Source of the DNA: Syntrophobacterales bacterium | Lineage (GTDB): Bacteria; Desulfobacterota; Syntrophia; Syntrophales; UBA5619 | Direction of reading: 5' to 3' | Assembly: GCA_019429105.1 (NCBI GenBank) | Contig: JAHYJE010000020.1 | Location: 1-62,179 of the forward strand | Length of the DNA: 62,179 bases | Shown: positions 1 to 62,179 of the stretch, piece after piece | How positions within the stretch are numbered: the first letter of the stretch is position 1 | How the letters are laid out: every line of letters starts with the position of its first letter | Position numbers and translations under genes: made by a program | The notes under the pieces: model-generated | What the model was told of the DNA's origin: nothing | Database searches by the model: none | The model's input: only the letters and a program-made list of their open reading frames with translations

Positions 1-282
1 CCCCGACTGAACGGCGGCGGATTTGAAAAACCACCGCAGGGATGCGCGCACCGAATCGGTTTCTTGCCCCTCTCCTTCGATATGATGCAGAAAATCCAGA
101 ACGGACTCCACGGAAGCCCGGCGACTGTTTGCCTTGAGAAACTTCAGCCAGGCAAAGATGTCCTGTTCCATCCCGTTCCTTTTGGAGGGATCGCCGATTT
201 CCGAATCCAACACCTCGCGCCATCGCGGAAACGAGACGGGAGCATGTGCAGTAACGCCGACTTTGTCTTCTTGCTTTTCCAT
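1..282 (-). CDS. intI: Integron-type tyrosine recombinase, N-terminal part (cut by window edge)
   Basis: A leftward frame starts at ATG 282 and is still open at base 1, giving 94 residues. The visible part resembles the N-terminal SAM-like DNA-binding domain of tyrosine recombinases: FPRW at residues 18-21, a helix ending FLK near residue 50, and SLRWFF at 81-86. The catalytic R-H-R-Y part lies outside the window. Position and direction are those of intI: it is transcribed away from a row of attC-like sites to its right. Family knowledge: IntI folds single-stranded attC sites and inserts circular cassettes at attI. Another tyrosine recombinase is possible from the N-terminus alone; the attC sites make integron integrase the best reading. 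Confidence 0.62.
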   Translation of the reverse strand, partial: MEKQEDKVGVTAHAPVSFPRWREVLDSEIGDPSKRNGMEQDIFAWLKFLKANSRRASVESVLDFLHHIEGEGQETDSVRASLRWFFKSAAVQSG

Positions 283-563
283 ACAGGCGAAAATAACAGA
301 TCGCGTACCACAACTCAAGATGTTTCCGTCAGTTTCATGCAGATCATAACATACTGATAGTATAGAAGTCTGTACCAATATTTTTCCTTGACACGCGGGA
401 ATGTAAATGCTCTATTGCCCAGCGCCGGTTGATCGGCTTTCCAAACGTTCTCCAAGACAATCAGCTTTGGCCCAATTATACTGTTATCTGTAAAAAATAA
501 TTTTTGCCGTGCCGGAATGTTGTACTATGGAAAAAGAAATAGCCCATAACATAGGATAATTTA
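283..563. other. Gap between intI and the first array gene; expected place of attI
   Basis: No convincing gene. In an integron this interval should hold the intI promoter, the cassette promoter Pc and attI. A rightward promoter candidate is listed separately. I found no sequence matching GTTRRRY here, so attI and the left boundary of the first cassette cannot be placed. A stretch reading GCCCATAACAT at 532-542 slightly resembles the cassette junction near 8509 in inverted form but is not enough for a call. Confidence 0.4.
388..416 (+). promoter_or_regulatory. Possible Pc-like sigma-70 promoter reading into the array
   Basis: A perfect -35 hexamer TTGACA (388-393) is followed after 17 bases by TCTATT (411-416), a 4/6 match to the -10 consensus. 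It points rightwards toward hsdM, about 150 bases upstream of its start, as expected for an integron cassette promoter. The -10 is weak. Confidence 0.4.
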
Positions 564-2123
564 ATGATAAAAGAACAAGAACGCGCCGAATTGCATCGCG
601 CTATCTGGCAGATCGCCAATGATCTGCGCGGCAGCGTGGACGGCTGGGACTTTAAGCAATATGTTTTGGGGATGCTTTTTTATCGCTTCATCAGCGAGAA
701 TCTCACCAGCTACCTCAATGAAGACGAGCGGCGCAGTGGCGATAAAGATTTTGACTACGCCAAGCTTTCAGACAAAGAGGCGGAGTTCGGCCGGGCCGAT
801 ACGGTAAAGGAAAAAGGATTCTATATCTTGCCGGGCGAGCTTTTTGTCAATGTCCGCGCCAAAGCACGCCATGACGCCAATCTCAATGAAACGCTGGCCG
901 CGGTATTCCGCAACATTGAAAATTCGGCCAAAGGTTCGGACAGCGAGGATGATCTCAAAGGCTTGTTTGATGATCTTGATGTGAATGCCAACAAACTCGG
1001 CAACACGGTAGAAAAAAGAAACCAAAAACTGGTGAAGCTTTTGGAGGCGATCGGTGACCTGCGGCTGGGCAATTACTACGACAACACGATTGACGCCTTT
1101 GGCGACGCCTATGAGTTTTTGATGACAATGTATGCTGCAAATGCTGGAAAATCCGGCGGGGAATTCTTTACCCCGCAAGAAGTTAGCGAACTTCTCGCTG
1201 AGATAACAACTGTTGGCAAAAAAGAGGTAAATAAAGTATACGACCCCGCCTGCGGTTCTGGCTCTTTACTCCTCAAGTTCGTAAAAGTTCTCGGCAAAGA
1301 AAATGTACGGCAAGGATTCTTTGGGCAGGAAATCAATCTCACTATCTACAACCTCTGCCGTATCAATATGTTTTTGCACGATATCAACTACAATCACTTT
1401 GATGTTGCCAACGGCGATACGCTAACCGATCCGAAGCACTGGGATGATGAGCCCTTCGACGCAATAGTTTCCAATCCTCCGTATTCCATCAGGTGGGAAG
1501 GCGACAGCAATACGCTTCTTATCAATGACCCGCGTTTTTCACCGGCAGGAGTATTGGCGCCAAAGAGCAAGGCCGATCTCGCCTTTACCATGCACATGCT
1601 CTCTTGGCTTTCCACCAGCGGAACAGCGGCGATCGTTGAATTTCCTGGAGTGCTGTATCGTGGCGGCGCGGAGCAAAAGATTCGCAAATATCTCGTAGAT
1701 AACAACTACATTGATACCATAATCCAGCTTCCGCCCGATCTTTTCTTTGGCACGACCATTGCCACCTGCGTCATCGTGCTTAAAAAAAGCAAGAAAGATA
1801 ACAAAATACTGTTTATAGACGCGTCAGCCGAATTTGTCCGCGGAGGAAACAAAAACAAACTGAGCGATGAAAACCGCGCCAAGATCCTGGAGGCGTTTAC
1901 CAAGCGCGCGGACAGGGAGCATTTTGCCAAGCTGGTGGGCAATAAGACCATTGAAGAAAACGACCACAACATCGCGGTATCCACCTATGTGGCGCAAAAA
2001 GACACCCGCGAGGCAATTGATATTGTAAAGCTCAACGCCGAGATCAAAGGCATTGTTGCCCGACAGAACGAACTGCGCAAGGCGATTGATGAAATAGTAA
2101 GCGCTATTGAGGGGACGAAATAA
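564..2123 (+). CDS. hsdM: Type I restriction-modification DNA methyltransferase subunit HsdM
   Basis: 519 residues, normal for HsdM. It transfers methyl groups from S-adenosylmethionine to adenine in the target site and is the core of the M2S1 methylase and R2M2S1 nuclease. The N-terminal HsdM domain (about 1-150) is followed by the methylase domain with the SAM-binding motif DPACGSG from about residue 227 and the catalytic NPPY at about 304-307. The order NPPY after the SAM motif fits the gamma class of N6-adenine methylases. First gene of hsdM-rhuM-hsdS-hsdR, with 1-base spacing to rhuM. ATG 564 is the first start in frame and gives the family N-terminus. Confidence 0.95.
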   Translation: MIKEQERAELHRAIWQIANDLRGSVDGWDFKQYVLGMLFYRFISENLTSYLNEDERRSGDKDFDYAKLSDKEAEFGRADTVKEKGFYILPGELFVNVRAKARHDANLNETLAAVFRNIENSAKGSDSEDDLKGLFDDLDVNANKLGNTVEKRNQKLVKLLEAIGDLRLGNYYDNTIDAFGDAYEFLMTMYAANAGKSGGEFFTPQEVSELLAEITTVGKKEVNKVYDPACGSGSLLLKFVKVLGKENVRQGFFGQEINLTIYNLCRINMFLHDINYNHFDVANGDTLTDPKHWDDEPFDAIVSNPPYSIRWEGDSNTLLINDPRFSPAGVLAPKSKADLAFTMHMLSWLSTSGTAAIVEFPGVLYRGGAEQKIRKYLVDNNYIDTIIQLPPDLFFGTTIATCVIVLKKSKKDNKILFIDASAEFVRGGNKNKLSDENRAKILEAFTKRADREHFAKLVGNKTIEENDHNIAVSTYVAQKDTREAIDIVKLNAEIKGIVARQNELRKAIDEIVSAIEGTK

Positions 2124-2124
2124 T

Positions 2125-3150
2125 ATGAAAAACGACGAACTAAAAAACGAAATAATCATTTATACGGGCGACAATGGTAAGTCGAGTGTTGAAGTACGCA
2201 TGCAGGGCGAAACGGTATGGCTCACCCAAAAACAACTCGCCGAGCTTTTTGATACGACGAAACAAAATATCAGCCAGCATATAAACAACATTCTCAAGGA
2301 CGGCGAATTACAGACAGATTCAGTTGTAAAGAAAATATTGACAACTGCCGATGACGGCAAAAAGTACCAAACGGATCATTACAATCTGGACATGATTATT
2401 TCTCTCGGGTATCGCATCAGCTCGCGCATCGCTACCAATTTTCGCATCTGGGCAACGGAACGACTGAAAGAATACATTGTTAAAGGCTTTACCATGGACG
2501 ACGAGCGGCTCAAAGGCACGGGCGGCGGGAATTACTGGAAGGAACTGCTCGACCGCATTCGCGATATCCGCAGCAGTGAAAAAGTGCTGTATCGGCAGGT
2601 GCTCGACCTCTACGCAACCAGCGCGGACTATGACCCAAACGCGAAAGAATCCACGCAGTTTTTCAAGATCGTGCAAAACAAACTGCACTACGCCGCGCAC
2701 GGACACACTGCCGCTGAGGTGATCGCCAAACGCGCCGACGCGGGTCAACCGTTCATGGGTCTGCTCACTTTTTCCGGCGGAGAAGTCACCCGGAAAGATA
2801 TCGGCATCGCCAAAAATTATCTCGCCGAAAATGAGCTGAAAAAGCTCAATAACATCGTTTCCGCCTATTTTGACCTCGCGGAAGTAAAAGCCATGAATCA
2901 GGACCCGATGCGCATGAAGGACTGGATCGCGCAACTCGACCGGCTGATACAGACTTTTGACGGCAAGCTGCTGGACAATGCCGGCGCTGTAAGCCACGAG
3001 CAGGCGCTGCAAAAAGCCGAAACCGAGTACAAGAAATATCAGTCCGCAGCCATCAGCGTTGTGGAACGGGACTATCTGGAAACCCTGAAGAAGGCGGAGA
3101 AAAAACTGAAGAAGGGCCGAAGAATCAAAAAGCCGGGTTCTGAGTCATGA
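2125..3150 (+). CDS. rhuM: RhuM-family protein inside the type I RM operon
   Basis: 341 residues from ATG 2125; an in-frame upstream start at 2107 would overlap hsdM. The N-terminal ~110 residues carry the RhuM winged-helix-like region (VWLTQKQLAELFDTTKQ segment, then GYRISSR and FRIWATERLKEYI). The C-terminal half is helical and, unlike the second RhuM protein of this window, shows no HxFxDGNxR Fic motif. RhuM was first named from a Salmonella pathogenicity island, but related proteins are common inside type I RM operons, where their role is unknown. It overlaps hsdS by 4 bases (ATGA), which implies coupled translation. A DNA-binding accessory or regulator of the RM system is inference. Confidence 0.85.
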   Translation: MKNDELKNEIIIYTGDNGKSSVEVRMQGETVWLTQKQLAELFDTTKQNISQHINNILKDGELQTDSVVKKILTTADDGKKYQTDHYNLDMIISLGYRISSRIATNFRIWATERLKEYIVKGFTMDDERLKGTGGGNYWKELLDRIRDIRSSEKVLYRQVLDLYATSADYDPNAKESTQFFKIVQNKLHYAAHGHTAAEVIAKRADAGQPFMGLLTFSGGEVTRKDIGIAKNYLAENELKKLNNIVSAYFDLAEVKAMNQDPMRMKDWIAQLDRLIQTFDGKLLDNAGAVSHEQALQKAETEYKKYQSAAISVVERDYLETLKKAEKKLKKGRRIKKPGSES

Positions 3151-4412
3151 AGATCATCATGAATAAACCTTTGAATAAAATCGAAAAACTGATCGCCGAG
3201 CTTTGTCCCGAGGGGGTGGAGTACTCTGAGCTTAAGAAGGTCACTCTGCGCACGACCAACATCAAATGGGCTGATGTGGATGGTGAAAAGTTCAGATATA
3301 TCGACCTTACATCTGTTGATCGGGTTACGCACGCAATCGCCGAGGCCCAGACTATCACCAGCGAAAATGCACCAAGCAGAGCACAACAAATAGTTCGCGA
3401 AGGGGATGTGATATTCGGAACGACGCGGCCAATGCTCAAACGGTACACGCTAATTCCAGCCGAATACGATGGCAACATATGTAGTACTGGCTATTGTGTT
3501 CTTCGACCAAACACAAAACGGGTACTTCCAAATCTCGTCTTCCATTTTCTTGGTACTGAATCGTTCTATGCCCATGTAGAAGCAAATGAGCGGGGTGCAA
3601 GTTATCCGGCAATTACAGATAGTGCGGTAAAGGCGTTTCTCATCCCCATTCCGCCCCTTGCCATCCAACAAGAGATCGTGAAAATTCTGGATACCTTTAC
3701 CACGCTGGAGGCGGAGCTGGAGGCGGAGCTGGAGGCGGAGCTGGAGGCGCGAAAGAAGCAGTATGAGTATTATCGGGATGAGCTGTTGAATATAAGAGAT
3801 GTTGAGTTCAAAAAATTAGGTGAAGTCGGATCTTTGATTAGAGGAAACGGCTTGCAGAAAAAAGATTTTGTTGAAGATGGAATTGGGTGCATACACTACG
3901 GCCAGATTTATACATATTACGGGACCTATGCCGACAAAACGAAAACGTTTGTTTCGCCAGAATTAGCAAAGAAATTAAAAAAGGCTCAGAAGGGCGATGT
4001 GCTAATATCAGGTGTGAGTGAAAATATTGAGGATGTATGTAAACCCTTGGGTTGGCTCGGTGATGAGATTTGTATTAGCGGAGATATGTTTGCATTTCGC
4101 CATAATCAAAACACTAAATTCATAACTTACTTATTACAGACAACAAATTTCAAAAGATACAAAGAGCGATTTGCGCATGGGGCTAAAGTAATTCGTGTAA
4201 AACAAGATAAAATTCTTGATTATAAAATCCCCATCCCGCCTCTTGCCGAACAAGAACGCATCGTTGCCATTCTCGACAAATTCGACGCTCTGGTGACTGA
4301 TATTTCGGTCGGCTTACCGGCTGAACTCAATGCCCGGCGTAAACAATACGAATACTACCGAAACAAGCTGCTGACTTTTGAGCCATTGGAAAAAGACCAT
4401 GCCAACCAATAG
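3147..4412 (+). CDS. hsdS: Type I restriction-modification specificity subunit HsdS
   Basis: 421 residues. HsdS chooses the bipartite DNA target and holds the complex together. Two target-recognition domains (about 10-180 and 215-375) are each followed by a conserved helical spacer; the spacers are clearly related (IPPLA-Q-E-IV-ILD then ARKKQYEYYRD in the first and ARRKQYEYYRN in the second). The first spacer contains a 12-base tandem repeat coding LEAE units (residues 187-201), described separately. The start overlaps rhuM by 4 bases and the end overlaps hsdR by 14 bases. A second ATG five codons in (3159) is possible; the first is coupled to rhuM and preferred. Confidence 0.93.
   Translation: MKIIMNKPLNKIEKLIAELCPEGVEYSELKKVTLRTTNIKWADVDGEKFRYIDLTSVDRVTHAIAEAQTITSENAPSRAQQIVREGDVIFGTTRPMLKRYTLIPAEYDGNICSTGYCVLRPNTKRVLPNLVFHFLGTESFYAHVEANERGASYPAITDSAVKAFLIPIPPLAIQQEIVKILDTFTTLEAELEAELEAELEARKKQYEYYRDELLNIRDVEFKKLGEVGSLIRGNGLQKKDFVEDGIGCIHYGQIYTYYGTYADKTKTFVSPELAKKLKKAQKGDVLISGVSENIEDVCKPLGWLGDEICISGDMFAFRHNQNTKFITYLLQTTNFKRYKERFAHGAKVIRVKQDKILDYKIPIPPLAEQERIVAILDKFDALVTDISVGLPAELNARRKQYEYYRNKLLTFEPLEKDHANQ
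3705..3749 (+). repeat. 12-bp tandem repeat, 3.75 copies, in the hsdS spacer
   Basis: The unit CTGGAGGCGGAG is repeated head to tail three times and followed by 9 more bases of a fourth copy, with no mismatch. It is in frame and codes Leu-Glu-Ala-Glu in the helical spacer between the two recognition domains. In EcoR124I-type HsdS proteins, gain or loss of a similar four-residue TAEL repeat changes the spacing between the two halves of the DNA target. Confidence 0.9.
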
Positions 4413-7400
4413 CCGATACAATTTAGTCGCGGAAAATCCGCAAAGCACGGTGGTGGCGGAATACCAGGCCATTTACCGTACTTCCAAAACATACCAGAGC
4501 GAGGCGGAGCTGGAGCGCGCCTTTATTGCGCAGTTAGAGTCACAGGCGTATGAGTTTCTGCCCATTACTTCCGAAGCTGATCTGGTGCTCAACCTGCGTA
4601 AACAGCTTGAAAAGCTCAATGATTTCAGCTTTTCCGATACCGAATGGGAAAGGTTTTTTACCGGCGAGATCGCCAATCCCAACCAGAGTATCGCCGAAAA
4701 AACAGCCACTATTCAGGAAGATTACATCAAAAATCTAAAAAGAGATGACGGAACAGTTAAAAATGTCTATTTGCTCCGCAAAGACAAAATCCACGAAAAC
4801 AGTTTGCAGGCGATCAACCAATACACCACCGAAGAAGGGCAAAGAGCCAACCGCTACGATGTAACGGTGCTGGTCAACGGCCTGCCACTCGTGCATATTG
4901 AACTCAAGCGGCGCGGGGTGGCGATCCAGGAAGCGTTCAATCAGATCAACCGCTACCAGCGCGAGAGTTTTTGGGCTGGCTCCGGGCTCTTTGAGTATGT
5001 GCAGATATTTATTATCTCCAACGGCACGCACACCAAATACTACAGCAACACCACGCGCTGGGAACATATCAAAGAATCAAGCGAAGGCGCCGTCAAAAAA
5101 GGGAAACGCTCCAGCAACAGCTTTGAATTCACGAGCTGGTGGGCGGACGCGACCAATAGGCCTATTACCGACCTTGTAGATTTTGCCAAAACCTTTTTTG
5201 CCAAGCACGCGCTTCTCAATATCCTCACCCGCTACTGCGTGTTTACCACTGACAAACAGCTTTTAGCGATGCGGCCTTATCAGATCGTGGCGACCGAGAA
5301 AATACTAAGCAGAATTGACGTCAGCACTAATTATAAAAAACTCGGCGCCGTTGAGGCTGGTGGTTACATCTGGCACACTACCGGCTCGGGTAAAACCCTG
5401 ACCAGTTTCAAGACCGCCCAACTGGCGAGCAAATTGCCCTATGTTGATAAAGTGCTTTTTGTGGTTGACCGCAAAGACCTTGATTATCAGACCATGCGCG
5501 AATACGACAAATTTGAAAAAGGGGCGGCCAACAGCAATACCAGTACGGCGATTTTGAAACGCCAACTGGAAGACACAAACGCGCGCATTATTATCACCAC
5601 TATTCAAAAACTTGACGGGTTCATCGGCCGCAACAAAGGGCATACTATTTTCAATGGTCATATTGTGCTGATCTTTGATGAATGCCACCGCTCGCAGTTC
5701 GGTGAAATGCACTCCGCCATTACCAAGGCGTTTAAAAACTACCATCTCTTCGGGTTTACCGGCACGCCGATCTTTGCCGTGAATGCTTCTTCAGGCAGCC
5801 GTCCCGATTTTAAGACCACCGCGCAGGCTTTTGGCGATAAATTGCACATCTATACCATTGTGAATGCCATTGCCGATAAAAATGTTTTGCCGTTTAAAGT
5901 GGATTATATTTCCACCGTGCGCGAAGCAGAAGACATTGAAGATAAGAAAGTCCGCGACATCGACCGCGAAGCAGTGCTTGCCGCGCCGGAGCGTTTAGCA
6001 AATATTGTTCAATATATCCGCGACCATTTTGATCAGAAAACCAAACGGAACAGCTTTTACAAACTCAAAGACCGCAGACTGGCAGGGTTTAACTCCATTT
6101 TCGCCGTTTCTTCCATTGATGTGGCCAAAAAATACTACGCTGAATTCCAGAGACAGCTAACAGAGGCGCCGAGCGATAAAAAACTCAAAGTAGCGCTTAT
6201 TTACAGCTTTGGTGTAAACGAGGAAGAAATTGACGGTGTGACAGATGAAAACTCCGAAGACACCAGTGGATTGGACAAGAGCTCAAGGGATTTTCTTGAG
6301 AATGCCATCAAAGACTACAACGCCATGTTTGGGACTTCGTATGACACCTCTTCCGACAAATTTCAGAATTACTATAAAGATGTCAGCGAGCGGGTGAAAA
6401 ATCGTGAGGTTGATATTCTTCTGGTGGTCAATATGTTTTTGACCGGCTTTGACGCGACTACGCTCAATACCTTGTGGGTGGATAAAAACCTGCGTTTGCA
6501 TGGTTTGTTGCAGGCGTATTCGCGTACCAACCGCATCTTAAACACCGTCAAGACGTTCGGAAACATTGTTTGCTTCCGCAATCTGGAAAAAGCGACCAAT
6601 GAATCCATTGCCCTCTTTGGCGATAAGGAAGCCAGCGGGATTGTGCTGTTAAAATCGTATGACGAGTACTACAACGGCTACAAAGACGGCGACAAGGAAG
6701 TCCGTGGATATACCAGTATAGTCAAAGAGCTTTTGGCAAAATTTCCCGTTGACGAGCGAATTATAGGGGAACAAAATCAAAAGGATTTCATCAGGCTCTA
6801 CGGCGCGATTTTGCGTGTGAGAAATATCTTGGTTACTTTTGACGAATTTAACGGCAACGAAATTTTAACCGAGCGGGACATTCAGGATTATCACAGCGCC
6901 TACATTGACCTCTATAACGAGTTTCGCAAGACATGTGAAGGCGAGAAGGAAAACATCAACGATGATCTCGTGTTTGAAATGGAGCTCATTAAACAGATTG
7001 AGATCAACATTGATTATATTTTAGGGCTTGTTAAAAAATACCACGAAGACCACATCAAGAACCACGAACTGCTCATTGACATTAATAAAGCAATTGATTC
7101 AAGCGTTGAACTGCGCAACAAAAAAGACCTCATCAACCAGTTTATCGCTTCGCTTGATATCCATTCGGTCGTGGATGAAGACTGGCAGAAGTATGTGGAA
7201 AAGAAAAAAATAGAGGAACTGGACGAGATTATTAAGCAAGAAAATCTTGATCACGACGAAACCTATAAATTTGTGCGCAACGCGTTTCGTAACGGCAGTG
7301 TTGCAACCACGGGCACTGCTTTAGCCAAGGTTCTGCCGCCTGTATCACGCTTTTCTCCCGGAGGAGAGCGTTCCAAAAAACGCGAGAGCGTTTTGGACAA

Positions 7401-7452
7401 ATTGATACGCTTTTTTGAGCGATTTTTTGATATTTCCAGTGGGGTGTTGTAG
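4399..7452 (+). CDS. hsdR: Type I restriction endonuclease subunit HsdR
   Basis: 1017 residues from ATG 4399; a TTG seven codons upstream is less likely. HsdR is the translocating motor and nuclease. The N-terminal PD-(D/E)xK nuclease is visible as D154 and E168-x-K170. The SF2 helicase motor follows: Walker A TGSGKT near residues 328-333, motif II DECHRS (bases 5679-5696), TGTP (bases 5758-5769), and motif VI-like ...QAYSRTNRIL. A C-terminal helical domain should bind the methylase. Length and motifs are complete, so the system looks functional. The stop lies 7 bases before the R'' end of an attC-like site, so the whole RM operon sits immediately upstream of a cassette recombination site. 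Confidence 0.95.
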   Translation: MPTNSRYNLVAENPQSTVVAEYQAIYRTSKTYQSEAELERAFIAQLESQAYEFLPITSEADLVLNLRKQLEKLNDFSFSDTEWERFFTGEIANPNQSIAEKTATIQEDYIKNLKRDDGTVKNVYLLRKDKIHENSLQAINQYTTEEGQRANRYDVTVLVNGLPLVHIELKRRGVAIQEAFNQINRYQRESFWAGSGLFEYVQIFIISNGTHTKYYSNTTRWEHIKESSEGAVKKGKRSSNSFEFTSWWADATNRPITDLVDFAKTFFAKHALLNILTRYCVFTTDKQLLAMRPYQIVATEKILSRIDVSTNYKKLGAVEAGGYIWHTTGSGKTLTSFKTAQLASKLPYVDKVLFVVDRKDLDYQTMREYDKFEKGAANSNTSTAILKRQLEDTNARIIITTIQKLDGFIGRNKGHTIFNGHIVLIFDECHRSQFGEMHSAITKAFKNYHLFGFTGTPIFAVNASSGSRPDFKTTAQAFGDKLHIYTIVNAIADKNVLPFKVDYISTVREAEDIEDKKVRDIDREAVLAAPERLANIVQYIRDHFDQKTKRNSFYKLKDRRLAGFNSIFAVSSIDVAKKYYAEFQRQLTEAPSDKKLKVALIYSFGVNEEEIDGVTDENSEDTSGLDKSSRDFLENAIKDYNAMFGTSYDTSSDKFQNYYKDVSERVKNREVDILLVVNMFLTGFDATTLNTLWVDKNLRLHGLLQAYSRTNRILNTVKTFGNIVCFRNLEKATNESIALFGDKEASGIVLLKSYDEYYNGYKDGDKEVRGYTSIVKELLAKFPVDERIIGEQNQKDFIRLYGAILRVRNILVTFDEFNGNEILTERDIQDYHSAYIDLYNEFRKTCEGEKENINDDLVFEMELIKQIEINIDYILGLVKKYHEDHIKNHELLIDINKAIDSSVELRNKKDLINQFIASLDIHSVVDEDWQKYVEKKKIEELDEIIKQENLDHDETYKFVRNAFRNGSVATTGTALAKVLPPVSRFSPGGERSKKRESVLDKLIRFFERFFDISSGVL

Positions 7453-7459
7453 TAAGAAC

Positions 7460-7531
7460 AGATAACCAGGCGCTGCACCGGACGGCAATTCCGCTACGTT
7501 TCATTGCCGCCGGTGAGCTTAGTCGTTGAGC
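7460..7531 (+). other. attC1: Integron attC site after hsdR
   Basis: Right end GTTGAGC (7525-7531) fits GTTRRRY; left end AGATAAC (7460-7466) is a weak RYYYAAC match. Between them CACCGG-A-CGGCAAT (7476-7489) pairs with ATTGCCGCCGGTG (7502-7514), leaving one unpaired A, the hallmark extrahelical base of attC. Loop about 12 bases. Orientation is the same as all other sites. Confidence 0.75.
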
Positions 7532-7564
7532 CTCAAAGGCTGCAGCATAAGGAAGGATCGACTC

Positions 7565-8413
7565 ATGAAAATTACTACCTTGATTGAAAACAGAGAGAGC
7601 ATCACTGAACCGGGCCTTACTTCAGAATGGGGTTTATCTTTGTATATTGAGTTTAAAAATCATTCGATTCTTTTTGATTTGGGGGCTTCTGGTGCATTTG
7701 TCGATAATGCTAAGCATTTGTCTATAAAGGTCGATTCCGTTGACGTGGCGGTTCTGTCACACCATCACTTTGACCATGGCGGAGGTCTTAAACGTTTTTT
7801 TGAGCTGAATTCCAATGCCAAGGTGTATCTTGCGAATGCGCCTGAGGGTGAGTGTTACATCAAGATTATGGGGTTTTTGAAAAAATATATCGGCTTGGAT
7901 CGTGCCATCATGGATCATCACCGGGATCGCTTCGAGTTCGTCGGCAAACCCACTGAAATTCTTCCCGATGTTTTTATCTTTCCCAAAATCATTGACACGC
8001 ATCCTAAACCCCTTGGGAATAAACAGCTTCACTTGAAAACCGAAGGAAGGCTGGTACCTGATGTGTTCTCTCATGAAATTGTGATGGCCGTCAAAGAGAA
8101 CGGAAAGCTGGTAATTTTCACCGGCTGTTCGCATAACGGTATCCTCAACATGATCGATACTGTAGCAAGAGAGTTTGAGGGGGTCCCTATCAAGGCGGTC
8201 ATCGGTGGATTTCATCTTGTGGCCTTGCCGCCGTTCAATTTTATGGCGAGGAAAAGGAAGGATATTGAAAATATGGGAAAATCAGTTTTGAACTATCCCG
8301 TTGAGGTAACATATACAGGGCATTGCACAGGCAAAAAGGCATTTAACGTCCTAAAGTCCGTAATGGGCGACCGGATCAAGGATATGCAGACAGGGAGTAG
8401 TTTTGATATTTAA
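7565..8413 (+). CDS. Metallo-beta-lactamase-fold hydrolase
   Basis: 282 residues from ATG 7565, which is preceded by AAGGA (7551-7555). The zinc-binding signature HHHFDHGG sits at residues 66-73, with further family positions GCSHNG (about 195) and GGFH (about 216). The overall pattern (TLIEN at the N-terminus, SHHHFDHGG, FTGCSHNGI, YTGHCTG near the end) matches the subfamily annotated as 7,8-dihydropterin-6-methyl-4-(beta-D-ribofuranosyl)aminobenzene-5'-phosphate synthase-like MBL proteins; the true substrate is unknown. It is alone between two attC-like sites, so it looks like a one-gene cassette. No signal peptide; cytoplasmic. Confidence 0.85.
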   Translation: MKITTLIENRESITEPGLTSEWGLSLYIEFKNHSILFDLGASGAFVDNAKHLSIKVDSVDVAVLSHHHFDHGGGLKRFFELNSNAKVYLANAPEGECYIKIMGFLKKYIGLDRAIMDHHRDRFEFVGKPTEILPDVFIFPKIIDTHPKPLGNKQLHLKTEGRLVPDVFSHEIVMAVKENGKLVIFTGCSHNGILNMIDTVAREFEGVPIKAVIGGFHLVALPPFNFMARKRKDIENMGKSVLNYPVEVTYTGHCTGKKAFNVLKSVMGDRIKDMQTGSSFDI

Positions 8414-8476
8414 TCAAAGTGAGCTGTTGACAAGCCAAAACAGCCCCCCTATACTCCGCTCGCCGAAACGCAATAT

Positions 8477-8515
8477 CTTATCAAAAGCCGGCTCCCAGTG
8501 AGCCGTATGTTGGGC
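8477..8515 (+). other. attC2: Possible short or degenerate attC site after the MBL gene
   Basis: A perfect GTTGGGC (8509-8515) is preceded by a short hairpin CGGCTC-CCAGT-GAGCCG (8489-8505). A good left-hand RYYYAAC partner is missing. The bases after the core (ATAAC) resemble those after the next site at 9254. The cassette boundary is likely; the full fold is doubtful. Confidence 0.4.
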
Positions 8516-8543
8516 ATAACATTATTCAAAGGAGGATGATTAT

Positions 8544-9212
8544 ATGAACATACCGTTTACTGTCGAGCAATTCTTCGATGTTTTTAGAATTTACAACGTA
8601 GCCATATGGCCTGCTCAGGTAGTGGCATATTTGCTGGGTTTCATTGCGCTTGCGCTGGCGATTCGCCAAAACAAATTATCTGGCCAGGTCATTTCGGGAA
8701 TTCTGGCACTGTTCTGGATCTGGATGGGTGTGTTTTACCACATCGTTTATTTCAGTCCTATCAACCCAATCGCCCGTATTTTCGGAGTCTTCTACATTCT
8801 TCAGGGGCTGCTTTTCCTTATAGTAGGCACATTTTACGGAAAACTTTCCTTTCGTTTCAGCTACAAGCCCATTCCAATTCTGGGGGGCTGCTTCATTTTA
8901 TATGCGATGGCAGTTTACTCACTCCTTGGAATGACTTTTGGGCATAACTACCCTTCAGCACCCATATTCGGGGTTGCCCCATGTCCTACGACTATCTTCA
9001 CTTTCGGCATATTGCTTTGGGCGACAACGAAGGTTCCTGTTTATCTGCTCATCATTCCTTTTCTTTGGTCGATCGTTGGAATGAGCGCCGCCATCAGTTT
9101 AAAAGTCCCTCAAGACTACGGTCTTGTGCTTGCCGGGGTTCTTGGGACAGCCTTGATCCTGATTCAGAATCGCAAAGCCAAAATACTGGCCCAACGAATA
9201 ACAAGCGTTTGA
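8544..9212 (+). CDS. Polytopic membrane protein, DUF6064-like
   Basis: 222 residues, strong ribosome binding site AAAGGAGG (8529-8536). About seven hydrophobic helices (roughly 22-40, 48-68, 74-93, 104-122, 140-156, 160-180, 187-205). The segment GHNYPSAPIFGVAPCPTTIFTFG (about residues 135-157) resembles the signature of the DUF6064 family, membrane proteins of unknown function. The last codons lie inside the following attC (9189-9254), a common feature of cassette genes. One-gene cassette. No function can be assigned. Confidence 0.75.
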   Translation: MNIPFTVEQFFDVFRIYNVAIWPAQVVAYLLGFIALALAIRQNKLSGQVISGILALFWIWMGVFYHIVYFSPINPIARIFGVFYILQGLLFLIVGTFYGKLSFRFSYKPIPILGGCFILYAMAVYSLLGMTFGHNYPSAPIFGVAPCPTTIFTFGILLWATTKVPVYLLIIPFLWSIVGMSAAISLKVPQDYGLVLAGVLGTALILIQNRKAKILAQRITSV

Positions 9213-9254
9213 AGCCGACCTCGTAAACTCGGCGGCTCAATCGTAATGTTGGGC
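9189..9254 (+). other. attC3: Integron attC site after the membrane-protein gene
   Basis: GCCCAAC (9189-9195) and GTTGGGC (9248-9254) are exact inverse partners and fit RYYYAAC / GTTRRRY. Inside, TTGA-A-GCCG (9209-9217) pairs with CGGCTCAA (9233-9240), leaving a single unpaired A. Total 66 bases, a typical attC length. The cleanest site of the array. Confidence 0.88.
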
Positions 9255-9277
9255 ATAAATATTGATTCAAGAATCTA

Positions 9278-9306
9278 TTGACAAAGCGTAGCCATTGGGC
9301 TACAGT
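9278..9306 (+). promoter_or_regulatory. Cassette-borne promoter and operator of the toxin-antitoxin pair
   Basis: TTGACA (9278-9283), 17 bases, then TACAGT (9301-9306). The spacer holds a perfect inverted repeat GTAGCC-ATTG-GGCTAC (9288-9303) that overlaps the -10, a natural operator for the HTH antitoxin. The ATG of the toxin begins only 7 bases after the -10, so the transcript is predicted to be leaderless or nearly so. Confidence 0.7.
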
Positions 9307-9312
9307 GATAGC

Positions 9313-9603
9313 ATGATTGAAATTCGCAAAACCGAAATATTCGCCGAGTGGATTGATAGTCTGGAAGATATTAGAGGTCGTGCTCGCATACAGGCAAGAA
9401 TTGAAAGACTGGCTATGGGCAATCCCGGAGATGTTAAGCCCGTGGGAGAAGGAGTTTCGGAAATGCGTATTGATCATGGTCCAGGCTATCGGGTTTATTA
9501 CATCAAGCGTGAGCGCACGGTGATAATCCTGCTGGCGGGTGGAGACAAAAAGTCACAGGCAAAAGATATTAAAAACGCACTTCGCTTGGCAAAAAATTTG
9601 TAG
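9313..9603 (+). CDS. RelE/ParE-superfamily toxin (HigB-like, phage Gp49-type)
   Basis: 96 residues from ATG 9313; this start follows the promoter directly, and a TTG at 9295 lies inside the promoter spacer. The pattern IRKTEIFAEWIDSL near the N-terminus, GVSEMRIDHGPGYRVYY in the middle and LLAGGDKKSQAKDI near the end is that of the addiction-module killer family, mRNA-cleaving or ribosome-dependent toxins of RelE fold. It is followed after 9 bases by the HTH antitoxin gene, the toxin-first order of higBA systems. Two-gene cassette between attC sites at 9248 and 9971. The mRNA-interferase role is inferred from the family. Confidence 0.85.
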   Translation: MIEIRKTEIFAEWIDSLEDIRGRARIQARIERLAMGNPGDVKPVGEGVSEMRIDHGPGYRVYYIKRERTVIILLAGGDKKSQAKDIKNALRLAKNL

Positions 9604-9612
9604 GAGTTAATT

Positions 9613-9963
9613 ATGGCAAGAACAGTTACAACAAAATATGATGTATCCGAGCACCTTCGCACACCTCAAGAAATGGCCGCTTATCTGGAAATGTGCATTG
9701 AGGAATCAAAAGGTGATGCGGCCTTTATTGCAAAGGCATTAGGAGACATTGCAAAAGCTAAAGGTATGTCTCAGGTTGCGCGTGACGCCGGATTATCACG
9801 CGAGAGCTTATATAAAGCTCTGTCCGGTGAAAGAAGTCCGGGATTTGATACTGTTCTTAAAGTAATTGGTGCCTTGGGTATCAAGTTGCATGCGGCCGCT
9901 GTGCATTCGCCCAAATTAGCTACCCAACAAAAGCAATCCAGCCGATCGCTACGCTCCGGCTGA
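9613..9963 (+). CDS. HTH antitoxin of the RelE-type toxin (HigA-like)
   Basis: 116 residues. The helix-turn-helix is seen as MSQVARDAGLSRESLYKALSG (about 55-75); the N-terminal helices should wrap the toxin. It probably represses its own promoter through the inverted repeat at 9288-9303. The family domain ends near LHAAAVH (about residue 97); the last ~14 residues (QQKQSSRSLRSG) are encoded by the attC stem itself, so this tail would be a consequence of recombination. Ribosome binding site AGGAG (9602-9606). Confidence 0.85.
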   Translation: MARTVTTKYDVSEHLRTPQEMAAYLEMCIEESKGDAAFIAKALGDIAKAKGMSQVARDAGLSRESLYKALSGERSPGFDTVLKVIGALGIKLHAAAVHSPKLATQQKQSSRSLRSG

Positions 9964-9977
9964 TTTTTTCGTTGGGC
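9922..9977 (+). other. attC4: Integron attC site after the toxin-antitoxin cassette
   Basis: ACCCAAC (9922-9928) and GTTGGGC (9971-9977) fit the consensus ends. The stem CAGCCG (9939-9944) pairs with CGGCTG (9957-9962) and is flanked by weaker pairing with unpaired bases. 56 bases long. It overlaps the 3' end of the antitoxin gene by 42 bases. Confidence 0.82.
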
Positions 9978-9996
9978 AAAAGACATAAATAGATTA

Positions 9997-10005
9997 TGTT
10001 ATACT
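9997..10005 (+). promoter_or_regulatory. Extended -10 promoter of the methyltransferase cassette
   Basis: TG (9997-9998), one base, then TATACT (10000-10005): an extended -10 element. No -35 match is visible. The ATG of the methyltransferase starts 7 bases downstream at 10013 with no Shine-Dalgarno sequence, so translation of a leaderless mRNA is predicted, as in the preceding cassette. Confidence 0.5.
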
Positions 10006-10012
10006 ATAGGCA

Positions 10013-11305
10013 ATGGAGAACTCAGTGCAAACTATTCATAAAATAATAAACGGCGACAGCCGGCAAATGAACTGCTTAGCCGATAAATCAATTCATTTGG
10101 TAATCACATCCCCCCCATACTGGCAATTAAAAGACTACGGGACTGAAAATCAGATCGGTTATCACGAAAGTTATGAAAGTTATATCAATAATCTGAATCT
10201 CGTCTGGAAGGAGTGTCACAGGGTATTACACCCCGGCTGCAAACTTTGCATCAACATCGGAGACCAGTTCGCCCGGTCAGTTTATTATGGCCGGTATAAA
10301 GTGATTCCAATAAGAACCGAAATAATTAAATTTTGTGAAACATTAGGGTTTGACTACATGGGAGCCGTTATCTGGCAGAAAGTCACCACCTGCAATACGA
10401 CCGGCGGCGCCACGATAATGGGCAGTTTTCCATATCCCCGCAATGGCATTTTGAAGCTTGATTATGAATTTATTCTGCTTTTTAAAAAACAAGGCGTTTC
10501 ATCAGCGCCGACTAAGGAACAAAAAGAACATTCAATAATAACAAAAGACGACTGGAATACTTATTTTTCAGGGCATTGGTACTTTGCAGGGGCAAAGCAG
10601 GACGGACACATTGCTATGTTTCCAGAAGAGTTGCCTGCCCGCCTGATAAAAATGTTTTCTTTTTCCTGCGAAACGGTTTTGGACCCGTTCCTCGGCAGTG
10701 GGACAACTGCACTTGCCGCCCGTAATTTAAGCCGTAGTTCTGTCGGCTATGAAATCAATTCGGCCTTTCTTCCGATAATTAAAAATAGGCTGAATGTGGG
10801 GCAATCCGATATTGCATCCACCAAATACATATTTCTGAAGGATAGCGTTAAAACCGACCTGAATAAAGAAATCGAAAAGCTGCCCTATATCTTCAAAGAC
10901 CCTCATAAACTCGATAAGAAGATAGACCCTAAGAAGCTTCTATTCGGTTCAAAAATTGATAAAGACAGCGGTGAAAGAGAAGTCTACTATTCTGTAAAAG
11001 AAGTAATCAGTCCTGAGTTGTTGAAGCTGGATAATGATTTGGCTGTTCGCCTTATCGGTGTAAAAGAAAACGGGGCGACTAATGGACAGGCGATCAGATT
11101 TCTGATCGACAAAACAAAGGGCCAAAAAGTATTTATAAAGTTCGACAGTCAGAAATATGATGAAGGGAACAACCTTCTTTGTTATCTATATCTGCAGAAC
11201 AAGACTTTTATCAATGCCCATATAATCAAGGAAGGTTTGGTTGACGTTGACAACATAACCGACTTTAAATACAAAAACAAATTTCTAATCCTGCAGAGGC
11301 ATTAA
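10013..11305 (+). CDS. DNA methyltransferase (beta class) with C-terminal SNase-like domain
   Basis: 430 residues. Catalytic motif TSPPYW (32-37) comes first and the SAM motif DPFLGSGTT (224-232) later, the beta order typical of many N4-cytosine methylases (SPPY favours N4-cytosine; N6-adenine is not excluded). After the methylase ends (about 265) comes a linker and then residues ~343-415 that resemble the staphylococcal-nuclease barrel: AVRLIGV, then A-x-x-FL, a basic strand VFIKFD, a -D-x-x-x-N-LL-YLYL- strand pair, and IIKEGLVDV. The positions equivalent to catalytic Glu43 and Arg87 of SNase look like Gly and Asn, so this domain is probably a non-catalytic binding module. Followed directly by the partner endonuclease gene; the pair forms one cassette. 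AT-richer than the core genes. Confidence 0.85.
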   Translation: MENSVQTIHKIINGDSRQMNCLADKSIHLVITSPPYWQLKDYGTENQIGYHESYESYINNLNLVWKECHRVLHPGCKLCINIGDQFARSVYYGRYKVIPIRTEIIKFCETLGFDYMGAVIWQKVTTCNTTGGATIMGSFPYPRNGILKLDYEFILLFKKQGVSSAPTKEQKEHSIITKDDWNTYFSGHWYFAGAKQDGHIAMFPEELPARLIKMFSFSCETVLDPFLGSGTTALAARNLSRSSVGYEINSAFLPIIKNRLNVGQSDIASTKYIFLKDSVKTDLNKEIEKLPYIFKDPHKLDKKIDPKKLLFGSKIDKDSGEREVYYSVKEVISPELLKLDNDLAVRLIGVKENGATNGQAIRFLIDKTKGQKVFIKFDSQKYDEGNNLLCYLYLQNKTFINAHIIKEGLVDVDNITDFKYKNKFLILQRH

Positions 11306-11998
11306 GTGGCAAAAAAACAAAGATATTCCATGGAATTTGGCAAAAAGGAAAAAGTTCTGAATTATGCCAACCAAACCTACCAGTTATCAAGGTCCAATAA
11401 AGTCGGAGCGGTAATGGCCCTTATTAGGGAATGCCAGCCAAAAACAATTCAAGAATGGGAACGATGGTATTTTGAAAACGCATATACAGTCTCAAAGGCG
11501 CCGACTAAAATTCCCCCAGGGTCTTTGCGAGAACTTGGCGAACGGCTTTACGAGAAAATAACAGAAGTAGTTATTCCTGAATGGCAAGCGGCATTCAGTC
11601 AACTGACGCTTCAGGATTGCATTGATTACATTTACAATCTTACCGTCAATAGGACCTTTGACGGTTTCCTTCGGGAGAAGTCTGTTGTTAATGACGGATT
11701 ATCCAAAATATTTCCAGACATAATTTTTGAGGAATCAGATTCTGAACTTGACCACGCGGGAGACATCGACTATGTGGCAAAAGTTGATAATAGAGCATTT
11801 GGAATTCAAATCAAGCCATTGACAGCGAAAGCAAACTTCGGCAATTATTCTCCAACTGAAAGAATGAAAAACAGTTTCTCAGGATTTGAAGAGCAATACG
11901 GTGGCAAAGTATTTATAGTCTTCAGCTTGGATGGAGAAATCGGGAATAAAGAAGTGATTGAACAGATTCGGAGGGAAATAGAACGACTGAAAAAATAG
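11306..11998 (+). CDS. Restriction endonuclease, MjaI-like
   Basis: 230 residues, GTG start immediately after the TAA of the methylase gene, so the two are translationally coupled. I recognise a general likeness to the MjaI family of type II endonucleases (CTAG cutters). A possible PD-(D/E)xK core is seen in the C-terminal half: E/D-rich FEESDSELDHAGDIDY (about 146-161) followed by FGIQIK (about 170-175), with Gln replacing the usual acidic residue before x-Lys. The gene order with the methylase supports the call more than the motifs do. Recognition sequence not deducible here. Confidence 0.6.
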   Translation: MAKKQRYSMEFGKKEKVLNYANQTYQLSRSNKVGAVMALIRECQPKTIQEWERWYFENAYTVSKAPTKIPPGSLRELGERLYEKITEVVIPEWQAAFSQLTLQDCIDYIYNLTVNRTFDGFLREKSVVNDGLSKIFPDIIFEESDSELDHAGDIDYVAKVDNRAFGIQIKPLTAKANFGNYSPTERMKNSFSGFEEQYGGKVFIVFSLDGEIGNKEVIEQIRREIERLKK

Positions 11999-12004
11999 AT
12001 ACCC

Positions 12005-12071
12005 GCCCAACAAATCGCTTAAGACGGACGTGGCGGAACTGCCGCCACGCCACTTAGCTCCGCCGTTCTCT
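12005..12071 (+). other. attC5: Integron attC site after the RM cassette (degenerate right end)
   Basis: GCCCAAC (12005-12011) is a perfect left end. A strong stem GTGGCGG (12030-12036) / CCGCCAC (12042-12048) with outer pairing TAAG / CTTA follows. The expected right end reads GTTCTCT (12065-12071), which keeps only GTT of GTTRRRY, so the site may recombine poorly. Confidence 0.65.
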
Positions 12072-12092
12072 GAAGAAAAAGGGACATAAAAA

Positions 12093-12614
12093 TTGATTAA
12101 AAGGTGTTATATATTGGCCGGGCCTAATGGAGCTGGCAAAACGACATTTGCAAATGAATTTCTTCCTGTAGAAGCGGAATGTCTAAATTTCATAAATGCC
12201 GACCTTATCGCTCAAGGCCTTGCCCCCTTTCAACCCGCGAAAATGGAGATTGAGGCCGGCAGGATAATGATTAGACAGATCAATGACTATGTAAAGAAGA
12301 ATGAATCATTTGCATTTGAGACAACACTGAGCGGTAAAGGGTACGAAAGAAAAATAAGAGAATGGAAGGAACAAGGATTTGAAATTATAATTTATTTTTT
12401 GAGACTTCCCTCCGTCGAGTTCGCCATTGAGCGGGTGAAGTTGAGGGTTGCCAAAGGCGGGCACAATGTCCCCGAAATAGATATTAAGCGACGTTTTGAA
12501 AGAAGCTGGAGTAATTTCAACGAAATTTACAAAAAATTGGCTGATTCCTGGGTAATTTTCGACACATCAGGCGATTTCCCTGTGATCATAGACGAATCGG
12601 AGAAAAATTTATGA
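12093..12614 (+). CDS. Zeta-toxin-like P-loop kinase
   Basis: 173 residues, TTG start with AAGGGA (12079-12084) upstream. Walker A GPNGAGKTT at residues 10-18, NADLIAQGL (about 34-42) and FAFETTLSG (about 70-78) are the hallmarks of the zeta-toxin/AAA kinase family; the known zeta toxins phosphorylate UDP-N-acetylglucosamine and block wall synthesis. A basic helix with R-x-x-x-GGHNVP near residue 123-129 fits the lid region. It overlaps the next small gene by 4 bases (ATGA), suggesting a toxin-partner pair carried as one cassette. Whether it is toxic is unknown; many stand-alone homologues are uncharacterised. Confidence 0.78.
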   Translation: MIKRCYILAGPNGAGKTTFANEFLPVEAECLNFINADLIAQGLAPFQPAKMEIEAGRIMIRQINDYVKKNESFAFETTLSGKGYERKIREWKEQGFEIIIYFLRLPSVEFAIERVKLRVAKGGHNVPEIDIKRRFERSWSNFNEIYKKLADSWVIFDTSGDFPVIIDESEKNL

Positions 12615-12802
12615 CTGAACATAATAAATACGCCCTAATCGGATTGAAAGCCTTGCGTCGGGCGGCAGAAAAAGTCGCGGCTGATGCCAAGAAGCATCAT
12701 TACAAAATTCCTGTATGGAATAATGACCGTATTGAGTACAAAGTTCCGGGCATTGTCACCGAACAAGGCGCTCCAGCCGACGCTCGTTCCTCGCGCGGCT
12801 GA
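12611..12802 (+). CDS. Small partner protein of the zeta-like kinase
   Basis: 63 residues. The helical N-terminus (TEHNKYALIGLKALRRAAEK, residues 2-21) and the segment VWNNDRIEYKVPG (about 35-47) resemble short proteins often encoded next to zeta-like kinases; an antitoxin role is possible but unproven. The last ~13 residues are encoded within the attC site (12758-12816), so the natural C-terminus was probably altered when the gene became a cassette. Confidence 0.6.
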   Translation: MTEHNKYALIGLKALRRAAEKVAADAKKHHYKIPVWNNDRIEYKVPGIVTEQGAPADARSSRG

Positions 12803-12816
12803 GCTTTTCGTTAGCA
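12758..12816 (+). other. attC6: Integron attC site, last of the array (59 bp)
   Basis: Left end ACCGAAC (12758-12764) and right end GTTAGCA (12810-12816) each differ from consensus by one or two bases. Between them CAGCCG-A-CGC (12774-12783) pairs with GCGCGGCTG (12793-12802), again with a single unpaired A. Length 59, the classical size. Beyond it no further attC is seen; an IS21 remnant follows. Confidence 0.7.
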
Positions 12817-13027
12817 ATAAAAAGGAACCACACAACATGATTGGGTTTTGGGTTGTAAATCTTCTGATCCCCGGCGAACTGCGTATTCCGCTGATTCCGC
12901 CACTCGATTCCGAAGGAATCCGCCACCCGGTTCCGATCCAAGTCTCCAGGGTGTTCCGATTGATTCCGCCACCCCTGGTCGGAGCGTAGCTACGCTGGTT
13001 TTTTAGCTCTTTCTCATAACTGATCTT

Positions 13028-13564
13028 TCAGGTCAAGCCGGCATATTTTTTTCTCAGCGAGCCTCCTTTCACAGACAGGTTTATCTTATGGGCATTATGG
13101 ATCAACCGGTCAAGGATGGCATCGGCAATGGTGGAATCGCCGATCTGTTCATGCCAGTTCTCCACGGGGAGTTGGCTGGTGACGATGGTGGAGGCATGGC
13201 CGTGCCTTTCTTCAACGACCTCCGGGAGGTCTCTTCGTTCGGCATCGTTCATGGGAGCGAGGCCGAGATCGTCAATCACCAGGACATGGGCCTTGGCAAG
13301 TTTGTTGATGGTTTTGCCGTAGCTTCCGTCTCCCTTGGCCAGCGCCATCTGGTATGAGAACTTGGGGGAACGGATGTAGAAGGCGCGGTATCCTTCCATG
13401 CGGTTGTTTTCCTTCCATGTCCACTGGCGATCTACGATGAGTCCGAAACGTTCTGCGAAGGAAAGCCTGTCCATATCCGGCTGTTTGATCTGATCGGCGA
13501 AGGCGTCCGCCATGCCCGTCAGTTTCAGTTCATACAGTTTGTTGATGGTCTGTTGATTAAGCAT
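13028..13564 (-). pseudogene. istB: IS21 helper ATPase IstB with internal deletion
   Basis: 178 residues against about 245-260 for intact IstB. The N-terminus (LNQQTINKLYELKLTGMADAF) and the C-terminal half (VLVIDDLGLAPMN Walker B, then TSQLPVENWHEQIGD and DRLIHNAHKI) are both present. The middle, including the Walker A P-loop GPTGxGKT, is absent: residue ~63 (MEGYRA) runs straight into FYIRSPKF. The reading frame is kept. Without the P-loop it cannot hydrolyse ATP, so it is non-functional. It overlaps istA by 8 bases, as usual. Confidence 0.85.
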
Positions 13565-14039
13565 GGGTCACCTCCTTCTGCTGGTAATATTCCCGGCCCC
13601 GGATGTTGTAATGGATGATCGGTTTTTCAGCAGAGGGGGTTTCCGGCAGCTCCTGTTTGTCAAGGCTGGTTTTCAGGATCGATTCGACGCTCTTGTAGCT
13701 GTAGGCTTTCAGAAGCAGGGCGCGACCACAGGCGGCCTCCACCCGTTCGGGCGAATACCGTTTTACCAGCCTCATGATGCCTAGGCAGGAGCGGAAACCC
13801 TGCTCCGGATGCTTGCGGTTCTCCATGATAAAGGAAGTCAGCTTTCGGGTGTTGGTACCGTTTTTACCCGCCCAGTCCATGATCCGGGAGGGGGTCCATT
13901 CCAGATATTTCTGATGGGCCTTGGGCATATGTTCCGTAAGCGTTGTGTGCTTATATTTTTCGTAACTGCGCGGATGAACGGCAACGCGACGGTTCTTGAA
14001 CAATACTTCTACGGTGGTGGTCGTTACCCAGGGTGAATT
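13557..14039 (-). pseudogene. istA: IS21 transposase IstA, C-terminal fragment
   Basis: About 160 codons are open from 14039, while intact IstA has 400-500 residues. The visible part matches the C-terminal DNA-binding region: TTTTVEVLFKNRRVAVHPRS, HMPKAHQKYLEWTP, then the helix RSCLGIMRLVKRYSPERVEAAC. The catalytic DDE core and the N-terminal HTH are missing. The break lies near 14040. Confidence 0.85.
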
Positions 14040-14073
14040 TTAGCAACCAATTTGCGAATGTTGAGGAGGATTA

Positions 14074-15678
14074 ATGAGTAATTACGATAATATGTCAATG
14101 GGGCAGATTCTTGAAACCGGCGCCCGGCAGGCGCCTGCGAAGGTAGCGGTAATAGATGGGCAACGTCGCGTTACCTATCAAGAGCTGAACAACCTGGCGG
14201 ACGCATTTGCCGCGAGCCTGGCTGACCAGGGGTTCAAAAAGGGCGACCGGGTTGTCATGTACATGAAGAATTCCCTGGAATTCATCGTCATTTTTTACGC
14301 CCTCCAGAAACTTGGGGTGATAGTGGCCTGGGCTAATCCCAGCTACCGAAAAACCGAGGCCCATTTTATCCTCTCCAACTCGGAGGCGAAGGCGGTTTTT
14401 GTTTTCAAGAAATGGGAAGGCTATAATTATCTCGAAGCTTTACTGGAACTAAAAAACGAACTGCCACTGCTCCAATCCATTTTTGTGGTGGGAGACGCAG
14501 AGGTTGCAGGGGTATATACCTTCGACGCCATGATCAAAAATGGTCAGGGAAGGAAATATGCAAAACCCGAGATCAACCCTCAAACAGATCTCTCCATGTT
14601 TATTTACACATCCGGGACAACCGGCATGCCCAAAGGGACAATGATTACCCAGGCCCAGGCGGCGAAAGCAGGGATGCAGTATGCCCTCGGCGTCGGCGCT
14701 TCTTCGGAGGATGTCTTTATCGGCTTTCTGCCCATGTGTCACTCGTACGGATGCGGCTCCATTCTCATTCAGCCCTTCCTGCTTATGGCCAGCGTTGTTT
14801 TGCTGGAAAAGTTCAGTTGCAAGGATGCCTTTGAAATCATTCAAAGGGAGCGCGTCACTCTGCAGCTTGGCTCGCCGGCCCACTACCTGATGGAGCTGAA
14901 TAATCCGGATCTGCGCAACTATGACCTTTCCTCCCTCAGGGCCGGCTTGATTGCCGGACAGATTGCGCCGGAGGGCCTGATCACCAAAGTGCACAACGAT
15001 ATGGGCGTTTATCTGACCACTTTTTGGGGCGCATCCGAAGTGGGCCCGGGTTTGGGCATCATCTGTCCTTATCCTTCTCCTCTGGAGACAAGGGAAAAAT
15101 ATATTGGCCTGCCCGTCGCCGGTACAGCCGTGCGCGTGGTGGATCCACTGACCAAAAAGGAAATGCCGGATGGGGAAATCGGCGAGCTTGCCTTGTCCGG
15201 ATGGCACGTAATGAAGGGGTACTGGAAAAACCCGGAGGAAACGAGGAAGCAGATCGTGGACGGCTGGCTTTTCATGGGCGATCTTGTTTCCAAGGCGGCG
15301 GATGGCTACCTCAAAATCCATGGACGCATCAAGGATTTGATCAACCGCGGCGGTTTCAAAATTTCCCCCTATGAACTGGAATCCATTATTATGGAGCATC
15401 CCGCTGTGGAGCAGGCGTGCGTTGTCGCCACCCCGAATCCTGTTCTCGGTGAAAACATTTGCGCATGCGTCATTGCCAAGCCGGGGGCATCGTTGAGCCT
15501 GAAGGAGCTGCGAGAATTTCTCAAAGGCAAGGTCGCCCCCTTCAAGCTTCCTGACGAACTTTGCCTGTTGAATGACTTTCCCCGTCTCTCCGGGGGCGTC
15601 AAGATCAACAAGTTTGGCAAGGGCGGTCTCGTAGAACTGGCTCAGCAGGATGAGAAACGCGAAAAAGCCAGGGCTTAG
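14074..15678 (+). CDS. Acyl-CoA synthetase (AMP-forming), fatty-acid/aromatic-acid CoA ligase family
   Basis: 534 residues; strong ribosome binding site GAGGAGG (14062-14068). The enzyme activates a carboxylic acid with ATP to an acyl-AMP and then an acyl-CoA. Motifs: P-loop-like YTSGTTGMPKGT (about 176-187), YGC at about 228, WGASE near 322, GDL near 408 and the hinge GRIKDLINRGG (about 424-434). Substrate cannot be read from sequence. It lies directly upstream of a TRAP transporter for organic acids, so uptake followed by CoA activation is a reasonable inference. The upstream promoter region was affected by the IS21 deletion, only 32 bases away. Confidence 0.9.
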   Translation: MSNYDNMSMGQILETGARQAPAKVAVIDGQRRVTYQELNNLADAFAASLADQGFKKGDRVVMYMKNSLEFIVIFYALQKLGVIVAWANPSYRKTEAHFILSNSEAKAVFVFKKWEGYNYLEALLELKNELPLLQSIFVVGDAEVAGVYTFDAMIKNGQGRKYAKPEINPQTDLSMFIYTSGTTGMPKGTMITQAQAAKAGMQYALGVGASSEDVFIGFLPMCHSYGCGSILIQPFLLMASVVLLEKFSCKDAFEIIQRERVTLQLGSPAHYLMELNNPDLRNYDLSSLRAGLIAGQIAPEGLITKVHNDMGVYLTTFWGASEVGPGLGIICPYPSPLETREKYIGLPVAGTAVRVVDPLTKKEMPDGEIGELALSGWHVMKGYWKNPEETRKQIVDGWLFMGDLVSKAADGYLKIHGRIKDLINRGGFKISPYELESIIMEHPAVEQACVVATPNPVLGENICACVIAKPGASLSLKELREFLKGKVAPFKLPDELCLLNDFPRLSGGVKINKFGKGGLVELAQQDEKREKARA

Positions 15679-15805
15679 GGTCTGGATTGCGAGGCCGAAC
15701 ACCACATTGACAACAAATAACAGCACTTGTATAGTACCGCGCAAAAGGGCTAACCTTATCAATCAATTTTTAATCGCACCATTAGCTACGAAAGGAGTAT
15801 GCAAA

Positions 15806-16885
15806 ATGAAAAAAGTAACCATCTTTGTGATCCTGGCGCTTTTCTCTGTAGTTCTTTTCTCTGCGCACGAAGCAGTTTCGGCGCCGGTAATCGAATTGAA
15901 ATGGAGCAATTACTTCCCTGTCCCCGCCATGCAATCAAAGATCTGCGCGGAATTTATTAAGGAGATTGAGGCGAAAACTCAAGGCAAGGTGAAATTCTCC
16001 TATTTCCCGGCAGGAACGCTGCTGACCGCGCCCAAGATTTACGATGGCGTTGTCCAGGGAATCTCCGATATCGGCTTGTCCAATCTTTCCTATACCTATG
16101 GGCGCTTCAATGTGACAGAGCTGCTGGACCTGCCGCTCGGTTTCCCCAATGCGTGGATTGCCAACCATGTGGCGAACGATTTTATCAGAAAATTCAGTCC
16201 CAAGGAATGGGACAAGGTTCATGTCCTGGCGCTGCATTCATCCCCGGTCAATGTTATGATGACAGTGTCAAAGCCTGTAAACAAGATGGAAGATCTGAAA
16301 GGCTTGACCGTAAGGGGTCAGGGATACATTGGCGAGGTTGCAGCAGCCCTGGGAGCTACGCCCAGGGCGATCGCCACGCCTGAGACCTATGATGCGCTGC
16401 TCAAAAACGTTATCGGCGGTGTTTATCTGCCCATGGAGACAATGAGGGCCTTCCGGCTGGCAGAGGTGACAAAACATGTGACGGAGTGCTGGCCCGTTGG
16501 TCAGGTCTATACATTTTATCTTATTATGAACAAGGATACCTGGAATGGGCTGCCGGAAGATGTGAAAAAGGTCTTCAATGAATATCCGTTTGAGGAAAAA
16601 TTTGCAAACACCTGGAATGCGATTGACATAGACGGAAAAAGCCTGGGGATGGGGAAAAAACTCGATTTTATCCAGCTTTCACCGGATGAGGCCAACAGAT
16701 GGATCAAAGCCTCGGAAACAGTTGTAGAGAAATATGTAAAATCTTTGGTAGCCAAGGGCTTTAAGGAAACGGAAGTGCGGGGATGGATAAATTTTACCAA
16801 GGAGCGGATAACTTACTGGACAGCAAAACAGCGGGAGCTCAAGATCAAATCCTCGACAGGACCTGATGATATAAGGATCAAATAG
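15806..16885 (+). CDS. dctP: TRAP transporter substrate-binding protein, DctP type
   Basis: 359 residues from ATG 15806 with AAAGGAG (15791-15797); longer in-frame starts overlap the ligase gene. Signal peptide: basic MKK, hydrophobic core to about residue 22, cleavage likely after AVSA (about 27). The mature protein has the DctP fold signs: GKVKFSYFPAGTL, MEDLKGLTVRGQG and YLPMET. It captures a carboxylate in the periplasm and delivers it to DctQM. Overlaps dctQ by one base. Ligand unknown; the neighbouring CoA ligase suggests a carboxylic acid. Confidence 0.92.
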   Translation: MKKVTIFVILALFSVVLFSAHEAVSAPVIELKWSNYFPVPAMQSKICAEFIKEIEAKTQGKVKFSYFPAGTLLTAPKIYDGVVQGISDIGLSNLSYTYGRFNVTELLDLPLGFPNAWIANHVANDFIRKFSPKEWDKVHVLALHSSPVNVMMTVSKPVNKMEDLKGLTVRGQGYIGEVAAALGATPRAIATPETYDALLKNVIGGVYLPMETMRAFRLAEVTKHVTECWPVGQVYTFYLIMNKDTWNGLPEDVKKVFNEYPFEEKFANTWNAIDIDGKSLGMGKKLDFIQLSPDEANRWIKASETVVEKYVKSLVAKGFKETEVRGWINFTKERITYWTAKQRELKIKSSTGPDDIRIK

Positions 16886-17367
16886 TGAACAGGTTTGAAG
16901 AATTCGTAAGGGATGTGAGCAGGTACTTCGAATTGGCAGGGGTTGTGGGTTTGCTTGCCATGTTCTTGGTGAATCTGATTGATGTTGTCGGGGCCAAGCT
17001 GTTCCAATGGCCCCTCCCCGGGGCCCTTGAGGTAATAAGTTTTTCACTGCTTGTTGCCATAGCCCCTGCCATCGCTCATGGTCTTTTTTTGGGAGTGCAT
17101 TTGAGGATAGATTTTATTATCCAAAAGTTTCCCAAAACCCTGAGGAGCGTATTGGATACTTTGGTGTCCATCTTTTGCATGATTCTGTTCATTTTAATCT
17201 TCTGGAAGGCGTTGGAGTATGGATATTCCCTGCAAAAAGCAGGCGAGATTGGATCTTCATCAAAAATTCCCTTCTTTCCTTTTGCCTATATCCTGGCGAT
17301 AAGCTGCGTCCCCGCTGTTCTCTACTTTGTTCTTGAAACAATAAAATCGGTAAAGGGGAGACCATGA
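16885..17367 (+). CDS. dctQ: TRAP transporter small membrane subunit, DctQ type
   Basis: 160 residues, GTG start sharing one base with the dctP stop. Four hydrophobic helices (about 15-36, 50-70, 88-110, 130-152) and the family spacing, including the EVISFSLLVAIAPAIAHG segment. It anchors the transporter together with DctM. Overlaps dctM by four bases (ATGA). Confidence 0.88.
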   Translation: MNRFEEFVRDVSRYFELAGVVGLLAMFLVNLIDVVGAKLFQWPLPGALEVISFSLLVAIAPAIAHGLFLGVHLRIDFIIQKFPKTLRSVLDTLVSIFCMILFILIFWKALEYGYSLQKAGEIGSSSKIPFFPFAYILAISCVPAVLYFVLETIKSVKGRP

Positions 17368-18665
17368 GCGCAACTTCAATAGGAATAATCGGCATCGTTT
17401 TGATCCTTGCCCTTTTTGTGATCAGGATGCCCATTGCTTTTTCGCTGGCCTTCGTGGGCTTTTGGGGAATCACCTATATTACGTCCCTCAAAACAGGGCT
17501 GGCCATCCTCCCCCGCGATATTTTCGAGCAGTTGACGTCTTATTCAATAAGCGCTATTCCCATGTTCATTCTGATGGGATATTACGCCTTTTCTGCGGGG
17601 CTGGGCGCGAGGCTGTATGAGGCCGCTTATAAGGTTATGGGACACATCCGAGGCGGCCTTGCCATAGCGACCATCTTCGCCTGTGCCGCCTTCGGCGCCA
17701 TCTGCGGCTCCTCAACGGCGACTGCGGCCACAATGGGCAAACTTGCCATCCCCACCATGAAAAAGTATGGTTATAACGATGCCTTGTCCACCGGCTGCGT
17801 CGCCTGTGGCGGGACGCTGGGAGTGCTTATCCCTCCCAGCGTCATCTTTCTCATCTATGGCTTTATGACGGAGCAGTCGATCGGGAAACTCTTTATCGCC
17901 GGAATTCTTCCGGGCATTATCCTGGCCATTTTTATGAGCCTTGCCGCGTATCTCGTGTGTCTTAAAAATCCAGCATCTGGGCCAAGGGGGCCGAAGGCTG
18001 ATTTTAAAGACAAGGTAACGTCCATTATTAAGGTATTTGATGTCCTGGTGCTCTTTTTTGTAGTTATAGGCGGCCTGCTTTATGGTTTTTTCACGCCCAC
18101 GCAGGCAGGGGGAGTAGGGGCTGCAGGCGCCCTTATTATCGGTCTTTTACGAAGAGAACTGACCTGGAAAGGCTTCATTGACAACACGGTGGAGTCGTTA
18201 AGGACATCATGCATGATCATTACCATCATCGCCTGCGCGACAGTCTTTGGTAAATTCATGACCTTGGCGCGGATCCCCTTTGCCCTTGCCAGTTGGGTTT
18301 CTTCCCTGGCTATCCCGCCCATTGCCACCATCTTCGTTATCCTGCTTATTTACATCGTCGGCGGCTGCTTTATCGATGCCATCCCGCTAATCATTCTGAC
18401 CATTCCGATTCTTTATCCGATTGTCACCGCTCTCGGCTATGATCCCATCTGGTTTGGCGTCATCATTGTCCTGTTGACCTGCATAGGTGTCGTAACGCCG
18501 CCGGTGGGGGTAAACGTCTATGTAGTCAAGGGCATAGCCAAGGATATACCTTTAGAGACAATATTCCAAGGCATATTGCCTTTCCTCCTGGCCATGATTC
18601 TTACCGCCGTTGTCCTGATCGCTTTCCCGTCATTGGTCCTTATCTTGCCTAATCTGGTACAGTAG
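17364..18665 (+). CDS. dctM: TRAP transporter large permease, DctM type
   Basis: 433 residues, about twelve membrane helices. Family signatures: MPIAFSLAFVGFWG near the N-terminus, FGAICGSSTATAATMGKLAIP (about 112-132), GGTLGVLIPPSVIFLIYG (about 148-165) and PPVGVNVYVVKGIA (about 378-391). It is the sodium-driven translocation channel of the dctPQM set. Last gene of the ligase-dctP-dctQ-dctM row. Confidence 0.92.
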   Translation: MSATSIGIIGIVLILALFVIRMPIAFSLAFVGFWGITYITSLKTGLAILPRDIFEQLTSYSISAIPMFILMGYYAFSAGLGARLYEAAYKVMGHIRGGLAIATIFACAAFGAICGSSTATAATMGKLAIPTMKKYGYNDALSTGCVACGGTLGVLIPPSVIFLIYGFMTEQSIGKLFIAGILPGIILAIFMSLAAYLVCLKNPASGPRGPKADFKDKVTSIIKVFDVLVLFFVVIGGLLYGFFTPTQAGGVGAAGALIIGLLRRELTWKGFIDNTVESLRTSCMIITIIACATVFGKFMTLARIPFALASWVSSLAIPPIATIFVILLIYIVGGCFIDAIPLIILTIPILYPIVTALGYDPIWFGVIIVLLTCIGVVTPPVGVNVYVVKGIAKDIPLETIFQGILPFLLAMILTAVVLIAFPSLVLILPNLVQ

Positions 18666-18798
18666 CAGCGGGCAGCATCTCCAATCCCGCGCTGAAAGGA
18701 AAGGCCAAGGAAAACCGCCGGACCGGAGTCGAGTCGGGGATGTTCCGGGATGCGGCGTTGATTTTAGATGATATCTGTTTCCGGAAGGGGATAAAGAT

Positions 18799-19297
18799 AT
18801 GGAGGGGTTCATTGCATCCGACAGGGAATCCGCTGATTTTGTCAAGCGGAAACTGCATGAATTAATCGTCTTGACGGAGATGAACAAAGAGATTCACTCC
18901 ACCATGAACATTAACCAGCTCTTCCAAATCCTTATCCAAAAAGTTGGCGTGGGCGTAAACTTCGAGCGGTGCCTGCTTTACCTGCTTAGTGATAGAAGTC
19001 CTGTTGGGGTATTCCTGGCCCGGCAATGTTCGCGAGCTGGAAAATGTAGTAGAAAGGTTGGTCGTCGTTTCCAGGAATGATACAATAACAGTGGATGACC
19101 TGCCCAGGGAACTATGGGCCAACTCAAACATTGCCCATCCACAGGCAAAACACTTAAACGAGGCAATCCAGGCGTTCAAAAAAAATATGGTTATTCAGAC
19201 CCTGAATGCGGCAGGCGGGAAAAAATCGAGGGCCGCCGATATTTTAGGTTTGCCGAGATCCAATTTTTCCAGGCTGCTTAAGTCTTTGAATCTTTAA
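18799..19297 (+). pseudogene. Sigma-54-dependent activator, collapsed by internal deletion
   Basis: Two pieces in different frames. From ATG 18799 comes the start of a GAF-type sensor (ELIVLTEMNKEIHSTMNINQ ... VNFERCLLYLLSD, about 65 residues). From about 18990 in frame +2 comes the C-terminal end of a sigma-54 activator (YSWPGNVRELENVVERL) and a Fis-type helix-turn-helix ending at 19297. The rest of GAF and nearly all of the AAA+ domain (Walker A, GAFTGA, Walker B) are gone, about 350 residues compared with the intact homologue at 43327-44850. It probably once controlled the adjacent ligase/TRAP genes or the SDR. Confidence 0.82.
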
Positions 19298-19356
19298 GTC
19301 TGGCGCCTGTCAGGGGCTGCCTGCACAGGCAATAAGGGCGGTTAAGGAAGGGGAAC

Positions 19357-20124
19357 ATGAATACTTTGGAATTGTTCAGACTTGACGGTCGAGTGGCTCT
19401 GGTTACAGGCGGCGCCCAGGGGTTAGGACAGGACATAGCTCTGACGCTCGCGCAGAGCGGCGCATCCCTGATTGTTGCCGACCTGACCATGGCGGAGGAA
19501 ACGGTAAAACAGGCCGAGGCGATCGGGGCTCGCTGCATGGCGATCAAAGCGGATATTTCTCGGGAGAGCGATGTTGAGAAGCTGACGCGGCAGGCAATAG
19601 GCGAATACGGAAAGGTCGATGTACTTGTAAATAATGCGGGGATTTCCCAGCTTAACTACATACCGACTGAGGATGCCGCACTTGATGAATGGGATAAAGT
19701 CATTGCCGTCAATCTGCGCGGGACGTATTTGTGCTGCAGGCACATCGGGAAAGAAATGATCAAAAACGGCGGCGGCAGCATAGTGAACATATCAACCACC
19801 GCCGGCATAACTGGCGTAGCGCGGGCGCCTGCCTATTGCGCCTCCAAAGCAGGGGTGCTTCTCCTGACGAAGAGTCTCGCGCTTGAGTGGGCTCGCCACA
19901 ATATCCGTGTCAACGCCATTGCCCTGCACTACATAGAAACCGCATTATCCGAGGGGTTGAGAGCGTCAGAAAAGGTTTATAAAGGCCTGATAAAACAGAT
20001 ACCTCTCAGACGTTTTGGCAAGACTTCCGAGATCGTGGGAGTAGCTCTGTTACTGGCTTCGGATGCCTCGAGTTATATGACGGGCAGTGTGGTCGCGGTC
20101 GATGGCGGATATCTGGCTCAATAG
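19357..20124 (+). CDS. Short-chain dehydrogenase/reductase
   Basis: 255 residues. NAD(P)-binding TGGAQGLGQD (about 17-26), NNAG (about 92-95), catalytic Ser in NISTTAG (about 146) and Y-x-x-x-K in YCASK (about 160-164). The acidic residue at the end of beta-2 (VADLT) favours NADH over NADPH, as an inference. Closest general classes are 3-oxoacyl-ACP reductases and sugar-alcohol or hydroxyacyl dehydrogenases; the substrate is not clear. Ribosome binding site AAGGAAGGGG just upstream. Confidence 0.85.
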   Translation: MNTLELFRLDGRVALVTGGAQGLGQDIALTLAQSGASLIVADLTMAEETVKQAEAIGARCMAIKADISRESDVEKLTRQAIGEYGKVDVLVNNAGISQLNYIPTEDAALDEWDKVIAVNLRGTYLCCRHIGKEMIKNGGGSIVNISTTAGITGVARAPAYCASKAGVLLLTKSLALEWARHNIRVNAIALHYIETALSEGLRASEKVYKGLIKQIPLRRFGKTSEIVGVALLLASDASSYMTGSVVAVDGGYLAQ

Positions 20125-20183
20125 TTATTTACTTTATTTTCCCTTTCATAGGTAAGGGCGACAAGAACAGAAGGAAGCATAAA

Positions 20184-20948
20184 ATGGAAGAAAAACAGCG
20201 TCATGCCGCCAATCGCGGCAGCTACCCGGAGGTAACTGGGATTAACCGGGACGAGCATATCGGGATGGTCAGGGAAATCTTTGCGACCATCCCCGGCAGA
20301 TACGATTTTTTAAACCACCTGCTGAGCCTCCGCCGGGATGTTGCCTGGCGCCGTTTCACAATCAAAAAGATGCGTTTTTTCCATACATATAAGCTGCTGG
20401 ACGTGGCTACCGGAACAGCCGATATGGCAATCGAGGCCGCCCGGATTCATCCGGGAATAACAGTGCAGGGGATAGATTTTGTAGCCGAAATGCTGTCCCC
20501 AGGGAAAAGGAAAATAGCAGCGCGGGGGCTTGCGGAGCGGGTTCGGCTGCTGCAGGCAGACGCGACGGCCTTGCCGTTTGACGATGAAAATTTTGACGCG
20601 ACATCGGTCGCCTTCGGCATCCGCAACATCCCGGAAAGGATCGTCGCCCTGAGGGAGATGCGGCGCGTTCTTGTCCCCGGCGGCAGGGCCTACATCCTGG
20701 AATTGAACGCCCCCCAGAACCGGCTCTGGCGAAAGGCATTCGCCCCGTACCTGCTGCGCGTGCTGCCGCGCGTCGCCCGCCTCTTCACCCGCAATCCGGC
20801 TGCATATCTCTACCTCGCTGATTCGATAATCCATTTTCCGCCGCCGGGGGAGTTTCTCGCGATGATGAAAGAGGCCGGCTTTGTCGAGCTGGAGCACTTT
20901 TCGCTGACGCTGGGCATAACTTCCCTTTATATAGGCAAAAAACCTTGA
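20184..20948 (+). CDS. ubiE: Demethylmenaquinone/ubiquinone biosynthesis C-methyltransferase
   Basis: 254 residues. It methylates the quinone ring in the last or near-last step of menaquinone synthesis. UbiE/MenG signs: VREIFATIPGRYDFLNHLLSLRRDVAWRR (about 29-57), SAM-binding LLDVATGTADMAIEA (about 72-86), the AFGIRNIPERIVALREMRRVL block and PGGRAYILE. The quinone made would serve the Sdh and cytochrome b complex encoded further right. 10 bases from the next gene. Confidence 0.93.
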   Translation: MEEKQRHAANRGSYPEVTGINRDEHIGMVREIFATIPGRYDFLNHLLSLRRDVAWRRFTIKKMRFFHTYKLLDVATGTADMAIEAARIHPGITVQGIDFVAEMLSPGKRKIAARGLAERVRLLQADATALPFDDENFDATSVAFGIRNIPERIVALREMRRVLVPGGRAYILELNAPQNRLWRKAFAPYLLRVLPRVARLFTRNPAAYLYLADSIIHFPPPGEFLAMMKEAGFVELEHFSLTLGITSLYIGKKP

Positions 20949-20958
20949 AGGTGACGGC

Positions 20959-21513
20959 ATGACAAGAGAGCAAGCGGAAGAACTGTTGAAGGCCCATGTG
21001 AAAAGCGAACGGATGCTGGCCCACAGCCTCGCCTCGGAGGCGGTTTTACGGTCCCTGGCAAGGCGTCTGGGGAGGGACGAAGAGGCGTGGGGGCAGGCGG
21101 GCCTCCTCCATGATATCGATATCGAAGATGTCGGGGGGGATCTCAACCGTCATGGTCTCGAGGCTGCGCCAATCCTGAGCAAAGCCGGCGTAGCGGACGA
21201 GATTGTCGAGGCGATAAAGATGCATAACGAAACCGCCGCCGGGAAGTTGCGGCATACGGAGCTGCAGCATGCCCTGGCCGCCGGAGAGACGATTACCGGG
21301 CTCATCACGGCAGTTGCCCTGGTCTATCCGGACAAAAAGATCGCCGGGGTCAAGGTGAAGTCGGTGACGAAGCGGATGAAGGAGAAGGCCTTTGCCGCCT
21401 CGGTAAACAGGGAGATAATCAGGGAATGCGAAAAAATTGGTCTGAGCCTTGACGAATTCGCCGGCCTGGCCGTTGCCGCGATGCAGGAAATCGCCGACCG
21501 CATCGGCCTCTGA
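20959..21513 (+). CDS. HD-domain phosphohydrolase-like protein
   Basis: 184 residues. An HDIG-type HD domain: H at LAHSLASEA (about 21), the metal-binding pair in LLHDIDIED (about 50-58), and a distal H in IKMHNET (about 91-97). Such proteins bind two metals and may cleave phosphate esters. Similar short HD proteins are annotated only as hydrolases. Probably cotranscribed with ubiE (10-base gap). Confidence 0.8.
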   Translation: MTREQAEELLKAHVKSERMLAHSLASEAVLRSLARRLGRDEEAWGQAGLLHDIDIEDVGGDLNRHGLEAAPILSKAGVADEIVEAIKMHNETAAGKLRHTELQHALAAGETITGLITAVALVYPDKKIAGVKVKSVTKRMKEKAFAASVNREIIRECEKIGLSLDEFAGLAVAAMQEIADRIGL

Positions 21514-21562
21514 AGGCCTCAGCCGCCGGCTAACCGGATTTCCCCGGCACCGGGGAAATTCC

Positions 21563-22564
21563 TCAGCCCCTGATCCGGCGTTTCAGCTCCGCAATGAGTG
21601 AGTTGCATATCTGACTGGCATCGGCAACGATCGCCACATCGGCCATTCTCATAATCGGCGCGTTGGGATTTTTATTGACCGCAATGATAAATTTGGCGTT
21701 GTTTATCGAAGCCGTATGCTGCATAGCCCCACTAATACCGAACGAAAACAGTATGTTAGGACGAATCTGCTTCCCCGCCTGTCCGACCATGGCCTCCCGC
21801 CCGACCCAGTTTAAATATACCACCGGACGCGTCGCGCCTACTTCGCCGCCCAGCAGTTCGGCGAGCTCGTAGAGCTTGGCAAACTTCTTCTTGTTGCCCA
21901 TGCCGCGTCCCCCGCAAACAACAATTTTCGCATGCTCCAAATTATCTTCCTTTACCGGACACCGCTCCACGCTGATTATGCGGATGCGGTCGGAGGGCAT
22001 ATTTTCCGGCATCGGCACATTGACAATCTCGGCCGCGCGGGCGGCATCATGGGGAAGTTCCTGGAAGATTCCCGGATGGACGGTTGCCATTTGTGGCCGC
22101 CGCTCCGGAATAATAACCTCCGCGATCAGCTTGCCGCCAAAGGAAGGGGCGCGCTGCACAAGCAGACCCGTCTCATCGATGTCGAGGCCGATACAGTCTG
22201 CCGTCAGCCCTGTTCCGAGTCGCTTGGCCACATGCGGCGCAAATTCCCGGCCGAAAGCGGTGGCGCCGATTAGTATTATCTCCGGCTTTTCCCGTCTGGC
22301 CAGTCTCTCCATCAAAAAGGAATAGGTTTCCATGCTGTATTCGGCAAGCCGGGGATTGTCGGTCAGGTATATTCTGTCGGCGCCGTGGGAGATATATTCC
22401 TTGACGTATTCATCAACCCCGCTGCCGAAGACAATAACACTCACCTCGGCATCGATCTGTACCGCCAGTTCCCGCGCCCGGGCGATTAACTGGATAGTTA
22501 CGCGATTTTGAAAGTAGTTCCGGTAGTCGCCAAAAATCCAGATGCCTCGTTTTTTTTCGGTCAT
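21563..22564 (-). CDS. etfA: Electron transfer flavoprotein, alpha subunit
   Basis: 333 residues from ATG 22564, 2 bases after the etfB stop. The C-terminal FAD-binding region is clear: VVCGGRGMG (about 217), VGATRPVVYLNW, VGQAGKQIRPNILFSFGISGAMQH (about 262-285) and NAKFIIAVNKNPNAPI. With EtfB it carries electrons from acyl-CoA dehydrogenase to the quinone pool or, in bifurcating types, to ferredoxin; which type is not decided here. Order acd-etfB-etfA on the minus strand. Confidence 0.93.
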   Translation of the reverse strand: MTEKKRGIWIFGDYRNYFQNRVTIQLIARARELAVQIDAEVSVIVFGSGVDEYVKEYISHGADRIYLTDNPRLAEYSMETYSFLMERLARREKPEIILIGATAFGREFAPHVAKRLGTGLTADCIGLDIDETGLLVQRAPSFGGKLIAEVIIPERRPQMATVHPGIFQELPHDAARAAEIVNVPMPENMPSDRIRIISVERCPVKEDNLEHAKIVVCGGRGMGNKKKFAKLYELAELLGGEVGATRPVVYLNWVGREAMVGQAGKQIRPNILFSFGISGAMQHTASINNAKFIIAVNKNPNAPIMRMADVAIVADASQICNSLIAELKRRIRG

Positions 22565-22566
22565 TT

Positions 22567-23391
22567 TCAACTCTTATCCGTTTTCAAGTCCTTGCCGATC
22601 ACGCCGCCGATGCGGTCGTCGAACAACATGAAAAGCTGATCAAGAATCCTTTTGGTCGTTCCGGTAAGAACAACATTTTCCCGGCCTGCCATCGGCGAAT
22701 AGACGTTGCGCATTTTGGTGGCAGAACCCTTTGAGCCGATCCAGTCCTGATTCAGCCCCAGGGAGGCCGCATCCAGCATGACTATGTCGGATTCAGCAAA
22801 GGCCGCCTGGAATCCTCGCATCGATACATAACGGGGAACGGTTCCACCTGTGTTGAACGTGGCAAGTCCGGGAAGTTCCATCTCCATTTTCTCACAAAAA
22901 TCGTCCTCGGTGCGGCGCACCCGCGCCTTGTTGCCGGTAATTTCCAGTTCATTCACATAGGCTACGCCGGGAATATCGAGTTCCTCGGCAAGTTGAGGGC
23001 CAACCTGGGCTGTTGAGCTGTCATTGGTCGAAGCCCCGCACAAAATCAGATCAAATTCGGGGATGTTTTTTTGGATTGCCTTTGCCAGGATCAAGGAGGT
23101 CGCATAGGTATCAGAACCTGCCATTTTGCGGTCGGAAATCAGGAACCCCTTGTCCGCGCCCAGGGCGATTGCCTCGCGGAGAACCTCCTCGGCAGAAGGC
23201 GGCCCCATGGTAACAGCGGTGATTCTGGCGCCGATTTTATCCCTGATTTTGAGCGCCGCCTCCAGCGCAAACCGGCAGGCCGGGTTCATCATCCCTTCCG
23301 ACAATTCGCGCTTGAGACGCCCGGTATCGGGATCCCACGGAAGTTCCGATACTTGCGGAACCTGTTTGATACAAACTACCAGCTTCAGCAT
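22567..23391 (-). CDS. etfB: Electron transfer flavoprotein, beta subunit
   Basis: 274 residues. Family signature: VCIKQVPQ at the N-terminus, NPACRFALEAAL, VTMGPPSAEEVLREAIALGADKGFLI (about 61-86) and ICGASTNDSSTAQVGPQLAEELDIP (about 117-141). Forms the heterodimer with EtfA. It follows acd after 3 bases, so the three genes are one transcript serving acyl-CoA oxidation. Confidence 0.93.
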   Translation of the reverse strand: MLKLVVCIKQVPQVSELPWDPDTGRLKRELSEGMMNPACRFALEAALKIRDKIGARITAVTMGPPSAEEVLREAIALGADKGFLISDRKMAGSDTYATSLILAKAIQKNIPEFDLILCGASTNDSSTAQVGPQLAEELDIPGVAYVNELEITGNKARVRRTEDDFCEKMEMELPGLATFNTGGTVPRYVSMRGFQAAFAESDIVMLDAASLGLNQDWIGSKGSATKMRNVYSPMAGRENVVLTGTTKRILDQLFMLFDDRIGGVIGKDLKTDKS

Positions 23392-23394
23392 ATC

Positions 23395-24543
23395 CTAAAC
23401 CCTTTTGGCAAGCACCTCGCGGGAGATAACTATCCGCTGCACCTCGCTTGTCCCCTCGTAAAGTTCCGTAACCTTCGCGTCTCGGAAGTAGCGTTCCACG
23501 GCATATTCCTTGCTGTATCCGTACCCGCCATGAATTTGCACGGCTTTGTTCGCGACGCGCATGGCCATTTCACTGCAGAAAAGTTTTGCCATCGCCGCCG
23601 CCTCCCGCAAGGGGCTGCCGGAATCCTGCGCCGCGCAGGCACGGTACAGGAGAAGTCGCCCCGCATCGATATCCGTTGCCATATCGGCAAGATAATTCTG
23701 GATTGTCTGAAAAGAGGAAATAGGTTTCTTAAACTGCTGTCGCTCCTTGGAGTAGAGAACCGAATCATCAAACGCAGCCTGCGCAATTCCCATCGCCTGA
23801 GCGGCAATGCCGATGCGGCCGACATTGAGTGATTCCATCCCGATCCTGACACCTTCCCCTGGCTGGCCGAGCACATTTTTCGCCGGGACGCGGCAATTTT
23901 CCAGATAGATAGAGGAAACCGGGTTTGCCCTCATCCCGCAGAGTTCCTCTATCTCTCCGACTATGAAACCGGGGGTTTCCCTGTCAACTATGAACATCGT
24001 GGCGCCCCGCCGGGGGTTCTGATAATCGGTGGTGGCAAAGACCAGAGCGGTGCCGCAGATGCCCCCATTGGTCACGAAGATCTTTGTGCCGTTCAGTACA
24101 TAATCATCGCCCTCGGGTGTCGCGCTTGTCTCCACGCCGCCCACGTCGGAACCGATACCGGCTTCCGTCATGCAGTATGCGCCTATCTTCTCACCGCGCA
24201 CCATTCCCGGCAGGAACCGTTTTTTCTGTTCATCCGTTCCCCAGCGGTTGATCGGATGCAGGCAGATACTGTTGTGAATTGCCAGGCAAAGACCAACCGC
24301 CGCGCTTACGCGAGAAATTTCTTCAATGACGATCGCATAGCTGATCGAGTCCATATCAGCGCCGCCGAAAGCCTTGGGCACCTGCATGCCGAAGAGATCA
24401 AGGGGACGCATCTTCTCAATAACTTCCCAGGGAAATCTTGCCTCGCGATCGATATCGCGGGCGATAGGGCCGATCTCCGCCTCGGCAAACATACGCAACG
24501 CCTTACGGAGCGCCTTGTGTTTCATGGAAGGGTTAAAAAACAA
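23395..24543 (-). CDS. acd: Acyl-CoA dehydrogenase
   Basis: 382 residues counted from TTG 24543. I prefer this start over ATG 24525 because the six extra residues align with the canonical N-terminus of the family (M-x-F-N-x-S-x-x-H-x-x-L-R) and a GGAG lies about 9 bases upstream. Signatures: YCMTEAGIGSDVGG (about 151-164) for FAD/substrate binding, the QFKKPISSFQTIQNYLADM segment, QIHGGYGYSKEYAVERYFRDAKVTELYEGTSE near the C-terminus. The likely catalytic Glu is the one in LYEGTSE. Oxidises an acyl-CoA to the 2-enoyl-CoA and passes electrons to the adjacent Etf. Confidence 0.92.
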   Translation of the reverse strand: MFFNPSMKHKALRKALRMFAEAEIGPIARDIDREARFPWEVIEKMRPLDLFGMQVPKAFGGADMDSISYAIVIEEISRVSAAVGLCLAIHNSICLHPINRWGTDEQKKRFLPGMVRGEKIGAYCMTEAGIGSDVGGVETSATPEGDDYVLNGTKIFVTNGGICGTALVFATTDYQNPRRGATMFIVDRETPGFIVGEIEELCGMRANPVSSIYLENCRVPAKNVLGQPGEGVRIGMESLNVGRIGIAAQAMGIAQAAFDDSVLYSKERQQFKKPISSFQTIQNYLADMATDIDAGRLLLYRACAAQDSGSPLREAAAMAKLFCSEMAMRVANKAVQIHGGYGYSKEYAVERYFRDAKVTELYEGTSEVQRIVISREVLAKRV

Positions 24544-24652
24544 CGATCAATACTCCAATCATTTTTTCTTGGGGCTAGGCCGGATGAGGGGACTGTATCG
24601 GAAAGTTATATAAATAGCAAGTATCTTATTAATAAATTCTTTTCAGCGGCGC

Positions 24653-24994
24653 TCACGACTGTAAATCTCTTGCGCCGGGGGCCGCCGCGCCGGAAATACC
24701 TGCCGCCTGCCCCTCGTTCAGGTAATATTTGCCGCCCTCGATCCGCACAACATCCTGCCGGACCAGTGCCGCCAATGCTTTGGGACGGTAATCACGGAGG
24801 CCGACGTGAAAAAGCTCCACCTTGCTGTAGGGAAGCTCACGCGCCGAAGCCGGATCGAAGGCCTGTTGCTTTCTCAAATCAGCGACGATGGCGTCAGCCG
24901 CCCTTTTCATCTTCCAGCCGGTAATTCTTAAGATAAGAATCAGCACGGCGATCAATAAGAGGGACATGAAGATTGTTTTGATTGTTTCCGCCAT
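24653..24994 (-). CDS. Small single-pass membrane protein of unknown function
   Basis: 113 residues. One N-terminal membrane helix (about 8-26, MSLLLIAVLILILRITGW), then a basic amphipathic stretch and a small soluble domain with YSKVELFHVGLRDYRPKALAALV (about 56-78), resembling a small winged-helix. Not recognised. The lipoprotein gene lies just upstream on the same strand (22-base gap), so they may be cotranscribed. Confidence 0.6.
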   Translation of the reverse strand: MAETIKTIFMSLLLIAVLILILRITGWKMKRAADAIVADLRKQQAFDPASARELPYSKVELFHVGLRDYRPKALAALVRQDVVRIEGGKYYLNEGQAAGISGAAAPGARDLQS

Positions 24995-25016
24995 ATCGGC
25001 GCCCCGTCCGCAAAAA

Positions 25017-25748
25017 TTAGAATATCAAGGTCAGTGGATAGACCTGTTTCGTATCCGCTGCCCTGATGCTGAGCCGCAGCTCTTTGGGTTTCTTCGCCTC
25101 CCCGGGATAGAAGATAAAACCATTGGCCACTTGATGGGGGGCAATGGTCTGCGCGGACAGGGAACGATTCTGGAGGTCCTCCCGAATTTGTCCCCTGACC
25201 TCGGAATCGGTCATCCCCTTTGCCCCTCCCATCGTAATCCCCGCGGCGGCCCCGACGGCTGCGCCCTTACCGGCGGTTGCTGCAACATTCTGCCCAGTTA
25301 CGATGCCGATCGCCGCCCCGATAGCCGCGCCAGCCGCACCGGCAAGCAGTCCCCCCTTCCCCGCTTCCGGGAGAACCCGCCCCAGCTCCGTCGCCTTGTT
25401 CAAACGATCATACGCCATCCCCTGATCGAGGATCGGCCAGAGGTTGTTCTCCTCATCGACCAGAAAAGTCTTGCCCGTTACAATCTCCAGCGGATGGTTT
25501 CCGGCATTGTCAAAAACAACCTGCACCGGCAGCAACCCTGCCCCCCGGATGTCAAACCCGAAAGCGGCAGCCGCTTCCTCCTTGCCGTCATAAGCCTTCG
25601 CGGCAATTGTGGCCCCGGCCACGGTTTTGGCATTCGGGTAGGCCTCCGGCAGCTTGAAGGGCGTCACCTTCCGCTCGTAGGTGGTGCAAGCTGCAAGCAA
25701 AAGAACCGCCAGCAATGCCGCAGAAACCAATTTTAATGACTCTCGCAT
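25017..25748 (-). CDS. Lipoprotein with glycine-zipper-like region
   Basis: 243 residues from ATG 25748, placed behind GGGAGGAG; the frame extends upstream but there it runs into the next gene. Lipobox LLAAC gives a lipid-modified Cys at about residue 21. Residues ~130-180 are rich in Gly and Ala (LLAGAAGAAIGAAIGIVTGQ, then GKGAAVGAAAGITMGGAKG), a glycine-zipper pattern found in outer-membrane lipoproteins. Function unknown; envelope location is well supported. Confidence 0.75.
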   Translation of the reverse strand: MRESLKLVSAALLAVLLLAACTTYERKVTPFKLPEAYPNAKTVAGATIAAKAYDGKEEAAAAFGFDIRGAGLLPVQVVFDNAGNHPLEIVTGKTFLVDEENNLWPILDQGMAYDRLNKATELGRVLPEAGKGGLLAGAAGAAIGAAIGIVTGQNVAATAGKGAAVGAAAGITMGGAKGMTDSEVRGQIREDLQNRSLSAQTIAPHQVANGFIFYPGEAKKPKELRLSIRAADTKQVYPLTLIF

Positions 25749-25812
25749 ATCTCCTCCCTCTGACATAAATACCCAGGTCTTTCCCGCCGCCCCGGCTCGT
25801 TTACTTCCGCAG

Positions 25813-26139
25813 CTACTCGGCCTTCTTTTTCTTTTTTGCTTTCGTCTCGGCCGGGGCTTCCGGGGCTTCCTTCTTGGCCCGAGGCATGTTCTTCTTCGGG
25901 TTTGCCAAGCGTTCGGCCTTGATGGCGTCAAGTTCCCCCGTCCGCTTGGCGACCTTTTCAATCGCCCGCAAGCGCGCCGCCGTTTCCTTAAGCTTGGACT
26001 TCAGTTCCTTGACAATCACATCTCTGGGGATCGCTTTTTCGTCCATGCCCTTTTCGGCAAGCATTGCCAGGCGCTTCTGCAGCTTTGAATTAAGTAACGC
26101 CTGCTGTTGCAGTCTTGTTTCCTTGCTTTGGGAATTCAT
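25813..26139 (-). CDS. Lysine-rich coiled-coil protein
   Basis: 108 residues, mostly charged helix: heptad-like LQQQALLNSKLQKRLAMLAEKG, then KLKETAARLRAIEKVAKRT, and a tail of Lys/Ala/Glu/Pro resembling histone-like or ribosome-associated tails. A ribosome binding site AAAGGAGAT precedes the ATG. I do not recognise the family; nucleic-acid binding is a guess from charge. Confidence 0.65.
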   Translation of the reverse strand: MNSQSKETRLQQQALLNSKLQKRLAMLAEKGMDEKAIPRDVIVKELKSKLKETAARLRAIEKVAKRTGELDAIKAERLANPKKNMPRAKKEAPEAPAETKAKKKKKAE

Positions 26140-26319
26140 CGTTATCTCCTTTAAAATATTGTATATTTATGCTGACATTTTTTATTGCTTCTGCAATGTA
26201 AAGAAACTGTTGGGTCCTTTATCAGAATTTTAAACAAAAAGCCAGATTGTTCGCATTACTGTTTATCAAAAAGTCTTCCCTGCCAGTGCATTCTTTAACG
26301 TCCCGGTTTTATGCTTGAC

Positions 26320-26355
26320 AAGGTCATTGACCTTCCGAGGTTTTATGGCTATATT
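26320..26355 (+). promoter_or_regulatory. Promoter with perfect palindromic operator upstream of ybaK
   Basis: -35 TTGACC (26327-26332), 17 bases, -10 TATATT (26350-26355). The 15-base palindrome AAGGTCA-T-TGACCTT (26320-26334) covers the -35, so a dimeric repressor bound there would block transcription. The ybaK start lies 37 bases downstream of the -10. Confidence 0.6.
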
Positions 26356-26392
26356 GCAAAAGGTGCAAGAACGCCTTAAGGATTGAGAAAAA

Positions 26393-26875
26393 ATGGCCAA
26401 GGAACGGATACCGGCAACCCCCGCCCTGCTCTTTATGAAAAAAAACGGGCTCAGTTTCACGTTGCGGTCCTATCGCTATGAAGAACATGGGGGAACAACC
26501 GTTGCCGCGCGTGAACTGGAGGTTGATGAAAACCTGGTGATCAAGACGCTGGTCATGGAGGATGATGGCGGAAAACCCCTTATAATCCTCATGCATGGGG
26601 ACCGGAAGGTTTCCACCAAGGCGCTGGCCAGGGTTATGGGGGTAAAATCGGTAACCCCCTGTGAACCCCATGTTGCCGAAAGGCATACCGGCTACCGTGT
26701 CGGAGGAACGTCTCCGTTTGGAACGAAACGCCCTCTTAGGATTTTTATGGAGGAAGACATTGCGCTTCTTCCCAGGATCTTGATCAATGCCGGAAGTCGG
26801 GGATTGCTCGCGGAAATGGCGCCGGCGGAGCTGATCCGAACATTAAACCCGGTCAGCGTAAAGGTGGCAATATGA
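26393..26875 (+). CDS. ybaK: Cys-tRNA(Pro)/aminoacyl-tRNA deacylase, YbaK family
   Basis: 160 residues. YbaK proteins hydrolyse Cys wrongly attached to tRNA-Pro. Signs: TPALLFMKKNGLSF at the N-terminus, VIKTLVMEDDG (about 44-54) with the conserved Lys, GDRKVSTKALARVMG, the YRVGGTSPFGTK block (about 101-112) and ILINAGSRGLLAEM. Four-base overlap with the thioredoxin gene. Start chosen at ATG 26393. Confidence 0.9.
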   Translation: MAKERIPATPALLFMKKNGLSFTLRSYRYEEHGGTTVAARELEVDENLVIKTLVMEDDGGKPLIILMHGDRKVSTKALARVMGVKSVTPCEPHVAERHTGYRVGGTSPFGTKRPLRIFMEEDIALLPRILINAGSRGLLAEMAPAELIRTLNPVSVKVAI

Positions 26876-27432
26876 ACAACGAAGAGATGGTGGTGCGGTG
26901 CCTGAATTGCGGCGCCAAAAACCGGATATCGAAAGAAAGGATGCATGACCGTCCCCTCTGCGGAAAGTGCGGAAAGCCGCTGGACGAGATAATCATCCGC
27001 TGTCTGAGCTGCGGCACAAAGAACCGCATTCCCGAAAACAGGCTCAGTGAAAACCCCCTCTGCGGTAACTGCGGCGTTGTGCTGGCGGTAACGGCGGACG
27101 CGGGCCGTCCGATTGAGGTCAATGACTCAACCTTTGACAGGGAGGTCCTTTCCGCCCCCGGGGCCGTGCTTGTTGACTGCTGGGCGCCCTGGTGCGCCCC
27201 CTGCCGCCTGGTGGCGCCGATCCTCGATGAACTGGCTGCCAAATATGCGGGAGGCATCCGGATTGCCAAGCTTAACGTGGACGAAAACCAGGTTGTTGCT
27301 TCTCGTTACAATATCCGCAGCATCCCGACAATGCTGTTTTTCCGGGACGGCAAAATGGTCAAAAGCCTGGTTGGCGCCCTGCCGAAAGAGACTATTGAAC
27401 AAAATATCAGCGCGCTGATGCAAAAAAATTAA
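26872..27432 (+). CDS. trxC: Thioredoxin with two N-terminal zinc ribbons (Trx2-like)
   Basis: 186 residues. The C-terminal ~110 residues are a thioredoxin with active site W-C-A-P-C (107-111) and the cis-Pro in SIPTMLFF. In front are two related C-x2-C ... C-x2-C ribbons (Cys 10/13/30/33 and 44/47/64/67), each of the form R-C-L-x-C-G-x-K-N-R-I. E. coli Trx2 has a single such ribbon of about 30 residues, so this protein seems to carry a duplicated one. Role: disulfide reduction, with the zinc sites possibly sensing oxidants or metals. Translationally coupled to ybaK. Confidence 0.88.
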   Translation: MNNEEMVVRCLNCGAKNRISKERMHDRPLCGKCGKPLDEIIIRCLSCGTKNRIPENRLSENPLCGNCGVVLAVTADAGRPIEVNDSTFDREVLSAPGAVLVDCWAPWCAPCRLVAPILDELAAKYAGGIRIAKLNVDENQVVASRYNIRSIPTMLFFRDGKMVKSLVGALPKETIEQNISALMQKN

Positions 27433-27454
27433 CAGGCGCCAAGGAGAAAAAACC

Positions 27455-28003
27455 ATGCCGGATGCAGGAGAACTCAACCGCAAACAGCTTTATAGTTGCC
27501 GCATTTTTGACTTGTACCAAAGCGACGTCCGGCTTCCCGATGGCCGGAAATTCCAGTATAGCTGGCTTGACCACCGCCCCACAGTAGCCGTCGTCCCGGT
27601 AAATCAGGACGGCAAGCTGGTGCTGATTGATCAGTACCGGCAAGCGGCAGGCGGGATGATTGTCGAAATACCTGCCGGCACTATGGATAAGCAAGGAGAG
27701 GATGTCGCGGGATGCGTGCAGCGTGAGCTTGCCGAAGAGGCGGGCTTCCAGGCCGGCCGGCTGATCAGGCTTTTCGAAGGATATCTCGTCCCTGGATATT
27801 CCAATGAATACATGTACTTTTACCTTGCCACTGATCTTCACGCCGCATCCCTTCCCGGTGACGAGGACGAGTATATACGGGTCATGCAAGTTTCCTTCGA
27901 CGAGGCCAGGCAGATGATCCGCGACAGGCGGATCGTTGACGTCAAGACGGCGCTCGGCATACAAATGGCGTGGGATTTTCTGCAGGACAGGCTTGATTTT
28001 TAA
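27455..28003 (+). CDS. nudF: Nudix hydrolase, ADP-ribose pyrophosphatase type
   Basis: 182 residues. Nudix box G-x5-E-x7-R-E-x2-E-E-x-G is seen as GTMDKQGEDVAGCVQRELAEEAG (about 68-90), preceded by VVEIPAG-like VEIPAGTMD. YRQAAGGMIVEIPAG and the later GYLVPGYSNEYMYFYLA match ADP-ribose pyrophosphatases. It would recycle ADP-ribose or similar nucleoside diphosphate sugars. 22 bases after the thioredoxin gene, so probably the same operon. Confidence 0.85.
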   Translation: MPDAGELNRKQLYSCRIFDLYQSDVRLPDGRKFQYSWLDHRPTVAVVPVNQDGKLVLIDQYRQAAGGMIVEIPAGTMDKQGEDVAGCVQRELAEEAGFQAGRLIRLFEGYLVPGYSNEYMYFYLATDLHAASLPGDEDEYIRVMQVSFDEARQMIRDRRIVDVKTALGIQMAWDFLQDRLDF

Positions 28004-28033
28004 CCGCTATCCGGCAATTCAGCAAGGAAACGA

Positions 28034-28981
28034 ATGAACGAAAAACTGCAAACAGGGCTGCAAGAAGGAATAAAAAAGGGGTATGAGGGTTTTATCTGGA
28101 TGATGAAGATCGTGATCCCGATCTCGCTTTTGACGGCAATTCTCGACTGGAGCGGTCTTCTGACTCATCTGGATTTTTTTCTCAAACCCTTGATGGGGGC
28201 GCTTTCTCTTCCTCCCGAGGCGGCCTTGCCGCTTTTGATAGGCATTCTCAGCTCCGTTTACGCCGCGATCGCGGCGATGATAGTCTTTCCCTTCAGCGCC
28301 GGGCAAATAACGCTGATGGCCGTTTTTGTCCTGACCGCTCATGCGCTGATCCAGGAAGGCATAATTCAGGGCAAGTCCGGCATCCATCCACTCAAGGCAA
28401 CGCTGGTCCGGCTTGGCGCCGCGGCAGCCCTTGTCCTGCTGATCGCGCCCTGGGCCGGGAGTTCCGCGCTTATGTCCGCAGCCGCCATGGGAAAGGTCGC
28501 GGCAAACACCGCCTTTAGTGCCATGATCGGGCGCTGGGCGATAACTACAGCGTGGCTCATCGTCAAAATATTCCTCATTATCATTGCGCTGCTTACCGTT
28601 TTGGAACTGCTCAAGACATTCGATTTGATTCATCCCTTTGTGCGGGCGCTCAGCCCTTTTCTCCGACTCATGGGGTTGAACCAGAGGGTGGGATTTCTCT
28701 GGATGACGGCGGTTGTCTTTGGTCTCTCATATGGCGGGGCGGTCATTGTGGAAGAGGCCAAAAACGGCAGATTGAACAAGGAAGAACTGGAACTTCTCCA
28801 TCTTTCCATCGGGATGAACCACTCGATGGTGGAAGATCCGCCGCTCTTCATGGCCCTGGGAGTCAATCCGCTCTGGCTTTATCTTCCCCGCCTGTTGATG
28901 GCAATTGTCATTGTCCGGCTGGTGCGTTTTTATCAGTACCTGACACATCGTCAACCATCTTTAGCAAGCAGACAGGAGTGA
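28034..28981 (+). CDS. Nucleoside-recognition (Gate) domain membrane protein
   Basis: 315 residues, about eight membrane helices in two halves. The segments GFIWMMKIVIPISLLTAILDWSG near the N-terminus and SYGGAVIVEEAKNGRL (about 233-248) followed by HHS-type LSIGMNHSMVEDPPLF match the Gate-domain family related to spore maturation proteins A/B and nucleoside transporters. The transported solute is unknown. 30 bases after the Nudix gene; 8 bases before the HAD gene. Confidence 0.8.
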   Translation: MNEKLQTGLQEGIKKGYEGFIWMMKIVIPISLLTAILDWSGLLTHLDFFLKPLMGALSLPPEAALPLLIGILSSVYAAIAAMIVFPFSAGQITLMAVFVLTAHALIQEGIIQGKSGIHPLKATLVRLGAAAALVLLIAPWAGSSALMSAAAMGKVAANTAFSAMIGRWAITTAWLIVKIFLIIIALLTVLELLKTFDLIHPFVRALSPFLRLMGLNQRVGFLWMTAVVFGLSYGGAVIVEEAKNGRLNKEELELLHLSIGMNHSMVEDPPLFMALGVNPLWLYLPRLLMAIVIVRLVRFYQYLTHRQPSLASRQE

Positions 28982-28989
28982 ACCGGAAC

Positions 28990-29649
28990 ATGACGGCTGC
29001 CGTAGAATCAATGATGCTTTTCGACTTTGACGGGGTGCTTGCCGACTCGCTGCACCTGTACTCGGAGGCGGTCAGACTTATCCTCGAACGGATTGGCACG
29101 CCCATCGTCTCGAGTCGCGCCGATTATCTGGAACTTTTCGAAGGGAATTTCTACGAATCAATGGCTGGCCGGGGGGTTGACCTTGCGGCCTTTTCCCGCG
29201 CCGCAAAGGAAATTCTCCCCGGCCTCGATTACAGTGCGATGAGGCCTTTCCCGGGACTCATCCCGGTTTTGAGCTCCCTGCAGCAAGACAATCTGCTGGC
29301 CGTTGTTTCGTCAAACGGTTCACAGACAATCGCCAAAGCGCTGAGCAGTTTTGGCTTTTTAACCTATTTTCAGGACATTCTCGGCTCTGATTTTCTCTTC
29401 AGCAAGCGGGAAAAAATCAGCCACGCCTTATCGAAATATGGGGTTTCCCCTTGTCAAACCTACTACATAGGGGACACGACGGGGGACATTGCCGAGGCGA
29501 AGGCAGCCGGGGTTGTAAGCGTGGCCGCCGCCTGGGGGTGGCACAGCCGGGAGAAGCTCGCCGCTGCCTCTCCCGATTTTCTGATCGATACGCCTCAGGG
29601 CCTGCTTGACCTGGGAAGCGGGCGCCGGAGCGCTGCGGCGGAATCGTAA
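28990..29649 (+). CDS. HAD-superfamily hydrolase (phosphoglycolate phosphatase-like)
   Basis: 219 residues from ATG 28990. HAD motif I DFDGVLADS (about 12-20), motif II SSNGS (about 101-105), motif III K near KREKIS, and motif IV YYIGDTTGDIAEAKAAG (about 156-172). A helical cap follows motif I. It dephosphorylates a small phosphorylated metabolite; which one is unknown. Confidence 0.85.
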   Translation: MTAAVESMMLFDFDGVLADSLHLYSEAVRLILERIGTPIVSSRADYLELFEGNFYESMAGRGVDLAAFSRAAKEILPGLDYSAMRPFPGLIPVLSSLQQDNLLAVVSSNGSQTIAKALSSFGFLTYFQDILGSDFLFSKREKISHALSKYGVSPCQTYYIGDTTGDIAEAKAAGVVSVAAAWGWHSREKLAAASPDFLIDTPQGLLDLGSGRRSAAAES

Positions 29650-29703
29650 CGATAGTGCGGGGGCGAAACCCCCTTTCCCTGCACGTAATCGAGGTAAAAG
29701 ATA

Positions 29704-30909
29704 GTGATTACCATAAACGGATTTTTGCACCGGGAAGTCCTCAGCGACGTTATTCGCCGCTGGATGTACAATGAGACGCGTCCCGACGATGCCGACAGCG
29801 TGGTCAAACTCGTCCATTTCAACAGCGTCTTTGTCTCCCGCTATCTGAAAATTTTTGCCCAGGGCATCTTTTCGGGACTGCGTCCGGGCCCCCTTTCAGT
29901 TTTCCCCGCTACCAGAAAAGGCGATCTGAAAGACGCCCTTGTTACGTCGCCTCCATATCGCAATGAAAGAATTGACCAACTCACCGGCGATTACCGCCTT
30001 AATCCGGGACGTTTTTACCGGGAAACGCCCTTTAACGGCGCACTCTATTTTGCAGCCGGCAACAGTGAACGAATATATGTAGGATCCAGCAGAATCAAAC
30101 GGGTACGTCGTCTTGCCGAAAAATCGGCCCGCCGGATCATCGATATCATCTTTGACCGGATAAAAAAAGACGCCGACATGATGGCAAACGACCGGGCGCG
30201 GCTGTTGGGGATTCCCCGCACCTCACTCCTGACCGCTCCGGAGGAAATGGAAGCGGAGTTTTTTCGGGCGGAGAATCGGCTGCTCGAGGATTTGCGCGAG
30301 CGACGACCAATCGACGCGGACGGAAAAATTGATCCGATAAACGATGTCGCCGGCATCAAGGTTATCCTCGAGCCCCACGAAGAAATGAAAATTCAGGAGC
30401 TGATAGCGCGCGCAGCGAACGGCGAGATTGTCGAAGCGGAGAAGCACAGCGGGCGTTACAATGCGACCAATCTGGTCGTCCGCTTCCGCCCCCCGAAAAG
30501 GGATATCCTTGCCCTTCCCCTAGAAGAGGGCTCTCTCCGCATCATGCAGGCGCGGGGGTATTCCCCGTATGAGGCGAATCAATCATTCCGGGAGTTTGTG
30601 CTTGCGGGGGAGGAGGATGTGCTGGTGGAAATAATCGTTTCCAGTTATCAGGAGATTCTGGAAAGCGAACTTGGCAAAAGCATGCACGAAGATAGAATTA
30701 TTGAACAGAGGCTGAAGCAGCAGTATCGGGGACCGCTTGCCAGGAACATTGGATATCTTTTGGAGTATCTGTTTTTCTTACCCGCCGCCTGCCGCAACGG
30801 CGTCCTGGGCGAACTGCCGATAAAGCTCTGGGACCGTTATCTTCCTGATTATTTCGACGAGGTGTTGAAGGGGCTGTTTCACATTCCGCCCATAAACCAA
30901 ATCAGTTAG
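29704..30909 (+). CDS. Conserved protein, weak likeness to RelA/SpoT-type nucleotidyltransferases
   Basis: 401 residues, GTG start after AGGTAAAAGATA. Not firmly recognised. Residues ~200-260 read DPINDVAGIKVILEP ... GRYNATNLVVRF, which recalls the D-x-x-G-x-R-x ... G-Y-R-x-x-H-L-V core of (p)ppGpp synthetases, but the match is short and key residues differ. The region before has VGSSRIKRVRRLAEKSARRIIDIIFDRIK, a basic helix. No signal peptide or membrane segment. A nucleotide-metabolism role is only a guess. Sits between the HAD gene and the convergent D,D-carboxypeptidase. Confidence 0.6.
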   Translation: MITINGFLHREVLSDVIRRWMYNETRPDDADSVVKLVHFNSVFVSRYLKIFAQGIFSGLRPGPLSVFPATRKGDLKDALVTSPPYRNERIDQLTGDYRLNPGRFYRETPFNGALYFAAGNSERIYVGSSRIKRVRRLAEKSARRIIDIIFDRIKKDADMMANDRARLLGIPRTSLLTAPEEMEAEFFRAENRLLEDLRERRPIDADGKIDPINDVAGIKVILEPHEEMKIQELIARAANGEIVEAEKHSGRYNATNLVVRFRPPKRDILALPLEEGSLRIMQARGYSPYEANQSFREFVLAGEEDVLVEIIVSSYQEILESELGKSMHEDRIIEQRLKQQYRGPLARNIGYLLEYLFFLPAACRNGVLGELPIKLWDRYLPDYFDEVLKGLFHIPPINQIS

Positions 30910-30944
30910 TCAAAATTTGGCCAAGGCGGCAGCCATGCTTGATT

Positions 30945-31802
30945 TTACCCCTGGCGATTGCCTTTATTGATCCTTCTGAATCCCTCATCGAGGAGCTGTC
31001 CCGTTTCCCTTGCCCGGATGCCGGGGCTCTTTGCCCCCATCACCACGGCGATCAGGCGGGTGTCCCCCCGTTTTGCCGTCGCAATTATGTGATATCCGGC
31101 GATTGCGACCCATCCTGTCTTCAAGCCGTCCGCGTCGGGATAATGGCGCAGCAGGCTGTTCCGGTTGCGCTGGGTGATGCTGTTGTAGGTGAAGTACTGG
31201 GTGGAATGCAGATCGAGCGCCTCCGGAAAGCGCTGCAGATAGCTTCTGGCCAAAACAAGCATGTCCCGAGCCGTCGTAAATTGGTTTTTGGCGGGGAGAC
31301 CGTTGGGATTCTGGAAGTTGCTGTTGGACATCCCTAATTCACGGGCCTTCCGGTTCATCTGCGCGACGAATTGCTCCACGGTGCCCCCGAGATATTCGGC
31401 CAGGGCAACGGAGCCGTCATTGGCGGAAACAACCGCGATCCCCTTCATAAGTTCTCCCAGGGTAATTTCACTGCCCGCCTGAACGAACATGCGGGAGCCG
31501 CCCGTATTCGATGCCTTGCGGCTGATCCTTACCTGGTCGGAAAGCCTGGTTCGCCCCGCTTTTATCGCCTCGTCGGCGATGTAAAGGGAGAGGATTTTCG
31601 TAATTGATGCCGGTTGGAGACGCGTATCGGCAAAATGGGAATAGAGTATTCTGCCGGTATTCATGTCCATGAGGATAGCCGAACGGCAGGTCAGCTTAAG
31701 CCCCTCGGCGGCAGACAGGTGCGGCCAGAAAAAAAGCGCGGATAGAATTATTAAAACGCTGATGCTTCGCTTAACGATGGCTAATCCCCCTCCGTGGCTC
31801 AA
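30945..31802 (-). CDS. dacF: D-alanyl-D-alanine carboxypeptidase (PBP5/6 family)
   Basis: 285 residues from TTG 31802. Serine peptidase motifs: SITK (S-x-x-K) in QPASITKILSLY, SAN (S-x-N) in VVSANDGSVALAEYLGG, and KTG in DGLKTGWVAIAGYH. A signal peptide follows the start (KRS, hydrophobic core ISVLIILSALFFWPHL, cleavage after SAA). It trims the terminal D-Ala of peptidoglycan stem peptides in the periplasm. The usual C-terminal amphipathic domain of PBP5 is missing, so it is the short form. The start is uncertain: no ATG precedes the signal peptide, and the best Shine-Dalgarno (GGAGGGGG) faces an ATC codon at 31778. Confidence 0.88.
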   Translation of the reverse strand: MSHGGGLAIVKRSISVLIILSALFFWPHLSAAEGLKLTCRSAILMDMNTGRILYSHFADTRLQPASITKILSLYIADEAIKAGRTRLSDQVRISRKASNTGGSRMFVQAGSEITLGELMKGIAVVSANDGSVALAEYLGGTVEQFVAQMNRKARELGMSNSNFQNPNGLPAKNQFTTARDMLVLARSYLQRFPEALDLHSTQYFTYNSITQRNRNSLLRHYPDADGLKTGWVAIAGYHIIATAKRGDTRLIAVVMGAKSPGIRARETGQLLDEGFRRINKGNRQG

Positions 31803-31950
31803 AAAACCCTGGCAGCAAATAGCCGGCGAGGATGCCGAACTGCGCGCTGCTGAATTGGCGACTCCCCAGTGCAGGGCTGGTATAGGTTGACAGGAGCATT
31901 GAAAAGATAACAAGGCCGATTAGCGTACCTATCCATGCCCCTGCGCTCAA
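31771..31950 (-). CDS. Possible small membrane protein overlapping the dac start
   Basis: A 59-codon frame from TTG 31950 (open a little further upstream) ends at TAA 31771-31773, inside the first codons of the D,D-carboxypeptidase in another frame. It codes one membrane helix (about 5-20, AWIGTLIGLVIFSMLL) and a soluble tail ending EPRRGISHR. Overlap with the next gene start and the hydrophobic composition argue for a coupled small gene; the lack of a clear ribosome binding site argues against. Confidence 0.3.
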   Translation of the reverse strand: MSAGAWIGTLIGLVIFSMLLSTYTSPALGSRQFSSAQFGILAGYLLPGFFEPRRGISHR

Positions 31951-32140
31951 AATTGCGGCGTACAGTAATAATTGCGACCCTCAATGTCAATGAATTTTTT
32001 TCCGGGCTGGATTTGCCAAAACGATTATGATATGGATGCCCACACATAATCGGTCTTCGGCGCCCCGTTTATTCAGGTTGATTGTAACGGAAGTCGCTAT
32101 TTATCATGGAACCAAAAATACACTAACGGAGGAAAGCACC

Positions 32141-32887
32141 ATGATCAGAATGGTTTTGATTCGGCACGGGGAAAGCGCCTGGAATCTGGAAAACCGCTTT
32201 ACCGGATGGACTGATGTTGATCTTACCGAAAAGGGGATTGCCGAGGCTCATCAGGCTGGCAGGCTTCTGAAAGAAGAGGGTTATACATTCGATCTGGCCC
32301 ATACTTCAGTGTTGAAGCGGGCGATCAGGACATTATGGATTGTGCTGGACGAGATGGAGCTGATGTGGCTGCCTGTGCATCGGTCGTGGCGGCTCAACGA
32401 ACGCCATTACGGGGCCTTGCAAGGGCTCAACAAGAAGGATACCGCCGATAAGTACGGCATGGAACAGGTGCATATCTGGCGAAGAAGTTATGACACCCCG
32501 CCGCCTGCCTTGGAAACGACAGACGAGCGTTTTTCGGGCAGCGACCCAAGGTATAGGGGGTTAGAGCCAGCGGAGCTGCCAGTGGGGGAATCGCTGAAAA
32601 ATACGCTGGAGAGGGTCCTTCCCTACTGGCATGAAGCGATTGTCCCGGAGCTCCGCGCGGGCAAGAAATTAGTGATCGTGGCGCATGGAAACAGCATCCG
32701 CGCCCTGGTGAAGTACCTGGACGATGTCCCCGACAATGTGATTACCGAGCTGAATATCCCGACAGGCATTCCGCTGATCTATGAGCTTGACGACCAGCTA
32801 CGCGCCGTCAACCATTTCTATCTGGGGGATCAGGATGCCGTCGCCCAGGCAACCGCGTCAGTGGCGAATCAGTTGAACAAAAAATAA
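32141..32887 (+). CDS. gpmA: 2,3-bisphosphoglycerate-dependent phosphoglycerate mutase
   Basis: 248 residues from ATG 32141 behind CGGAGGAAAG. Catalytic RHGES (about 8-12), [16 protein letters not shown] (about 18-33), [14 protein letters not shown] (about 87-100) and [15 protein letters not shown] (about 183-197), the full GpmA set. It interconverts 3- and 2-phosphoglycerate. Convergent with the Sdh anchor gene, only 3 bases between the two stops. Confidence 0.95.
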
Positions 32888-32890
32888 AAA

Positions 32891-33235
32891 TCAGAAGTAT
32901 AATATCCGGTATTTAAGCACGATCACAAAAAGGACGAAGGCCAAGGCGATCATGACATAAAACAGGGTTTTGTGGAGGGCGGTATCGGCGCCCAGATCGA
33001 GAAAAATCACCCGCAATCCCAAACACGCGTGGAGAAACACTAAAAATGCCATGATGGCCTGCAGGCTCACCATATAGGGATAGACCAGATGAAGCGCGAT
33101 CAGAATAACGATCAAAAGCGCAGAAAATCTCTGTATAAGCCATGCCCACATCCCTACCTGCGTTGCACGCCATTCGGAGAGACTCAGCGAATCCCTTCTG
33201 CGTATGATACGGTCGGCATTTTTTGTATCTTCCAT
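32891..33235 (-). CDS. sdhD: Succinate dehydrogenase membrane anchor (SdhC/SdhD-like)
   Basis: 114 residues from ATG 33235 behind a GGGGGAAAAG ribosome binding site. Three membrane helices (about 28-52, 57-78, 88-110). H49 and H69 are candidates for haem b ligands and the W-x-x-QR-FSALL stretch (about 32-41) resembles the quinone-site helix of SdhC/SdhD. Only this one anchor is present, as the last gene of the block; a second anchor is absent nearby, which raises the question of whether the cytochrome b next door takes part in anchoring. Confidence 0.75.
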   Translation of the reverse strand: MEDTKNADRIIRRRDSLSLSEWRATQVGMWAWLIQRFSALLIVILIALHLVYPYMVSLQAIMAFLVFLHACLGLRVIFLDLGADTALHKTLFYVMIALAFVLFVIVLKYRILYF

Positions 33236-33308
33236 CTTTTCCCCCTTTATGAAATAGCTAAAAAATAGTTCCTGCGTCCGCCCGGCGGCGGCTCTCTCTG
33301 CAGAGATG

Positions 33309-34865
33309 TTATTTGTAGTTTGCCGCGAAATACCCGGCAAGCTGGGCGATCTCTTCCCGGGAGGTTTTCGCAAGCGGGCTTTTCTCGTGCAATTCCTCTT
33401 TGTTTTTCTCAAGCAAAGCGACTATTTGCTGCGTCCTGCCACTGACCTCCCGGTCTGTTATCCCCTGTTCGTTGCGATAGATAATATGGGCGCTCCGAAA
33501 CAGGGACGGTTCTATCCGCTTCGCCTTGTAATGCGTAAAATCGATGCTGCGCAGGTAGCTCACCAGCGCTTCCCGATCGGCGTCATCGAGATGATATTTT
33601 ACCATTTTCCCCTTTTTGCCCAGGGTTTTGTCGGGATCCTTCAGCAGATTCCGCAAGAATTCCTGGTCTCTTTTCGTGCCGACCTTCCACAGATCGGGCG
33701 CATTTTTCATGCCCACCCCTTCGATGCTGTGGCAGCTGTAGCAAACATTTTTTTCAAAAAGCGCCAGTCCGGCCAGCTCCTTGACGGTAAGCGGACGATC
33801 CGGGGCAAAAAATTTACCAGGCAGAGGCGAGGAAACCTCGGCGATAAGCGTCAGGTACAGGATAAGAATGACGGCGCCAAAGCCCGTGGCAATGGCAAGC
33901 GGTCTCTTTGTGTAGGCGCGCTCCGGGTTCTTGTCGTAGAAGGGCAGAAAGAGCAGAACGGCGATCCCGAACAAGGGAAAAACCGTTAAGGCAATAACAA
34001 TCGATTTACCCTCAAACATCTTCAGTATTTCATAGCCGAAGAGGATAAACCACTCCGGTTTGGGGACGGAATTGATCGACGCCAGCGGTTGCGCCGCGGG
34101 GTCTGCCGGAACGCCGACATAGCGGGCCAGTATGAACAAGGCCGCCATCATCAGCAAAGAGGCGATCGCGTCCTTGGCGAGTTGGTAGGGGAAAAATGGC
34201 TGCGTACCGACCTCGATCCCGGCGCGGGGGGGAGGTCCCTTCTCGCCGTGGATCTGAATGAGCGCCACATGGTTGGCGATAACGGCCAGAATCGCCATCG
34301 GCAGCAGAATCATGTGCAAGGAGCCGTAGCGGGTCAGCGTCAGGCCTCCGACCTGAATGCCTCCGACCATGTTGGCCAGCCAGCCGCCGATCAGCGGCAG
34401 GAATTCAAAAACCTTCGCCAGGATGGTGGCCGCCCAGTAAGAACGGTCTGACCACGGCAGGATATAGCCGGTGAGCGCCATCAGGGCGGTCAGAAAGAAC
34501 AGACACAGGCCGGTTACCCAGATAAACTGGTTCGGTTTTTTATATCCGCCGTGGAAAAAAGCCCGGAGCAGATGGATAAACACCGTCAACACCATGAAGT
34601 GGGAGGCCCAGTGGTGGACGCCCCTGATCAGCCAGCCCAGCGTCAGTTCATTCTGGATGTACTCCACGCTGCCGTATGCCTCCTTAAGCGTAGGGACGTA
34701 GTTGCCGGCCAGCAGGAACCCCGTTATAACCTGGATGATGAAGAGAAAAAAGCTGAGAGAGCCCAGCGTGTACCACCAGCCAATATCCTTGGAGAGGGGT
34801 TTGTAAAAGAATTTCGTCTTCAGCAGTTCCCACGCCCCCATTTTGCTTCCCAGAGTCTGCTCCAT
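33309..34865 (-). CDS. Cytochrome b (b6-like) with fused subunit-IV region and cytochrome c domain
   Basis: 518 residues. Residues 1-210 are the four-helix haem-binding core; His 84, 98, 184 and 199 have the 14 and 15 residue spacing of cytochrome b6 (mitochondrial-type b has 14 and 14). The position of the haem-ci cysteine of b6f (YCLG) reads YTLG here. Residues ~225-345 are the C-terminal helices with the quinol-oxidation motif as PEWF (270-273). A c-type haem motif C375-Y-S-C-H379 lies in a domain fused behind them, followed by a ~75-residue tail of unknown role. Starts 2 bases after the SdhB-Rieske stop. Oxidises menaquinol and passes electrons to its own haem c. Confidence 0.9.
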   Translation of the reverse strand: MEQTLGSKMGAWELLKTKFFYKPLSKDIGWWYTLGSLSFFLFIIQVITGFLLAGNYVPTLKEAYGSVEYIQNELTLGWLIRGVHHWASHFMVLTVFIHLLRAFFHGGYKKPNQFIWVTGLCLFFLTALMALTGYILPWSDRSYWAATILAKVFEFLPLIGGWLANMVGGIQVGGLTLTRYGSLHMILLPMAILAVIANHVALIQIHGEKGPPPRAGIEVGTQPFFPYQLAKDAIASLLMMAALFILARYVGVPADPAAQPLASINSVPKPEWFILFGYEILKMFEGKSIVIALTVFPLFGIAVLLFLPFYDKNPERAYTKRPLAIATGFGAVILILYLTLIAEVSSPLPGKFFAPDRPLTVKELAGLALFEKNVCYSCHSIEGVGMKNAPDLWKVGTKRDQEFLRNLLKDPDKTLGKKGKMVKYHLDDADREALVSYLRSIDFTHYKAKRIEPSLFRSAHIIYRNEQGITDREVSGRTQQIVALLEKNKEELHEKSPLAKTSREEIAQLAGYFAANYK

Positions 34866-34866
34866 A

Positions 34867-36114
34867 TTATGCGACCTCCTCCTGGAGATAGAGTATCCCC
34901 CCTTCGACCTTGACTTTAAGATGGGCCAGTGGCGCCGGGGGAGGTCCTAATGTGACTTTCCCTTCCTTATTGAAAGCGCCGCCGTGGCAGGGGCATAAAA
35001 ACATGCGAATGGATTCGTCCCAGTAGCAGATGCAGCCGAGATGCGTGCAGGTGGGATCCATCGCGGAGAGGGCGCCTGCTTCATCTTTGACGAGATATGC
35101 CCTTTTCGGGTAGGAAACAAGCTTGCCCCGTTCCCATTTCTGTCTGTTGTAGGCTATTTCCAGCGGAACGTCCGGCTGCAAATTTGGCATCTCGCCCCAC
35201 TTTATCCAGCCCGACTCCCAACCCCGCGCCGGTTCGCTGAACAGGGGCGGAAACATGAGCAGAAATCCGGCGCCGATCGCCCCGGCGCCACCCCAAAATG
35301 CCGTTTTCATGAAGTTTCTTCTCGCAGAAACGGCCTCCGGGAACGCCACAGGCAACGGCTTCGTCTCTTCATCGACCAGCTCTTCTCGCTGGGGCGAGGT
35401 GAAACGATACTTGACCGCTGTCCTCTTCAGGTGGTGGATCGCACCGGTGGGCGAGAGCTGTTTCGGGCAGGCCTCCATGCAGTTGAATTCGTCATGGCAG
35501 CGCCAGATCCCATGCTCGTCGGAGAGATTGACAATGCGCTCGCTGCCCAGCTTGTCTCTTGTATCCCGGAGTTTGCCGTCCGCGGCCAGCATGCCGAAAG
35601 GACCGGGAAATTTCTGATCCCATCCAGCCATGGTGCAGGCCGCGTAACAGGCGCCGCACATGATGCACTCCACAAGGCCGTCAACGCTCTTGCGGTCATC
35701 GGGAGACTGGTAAAATTCCTTTTCGGGAGGGATCTCCTTGGGAATCAGGAAGGGTTCGACAAGTGTGTATTTTTCGTAAAAATCGGTCATATCCACGACC
35801 AGATCCTTGATCAGCGGCAAATTGGCGAGGGGTTCGACCTTGATCCGGGGCGATTTTATGTTTTCGACGAGGGTCCGGCAGGCCAGGGCAAACTTGTCGT
35901 TGATCTTCATCCCGCACGACCCGCAAACCGCCGCCCGGCATGAGGAACGGTAGGCCAAGCTGCCGTCGTAGTTTTCCAGGATGTAATAGAGAGATTCCAG
36001 AACCGTCAGCCCTTTGACAACGGGAACTTCATAGGTCTCATAATGAGGTTTTTTGTCTGCCTGAGGATCATAGCGCAGTATCTCAAGAACCGCCTTTTCG
36101 CCTATTTGAGCCAT
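34867..36114 (-). CDS. sdhB: SdhB-Rieske fusion: succinate dehydrogenase iron-sulfur subunit joined to a Rieske protein
   Basis: 415 residues in one unbroken frame, from ATG 36114. Residues 1-240 are a complete SdhB: [2Fe-2S] Cys 59/64/67/79, then Cys 150/153/156/160 and 206/212/216 for the other two clusters. A ~20-residue linker leads to RRNFMK (265-270, Tat-like), a membrane helix (about 273-291) and a Rieske domain (about 330-412) with CTHLGC (356-361) and CPCHGG (374-379). Normal SdhB ends near 240 residues and normal Rieske proteins are separate, so this is a true fusion at sequence level. Topology fits: SdhB inside, Rieske outside. It sits between sdhA and the cytochrome b gene. Confidence 0.93.
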   Translation of the reverse strand: MAQIGEKAVLEILRYDPQADKKPHYETYEVPVVKGLTVLESLYYILENYDGSLAYRSSCRAAVCGSCGMKINDKFALACRTLVENIKSPRIKVEPLANLPLIKDLVVDMTDFYEKYTLVEPFLIPKEIPPEKEFYQSPDDRKSVDGLVECIMCGACYAACTMAGWDQKFPGPFGMLAADGKLRDTRDKLGSERIVNLSDEHGIWRCHDEFNCMEACPKQLSPTGAIHHLKRTAVKYRFTSPQREELVDEETKPLPVAFPEAVSARRNFMKTAFWGGAGAIGAGFLLMFPPLFSEPARGWESGWIKWGEMPNLQPDVPLEIAYNRQKWERGKLVSYPKRAYLVKDEAGALSAMDPTCTHLGCICYWDESIRMFLCPCHGGAFNKEGKVTLGPPPAPLAHLKVKVEGGILYLQEEVA

Positions 36115-36115
36115 C

Positions 36116-37828
36116 TTAATATTTCCTTTCTTCCGGTTGCCATTTCGTGATGGTGACAGGTTTATAGGAAAGCTCCGGGCCGTCTTCCGTAAATCTGGCA
36201 ATGGTGTGTTTCTGCCAATTTGCATCATCGCGGTTCGGAAAATCCGTTCGGGAGTGAGCTCCCCGACTTTCTTCCCGGGCAAGGGCGCCAAGTGCAATCA
36301 CCTCCGCCAGATCTATGCCGGCCGCAATCTCCAGGGTCCATGTCCGATCAAAATTGAAGACGCTGCCCTTGGTGGCGGAGCGGATATTGCGGAACCGCTT
36401 CTTGACCGCCCTGATCTCCTGCAGGGCAGACTCCAAATCAGCCTTGTTTCTGAAGATCTGCACCTTGTTGTCAACGATGTCATGCACCTCGTCCCTGATT
36501 TTGTAAGGGTCTTCCGAACCGCCGCGATTGTAAAGTTCCTCCAGTTCCTTTTCCTTCTTCCGGAGCGCATCCTTCACCAGGCTGTAATCCTTGGGCGCCC
36601 CCTTGCCCTGGATCGCCAGGGAGGCGTTCCGACCGGCGATTTCTCCAAAAACAATGGTTTCGAGCAGGGAGTTGCCGCCGAGACGATTGGCCCCATGAAC
36701 GCTGACACAGGCGCATTCCCCCGCCGCGTAGAACCCCTCCACCTCCGTCTTGCAGGTGTGATCGCAATCGATCCCGCCCATCGAATAATGCTGGGCGGGG
36801 CGGATGGGGATCGGCTCCGTGACCGGGTCAATTCCCAGAAAATCCACGCAGATGGCCTTTATTCCCGGCAGCCTCTCGTCGATTTTCGCCCGGCCGAGGT
36901 GCCGGATATCGAGATAGACATATTTTTCGCCCTTGATGCCGCGCCCAGCGATCAGCTCGGTTTCTATCGAACGGGAAACCATATCCCGCGGCGCCAGTTC
37001 AATCGCCTTCGGGGCATAGCGCTTCATGAAACGCTCCCCGTCATTATTGATCAGATATCCTCCCTCGCCCCGGGCGCCTTCGGTCATCAGGATATGTTTG
37101 CCGGTAATGCAGGTAGGATGAAACTGAACGAATTCCATGTCCTTGATTGGCACTCCCGCCCAGTACGGCATCGTTACGCCCAGGGCGGTGGAGCTGTAGG
37201 AATTGGTGGTGCGCCCATACACCCGGCCCGATCCCCCGGTTCCAAAAATGACCGCATGGCCAAGAAACGCCTCCAACTTGCCGGTACGCATGTTGAAAGC
37301 GGTCAAACCGTGGCAGACGTTATCTTCGATGATCAAACCGACGGCATAGTACTCGTCGTAGAGCTGCACCCTGTCTTTGAGGGTCAGATATTTCTGGTAA
37401 ACGGCGTGCAGCAGAAAGTGGCCGGTTCTGTCGGCCCCATAGCATGTTCTGGGGAAAGCCGCCCCGCCGAAAGGCCGCTGGGCGATGGAGCCATCGGCAA
37501 AGCGGGAAAAGGGAACGCCCCAGTGGTCCATCTCGCGGACCGTCTTCGGGGCCTGTTCGGTCATGATCAGAATTGCATCCTGATCGCCGAGAAAATCCCC
37601 GCCCTTGGCTGTATCATAGCCGTGACGTTCGGGACTGTCGTCCTTTCCATCCGGATGATTGCACATGGCGGCATTGATTCCTCCCTGCGCCTCTCCGGAA
37701 TGGGAACGGATGGGATAAATCTTGGATATCCAGCCGACATCCACCCCCCTGAGGGCCGCCTCGTCAACTGCCCTCGTTCCCGCCAACCCTCCTCCGACAA
37801 CAATCAACTCGTGGGCATGAACATCCAT
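36116..37828 (-). CDS. sdhA: Succinate dehydrogenase/fumarate reductase flavoprotein
   Basis: 570 residues from ATG 37828 (GGAGG upstream). FAD-binding VVGGGLAGTRA (about 11-21), the covalent-flavin His in RSHSGEAQGGINAA (about 41-54), substrate motifs HPTCI and TEGARGEGG (about 235-257), active-site Arg region RD-VSR and HYSMGGI (about 344-350), GANRLGGNSL (about 384-393). Length and motifs are complete. Catalyses succinate to fumarate or the reverse. One base separates it from the sdhB-Rieske gene; it comes after sucD in the leftward block. Confidence 0.96.
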   Translation of the reverse strand: MDVHAHELIVVGGGLAGTRAVDEAALRGVDVGWISKIYPIRSHSGEAQGGINAAMCNHPDGKDDSPERHGYDTAKGGDFLGDQDAILIMTEQAPKTVREMDHWGVPFSRFADGSIAQRPFGGAAFPRTCYGADRTGHFLLHAVYQKYLTLKDRVQLYDEYYAVGLIIEDNVCHGLTAFNMRTGKLEAFLGHAVIFGTGGSGRVYGRTTNSYSSTALGVTMPYWAGVPIKDMEFVQFHPTCITGKHILMTEGARGEGGYLINNDGERFMKRYAPKAIELAPRDMVSRSIETELIAGRGIKGEKYVYLDIRHLGRAKIDERLPGIKAICVDFLGIDPVTEPIPIRPAQHYSMGGIDCDHTCKTEVEGFYAAGECACVSVHGANRLGGNSLLETIVFGEIAGRNASLAIQGKGAPKDYSLVKDALRKKEKELEELYNRGGSEDPYKIRDEVHDIVDNKVQIFRNKADLESALQEIRAVKKRFRNIRSATKGSVFNFDRTWTLEIAAGIDLAEVIALGALAREESRGAHSRTDFPNRDDANWQKHTIARFTEDGPELSYKPVTITKWQPEERKY

Positions 37829-37923
37829 CAATGGTTCCTCCCTCAGTATTTTTCCGGTTTGTTGTTTTTGCGGTCTAAAGCATTTTTTCCCTTCTTGTCA
37901 AGGGAAAAACGGAGTTAACATTG

Positions 37924-38799
37924 CTATTTTTTTTTGAGAATCTCCGCCATTCGCTGACCCAGCTCGGCGGGATTTTTCTCCACGATAACGCCGGCATTTT
38001 CGAGGGCCTTGAATTTATCGGCGGCTGTTCCTTTTCCGCCGGAGATGATCGCCCCGGCATGCCCCATCCGCCGTCCCGGCGGGGCGGTTCTGCCGGCAAT
38101 AAAGGAAACGACCGGTTTTTTCACCTGCGAGGTGATGAACTCCGCCGCCTCTTCTTCCGCCGTGCCACCGATCTCGCCAATCATGACAATAGCCTCTGTT
38201 TGCGGATCATGTTCGAACAGGGACAGGATATCCGTAAAGCCTGAGCCGACAATCGGGTCTCCGCCTATTCCTACCGAGGTTGACTGGCCTATCCCCAGAT
38301 TCGTCAACTGCCAGATCACCTCGTAGGTGAGGGTACCGCTGCGCGAGACAACTCCGACGTTTCCCCGTTTATGGATAAAGTTCGGCATGAAGCCGACCTT
38401 GCCTACGCCCGGGGTTGTGATTCCCGGGCAGTTCGGGCCGATCATTCTGGCCCCGGACCCCTTCAGCGCCTGTTTTACTCGAACCATCTCGAGGACGGGA
38501 ATTCCCTCCGTCATGCAGACTATAAGCTCAATACCCGCTTCAATAGCCTCGAAGACGGCATCCGGGGTAAAGGCCGCCGGCGTGTAGATTGCGGAAACAT
38601 TGGCTCCATGCCCTTTAACGGCCTCCGCCACGCACTCATAAACGGGAATGCCGTCCAATTCAGCACCCCCTTTGCCCGGAGTAACGCCGGCAACAATCCT
38701 CGTTCCCATCTTCACCGCTTCCCGGGTGTGAAAGCTCCCTTCGGAGCCGGTGATCCCCTGAATTACAATCCGTGACTTTTCATCCAGCAATATGGCCAT
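37924..38799 (-). CDS. sucD: Succinyl-CoA synthetase, alpha subunit
   Basis: 291 residues, full length. CoA-binding Rossmann fold with [14 protein letters not shown] (about 13-26), [14 protein letters not shown] (about 32-45), IGPNCPG (about 124-130) and the phospho-His region [14 protein letters not shown] with the conserved GHAGAI (about 249-254). Together with SucC it makes ATP or GTP from succinyl-CoA. Lies between sucC and sdhA, so product succinate feeds the next enzyme. Confidence 0.96.
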
Positions 38800-38874
38800 A
38801 GGAAATTCTCTCCTCGACGCCTTTCATTTTTTAATCAAAGTCCGCTTGCGAAGGCGGCACTTGGTTAGGCAAGC

Positions 38875-40038
38875 TTACGGCACCAGAGCGACAGCCTGCC
38901 GGGCCGCCTCGTAAAGACCTTCTGCCACCGTGAACCGAAGCCCCGATTCAGCGAGCATCTTTCTGCCTTCGGCAACATTCGTCCCCTGGAGCCTCACCAC
39001 CAGCGGCAGCTTAAGCTCGATATTGCGAGCGGCCTGGATCAGCCCGGCGGAAACCCTGTCGCACCGAAGGATGCCGCCAAAGATGTTTACGAGGATGCAC
39101 TTTACATGGGGATCGGCGGTCAGGATTGTGAAGGCCTTTTGAATCTGCTCCGGCGATGCGCCACCGCCGACGTCGAGGAAGTTGGCCGGTTCCCCACCCG
39201 CCATCTTGATCATGTCCATCGTCGTCATCGCAAGCCCCGCCCCATTGACCATGCAGCCGACGTTACCCTCTAATTTTATATAGTTTACCGAGGCATTTTT
39301 TGCCGCTACCTCCAGGGGGGCCTCTTCGTCCTGATCCCGCAGCCCCTTTATTTCCGGATGGCGGTAGAGTCCGTCATCGTCGAAATCAAGCTTGGCATCG
39401 AGGGCGAGGAGCCTGCCGTCTGCGATAATGGCCAGCGGGTTTATCTCTAAAAGGGAACAATCCTTGTCCAAAAACAGCCGGTAGAGGTTGCGGACAATCT
39501 CGGTAAATGTTTGGCGCTGTTCGGCGTTTAAATGAAGAGCCGCGGCCAGTTTGCGCGCCTGGAAGGGGCTGAATCCCACAACCGGGTGGAGTGCGCAGGA
39601 AACGATCTTCTCGGGAGAGTCGGCAGCCACCTTTTCTATCTCCATGCCGCCCGCCTCCGACGCCATCAAGACAACGCATTCCCTTTTTTGCGAGCGATCC
39701 ACCAGCAGGCTCAGGTATAATTCCCTTTGCACCTCCGACGCCTCCTCCACCAGTACGCGGCGCACCTTCTTCCCTTCCGGGCCGGTCTGATGGGTGACAA
39801 GCTGCATCCCGATGATCTTTTCGGAGACGGCAAACGCCTCTTCCGGTGAAGCAGCGAGTCTGACCCCGCCCCCCTTGCCCCTACCCCCGGAGTGAATCTG
39901 CGCCTTTATTACGACTTTTCCCGATAATTCCCCAGCCGCGCGGCGTGCCTCTTCCGGGGTGGCAGCCGAGCCGCCGCGGGAAACGGGAATCCCGTATTCC
40001 CGAAGGAGTTCCTTTGCCTGATACTCGTGGATCTTCAT
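38875..40038 (-). CDS. sucC: Succinyl-CoA synthetase, beta subunit
   Basis: 387 residues, normal length. ATP-grasp domain: MKIHEYQAKELLREYGIPVSRG at the N-terminus, VIKAQIHSGGRGKGGGV (about 43-59), LEINPL (about 199-204), NGAGLAMTTMDMI (about 263-275) and the C-terminal GGASPEQIQKAF and VNIFGGILRCD. Ribosome binding site CTGGAGGCAC. First gene of the suc-sdh block; a TATAAT-like -10 (about 40051-40056, minus strand) is the only promoter hint. Confidence 0.96.
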   Translation of the reverse strand: MKIHEYQAKELLREYGIPVSRGGSAATPEEARRAAGELSGKVVIKAQIHSGGRGKGGGVRLAASPEEAFAVSEKIIGMQLVTHQTGPEGKKVRRVLVEEASEVQRELYLSLLVDRSQKRECVVLMASEAGGMEIEKVAADSPEKIVSCALHPVVGFSPFQARKLAAALHLNAEQRQTFTEIVRNLYRLFLDKDCSLLEINPLAIIADGRLLALDAKLDFDDDGLYRHPEIKGLRDQDEEAPLEVAAKNASVNYIKLEGNVGCMVNGAGLAMTTMDMIKMAGGEPANFLDVGGGASPEQIQKAFTILTADPHVKCILVNIFGGILRCDRVSAGLIQAARNIELKLPLVVRLQGTNVAEGRKMLAESGLRFTVAEGLYEAARQAVALVP

Positions 40039-40145
40039 CTATGTGCCTCCAGGGATTATATATTCATGTTCGGCATCGCAAAAACCGGGCATGAGGATTC
40101 ATTGCCATATTTTTTCTCTGATGGCCTCGCTCCGACTCGCAAAGA

Positions 40146-40177
40146 GCCCGCTTTAAAAACGGGCCGTTTTACGGGCC
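40146..40177 (-). terminator. GC-rich hairpins between kor and suc genes, possible terminator
   Basis: In the 266-base gap between korC and sucC, GCCCG (40146-40150) and CGGGC (40160-40164) form a short stem, and a second overlapping stem uses CGGGCC/GGGCC to 40177. The loops contain A/T runs, but no long U tract follows on the minus strand. korC itself ends at 40305 upstream of this point in transcription, so it may end the kor message. Confidence 0.35.
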
Positions 40178-40304
40178 GGAAATCTGAATAATGAAACTTA
40201 GTATTTTGTAAAAAAGAAGAAGAAAGCATCGGTGATTATCTATACTTTCCCAAAGATCACCGCCATTAAGGCCTTGTCTGTTTTAACCCCTGCGCAGTCT
40301 TCGC

Positions 40305-40847
40305 TTACCGGAATTCCTCGCCGAGTTTAAGTCCAAGATCCAAGGCCTGCTGATTCATCGCCAAAAAACCTGGCGGTATCTGTTTTTCCAGCACCTTGAT
40401 GATGGATTCAGGACGCACCAGGCGCGTAAGCCCTATAAGCGTGCCGAGCATAAAGATGTTAAAGACGATGGGTTTGCCGATCTTTTCCATAACCGTATCG
40501 TACATGGGCAGATTGAGCTGCCGCGCCTCCACCTTCTTCTCCGTTTTTACGTAGCGGGCATCGGTAAGAAGCAGCCCCCCCGGACGGATTATCGATGAGA
40601 AACCGGCGTATGCCTGCTGGGTAAGACAAACCAGAACATTGGGCTGGGTCACCTTCGGAAAGTAGATCGGCGAATCGGCGATGATGACGTCGGAGCGGGT
40701 GGCGCCTCCCCGCGCTTCCGGGCCGTAAGATTGAGCCTGCACCGCAATCAGGTTTTCATAAAGCACGGCAGCTTCCGCCAGAATGATCGCCGCGGTGATC
40801 ACCCCCTGCCCGCCGGAACCGGAAAAAACCATTCTGCATCGTTCCAT
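40305..40847 (-). CDS. korC: 2-oxoglutarate:ferredoxin oxidoreductase, gamma subunit
   Basis: 180 residues. Signature GSGGQGVITAAIILAEAA (about 10-27), QSYGPEARGGATRSDVIIADSPIYFP (about 40-65) and NIFMLGTLIGLTRLV (about 129-143), as in the gamma chain of 2-oxoacid:acceptor oxidoreductases. Last gene of korDABC, two bases after korB. The complex links 2-oxoglutarate and succinyl-CoA with ferredoxin, in either direction. Confidence 0.93.
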   Translation of the reverse strand: MERCRMVFSGSGGQGVITAAIILAEAAVLYENLIAVQAQSYGPEARGGATRSDVIIADSPIYFPKVTQPNVLVCLTQQAYAGFSSIIRPGGLLLTDARYVKTEKKVEARQLNLPMYDTVMEKIGKPIVFNIFMLGTLIGLTRLVRPESIIKVLEKQIPPGFLAMNQQALDLGLKLGEEFR

Positions 40848-40849
40848 AA

Positions 40850-41653
40850 TTACTTACCCTTTGTCGCCCGTTCGATGATGTTGTGATATTCATCACAGTA
40901 CTCAGGCGCCTCTCTGTTGACGAAAATTCCCCGTTCGATCAGCGAGGAATCCGCCAGCTTTTCCCGGGACCCGATGGGGGTCGTGCGTGTTTTGAACCTC
41001 TCCATCATCTCGGAGGCGCTGCCCTCTTTGTTCTTTCTGCCAAAGTACGTGGGACATTGGCTCATGACTTCAACGACCGAGAATCCCTTGTGGAGAATTG
41101 CCGCTTCCAGCACATCAGTCAATTGCTTTATATGGTAGGTTGTGGAACGGGCCACAAAGGACGCCCCGGACGCAACGGCCATAGCCACGACATCGAAATC
41201 CGGATCGATGTTCATATAGGGAGCGGTTGTCGCGTAGGTGCCGTATCCGGACAGGGGCGAGTACTGCCCGCCGGTCATTCCGTAAACACGATTGTTCATG
41301 ACGATAGCCGTCATGTCGATGTTTCTGCGACAGGCATGGATGAAATGATTGCCCCCGATGGAAAGGGCATCCCCATCTCCCATCGGCACCAGCAGCGTCA
41401 GCTCCGGACGGCTCATCTTGACGCCGGCGGCAAACGCCAGCGCCCGGCCGTGGATTGTGTGCAGCGTATGAAAATCGAGATATCCCGAGATGCGCGAGGA
41501 ACAGCCAATTCCCGATACCATCACGATGTCGTTTTTTTTGAGTCCGATATTCTCAACGGCATGAAGCAGGCCGTTCAAAATAATGCCATGCCCGCATCCC
41601 GGACACCAGAGGTGGGGGAAGAACCGTTCGCGGATGTACTCCCTTGTGCTCAT
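40850..41653 (-). CDS. korB: 2-oxoglutarate:ferredoxin oxidoreductase, beta subunit (TPP-binding)
   Basis: 267 residues. CPGCGHG (about 18-24), GIGCSSR (about 48-54), HGRALAFAAGVKMSRPELTLLVPMGDGDALSIGGNHFIHACRRNID (thiamine-diphosphate and Mg motif GDGD, about 92-95) and the NNRVYGMTGGQ segment (about 120-130). The active-site Cys pattern and length fit KorB. One base separates it from korA. Confidence 0.95.
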   Translation of the reverse strand: MSTREYIRERFFPHLWCPGCGHGIILNGLLHAVENIGLKKNDIVMVSGIGCSSRISGYLDFHTLHTIHGRALAFAAGVKMSRPELTLLVPMGDGDALSIGGNHFIHACRRNIDMTAIVMNNRVYGMTGGQYSPLSGYGTYATTAPYMNIDPDFDVVAMAVASGASFVARSTTYHIKQLTDVLEAAILHKGFSVVEVMSQCPTYFGRKNKEGSASEMMERFKTRTTPIGSREKLADSSLIERGIFVNREAPEYCDEYHNIIERATKGK

Positions 41654-41654
41654 G

Positions 41655-42803
41655 CTACACTCCTCTTCCCTGGATTATTCGGAGAATATTCAAGATCGAA
41701 GTCGGGGTAATCAGGGTTCCGTCCACCTGGTTGGCCAGAGAGACCTTATCCGGCCTTTCCACCGCCGACTTGACGGACTGGAGAACCTGCCCCATGTTCA
41801 TCTCCACGACCACCACATATCGGGCATTTTGCGCCTTTTCCCTTACCAGCGCGGCGGGAAACGGCCACAGGGTCTGAAGTTCCAGCAAGCCAAGCCTCTC
41901 TCCGCGTTGACGGCGGTTCATAACCACGTGCAATGCGGAACGGGCCGATGAGCCATAGGAAATCAAGAGCGTCTCCGCGTCTTCGGTATAGTATTCACGG
42001 TACCTTGTCAGATCATCGACATGATGTTCGATTTTGTCCGTCAGGTGGCGCATCAATCCGTAAACTACCTTGGGGTCTTCGGAGGGAAAGCCCCACATGT
42101 CGTGAAAAAGCCCGGTGACATTATAGCGATGCACGCCCCCGAAATCGGACATAGGGAGCCTGCCGTCCTCGCGGGGGAGATAGGGGTGGTAGTCAACCCC
42201 GTCAGGGAGGGACGTCTTCAATCTTTCCACAAGCGGCAACTTGCCGGGAGGGGGAATCTCGAGACGCTCCCGCATATGCCCGATCACTTCGTCGAACAGC
42301 AGAATAACCGGGGTGCGATAAGTTTCCGCAAAGTTGAACGCGTCAACTGTAATCGAAAAGACGTCCTGATGGTTGGAGGCTGTCATGGCTACAATGGCGT
42401 GATCCCCGTGGATGCCCCAACGGGCCTGATTGACGTCTCCCTGACTGAGTTTGGTCGGTAATCCTGTCGAAGGACCACCACGCTGGACATCGACTATCAC
42501 GCAGGGAATCTCCGCCATGACCGCGAACCCCAATGCCTCCTGCATCAGTGAAAACCCGGGGCCGCTTGTCGCCGTCATCGCCTTGTTGCCGGTCAGGGAC
42601 GCGCCGATAATCGCGCAGATCGAGGCGATTTCGTCCTCCATCTGCATGAAGATCCCGCATTTTTGCGGCAGACGCGCCGACAGCAGTTCCGCGATCTCGG
42701 TGGAGGGGGTGATCGGGTAACCGGCAAAAAAACCAAGTCCGGCGTAAAGGGCGCCCTCAACACAAGCCTCATTGCCCTGCACAAATTTCACTTGTCCGCC
42801 CAT
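41655..42803 (-). CDS. korA: 2-oxoglutarate:ferredoxin oxidoreductase, alpha subunit
   Basis: 382 residues from ATG 42803 behind AGGAG; a longer frame to 42830 overlaps korD. GNEACVEGALYAGLGFFAGYPITPSTEIAE (about 9-38), MEDEIASICAIIGASLTGNKAMTATSGPGFSLM (about 56-88), and PTKLSQGDV (about 118-126) are typical of KorA. The separate alpha and gamma chains show the four-subunit version of the enzyme. One base from korD. Confidence 0.95.
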   Translation of the reverse strand: MGGQVKFVQGNEACVEGALYAGLGFFAGYPITPSTEIAELLSARLPQKCGIFMQMEDEIASICAIIGASLTGNKAMTATSGPGFSLMQEALGFAVMAEIPCVIVDVQRGGPSTGLPTKLSQGDVNQARWGIHGDHAIVAMTASNHQDVFSITVDAFNFAETYRTPVILLFDEVIGHMRERLEIPPPGKLPLVERLKTSLPDGVDYHPYLPREDGRLPMSDFGGVHRYNVTGLFHDMWGFPSEDPKVVYGLMRHLTDKIEHHVDDLTRYREYYTEDAETLLISYGSSARSALHVVMNRRQRGERLGLLELQTLWPFPAALVREKAQNARYVVVVEMNMGQVLQSVKSAVERPDKVSLANQVDGTLITPTSILNILRIIQGRGV

Positions 42804-42804
42804 T

Positions 42805-43014
42805 TCACTCCTGCTCCGTTTCGACCACAATTGCCAGATCCGGGCACCTCAGCTCGCAAAGCTTGCAAGCTATGCAATCCGTTGGTCTCGCGGCAATCGC
42901 TTTTTCCTGGTCATCCAGTTCCAGAACCTTTTTGGGGCAAAAATGGACGCAGATTCCACATCCCTTGCACCAGTTCCGGTTGATCACATGACGTTTAAGT
43001 TTTGGTTTCGCCAT
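42805..43014 (-). CDS. korD: Ferredoxin-like delta subunit of 2-oxoglutarate oxidoreductase
   Basis: 69 residues from ATG 43014 behind AAGG. Two [4Fe-4S] motifs: C-K-G-C-G-I-C-x3-CP (about 16-27) and C-I-A-C-K-L-C-x3-CP (about 47-58). It feeds electrons between the catalytic clusters and external ferredoxin. First gene of the operon, about 130 bases from its promoter. Confidence 0.93.
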   Translation of the reverse strand: MAKPKLKRHVINRNWCKGCGICVHFCPKKVLELDDQEKAIAARPTDCIACKLCELRCPDLAIVVETEQE

Positions 43015-43146
43015 ACGTTGCCTTGCCCGTTCCAACCATTTCGGGGATGCGTCCCCTCAATCCATCTTTTGCCCTGCGAAGAGCTGCTTGTTGCGATTCT
43101 AAAAAATATATAAAATGTTCGGCAGGGTTTCTTAAAAATTTTGTTA

Positions 43147-43175
43147 TCTATAACGAAGGATCTTTCACGTGTCAA
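43147..43175 (-). promoter_or_regulatory. Sigma-70 promoter of the korDABC operon
   Basis: Read on the minus strand: perfect -35 TTGACA (43175-43170), 17 bases, then TATAGA (43152-43147), 5/6 to the -10 consensus. It points to korD, whose ATG lies 133 bases downstream, leaving room for a 5' leader. Confidence 0.65.
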
Positions 43176-43326
43176 CAATATTTTAAATGGTCCGGATATT
43201 TGATATAAGACCTTCAGCAAATTTTATAGGACCTTTTGCTTTGCAGCGGTGATGTATATATATGTTGCATTTTTAAGCCAAATGGCGTCTATTTCAAGAT
43301 CAAATCGGGAGGGCAAGAAAAAGGGA

Positions 43327-44850
43327 ATGAATGCTCAGGGCATCTACAGCTTTGAGGAACTGGCTGCGCTGCATGCAATTGCGCGAATTCTGGCAAAACC
43401 GGGGGAGCTGAAGGAACAGATCACTCAGGCCCTGCAGGAGATAAGCGCTCGTCTGGGGATGCAGCGCGGCATGGTTTCTCTCCTGGATCGCGAGACCAGG
43501 GAGGCCTGGCTGGATGTTGTTTATGGCGTTGATATCAAAAGCATAAACGTGACATACCTTCCCGGCGAAGGCATTACCGGCAAGGTTGCGCAGACAGGGA
43601 GACCACTTGCCATTGAGAATCTGGGGAAAGAACTCCATTTTCTCGACCGAACCGGCGCCCGCCGTTTTTTAAACCGCTCAGAGCTGTCATTCCTCTGTGT
43701 CCCGATAATCTACGGGACTCAGGTCGTGGGGGTGTTGTCGGCGGACAAGGCAGCCAGGCAAGTTACTGATATAGAAAAGGAAATAGCTATTCTCTCCTCA
43801 GTAGCCGAAATGCTTGCCAAGGCAGTTCACAGCAGGGCCATGGAAGGGGAAAACCACCGCCTGCGCGATCTAATGGGCAGCAACCGTCTTCCCACTTTTG
43901 ACATTATCGGTCGTTCCCGGGCCATGCAGGCCGTTTTTCAAATGATCGCCCAAGTAGCCGATGCCAATACAACCGTGCTGCTCCACGGTGAAACCGGAAC
44001 CGGTAAGGAACTGGTCTCCCGGGCAATCCATAACAACAGTTCCCGCATGAAGGGGCAGCTTGTGCAGGTGAACTGTGCTGCAATTCCGGAGACACTGCTC
44101 GAAAGCGAACTGTTCGGGCATGAAAGAGGGGCCTTTACCGGCGCCCTGGCGAGGCGCAGGGGGCGTTTTGAAGAAGCCAATGGGGGAACGATTTTACTCG
44201 ATGAAATAGGCGAACTCTCCTTTTCCGCCCAGGCCAAGCTGCTGCGGGTCCTGCAGGAAAGGCAGTTCCAGCCGCTGGGCTCTTCCCGCCTGATCAAAGT
44301 TGATGTGCGGATCATCGCGGCGACCAACCGCAATCTGGAGCAGGATGTTTCTCTGGGCCGTTTCCGCTCCGATCTTTTTTACCGGTTAAACGTCTTTCCC
44401 ATCTACCTGCCGTCGCTGCGCGAACGGGGGACAGACATCCTGCTTTTGGCCGCTCACTTTGTCGTTAAATATTCAAGAGAAACAGGAAAACCGGCGCAGA
44501 AAATTTCCCCGGCTGTATCTGATATTTTTATGGCCTATCATTGGCCGGGCAATGTCCGGGAACTGGAAAACTGCATAGAGCGGGCCATTCTTGTCGCGCA
44601 CGGAGCAACCATTGAACCGGAACATCTGCCCCCGTCCCTGCAAAGTTGCATTGAAGAGGTCGTCAAAAAGGAGTTCAACAGGCTCGACGCGGCAGTAAAA
44701 TCAGAGGAAAGAGCCATGATTGTCACCGCCCTGCGGGAAACGGCGGGGAATCAAACCCGGGCTGCCAGGTTGCTGGGAACGACAAAACGGATCATGCAAT
44801 ACCGGATCAGTAAACTGGGCATAGATTACCGCTCCTTCCGCAAGAAATGA
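43327..44850 (+). CDS. Sigma-54-dependent transcriptional activator, NifA-like
   Basis: 507 residues from ATG 43327; in-frame starts at 43252 and 43282 are also possible. Domains: GAF sensor (about 20-165), AAA+ (about 190-420) with Walker A GETGTGKE, sigma-54 contact loop as GAFTGA, Walker B ILLDEIGELS, then Fis-type helix-turn-helix (about 465-505). NifA-like order; the GAF ligand (often 2-oxoglutarate or redox/ nitric oxide signals) is unknown. It is divergent from korD and upstream of glnA, with a sigma-54 promoter 120 bases after its stop, so nitrogen control of glnA is likely. Confidence 0.92.
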   Translation: MNAQGIYSFEELAALHAIARILAKPGELKEQITQALQEISARLGMQRGMVSLLDRETREAWLDVVYGVDIKSINVTYLPGEGITGKVAQTGRPLAIENLGKELHFLDRTGARRFLNRSELSFLCVPIIYGTQVVGVLSADKAARQVTDIEKEIAILSSVAEMLAKAVHSRAMEGENHRLRDLMGSNRLPTFDIIGRSRAMQAVFQMIAQVADANTTVLLHGETGTGKELVSRAIHNNSSRMKGQLVQVNCAAIPETLLESELFGHERGAFTGALARRRGRFEEANGGTILLDEIGELSFSAQAKLLRVLQERQFQPLGSSRLIKVDVRIIAATNRNLEQDVSLGRFRSDLFYRLNVFPIYLPSLRERGTDILLLAAHFVVKYSRETGKPAQKISPAVSDIFMAYHWPGNVRELENCIERAILVAHGATIEPEHLPPSLQSCIEEVVKKEFNRLDAAVKSEERAMIVTALRETAGNQTRAARLLGTTKRIMQYRISKLGIDYRSFRKK

Positions 44851-44891
44851 TACATCTTTGTTTGTTTATTAGGTAATGATACATCTTTGTT
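44846..44891 (+). promoter_or_regulatory. Direct 17-bp repeat, candidate activator-binding sites
   Basis: AATGATACATCTTTGTT occurs at 44846-44862 and, identical, at 44875-44891. Each copy contains ACA-N4-TGT, a small inverted repeat. The pair lies 80-125 bases upstream of the sigma-54 promoter at 44970, the usual distance for upstream activator sites. The first copy overlaps the stop codon of the activator gene. Confidence 0.55.
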
Positions 44892-44969
44892 ACTCGGAAT
44901 TGACGCTCTTAAAGTTGCCCGGTGTTTAAAACGTCGTTGTATCAATTTGATAGATAGTTTGGTATTTTT

Positions 44970-44985
44970 TGGCATACATTTGGCT
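44970..44985 (+). promoter_or_regulatory. Sigma-54 (-24/-12) promoter before the glt remnant and glnA
   Basis: TGGCATACATTTGGCT keeps GG (44971-44972) and GC (44983-44984) exactly 10 bases apart, with TGGCA at -24; the -12 reads TGGC where the consensus is TTGC. It lies downstream of an activator gene and upstream of glutamate/glutamine synthesis genes, as expected for nitrogen control. Confidence 0.55.
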
Positions 44986-45110
44986 TATACCATTGGGCCC
45001 AGAATGGAAACGAGACGCAACGGCTTGCCCTGCGAAACATGGGTATAAATAAATGGCAGGCGCCGCTGAAATTCAGATATGTTTTTTTATAACAGGAAAG
45101 GTAGGGTGTT

Positions 45111-45233
45111 ATGTGCAGACTGTTTGCCGTCACGAGTCAGGAACCGTTATCGCCGATGGTGGCGATCCGCGCCCTTGACGTCATGAAGGAGGGGCATGAC
45201 GGTTCGAACTTTCGTTTCTGCCGGACGAGATAA
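45111..45233 (+). pseudogene. Glutamate-synthase glutaminase domain (GltB1-like), N-terminal stub
   Basis: 40 residues from ATG 45111, starting Met-Cys-Arg-Leu-Phe-Ala, with the N-terminal nucleophile Cys2 of the class II glutamine amidotransferases used by split glutamate synthases. It resembles that family up to MKEGHDGSNF, then joins unrelated sequence and stops at 45233. An intact gene would be about 350 residues. Confidence 0.7.
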
Positions 45234-45699
45234 AAACAGAACGGGGTTTTATCTCGATCGATGCCAACTATCAAACCTCCGCACCCGGCGTCTATGCGGT
45301 GGGAGATGCCGCGCGTCTGGGCCTTCTGACCGATGCGATCGGTTCCGGCCGCAAGGCGGCGGTGGCGATTGACGACATGCTGCGGGGTCGGGAAGAGAGA
45401 CATACGATCAGATTCCGACGATCACGGTTGAACGGGTAAAACTCCAGTATTACGATCCGCGCCCGCAGCATTTCGAGGACATCGTTGCGTGCGCGGCTAA
45501 TTGCGCGTCCTGTGGCGGCTGCCGGGATTGCGGGATGTGTGAGACGGCCTGCCCGCAGACCGCGATTTCCCGTAAGGAAGGAGAAGATGGACGTTTTGAA
45601 TATGTCGTTGAGGACAGTCTCTGCATCGGTTGCGGAACCTGTGCGGGCGTCTGTCCGACGGGTGTATGGAATCTTGTCGCCAATGTTCCGCTGGAATAG
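45220..45699 (+). pseudogene. GltD-like oxidoreductase C-terminus with ferredoxin domain, fragment
   Basis: From about 45220 the sequence codes LPDEIKTERGFISID then SAPGVYAVGDAARLGLLTDAIG, the FAD-binding C-terminus of GltD-type oxidoreductases, in a frame different from the preceding stub. Near 45402-45412 a GA-rich spot shifts the frame by two bases; the next frame continues TITVERVKLQYYDPRPQHFE and a two-cluster ferredoxin domain (CASCGGCRDCGMC ... CIGCGTC) to TAG 45699. The N-terminal NAD- and FAD-binding part is lost. Together with the stub it is the collapsed shell of a glutamate synthase locus, 40 bases before glnA. Confidence 0.8.
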
Positions 45700-45739
45700 C
45701 CGATAAGGGTAATTCATTTGCTTAAGAGGAGGAGGAGCC

Positions 45740-47071
45740 ATGTATGATTTAAAGACCAGCAAGGATGTCTTGAAGGTGGTAAAAGACAGAAACGTCAGTT
45801 TCATTCAGTTCTGGTTCACCGATGTGCTGGGGGTGCAGAAGATTTTCAGCATTACCCCCGACGAGCTGGAAATGGGGATGGAAGAGGGAATGGGATTCGA
45901 TGGTTCCTCGATCGCCGGTTTCTGCCGGATTGAGGAAAGCGACATGATCGCGATGCCAGATCCGACGACATTTCAGATTATCCCCTGGCGGCCCACGGAG
46001 CGGCCCGTTGCCCGGATGATCTGCGACATCCAGACCCCGGACGGGAAACCGTATGAGGGCGATCCCCGGTATGTCTTGAGAAGGACGCTGAAAAAGGTGA
46101 CCGACAAGGGATACACCTTCTATGTCGGCCCGGAGCTGGAATTTTTCTATTTCGCCAGCGACAAGGCGCCGGAGTTTCTGGATATGGGCGGCTATTTCGA
46201 TGGTCTGCCGGTTGACCGGGCGACGGATCTGCGCCGCCAGACAATCTTTGCCCTTCAGGATATGGGCATCAGGGTTGAGTACAGCCATCACGAGGTTGCC
46301 CCGAGCCAGCATGAGATCGATCTGCGGTACGACGAGGCGCTGAAAATGGCCGACAAGGTGATGACCTACCGCACCGCGGTCAAGGAGATTGCCCGGCTGA
46401 ACGGCGTTTACGCGACCTTTATGCCGAAACCGGTTTTTGGACAGAATGGCAGCGGTATGCATGTCCATCAATCCCTGTTCAAGGGCGACAAAAACACCTT
46501 TTTTGACGGCCGGGACAAGTACAATCTTTCGAAGACCGCCAAGCAGTATATCGCCGGCATCATGACGCATGCCCCTGAAATAACGGCAATCTGCAACCAG
46601 TGGATCAACTCTTACAAACGCCTGGTTCCCGGGTACGAAGCCCCCGTTTATGTGGCCTGGGCAAGACGCAACCGCTCGGCGATGGTGCGCGTGCCGATGT
46701 ACAAGCCCGGCAAGGAGAAGGCCACCCGGATGGAGTACCGTTCGCCGGATCCGGCATGCAATCCGTACCTGGCCTTTGCGGTCATGCTGGCGGCGGGACT
46801 CAAAGGGATGGAAAAGGGCTACAAGCTTCCCGAACCGGTGGAGACCGACATCTTCGAGATGGACGAAAAGGCCCGCGCCGAGGCCGGCATCACCTCGCTT
46901 CCGGGCAGCCTGTACGAGGCCCTGCAGATTGTCCAGAAAAGTGAGCTGGTTCGCGAAACTTTAGGGGAGCACATTTTTGAAAAGTTCATCGAAAACAAGA
47001 AGGTCGAGTGGGATCACTTCCGTGTCCATGTAAGCCAGTACGAGATCGACCGTTATCTGCCGATGCTGTAG
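45740..47071 (+). CDS. glnA: Glutamine synthetase, type I
   Basis: 443 residues, behind GAGGAGGAGGA (45726-45736). Makes glutamine from glutamate, ammonia and ATP. Signs: FDGSSIAGF near residue 54, VGPELEFF (about 128-135), the metal-binding HHEVAPSQHEID (about 184-195), FGQNGSGMHVHQSL (about 232-245) and NPYLAFAVMLAAGL (about 336-349). The length fits GSI-alpha, which lacks the 25-residue insert and the adenylylation loop of GSI-beta. Likely driven by the sigma-54 promoter at 44970 through the broken glt region. Confidence 0.96.
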   Translation: MYDLKTSKDVLKVVKDRNVSFIQFWFTDVLGVQKIFSITPDELEMGMEEGMGFDGSSIAGFCRIEESDMIAMPDPTTFQIIPWRPTERPVARMICDIQTPDGKPYEGDPRYVLRRTLKKVTDKGYTFYVGPELEFFYFASDKAPEFLDMGGYFDGLPVDRATDLRRQTIFALQDMGIRVEYSHHEVAPSQHEIDLRYDEALKMADKVMTYRTAVKEIARLNGVYATFMPKPVFGQNGSGMHVHQSLFKGDKNTFFDGRDKYNLSKTAKQYIAGIMTHAPEITAICNQWINSYKRLVPGYEAPVYVAWARRNRSAMVRVPMYKPGKEKATRMEYRSPDPACNPYLAFAVMLAAGLKGMEKGYKLPEPVETDIFEMDEKARAEAGITSLPGSLYEALQIVQKSELVRETLGEHIFEKFIENKKVEWDHFRVHVSQYEIDRYLPML

Positions 47072-47095
47072 GCGTAATGCCTATCTATGCAATAC

Positions 47096-47158
47096 AGGGG
47101 AGTTATTCTGAATTTTTCTTTACGCGATAGGAACTTTCTGATAACTCCCCTCTTTTTT
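47096..47158 (+). terminator. Intrinsic terminator after glnA
   Basis: AGGGGAGTTAT (47096-47106) and ATAACTCCCCT (47141-47151) pair perfectly over 11 bases, with a 34-base loop, followed by C then seven T. The right arm can also pair with the sequence at the carA ribosome binding site (see next entry). Confidence 0.7.
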
Positions 47159-47238
47159 TACGCTGGCGAAGCGAAGCCTGATGCGGGCGAGCGGTTGCCA
47201 CCCGTTCCTGCGCGCGGGAAGACACGGGGAGTTATAAA
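47141..47238 (+). promoter_or_regulatory. Alternative-pairing leader of carA
   Basis: ATAACTCCCC (47141-47150) is the exact complement of two sites: 47097-47106, giving the terminator, and GGGGAGTTAT at 47226-47235, which contains the Shine-Dalgarno of carA (ATG 47241). The two pairings exclude each other. This would let the leader either end transcription or hide the ribosome binding site. No ligand motif is visible. Confidence 0.5.
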
Positions 47239-47240
47239 AC

Positions 47241-48383
47241 ATGTTTGAAAAAAGACAAAAAACTGCCCTGCTGGTCCTCGACGACGGCAGCGTTTATCGG
47301 GGCCTGGCCTTTGCCGGCGGAGGCGAGATGCCAGGAGAGGTCGTCTTCAATACCGGCATGACCGGCTATCAGGAGATCGTGACCGATCCCTCGTACAAGG
47401 GGCAGATCGTCGTCATGACCTACCCGCTGATTGGCAATACCGGCATTAATCCCGATGATATGGAATCCGCAGGCATACATCTGGAGGGCTTTATCGTCCG
47501 GGAGTATCAGGATATTCCCAGCAACTGGCGGTCCCGGGAGGATTTGAAGACATTTCTCGAGCGCCATGGCAAGCTTGGCGTGGAAGGAATCGACACCCGC
47601 GCCCTGACCCGCCGTATTCGCACCGCGGGGGCGCTGCGGGGGATTCTCTCGACCGAAACAGACGACGTTGAGGCCTTGCTTGCGCGCGTACGTGCATATC
47701 CGGGGCTGGTCGGACGGGATCTGGTGCGGGAGGTGAGCTGTCAAACTCCCTATCTCTGGAAAGCAGCATCCGCAGGCGATGCAGATGCGGGGGCTGTCTT
47801 TCGGCATCGCGTCGTGGTGCTTGATTGCGGTGTAAAATACAACATCTTGAGGAACCTGGAAAAACGGGGGTGCGAGGTGCTGGTTGTTCCGGCCACAACG
47901 ACGCACGACGCAATCCTCGCCCTGCGGCCGGACGGGGTTCTTTTGTCCAACGGACCCGGCGATCCGGCGGCCCTGCCGTACATCGTCGAGACAGTGAAAA
48001 ACCTGCTGGGTAAGGCGCCTATTTTCGGCATCTGTCTCGGCCATCAGATCCTGGGGCAGGCGGTGGGCGGCCGGACAGCGAAGCTGAAGTTCGGCCATCA
48101 CGGAATCAATCAGCCTGTGCGCAACATACAAAGCGGAAAGGTGGAAATAACCTCTCAGAATCACGGCTTTGTGGTACTGCCCGAGTCGCTTCCCGAAGGC
48201 AGAACAAAGCACAGCTTAATGTCCATAAACCTCCAGGAAAACCTCAACGATTGCACTTCGGAGGGTCTTCTCTATCCGGAGCTTTCCGCCTTCAGCGTTC
48301 AGTACCATCCAGAGGCGGCGCCGGGTCCGCACGACGCCTCATATCTGTTTGATGAGTTCATCAAGCTCATGAATAAGGAGTAA
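47241..48383 (+). CDS. carA: Carbamoyl-phosphate synthase small (glutaminase) subunit
   Basis: 380 residues. N-terminal CarA domain (LVLDDGSVYRGLAFA ... GEVVFNTGMTGYQEIVTDPSY) and C-terminal class I amidotransferase with nucleophile Cys in GICLGHQILG (about 253-262) and the HPEAAPGPHD (about 354-363) His/Glu. It releases ammonia from glutamine for CarB. First of carA-guaA-carB-purF; 3 bases from guaA. Confidence 0.95.
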   Translation: MFEKRQKTALLVLDDGSVYRGLAFAGGGEMPGEVVFNTGMTGYQEIVTDPSYKGQIVVMTYPLIGNTGINPDDMESAGIHLEGFIVREYQDIPSNWRSREDLKTFLERHGKLGVEGIDTRALTRRIRTAGALRGILSTETDDVEALLARVRAYPGLVGRDLVREVSCQTPYLWKAASAGDADAGAVFRHRVVVLDCGVKYNILRNLEKRGCEVLVVPATTTHDAILALRPDGVLLSNGPGDPAALPYIVETVKNLLGKAPIFGICLGHQILGQAVGGRTAKLKFGHHGINQPVRNIQSGKVEITSQNHGFVVLPESLPEGRTKHSLMSINLQENLNDCTSEGLLYPELSAFSVQYHPEAAPGPHDASYLFDEFIKLMNKE

Positions 48384-48386
48384 AGC

Positions 48387-49919
48387 ATGATTCTGATTAT
48401 CGATTTCGGTTCCCAGTACAACCAGCTTATCGCCCGGCGCGTCCGTGAGCATCAGATTTACTGCCAGATCGAGCCGCCGGATATCGCAATTGAAAAGATA
48501 CGGGATTTGCAGCCCGAGGGGGTTATTCTTTCCGGCGGGCCGGCCAGCATCTACGAAAAGAATGCCCCGCGCGTCGATAAGGGTGTATTTTCACTCGGCG
48601 TTCCGGTTTTGGGAATCTGCTATGGCTTGCAGTTCATGGTAGATGCCTTGGGCGGCAAGGTGATCGCCTCGCAAAAACGGGAGTACGGCCTGGCCGAGTT
48701 AAATGTGGCGGAAAAGGGAGGGGCGCTCCTGGCCGGAGTTGCCGGGACAACCAATTCCTGGATGAGCCACGGCGACCGGATCGGCCGTTTGCCGAAGGGT
48801 TTTTCCATTACCGCCGGCACGAAGAACACGGAGGTCGCCGCTGCCGAAGACACAAAGCGCCGCCTCTACGGTCTGCAGTTTCACCCCGAGGTCGTCCATA
48901 CCGTGCACGGAAAAAAGATCATTGAAAACTTCCTGTTCGGGATCTGCCGCTGTGAAAAGAGCTGGACGATGAACGCCTTTATCCGCGATGCGATCGTGGA
49001 TATCCAAAGGACGGTCGGCGACAAACGGGTGGTGCTCGGTCTGTCCGGCGGGGTTGATTCCTCGGTCGCGGCCGTCCTGCTGCAGCGGGCGATCGGCCGC
49101 CGCCTCACCTGCGTTTTCGTGGACAACGGCCTGCTGCGTCTCGACGAAGGGAAAAAGGTGCGGGAGGTTTTCGGGAGGCATTTCCGGATGAACCTGCGTT
49201 TTGCCCGGGCGGGGAAGACATTTCTGGAAAGGCTGAAGGGGGTAACCGATCCGGAACGTAAGCGCAAGATCATCGGCCGCACCTTTATCGAGGTCTTCGA
49301 CCGGGAGGCAAAGGCTATTCCGAACGCGGAGTTTCTTGCCCAGGGCACCCTCTACCCCGACCTGATTGAATCGCACTCGGCCTTCGGCGGGCCGAGCGCC
49401 GTCATCAAATCCCACCACAACGTAGGTGGATTGCCGAAACACATGAAGCTGAAACTCGTCGAACCGCTGAAGCACCTCTTCAAGGACGAGGTGCGGCTTT
49501 TGGGGAAGGAACTCGGGATGTCCGACGAGCTGATCTGGCGGCAGCCATTTCCCGGACCCGGACTCGCCGTGCGGATTGTCGGCGAGGTCACCGCCAAAAG
49601 GCTCGCGGTGCTGCGCAACGCCGATGCGGCGCTGATGGAAGAGATCAAGGCGGCGGGGTTGTATCGGGAGCTCTGGCAGTCGTTCGCTGTTTTGCTGCCG
49701 ATCCGCAGCGTCGGGATTATGGGCGACCAGAGAACCTACGAGGATGCGATTGCGATCCGGGCGGTGACCAGCGAGGACGCGATGACCGCCGATTGGGCGA
49801 AGCTCCCGCATGAGCTCCTGGGGCGCATTTCCAACCGGATCATCAATGAAGTGCGCGGCGTCAACCGGGTTGTCTATGACATCAGCTCGAAGCCGCCCGC
49901 CACCATCGAATGGGAGTGA
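48387..49919 (+). CDS. guaA: GMP synthase (glutamine-hydrolysing)
   Basis: 510 residues. Amidotransferase domain ([16 protein letters not shown]) followed by ATP pyrophosphatase P-loop [14 protein letters not shown] (about 219-232) and the C-terminal dimerisation domain with [11 protein letters not shown]. Converts XMP to GMP using glutamine. Sits between carA and carB, an unusual insertion that splits the car pair; 1 base separates it from carB. Confidence 0.96.
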
Positions 49920-49920
49920 T

Positions 49921-52900
49921 ATGCCGAAAAGAACCGATCTGAAAAAAATCCTGATCATCGGCTCCGGTCCCATCATCATCAGCCAGGCCTGCGAGTTTGA
50001 CTATTCCGGCACCCAGGCGTGCAAGGCTCTGAAGGAAGAGGGCTATGAGGTGGTGCTGGTCAACTCCAACCCGGCGACGATCATGACCGACCCGGAAACG
50101 GCAGATCGCACCTATATAGAACCTATTACGCCAGAAGTTCTTGAAAAGATTATTGAAAAAGAAAGACCGGATGCGTTGCTTCCTACCCTCGGCGGACAGA
50201 CCGGCCTGAACACGGCGGTCGCGGTCGCCGAGTCCGGGGTGTTGGAAAAATACGGCGTCGAGATGATCGGGGCGTCGCTTGCGGCCATCCACAAGGCGGA
50301 GGATCGGCAGCTCTTTCGTAGCGCGATGGAAAAGATCGGCCTGAAGGTTCCCAAAAGTGGCTTTGCCCGGACGATGGAGGAGGTTTTTCTGGTTGCCGCC
50401 GAGATCGGGTTTCCCATTATTGTTCGCCCCTCGTTTACCCTCGGCGGGACGGGCAGCGGGGTTGCCTACAACCGCGAAGAGCTCGCCGCCATCGCCAAGG
50501 GCGGTCTCGATGCTTCGCTCATCCACGAGATCATGCTGGAGCAGTCCGCCCTCGGCTGGAAGGAGTACGAACTCGAGGTGATGCGCGATCGCGCAGACAA
50601 CGTCGTCATCATCTGTTCGATCGAGAATCTCGATCCGATGGGCGTGCACACCGGCGAATCGCTTACCGTAGCCCCGGCTCAGACGCTGACCGACGTCGAG
50701 TACCAGATAATGAGGGATGCGGCAATCGCGGTCATCCGGGAGATCGGCGTGGAAACCGGGGGGTCGAACGTCCAGTTCGCGCTCCATCCTGAAACCGGCG
50801 AGATGATCGTCATCGAGATGAACCCCCGCGTTTCCCGTTCGTCCGCCCTGGCCTCGAAGGCGACGGGTTTTCCGATTGCGAAGATCGCCGCGAAGCTGGC
50901 CGTCGGTTACACGCTCGATGAGCTGCCCAACGACATCACCCGCGAAACGATGGCGTCCTTCGAGCCGACGCTCGATTACTGCGTCGTCAAAATTCCCCGC
51001 TGGACATTCGAGAAGTTTCCGGAAACAGAAGATTTTTTGACAACGTCCATGAAGTCGGTCGGCGAGACGATGGCGATCGGCCGCACCTTTCACGAGTCCC
51101 TGCAAAAGGCGATCCGCTCGCTGGAAATCAAGCGCTTCGGTCTGCTGGACGGCACTGACGAGGAAAAGGACTGTTCTCCCGAGGAGTTGGAGCAGAAGCT
51201 GCAGCAACCTAATTCGCTACGGCTTTTCTATATCGCGATTGCGTTCAGCCGTCAGATGACTATTGAACGAATACATGAACTTACGATGATTGACCCCTGG
51301 TTTTTGCGCCAGATAAAGTCGCTTGTGGCGGCAGAAGAAGAACTCCGGAGGGAGGGGTTCTCAACCGACAACCTGTATGCCGCAAAACGGCTGGGTTTTG
51401 CCGACCGTTATCTCGGCGCCCTCTGGAATCTCCCCGAGGAGGAAATCCGCGCTCGTCGCTATGCCGCCGGGATAGTTCCCGTTTACCAGCTTGTTGACAC
51501 CTGCGCGGCGGAATTCGAGGCCTTTACCCCGTATTATTATTCGACCTACGAAACCGAAACCGAGACGCGGCCCTCCGGGAAAAAGAAGATCATGATCATC
51601 GGCGGCGGTCCGAACCGGATCGGACAGGGGATCGAATTCGATTACTGCTGCGTCCATGCCTCGTATGCGATTCGAGAGGAGGGTTTGGAGAGCATCATGG
51701 TAAATTCCAACCCGGAGACGGTCAGCACCGACTACGACACCTCGGATCGGCTCTTTTTCGAACCGGTAACGCTCGAGGATGTATTGCATATTCTGAAGGA
51801 GGAGAAGCCCGAAGGAGTGATCGTGCAATTCGGAGGGCAGACCCCGCTGAACCTGGCCCGCAGTCTGGAGCAGGCGGGGGCGCCGATTCTGGGCACCTCG
51901 CCCGACGCGATCGACCGTGCGGAGGATCGGAAGCGTTTTCAGGAGATTGTGCGGCGGCTGGATCTGCTTCAGCCGGACAACGATACGGCGATGACTGAGG
52001 AGGAAGCGGTAAGCGTTGCCGGCCGCATCGGTTACCCGGTTCTGGTGCGCCCCTCTTACGTACTCGGTGGGCGTTCGATGGAAATCATCTACGACGAGGC
52101 AAGTCTGCGGCTGTTCATGGGGCGGGCGCTGGAGGTTTCCGCCGGCCATCCGGTTTTGATCGACAAGTTTCTCGAGGATGCAATCGAGGCCGATGTCGAT
52201 GCGATCAGCGACGGAAAAACAACGGTTGTAGCCGGAATCATGGAACATATCGAGGAAGCTGGCATCCACTCCGGCGACAGCGCCTGCGTCTTGCCGGCGA
52301 TGACCTTTTCCCCGGAAATTCTCGCCAGGATTGAGAGTCAGACCAAGGCGATTGCCGCCGAACTCCATGTTGTCGGCCTGATGAATATCCAGTACGCAAT
52401 CAAGGATAACAAACTGTACCTGCTGGAGGTGAATCCCCGGGCGTCGCGCACCGTGCCGTTTGTCAGCAAGGCCACCGGAGTGCCGCTGGCCAAACTGGCG
52501 ACGAAGGTCATGTTGGGGAAAACACTGGAGGAACTGGGCTTCACAGTGCCGGTGCGCCCCGCTTATATTTCGGTAAAAGAGGCGGTTTTTCCATTCAACC
52601 GTTTCCCCGACGTCGATATTCTGCTCGGCCCGGAGATGAAATCAACGGGCGAGGTGATGGGCATCGACCACTCCTTCGGCCTGGCCTTCGCCAAATCGCA
52701 GATGGCCGCCGGGTTCCAGATTCCCCTCTCGGGCAAGGTGTTTTTGAGCGTGCATGATTTCTACAAGGAACGTATAGTTCCCGTCGCGCGCTCCTTTGCA
52801 GCAATGGGATTCAGGATCGTCGCAACCGGCGGAACGGCGGAAACATTGCGCGCGCATGGGGTTTTGGTTGAAACAGTCAATAAGGTCAGCGAGGGACGTC

Positions 52901-53130
52901 CCCATGTTGTCGATCATATCAAGAACGGCGAACTCCAGATTGTGATCAACGTCAGTCTGGGCAGGCGTTCCTCCCTGGATGCCTGCCATATAAGGCGGGG
53001 AGCTCTCCTGTACAATGTCCTCTACACAACAACCCTCTCCGGCGCCCGGGCGCTTGCCGAGGCGGTCCACGCCCTTAAGCAGGAGGCGTGGGGGGTGGCG
53101 CCGCTGCAGGAGTATCATCATAGCTTATAA
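49921..53130 (+). CDS. carB: Carbamoyl-phosphate synthase large subunit
   Basis: 1069 residues from ATG 49921, 1 base after guaA. Two ATP-grasp halves, each with a [14 protein letters not shown]-type start ([20 protein letters not shown] near residue 12 and [18 protein letters not shown] near 560), followed by the C-terminal allosteric MGS-like domain (about 940-1069) with [17 protein letters not shown]. Makes carbamoyl phosphate for pyrimidine and arginine synthesis. Confidence 0.97.
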
Positions 53131-53147
53131 TCAGGGGCAATAACGGG

Positions 53148-54572
53148 ATGCAAGAAATGAAAACGTACGAGGACGAGGAAGGGCCGCGCGAGGAGTGCGG
53201 GGTCTTTGCGGTCTATGGCCACGAGGATGCTGCACGGGTTGCATTTTTCGGCCTTTTTGCTCTGCAGCACCGCGGGCAGGAAAGCGCGGGGATTACCTCT
53301 GCCGACGGTTGCCATGTCTGGGAACACAAGGGGATGGGGCTGGCCTCGGAGGTTTTTCACGAGGATGTCCTCTCGAAACTTCCCGGGAACCTGGCCATCG
53401 GCCATGTCCGCTACTCTACCACCGGCTCTTCGGTGCTTTCCAATGCCCAGCCTTTTTTGGTGCATCACGCCGACGAGTACTACGCGCTTGCCCATAACGG
53501 AAATATTGTCAATGCCCTGGCGCTAAGGGCGGAGTTGGAACAGAAGGGGGCGATTTTCCAGTCCACAATGGACAGCGAGGTGATCGTCCATCTGATGGCG
53601 CCCTACTTGAAAGAAGGACTGGAGACAGCGATCACGAAGGCCCTGGCCCGGGTGGAGGGGGCTTACAGCATCGTCATGCTGACCAAAAACAGGATTGTCG
53701 CCTTCCGCGATCCCCGGGGCTTCCGGCCGCTGTCGCTGGGAACCCTCAACGGCGGCTGGGCTGTGGCGTCCGAGACCTGCGCGTTTGATTTGGTCGGGGC
53801 GAAGTACATCCGCGACATAGAGCCGGGCGAGATGGTGTTCATTGACGAAACCGGGCTGCACAGCATGAAGCCGTTTACCCCGGTCAAGCCCGCCCATTGC
53901 ATCTTCGAGCTGATCTATTTCTCCCGCCCGGACAGCAACGTCTTCGGCAGGAACGTCTATATGTGCCGCAAACGGCTGGGGCGCAATCTGGCGCGGGAGT
54001 ACCGTCCGGACGTAGAGCTGGTGATGCCGTTTCCCGATTCGGGGAATTACGCAGCGATCGGCTATGCGGAGGAAAGCAAGATTCCCTTTGAAATGGGGAT
54101 GATAAGAAATCATTATGTCGGCAGAACCTTCATCCAGCCCAGTCAGATCATGCGGGATTTCGGCGTGCAGGTGAAGCTCAACCCGGTTACCCCGTTGCTC
54201 GAAGGCAAAAAAATCCTGATCATCGAGGATTCCGTTATTCGGGGAACGACCAGTAGAAACCGGGTGCGCCGCCTGCGCGAATGCGGGGTGAAGGAGATCC
54301 ACATGGCGGTGAGCTGTCCGCCGACCCGCAACCCCTGTCCGTACGGGATCGATTTTTCGGTGCGCGGCGAACTGATCGCCGTCGGGAAGGCGACCGAACA
54401 GGAAATTGCGGCGTTTATCGGTCTCGACAGCATTCACTACCTGTCTCTCGCCGGAATGATCGATGCGATGGAACTGCCGGGGGATAATTTCTGCCTTGCC
54501 TGTTACAACGGCGCCTACCCCGTGCCCCCGCCTGAAAAATTCGGGAAATTCTGCCTGGAAGACGCCCACTAA
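53148..54572 (+). CDS. purF: Amidophosphoribosyltransferase
   Basis: 474 residues. Class II amidotransferase with a propeptide (about 15 residues) before the nucleophile Cys in EECGVFAVYG; phosphoribosyltransferase PRPP motif ILIIEDSVIRGTT (about 357-369). Also RYSTTGSS and NGNIVNA. First step of purine synthesis. 17 bases after carB, so the row joins glutamine-using steps of pyrimidine and purine synthesis behind glnA. Confidence 0.95.
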   Translation: MQEMKTYEDEEGPREECGVFAVYGHEDAARVAFFGLFALQHRGQESAGITSADGCHVWEHKGMGLASEVFHEDVLSKLPGNLAIGHVRYSTTGSSVLSNAQPFLVHHADEYYALAHNGNIVNALALRAELEQKGAIFQSTMDSEVIVHLMAPYLKEGLETAITKALARVEGAYSIVMLTKNRIVAFRDPRGFRPLSLGTLNGGWAVASETCAFDLVGAKYIRDIEPGEMVFIDETGLHSMKPFTPVKPAHCIFELIYFSRPDSNVFGRNVYMCRKRLGRNLAREYRPDVELVMPFPDSGNYAAIGYAEESKIPFEMGMIRNHYVGRTFIQPSQIMRDFGVQVKLNPVTPLLEGKKILIIEDSVIRGTTSRNRVRRLRECGVKEIHMAVSCPPTRNPCPYGIDFSVRGELIAVGKATEQEIAAFIGLDSIHYLSLAGMIDAMELPGDNFCLACYNGAYPVPPPEKFGKFCLEDAH

Positions 54573-54783
54573 CCGCAGAGTACGACCCGTAATGCCTATC
54601 AAAAAGCATGCATTTTTTGTTGTCTCCTACGAGTCAATGAAACTGGAAATCGTTCCCATCTAACAATTATTTATTGAAGTCGTTAAATCTATCCGATGCC
54701 TTTAGGTAGCACCTTTCATCCAGTATTGCACATGAGCAATTAAAGAAAAATATAAAGGCAGCAGATAAATAATCCTGCGGATA

Positions 54784-55686
54784 TCAAAGTAATTCGGCAT
54801 TGGTCAGTATAGCGACAATGTCTTTTCCAAGATCGCCTCGTAGTTTATGCCCGTCGAACAGTTCTAAAAATACCATACCACAGTTGTGGTCAAAAGATGG
54901 CTGAAGTGCTTTGCCCTGGAAATACCTCCCCTGAATATTCGCTTGGTTGCCGACTCTCGGATAAAGAAGAAAGCTTCGGTTTGCACCGAATTGGACGTTG
55001 TACGCGTGCATCTGCTGCAGATCGGCATCGCCTGGTTTACCATCGCCTGGAATTTTCCATTTGGTATCCATGACGACCCGCTCGTAATTGGAACCGGTAT
55101 CGATCTGGGCAATGATGTCGGGACGGATGGCCTTCTGCATATTATCGGCAGACCAGAATGGGCGGGATACTTGAGCCTTGAACGAGATCCGACGGAACGT
55201 CTGTTTCATTTCTGCCCGCTTAAGCTGAACGTAGACAAAATGTTCGAACAGGGTATTCATATCGAACAGGATCGCCAGGACATCCTCCCTGCCGCCACAA
55301 ACGTCGGGATTATAGTTCAGTATGATCAAGCGGGCGAGTTGCTGTCTCAACCTGGCATCCGACATCGATGCTACCCGGATGAATCCTGATTGACGGAGCA
55401 TTTCGATCAGAGCGCCCTGCCACTTCTTTTTCTGGCTGGACGAGTCAGGACCCTTGTCTGCCTTGGGCAGAATCTCTATGGTCAGGTTTCCAACCTGGAT
55501 GACGCCAACATAGTTTCGGAAATGGATGCGATCGAATCCGACCGCAAAGAACCGATTGCCATGCCGTTCGTTGTACTGCACCAAACGCTTGAAGTGGTCA
55601 TGGGTAAACGACCCCCTCACTGGCAGTGTTGTGTGTTCGAACACCTGGATGACATTACTCATATACTGCACGGAAATCCTCGTCAT
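54784..55686 (-). pseudogene. mcrC: McrC-like nuclease subunit with internal deletion
   Basis: 300 residues, against about 400-450 for intact McrC. The C-terminal PD-(D/E)xK nuclease is present: RPD190 then VVMD207-x-K209, with NMQKAIRPDIIAQ before it. Residues ~90-117 (MLRQSGFIRVASMSDARLRQQ) join directly to LARLIILNYNPDVCGGREDV; the helical middle of the family, about 100-130 residues, is missing while the frame is kept. The start overlaps mcrB by 4 bases (ATGA). Activity doubtful. Confidence 0.7.
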
Positions 55687-56417
55687 TCAGGGTCATGGGA
55701 TCTTGTAACGCGTAAACGCGTCGTTGCACCCCACTTGAGAGAGTCCTGAGTCATAAAGTAGAAGCTCTGCAAATCGATCATGTCCCGCGGTGTCCATTCC
55801 GCCAGCTCCCCACGCAAGGTCTTCATGATCGTCAGAACCCTTCGATACTCCTCGACCGTTAAGAACTTGCCGTCTCCGAGATGCTTTTCACCGATCGACT
55901 TCAGGAACCCATCAAAAATCGCCGGCTTAATGAAGATATAATTTTGCGGACTCCAGAAGCAGATGAAAAAGGTTGGAATAGCTTTACTCATGTTGGCAGG
56001 GCAGTTGTTTCCTTTGAGCCACGTCAGGAGATTTTGCATCGGCTCATCGATCTCCCCGCCAATACTAACGGAATTGAGCAGGGCATGAAGCCGATTCTTG
56101 AATTCGCGGGACTTTGCCTCCGTATTCAATATACTGTAAAGTACGTCTTGATCCCTCCATCCAATGAAGTTCTGCCTTTCTTTAAGCCCGGGCAGCTTGT
56201 CAGAAAATAGTTTCTTTAGAAGTTTCTTGAATTCTTCGGTTGATAGTGAGTCGGAACTTGATGAGATCCAGGCATCGAACAACTGGTGCAGATACGATGA
56301 TGTTACCCGTTTGTATGTGTCTTCAGAATCAAGGTACTCCTGACTGCTGTCGCTGAAGTTTTTAAAGGAAGGGAAGGATTGGAGAAAGACCTGTTTCAGT
56401 TCCGAAATATTTTCCAT
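55683..56417 (-). pseudogene. mcrB: McrB-like GTPase subunit without its AAA+ motor
   Basis: 244 residues. The N-terminal part resembles the DNA-binding domain of McrB relatives: FFICFWSPQNYIFIKPAIFDGFLK, YRRVLTIMKTLRGELAEWTPRDMIDLQSFYF. Then the protein ends after a short out-of-family tail (MTQDSLKWGATTRLRVTRSHDPE). The entire GTP-binding AAA+ domain (about 300-400 residues) is absent. Read in another frame the tail gives AFTRYKIP, possibly the original end. Confidence 0.7.
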
Positions 56418-56451
56418 GTAATGTCCCTCTATATTAGGATGTGCAGGCCAC

Positions 56452-56721
56452 CTACGAGAATACCCTTGGCTTCAGGAGCACGAGCCTTGACTTCTCCCTA
56501 TCTCTGAATCCCATGAGCGACCTCGGCCATTTTCTAACATCGAACAGGGTATTTACCTCGTAGGCGTTCGTCCCTGATACACCGACCTTGAATGTTCCTG
56601 ATCCGACGCGAAGAATGATGGCAAGCAGATCGGCATCCGTCAGCCGTTCCGGGCCTTCGGCAAAGAGTCGTTCGCGCGGACGTTCGTTTGTTGGCCAGCT
56701 CTTGATTCGTTCAGAACTCAC
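56452..56721 (-). pseudogene. radC: RadC family, N-terminal fragment
   Basis: 89 residues. [38 protein letters not shown] (about 6-43) is the conserved RadC start. After GVSGTNA (about residue 53) the sequence no longer follows RadC; the JAB metalloprotease core (H-x-H-x10-D) is missing. The last 36 residues are of unknown origin. Truncated by rearrangement. Confidence 0.75.
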
Positions 56722-56924
56722 GTTACAGCCCTATCGTTAATGTCCAGCTATTCGTGCACCAGTCCAAATGCACGGTCGAGATCAAAGCGTTCAAAATCCG
56801 ATGATCGCAGCACCGGTTTCAATTCCGTGTTGATCCGGGTTTTAAGTTTATTTTTTCGCACCGATGATCTCTATCCTCGACCTTGGGTTTCAAGTTGTGG
56901 GGCTTAATTTCACTATCTCCACCA

Positions 56925-57935
56925 TCATTTCCTACCCGTAATCAAATTGACTACGACTTTCGTCAGAACGTCTTTCTCTTCCGGCTTACTTTCTGCAATC
57001 ATCAGCGTGATGGCGACCAGAGCATTGTCGGCAATGTGCCGGGAGCCGTCGGCGCAATAAAGGATACCGTTCTTCTCCATGAGCCAGAGAAACAAGGCGG
57101 CAATGCGCTTGTTGCCATCCACGAAACTATGGTTCTTTACCAGAAAATAAAGAAGATGCGCGTCCTTTTCTTCAAGGCTCCGATAGAGGTATCTCCCGTT
57201 GAACGTCTGCATCACCGCCCCCAGCGAACCAGGAAGGCTGTCGTCTTTCTCTCTGCCAAAGAGATCTGATCCTCCGAATTTGCAGCGCAACTGCTCGATG
57301 ACGATTAAGGCCTCCTGATAATCAATACCTTTTGCCGCTGCCTTCTTCAAACGGGCAAGTGAAACCCGCTGGTGATCGTAATCGTCCAATAAGTCAAGGG
57401 CATAAGAATAATCCGTCACCACTTGGAGAAGCGCCCTGGCCTGGTCTGATGTCACATCATACCGGTCCAAGACCTGACCGACCAGCTTAAGGGACTGACG
57501 TAGTTCCTTTAAGCGGCGCTGGTTAACAGAATACCCCTTCAGGATATGGTCGCGCAAGGTCTGCGTCGCCCAGATGCGGAACTGCGTGCCGCGCTTGGAG
57601 TTGACGCGATAGCCCACGGAGAGGATGGCATCGAGGTTGAAGTTTTCGACCTGACGTTCGACGATGCGCCTGCCTTCATCTTGAACTGTTGCAAAAAATG
57701 CAACTGTTGACCCGCTGTCAAGTTCGCCCTCGCGGAACACATTGTTTAAGTGACGGGAAATAACGGATTTATCGCGATCGAAGAGGGATGCTATCTGGTT
57801 TAAATTCAACCATAATGTGTCCTTTTCCAGCCGGACATCGAGACTTATCGTGCCGTCCGGGTTGTTGTAAAGCACTACGGCGCCGGTGCTATGTTTGCTG
57901 AGCGGTTCACTATGGATGCCGGATTGCTTCTTCAT
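56925..57935 (-). CDS. RhuM-Fic/DOC fusion protein
   Basis: 336 residues from ATG 57935 with GGAGGG upstream. The first ~120 residues are a RhuM domain (TLWLNLNQIASLFDRDKSVIS ... GYRVNSKRGTQFRIWATQTLRDHILKGY); the C-terminal ~150 residues a Fic/DOC fold with HSFVDGNKRIAA (about 268-279), which matches the Fic motif H-x-F-x-D-G-N-x-R. Fic enzymes transfer AMP or other groups to proteins. Related to the rhuM in the hsd operon, which lacks this motif. A toxin or host-modifying role is inferred. Confidence 0.85.
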   Translation of the reverse strand: MKKQSGIHSEPLSKHSTGAVVLYNNPDGTISLDVRLEKDTLWLNLNQIASLFDRDKSVISRHLNNVFREGELDSGSTVAFFATVQDEGRRIVERQVENFNLDAILSVGYRVNSKRGTQFRIWATQTLRDHILKGYSVNQRRLKELRQSLKLVGQVLDRYDVTSDQARALLQVVTDYSYALDLLDDYDHQRVSLARLKKAAAKGIDYQEALIVIEQLRCKFGGSDLFGREKDDSLPGSLGAVMQTFNGRYLYRSLEEKDAHLLYFLVKNHSFVDGNKRIAALFLWLMEKNGILYCADGSRHIADNALVAITLMIAESKPEEKDVLTKVVVNLITGRK

Positions 57936-58125
57936 CACAACCCTCCAGTGCGGTTGATCATTTCAGTGCGGGATGGATCCATTGACAATCAAACCCCATT
58001 CTTTATTTACACTGTCCTTTGCACACTTCCAATCTGAAATCAATGAGGTCGCACCAATGGGTATCGTATCGACTTGTATTTGCAGTGAATTTAAAATATA
58101 ATTGAACAAACAGGTATTTACATGT

Positions 58126-58455
58126 TTAGCGGCTCAGTTTAGCTCCAGCTATACGGTTTAAGCTAACGCCTGATTCCGATGCCTGAATAGCAAGATTCCT
58201 ATGAATTTCAGGAGGGACACGAACCATAAATTTACCGCTATATCTTTTACAGGCTATCGTTTGCGGGACTGCCTCACCGGTATGCGTCATATCGTTGATA
58301 ACAATCTCAATGGTCTTACGAATACCCTTCAAGGCCGACTCAGGCGTCTTATCCAACCAGCTCAAACTCGGGAGCTCGGTGCATAAACCGACATATTCTT
58401 GATCATCATCAGACCAAGTTACGCGGTAAGTATAACAATCATTTTTCAGTGGCAT
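58126..58455 (-). CDS. hicB: HicB-family antitoxin
   Basis: 109 residues from ATG 58455 behind TTGGAGG. HicB fold with YRVTWSDDDQEYVGLCTELPSLSWLDKTPESALKGI (about 10-45), plus a C-terminal ribbon-helix-helix FMVRVPPEIHRNLAIQASESGVSLNRI (about 80-106) for DNA binding. Follows the HicA-like gene, toxin first. Confidence 0.88.
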   Translation of the reverse strand: MPLKNDCYTYRVTWSDDDQEYVGLCTELPSLSWLDKTPESALKGIRKTIEIVINDMTHTGEAVPQTIACKRYSGKFMVRVPPEIHRNLAIQASESGVSLNRIAGAKLSR

Positions 58456-58494
58456 CTTCAACCTCCAAATTGTCAATAGCCAAAAGTACCTACT

Positions 58495-58683
58495 TTACCT
58501 GGCCTTATTATTCTGTATGTTGATCCGTGGGTCTCCTTGCCAAGGCATCTTGTATACGTGGTGACTTCCATCCTTTTGGCGCGCCTGCCCGAAATAATAA
58601 ATACAGACTTTGCTTAAGTCAGCAAAGCGAACGTCCGCGGGGTTATTTTTCATCTGTATCAGAATATCTTCAACCTTGGCCAT
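58495..58683 (-). CDS. hicA: HicA-like toxin, apparently short at the C-terminus
   Basis: 62 residues. DLSKVCIYYFGQARQKDGSHHVYKMPWQGDPRINIQ contains the HicA dsRBD-like core with the conserved His in GSHH (about 40-43). Family members usually continue for 10-20 residues (KPYQVKQVL-type); here TAA follows NNKAR, and a nearby G-rich spot could be a frameshift. Possibly still active, possibly decayed. Confidence 0.7.
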   Translation of the reverse strand: MAKVEDILIQMKNNPADVRFADLSKVCIYYFGQARQKDGSHHVYKMPWQGDPRINIQNNKAR

Positions 58684-58988
58684 GTTTTTATAGTATCAAT
58701 ATTGATATTTATGTGAAGCCGTTTATTTCAGCCCTGACCTCTGCGCATTTCCATCGGAATTCATTGGATTCGATTCATGAGCTAAATCGTTGACTTGTAT
58801 TGAAGTCTTGGATGATTCAAAAAAAGAAAGCCTGTTGCTTACAGGAAGTACAAAAGCCCCCCGATCCTCCCTCAAAAATGCCACATTTCAAGCACAATAT
58901 CCTTGATATACCTTGTTAAAAAATTGCAACTTTGAACAGTGTATTTGAACAGCTTCAAAAAAATCCCAAAGCGCCTATCGCTCCAATA
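58684..58988. other. 305-base gap between hicA and the Mut7-C gene
   Basis: Contains the hicA promoter/operator at its left end (next entry). The remaining part is AT-rich with no open frame of note and no RNA gene; a short C-run and A-runs at 58815-58870 are not a convincing terminator. Confidence 0.6.
58690..58715 (-). promoter_or_regulatory. hicAB promoter with palindromic operator
   Basis: On the minus strand TTCACA (58715-58710) is followed after 16 bases by TACTAT (58693-58688), only 4 bases before the ATG at 58683. The spacer holds the perfect 14-base palindrome TATCAATATTGATA (58694-58707), a good operator for the ribbon-helix-helix HicB. The leader is nearly absent. Confidence 0.6.
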
Positions 58989-59477
58989 TTAAGGGCAACG
59001 CCAGAAGGCCTCCATTTTCCTGCTCATTGATTGCCAATGGGTTCCCTGCCAGTAGAGGCGGTGGCAGGCGGGGCATTCGGCAAAATAGTCCTGGGTGAGG
59101 AACACGTAGGGCGGGACACGGTCCTTCACCGTTGCTTTGGGACATCCTTCCAGCCGCCGGTTGCATTCCAGGCAGATGGTAAAAGGACGAAGGCAGCCTT
59201 TATCCAATTTCAGGGCGCCAATGACCTGCCGCACCTGTGCAGTAAAACGGTCGCTCTCGATGAGGACAGACTGGATATGTCCAGCCACAATAACACGGCG
59301 TTTCATAATTCGCCGGTCACGGGTCAGAAGTATGCGTTTTTCGTTCAAGGCGGCGGCGATTATTGCGGCATCGTCGGCGCCGGTAAAGAGGAGGGCGTCA
59401 AAACCTGCCATGCGCAGCCACTTTGCCATTTTGCCAACATTATTGTCGACGATAAATTTAAGCTCGGTGTCCATCAT
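58989..59477 (-). CDS. Mut7-C RNase-domain protein
   Basis: 162 residues from ATG 59477; TTG 59510 would add 11 residues. PIN-like N-terminus DNNVGKMAKWLRMAGFDALLFTG (about 9-31) and DRRIMKRR, with acidic residues at the active site, followed by a zinc ribbon CLECNRRLEGC ... CPACHRLYWQGTHW. This is the Mut7-C fold, proposed as an RNase. Substrate unknown. Confidence 0.85.
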   Translation of the reverse strand: MMDTELKFIVDNNVGKMAKWLRMAGFDALLFTGADDAAIIAAALNEKRILLTRDRRIMKRRVIVAGHIQSVLIESDRFTAQVRQVIGALKLDKGCLRPFTICLECNRRLEGCPKATVKDRVPPYVFLTQDYFAECPACHRLYWQGTHWQSMSRKMEAFWRCP

Positions 59478-59717
59478 CTTCGTAACGGCGGCGGAAATTG
59501 CACCTTTCAAACCATATTCAACTCTCTCTGCCGCTCATAGGCAGTGAAGCTTTGTATCGGGAGCCGTGCAATTCTCCGCCTGCTCATCCTTGTTCGAATA
59601 AAAAGCAATTGATTATTTTTGAAAATTAGTTCACCCTCCGCCGGTCGTTCATAACACAAAAAAGGTAAGGACGGTTACATTTGATTGTTCATTTTTAACA
59701 CGTTTGAGGGTTAAAGA

Positions 59718-60455
59718 GTGCACGCAAAACTCGATAACATCGCGATTGTCCTGAAAGGCCCGAAGTTTGCCGGGAATGTCGGGTCGGTGGCGCGGTGCGC
59801 CAAAAATATGGGCATAGCAAAGCTGATTGTTGTCGGCAACCGGGAGCTCGACGACGAGGAAATGCGCAAGATGGCGACCCATGTCGCGGGCGATATCGTT
59901 GATGACATCCGCCATTACGACACGCTTGACGAGGCCCTGGCCGAATTCAACTGGGTGGTCGGGACGACGGCGCGGCAGGGGTGGGGGCGCGGGCCGGTGG
60001 TCTCGCCGCGGCAAATGGCCGAGCAGATCGTCAATGCGTCGCAGGAAAATCGGGTCGCCCTCCTCTTCGGCCCGGAGGACGCGGGGCTGACCAACGACGA
60101 TTTGCGCTTCTGCCAGACACTGGTCTCGATTCCCACCGCCGGCTTCAAATCGCTGAACCTCTCCCAGGCGGCGATGGTCGTCTGCTACGAAATATTTGTC
60201 GCCCACCGGGAAGAAACCGCCGGATTTAAACAAAAACTCGCCGAAGCAAGGGAACTGGACGGCATGTACGCCCACCTGCAGGCGACCCTGTCGGCAATCG
60301 GCTTCCTGCTGCCGGAAAATCCCGATTACTGGATGACCCATATCCGCCGCCTCTTTTCCCGCACCACGCTGCTGGCGCGGGAGGTCAAAATCATTCGGGG
60401 CATCTGCCGCCAGATCGAGTGGTACGGCGACCACAAGGAGCGCAAGACACCATGA
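59718..60455 (+). CDS. trmJ: tRNA/rRNA 2'-O-methyltransferase, TrmJ-like
   Basis: 245 residues, GTG start. SPOUT/TrmH family: VLKGPKFAGNVGSVARCAKNMG (about 11-32), LLFGPEDAGLTNDDLRFCQ (about 114-132), SIPTAGFKSLNLSQAAMVVCYE (about 136-157), the three conserved blocks of the knotted SAM fold. The TrmJ group methylates tRNA position 32. Overlaps the flavodoxin gene by four bases. Confidence 0.88.
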   Translation: MHAKLDNIAIVLKGPKFAGNVGSVARCAKNMGIAKLIVVGNRELDDEEMRKMATHVAGDIVDDIRHYDTLDEALAEFNWVVGTTARQGWGRGPVVSPRQMAEQIVNASQENRVALLFGPEDAGLTNDDLRFCQTLVSIPTAGFKSLNLSQAAMVVCYEIFVAHREETAGFKQKLAEARELDGMYAHLQATLSAIGFLLPENPDYWMTHIRRLFSRTTLLAREVKIIRGICRQIEWYGDHKERKTP

Positions 60456-60907
60456 CGAAAATACTCATTATCTATCACTCACAGACGGGAAACACCGAAA
60501 GGATGGCGCAGGCCGTAGCCGAAGGCGCCCGCCTCCTTGAAAATACGGAGGTTCTGATAAAAAAGGCGCAGGAAGCCTCCGTTACAGACCTGCTGGCGGC
60601 GGACGGTCTGGCGATCGGAACCCCGGAAAACTTCGGATATATGGCGGGGATGATAAAGGATTTCTTTGACCGGACTTTCTACCCGGCACAGGATAAGGTG
60701 TTCAGAAAACCGTATGTCGTTTTTATCAGCGCCGGAAACGACGGCGAAGGCGCCCTCCGCAGCGTCGAGCGGATCGCCCTGGGTTACAAATTCAAAAAGG
60801 TTTACGAACCGGTGATTTCTACCGGTGGTTTGACCGAGGACGTCCTGGAAAAATGCCGTAACCTCGGAGGCGTGCTTGCGGGCGGCTGCCAAATGGGAAT
60901 TTTCTGA
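60452..60907 (+). CDS. Flavodoxin-family protein
   Basis: 151 residues from ATG 60452 (ATGA overlap with trmJ). FMN-phosphate loop HSQTGNTERMA (about 9-19), ADGLAIGTPENFGYMAG (about 49-65) and VFISAGNDGEGAL. A small flavin electron carrier or NAD(P)H reductase-like protein; the redox partner is unknown. Confidence 0.85.
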   Translation: MTKILIIYHSQTGNTERMAQAVAEGARLLENTEVLIKKAQEASVTDLLAADGLAIGTPENFGYMAGMIKDFFDRTFYPAQDKVFRKPYVVFISAGNDGEGALRSVERIALGYKFKKVYEPVISTGGLTEDVLEKCRNLGGVLAGGCQMGIF

Positions 60908-60982
60908 GCAGGACAGAGCGAGAGAATCTTTGCGTTAATAATTCATTTGATTTTCATTTAATTATCCGTTAACATTCGCAAC

Positions 60983-61240
60983 ATGTTCGCGATCAGATTC
61001 AGCAAACAGGCCAACAAAATCAAGGCAAAAAAGCCCAAGGGCATTGCCGGGCGGATTGATGCCGAGCTTGAATCGATCGCCGCAAATCTCGCAGCCTATC
61101 AAGGAGACTGGAAGCCGCTGCAAGGCTCACCTTTTTGGCGACTGCGCGTGGGGGATTGGCGGGCAATCTGTGAAATTATCAACAAAGAACTTATAATCTA
61201 CGTCCTTAAAATCGGATCGAGAGGAGACGTTTACAAATGA
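60983..61240 (+). CDS. RelE/ParE-family toxin
   Basis: 85 residues. FSKQANKIKAKKPKGIAGRID, then PLQGSPFWRLRVGDWRAICEI (about 45-65) and a VLKIGSRGDVYK ending, the RelE beta-sheet with basic surface. Toxin-first pair with the HTH gene, 4-base overlap. Different subfamily from the cassette toxin at 9313. Confidence 0.85.
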   Translation: MFAIRFSKQANKIKAKKPKGIAGRIDAELESIAANLAAYQGDWKPLQGSPFWRLRVGDWRAICEIINKELIIYVLKIGSRGDVYK

Positions 61241-61614
61241 ACATCCAGATCATCGAACATAACGGCGCACCGGAATATGCAATCGTCCCTTTTCGTGAAT
61301 GGGAAACGATCATCGATCGTTTGGAAGAGATGGAAGATATTCGTGATGCCCGTACGATCTCTGCCGCAATTGCCGGCGGTGAAGAAACCTACCCGCATGA
61401 ATTCGTCAAGCGCCTGTCGTCAGAGGAAAATCCTCTTAGGGTATGGCGTGAATATAGAAAACTCACACTGGCAACGCTGGCCAAGGAGTGCGGCGTATCA
61501 ATCCCGGCCCTGTCCCAGATCGAAAACGATAAGCGAACCCCCAGCGTGGATTTACTGCGTAGGCTTTCAAAGGCGCTACGCTGCGACATGGAGGACCTTA
61601 TCCGGGTAGATTAG
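61237..61614 (+). CDS. Xre-type antitoxin with N-terminal toxin-binding region
   Basis: 125 residues. N-terminal ~50 residues are Phd-like (EYAIVPFREWETIIDRLEEMED); the C-terminal half is an Xre helix-turn-helix LTLATLAKECGVSIPALSQIENDKRTPSVDLLRRLSKAL (about 76-114). It would neutralise the RelE toxin and repress the operon. Three bases before the next gene. Confidence 0.85.
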   Translation: MNIQIIEHNGAPEYAIVPFREWETIIDRLEEMEDIRDARTISAAIAGGEETYPHEFVKRLSSEENPLRVWREYRKLTLATLAKECGVSIPALSQIENDKRTPSVDLLRRLSKALRCDMEDLIRVD

Positions 61615-61617
61615 CGA

Positions 61618-62085
61618 ATGCTTTATCGTTTGATTTTACAAAAAGCGCAGGAATGGCTTACCTCGGAAGGATGTACGATCCGGCCGCTTCTGGATTACAT
61701 CAATGCCAACGGCAATTTTCGCGAAGCCCAGGTGCAAGCCCTGCTCGTATACTTATTCCTGAAAATCGCAGGCGGGAATAAACGGCTCGGGACATTGTTT
61801 GCGGAGGGATTTTTCGCCCGCCCTGAAGACCTCTCTTCCCTGAACATTAATCAAGCCGCCCGAGCTGTTTTTGAAGCGAATCCCGCGGCAAGGGCATTAT
61901 TTGATCTGTCTCGCACCCCGCTCAATGGCCCGACTAACGGCAATGGTCACGGCAAAAAAAATCAAAAAACCCTGTTTCCTGATCTGGAAAAATACCTTGT
62001 GGCGCATCCGCAGGAGACAGATTATTTGTCCATCAGCAAGAAACTTTTTTACAGTCGAGTAGAGCAGCTTCTCCCGACGCTGTAG
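61618..62085 (+). pseudogene. N-terminal fragment of a DEAD/DEAH-type helicase protein
   Basis: 155 residues. LILQKAQEWL ... GCTIRPLLDYINANGNFREAQVQALLVYLFLKIAGGNKRLGTLFAEGFF and a later YLSISKKLFYSRVEQLLPTL resemble the start of large defence-type helicases, which continue directly into the motor (SLPMGAGKT-type Walker A). Here the frame ends at 62085 without any helicase motif. I judge it a truncated gene; a stand-alone small protein is less likely. Remaining 94 bases to the window end show nothing. Confidence 0.5.
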
Positions 62086-62179
62086 GCTGATGTTTGTGTT
62101 CTCCGTTTCCGCCTGGTTTCCCGGCGGTGCCACATCATCTCAACCATACATCAGTTGTCGCTGACCCCTCTCAGAACCG

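Follow-up and report, generated by a model that had tools for sequence, protein, structure and literature searches.

A single gene joins succinate dehydrogenase SdhB to a Rieske iron-sulfur protein in a Syntrophobacterales bacterium and its relatives

It has long been asked whether respiratory complexes are coupled in function or merely draw on a common quinone pool. In mitochondria, complexes II and III are physically associated in supercomplexes, such as Perkinsus CII2CIII2CIV2 (PDB 9fq7) and that of Tetrahymena (PDB 8gym). Succinate oxidation with menaquinone is thermodynamically unfavourable and is thought to need the membrane potential in syntrophs (PMC10308238). With respect to assembly, the anchor of normal Rieske proteins is inserted by the Tat system (PMC7317946), and in the polytopic Rieske proteins of actinobacteria (PMC5449189, PMC7317946) the Tat motif and the Tat-dependent helix are internal instead of N-terminal, the low hydrophobicity of this last helix being relevant for the process (PMC5449189). 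A gene that brings these subjects together was found in the window, by which we mean the whole stretch of 62,179 nucleotides that was analysed.

Domain structure of the fused protein

The sdhB::Rieske gene is encoded on the minus strand, from an ATG at 36114 to a stop codon at 34867-34869, and its 415 codons specify a single polypeptide that combines a complete SdhB and a complete Rieske protein. The coordinates and single frame of the initial annotation were borne out, the strand being minus, and every motif it had listed was found at the residue it gave. The plus strand across 34867-36114 is interrupted by stops, and the minus-strand frame is open for 476 codons if counted from an upstream TTG; the MAQIGE start is kept in both close relatives (loci L042 and L043). 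Annotation pipelines would probably name only one half of such a protein.

Residues 1-240 (35395..36114, minus strand) form the SdhB domain. As detected with Pfam, Fer2_3 covers residues 10-113 (E 4e-33) and Fer4_8 residues 149-219 (E 1e-8), and the scores were above the cut-offs of the NCBIfam SdhB model PRK05950 (270.8 bits vs 228) and of TIGR00384 (246 vs 88 bits). In sequence and fold searches of the PDB, residues 11–232 matched E. coli SdhB (E 6e-53), with 40% identity and a TMt of 0.87 to 1nek_B. The 11 cluster cysteines, which are the [2Fe-2S] ligands C59/64/67/79 and the [4Fe-4S] and [3Fe-4S] ligands C150/153/156/160 and C206/212/216, are all present and are invariant across 10 aligned fusions.

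The SdhB domain is followed by a cytoplasmic linker (residues 241-264; 35323..35394, minus strand), of 24 residues in the window gene and of 27-56 residues across 10 fusions by one common measure. As its length and sequence vary among fusions and its model confidence is low, with pLDDT below 50 at residues 249-259 in AlphaFold2, the linker seems to act as a tether and not as an interface. An internal start yielding a free Rieske protein was considered and rejected: the candidate codons of the window gene, TTG254 and GTG256, are not kept in L042 and L043, three fusions (L043, L105 and L108) have no candidate start at all in the stretch that separates the SdhB domain proper from the RR motif, and no internal start codon is conserved in the linker among 10 fusions.

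A twin-arginine motif, RRNFMK (residues 265-270; 35305..35322, minus strand), comes next, whose RR pair is invariant in the 10 aligned fusions and appears as RR.FL in nine further full-length ones. It lies within a predicted signal-anchor transmembrane helix (residues 261-287; 35254..35334, minus strand) that is only weakly hydrophobic (best 19-residue Kyte-Doolittle mean of 1.35), as expected of a Tat anchor. In PDB sequence and fold searches, cyanobacterial PetC of the b6f complex aligned from residue 264, so that the alignment covers both the RR pair and the helix. The motif, the helix and this alignment identify a twin-arginine signal-anchor before the Rieske head, with a predicted dependence on Tat.

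The Rieske [2Fe-2S] head occupies residues 300-415 plus the stop (34867..35217, minus strand), contains the boxes CTHLGC (356-361) and CPCHGG (374-379), and was recognized by PF00355 over residues 338-397 (E 1.1e-9; 38.6 bits vs a cut-off of 20.3) and by a fold match to 8hn2_A. It scored below the equivalog cut-offs for bc1 (TIGR01416, 48.6 vs 97.4) and b6f (NF010001, 60.8 vs 154; NF045928, 60.7 vs 250), and on these scores it is best described as a bc-family member that is neither a bc1 nor a b6f equivalog. In Rieske proteins of ubiquinol systems, a Ser and a Tyr raise the redox potential. The box found here, CPCHGGAF, does not have these residues, which would fit a menaquinol system of low potential.

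The AlphaFold2 model (mean pLDDT 83) showed the SdhB fold, the low-confidence linker, the 261–287 helix and the Rieske head. The same domain order was obtained, with lower confidence, when a distant fusion from clade 2 was modelled.

Operon and membrane topology

The gene belongs to a tightly packed minus-strand operon with the order korA-like–korB–korG–sucC–sucD–sdhA–sdhB::Rieske–cytb·cytc–sdhC. The subunits of a 2-oxoacid:ferredoxin oxidoreductase (40305..42830, minus strand) are a KorA-like protein with POR_N and PFOR_II domains (41655-42830), a putative KorB (40850-41653) and a putative KorG (40305-40847), the last two named from sequence and placed in a synteny conserved with relatives. 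Succinyl-CoA ligase beta (SucC, 38875..40038, minus strand) and alpha (SucD, 37924..38799, minus strand) were assigned by Pfam and NCBIfam models. The SdhA flavoprotein (36116..37831, minus strand) reached 737 bits with TIGR01812 (cut-off 567); the sdhA stop is 1 nt from the fusion ATG, and the SdhA N-terminus, MMDVHAHELIVVGGG, carries no export signal.

Beginning 1 nt past the fusion stop codon, the next gene (33309..34865, minus strand) encodes, according to Pfam and alignment, a cytochrome b of fused b6/petD type with a C-terminal mono-haem cytochrome c domain. Its four haem-ligand histidines (H84, H98, H184 and H199) are kept, with b6f-like spacings of 13 and 14 residues, and it has a PEWY-like Qo motif (PEWF at 270) and, in the cytochrome c domain, the haem motif CYSCH at 375. 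This C-terminal cytochrome c domain was observed in all the fused operons read and in the unfused locus L114, and is absent from unfused Syntrophales-type operons. The fused Rieske is the sole Rieske of its genome, which is around 100% complete, and is therefore the only candidate partner for the neighbouring cytochrome b.

The operon ends in SdhC, a 114-aa, three-helix complex II anchor (32891..33235, minus strand; PF01127, 34.3 bits vs a cut-off of 25.8), in which H49, H69, R36 and S38 are invariant in the alignment; R36 and S38 resemble quinone-site residues of E. coli SdhC. Neither two anchor subunits nor one five-helix anchor were found, this being the sole Sdh_cyt gene of the same genome, and a diverged SdhD may be encoded elsewhere. 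A single SdhC of about 114 aa with three helices, with no SdhD found, was seen in both fused and unfused operons (homologues in L042, L043, L104-L109 and L114). The complex II anchor could possibly be an SdhC homodimer, or receive a contribution from the bc half.

With respect to the rest of the genome, TatC is encoded, matches to multihaem cytochromes are few and weak, and no heme-copper oxidase was found, which fits an anaerobe. Two other gene groups of the window contain RhuM-family genes: a type I restriction-modification operon, hsdM-rhuM-hsdS-hsdR (564-7452, plus strand), with a PF13310 gene inside, and the interval 54784-57938 (minus strand), which has an McrBC component (PF10117, 54784-55686) and a second RhuM-family gene (56925-57938).

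The topology proposed in the initial annotation, with SdhB inside, Rieske outside and one helix between them, is supported by conservation, by the presence of TatC, by the lack of an export signal in SdhA and by the models. SdhB is well supported as cytoplasmic because SdhA carries no export signal, the RR pair is located on the cytoplasmic side of the single helix, as it is in ordinary Rieske proteins, and the Rieske head is placed in the periplasm because it has to reach the Qo site in cytochrome b as well as the fused cytochrome c. This arrangement raises the possibility of a Tat-inserted anchor behind a folded, cofactor-loaded cytoplasmic domain. We found no precedent for a Tat anchor behind a cofactor-bearing cytoplasmic domain of 260 residues, and this counts against the tethered complex proposed below.

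Distribution and origin of the fusion

To the question of whether relatives carry the same fusion, a search proposed in the initial annotation, the answer was positive. The scan comprised 155 genomes class-wide, a phylum-wide sample of 395, and one family at 288 species, and a full-length, stop-free fusion was detected in 20 genomes (G000, G001, G003, G009, G013, G399, G427, G464, G180, G382, G402, G567, G568, G569, G581, G632, G649, G664, G702 and G798) from five family codes (f1, f36, f47, f60 and f88) of one phylum; judged by its size, f60 may be Desulfovibrionaceae. G013 was counted despite a run of N within its Rieske part, and G563, whose fusion is cut by a contig end, was left out. Complete sequences all retain the SdhB cysteine motifs, the twin arginine and the two Rieske boxes, and have the fusion flanked by SdhA, SdhC and cytochrome b·c. 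A plasmid collection contained no fusion: in none of 260 records was 80% of the query covered at a single place.

Two homologues from related metagenome-assembled genomes (G001/L042 and G003/L043) have the same 415-residue fusion, with 81% and 79% identity and no indels. Between these two and the window gene, dN/dS was around 0.07–0.09 overall; the SdhB and Rieske halves each gave low values and the linker a higher one. These values are rough as dS is near saturation; they indicate purifying selection on both halves.

These data bear directly on the concern that a missing stop or a frameshift had merged two adjacent genes. One missed stop would in principle suffice, as the unfused neighbours are adjacent in relatives. 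However, the indel-free fusions of L042 and L043 and those of 17 further genomes exclude it: the fusion recurs in 20 genomes, two of which (G427 and G581) are single contigs, without internal stops and with linkers that vary yet are always in frame. The probability of a sequencing or assembly artefact is thus practically negligible, and we consider it refuted by this recurrence. It had also been anticipated that relatives whose sdhB and Rieske genes are separate at this locus, together with a fusion unique to this assembly, would speak against the fusion; such relatives do exist, but the uniqueness does not hold.

Two types of fused operon were distinguished. In the window and in G001, G003 and G399 the order is sdhA–fusion–cytbc–sdhC (type 1), and in the remaining sixteen carriers it is sdhA–sdhC–fusion–cytbc (type 2). 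The operon of G427 is adjoined by a second flavoprotein (FAD_binding_2/Succ_DH_flav_C) and a Fer4_20 pyridine-nucleotide oxidoreductase-like gene (L104:4499-7368, minus strand). Many relatives (L046-L058, L110-L112) show the unfused order sdhC–sdhA–sdhB–Rieske–cytb, several of them at the same korBG–sucCD locus, and a different unfused order, Rieske-cytb.cytc-sdhA-sdhC-sdhB, was found in G210 (L114:2803-7561, plus strand). As the relatives with the first of these orders hold both genes adjacent in a II-III operon, the association of SdhB and Rieske predates or parallels the fusion. In these operons the Rieske gene overlaps sdhB, directly follows it, or continues in the same frame past a single stop (as in L110), so that a single mutation could fuse them; such neighbours illustrate a possible route to the fused gene.

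The phylogenies do not all point to a single fusion event. In the Rieske tree the domains of the fused proteins group as a single clade apart from all the unfused ones sampled (100/99), and the cytochrome b tree is compatible with a single fused clade (77/58), but in the SdhB tree a single fused clade was rejected (p-AU 0.0029), with the unfused L113 and L114 sitting on the type 2 branch, and the SdhA of type 1 groups with unfused Syntrophales-type SdhA. There may have been two fusion origins beside related bc modules, or one origin after which SdhA and SdhB would have been exchanged or split.

Proposed function and comparison with known systems

The best explanation for these data, to which we assign a probability of about 0.7, is that one chain links complexes II and III covalently, which would generate a tethered succinate dehydrogenase–cytochrome bc complex. 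In this complex, the fusion with SdhA and SdhC would make up the succinate dehydrogenase, and the same fusion with the cytochrome b-cytochrome c protein would make up the bc complex, the flexible linker and the single Tat-type signal-anchor helix joining cytoplasmic SdhB to the periplasmic Rieske head. Electrons from succinate would pass through the FAD of SdhA and the three SdhB clusters to a quinone, presumably menaquinone, at the SdhC site; menaquinol would then reach the Qo site close by in cytochrome b and reduce the Rieske head, from which the fused cytochrome c would deliver the electrons to periplasmic cytochromes. The tether would hold the uphill succinate-to-menaquinone step beside the bc step that draws off menaquinol, and would fix the stoichiometry of the complexes. 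We infer a stable joint complex, quinone hand-over or channelling, and the direction of electron flow. A more specific version, that of a covalent succinate:cytochrome c oxidoreductase with local menaquinone exchange, a Q-cycle pull on the uphill step and an internal anchor built by Tat after a folded domain, is tentative and falls somewhat short of even odds.

Two other readings were weighed against it. The chain could be synthesized jointly as a polyprotein whose linker is cut by a protease, in such a manner that the halves join separate complexes. The cytochrome b-c1 precursor encoded by fbcH of Bradyrhizobium, which is cut in two, is a precedent within complex III, and the poor conservation and low model confidence of the linker speak for this reading; yet no conserved cleavage motif was found in the linker of the aligned fusions (n=10), and in unfused relatives the two genes are already coupled by lying close together or overlapping, so the fusion adds little expression coupling, and we regard cleavage as unlikely. 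No likelier is a role of the fused complex chiefly in fumarate reduction, with electrons supplied by menaquinol or, by way of a reversed cytochrome b, by cytochrome c. Menaquinol-to-fumarate is the favourable direction, the sequence models do not tell SdhA from FrdA, and in G382 a fumarase gene (PF05681; L108:11622-12563, plus strand) is located just downstream of the fusion operon. Against this, the sucCD and 2-oxoacid oxidoreductase genes nearby fit an oxidative route from 2-oxoglutarate through succinate to fumarate, even if the reverse is possible, and a Rieske/Qo half normally withdraws electrons from quinol and would thus compete with the reduction of fumarate. A periplasmic 8-methylmenaquinol:fumarate reductase was rejected on the scores of SdhB (NF042952, 107.9 vs 600) and SdhA (NF042982, 491 vs 1100) and the lack of a signal in SdhA.

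The tethered complex would be a covalent II–III link of natural origin, conserved in 20 genomes and accompanied by unfused sister operons that can serve as controls, so that a single mutation in the linker would suffice to test the linkage. It is also relevant to the way in which anaerobes that use menaquinone handle unfavourable succinate oxidation.

The initial annotation knew of no described SdhB–Rieske fusion, and this is consistent with the open full-text literature, in which none was found, most subscription papers being outside this scope; in the available parts of papers on Geobacter, Caldithrix and cable bacteria, Rieske and cytochrome b proteins are described without such a fusion. 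Compared with SdhB and FrdB proteins such as E. coli SdhB (PDB 1nek), the fused protein has the full fold, the three clusters and SdhA and SdhC neighbours, but adds the C-terminal linker, the membrane helix and the Rieske head, and its operon has one small SdhC gene and no SdhD. With PetC and QcrA, the Rieske proteins of b6f and bc complexes, it shares the twin-arginine signal-anchor, the [2Fe-2S] head and a cytochrome b partner in the same operon, whereas its Rieske part follows a 240-residue SdhB instead of the protein start and does not reach the equivalog cut-offs of bc1 and b6f. In the polytopic actinobacterial proteins, Sec-inserted helices precede the Tat helix, in contrast to the folded cytoplasmic iron-sulfur domain that precedes it here. 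The unfused II-III operons of the same phylum contain the same genes, but with separate adjacent or overlapping sdhB and Rieske genes, sdhC before sdhA, and a cytochrome b without the cytochrome c domain. Finally, the mitochondrial supercomplexes are non-covalent, whereas here one peptide chain would take part in both complexes of an assembly deduced from the genes. Each half is an ordinary member of its family, and what would be new is that a subunit of complex II is covalently joined to one of complex III.
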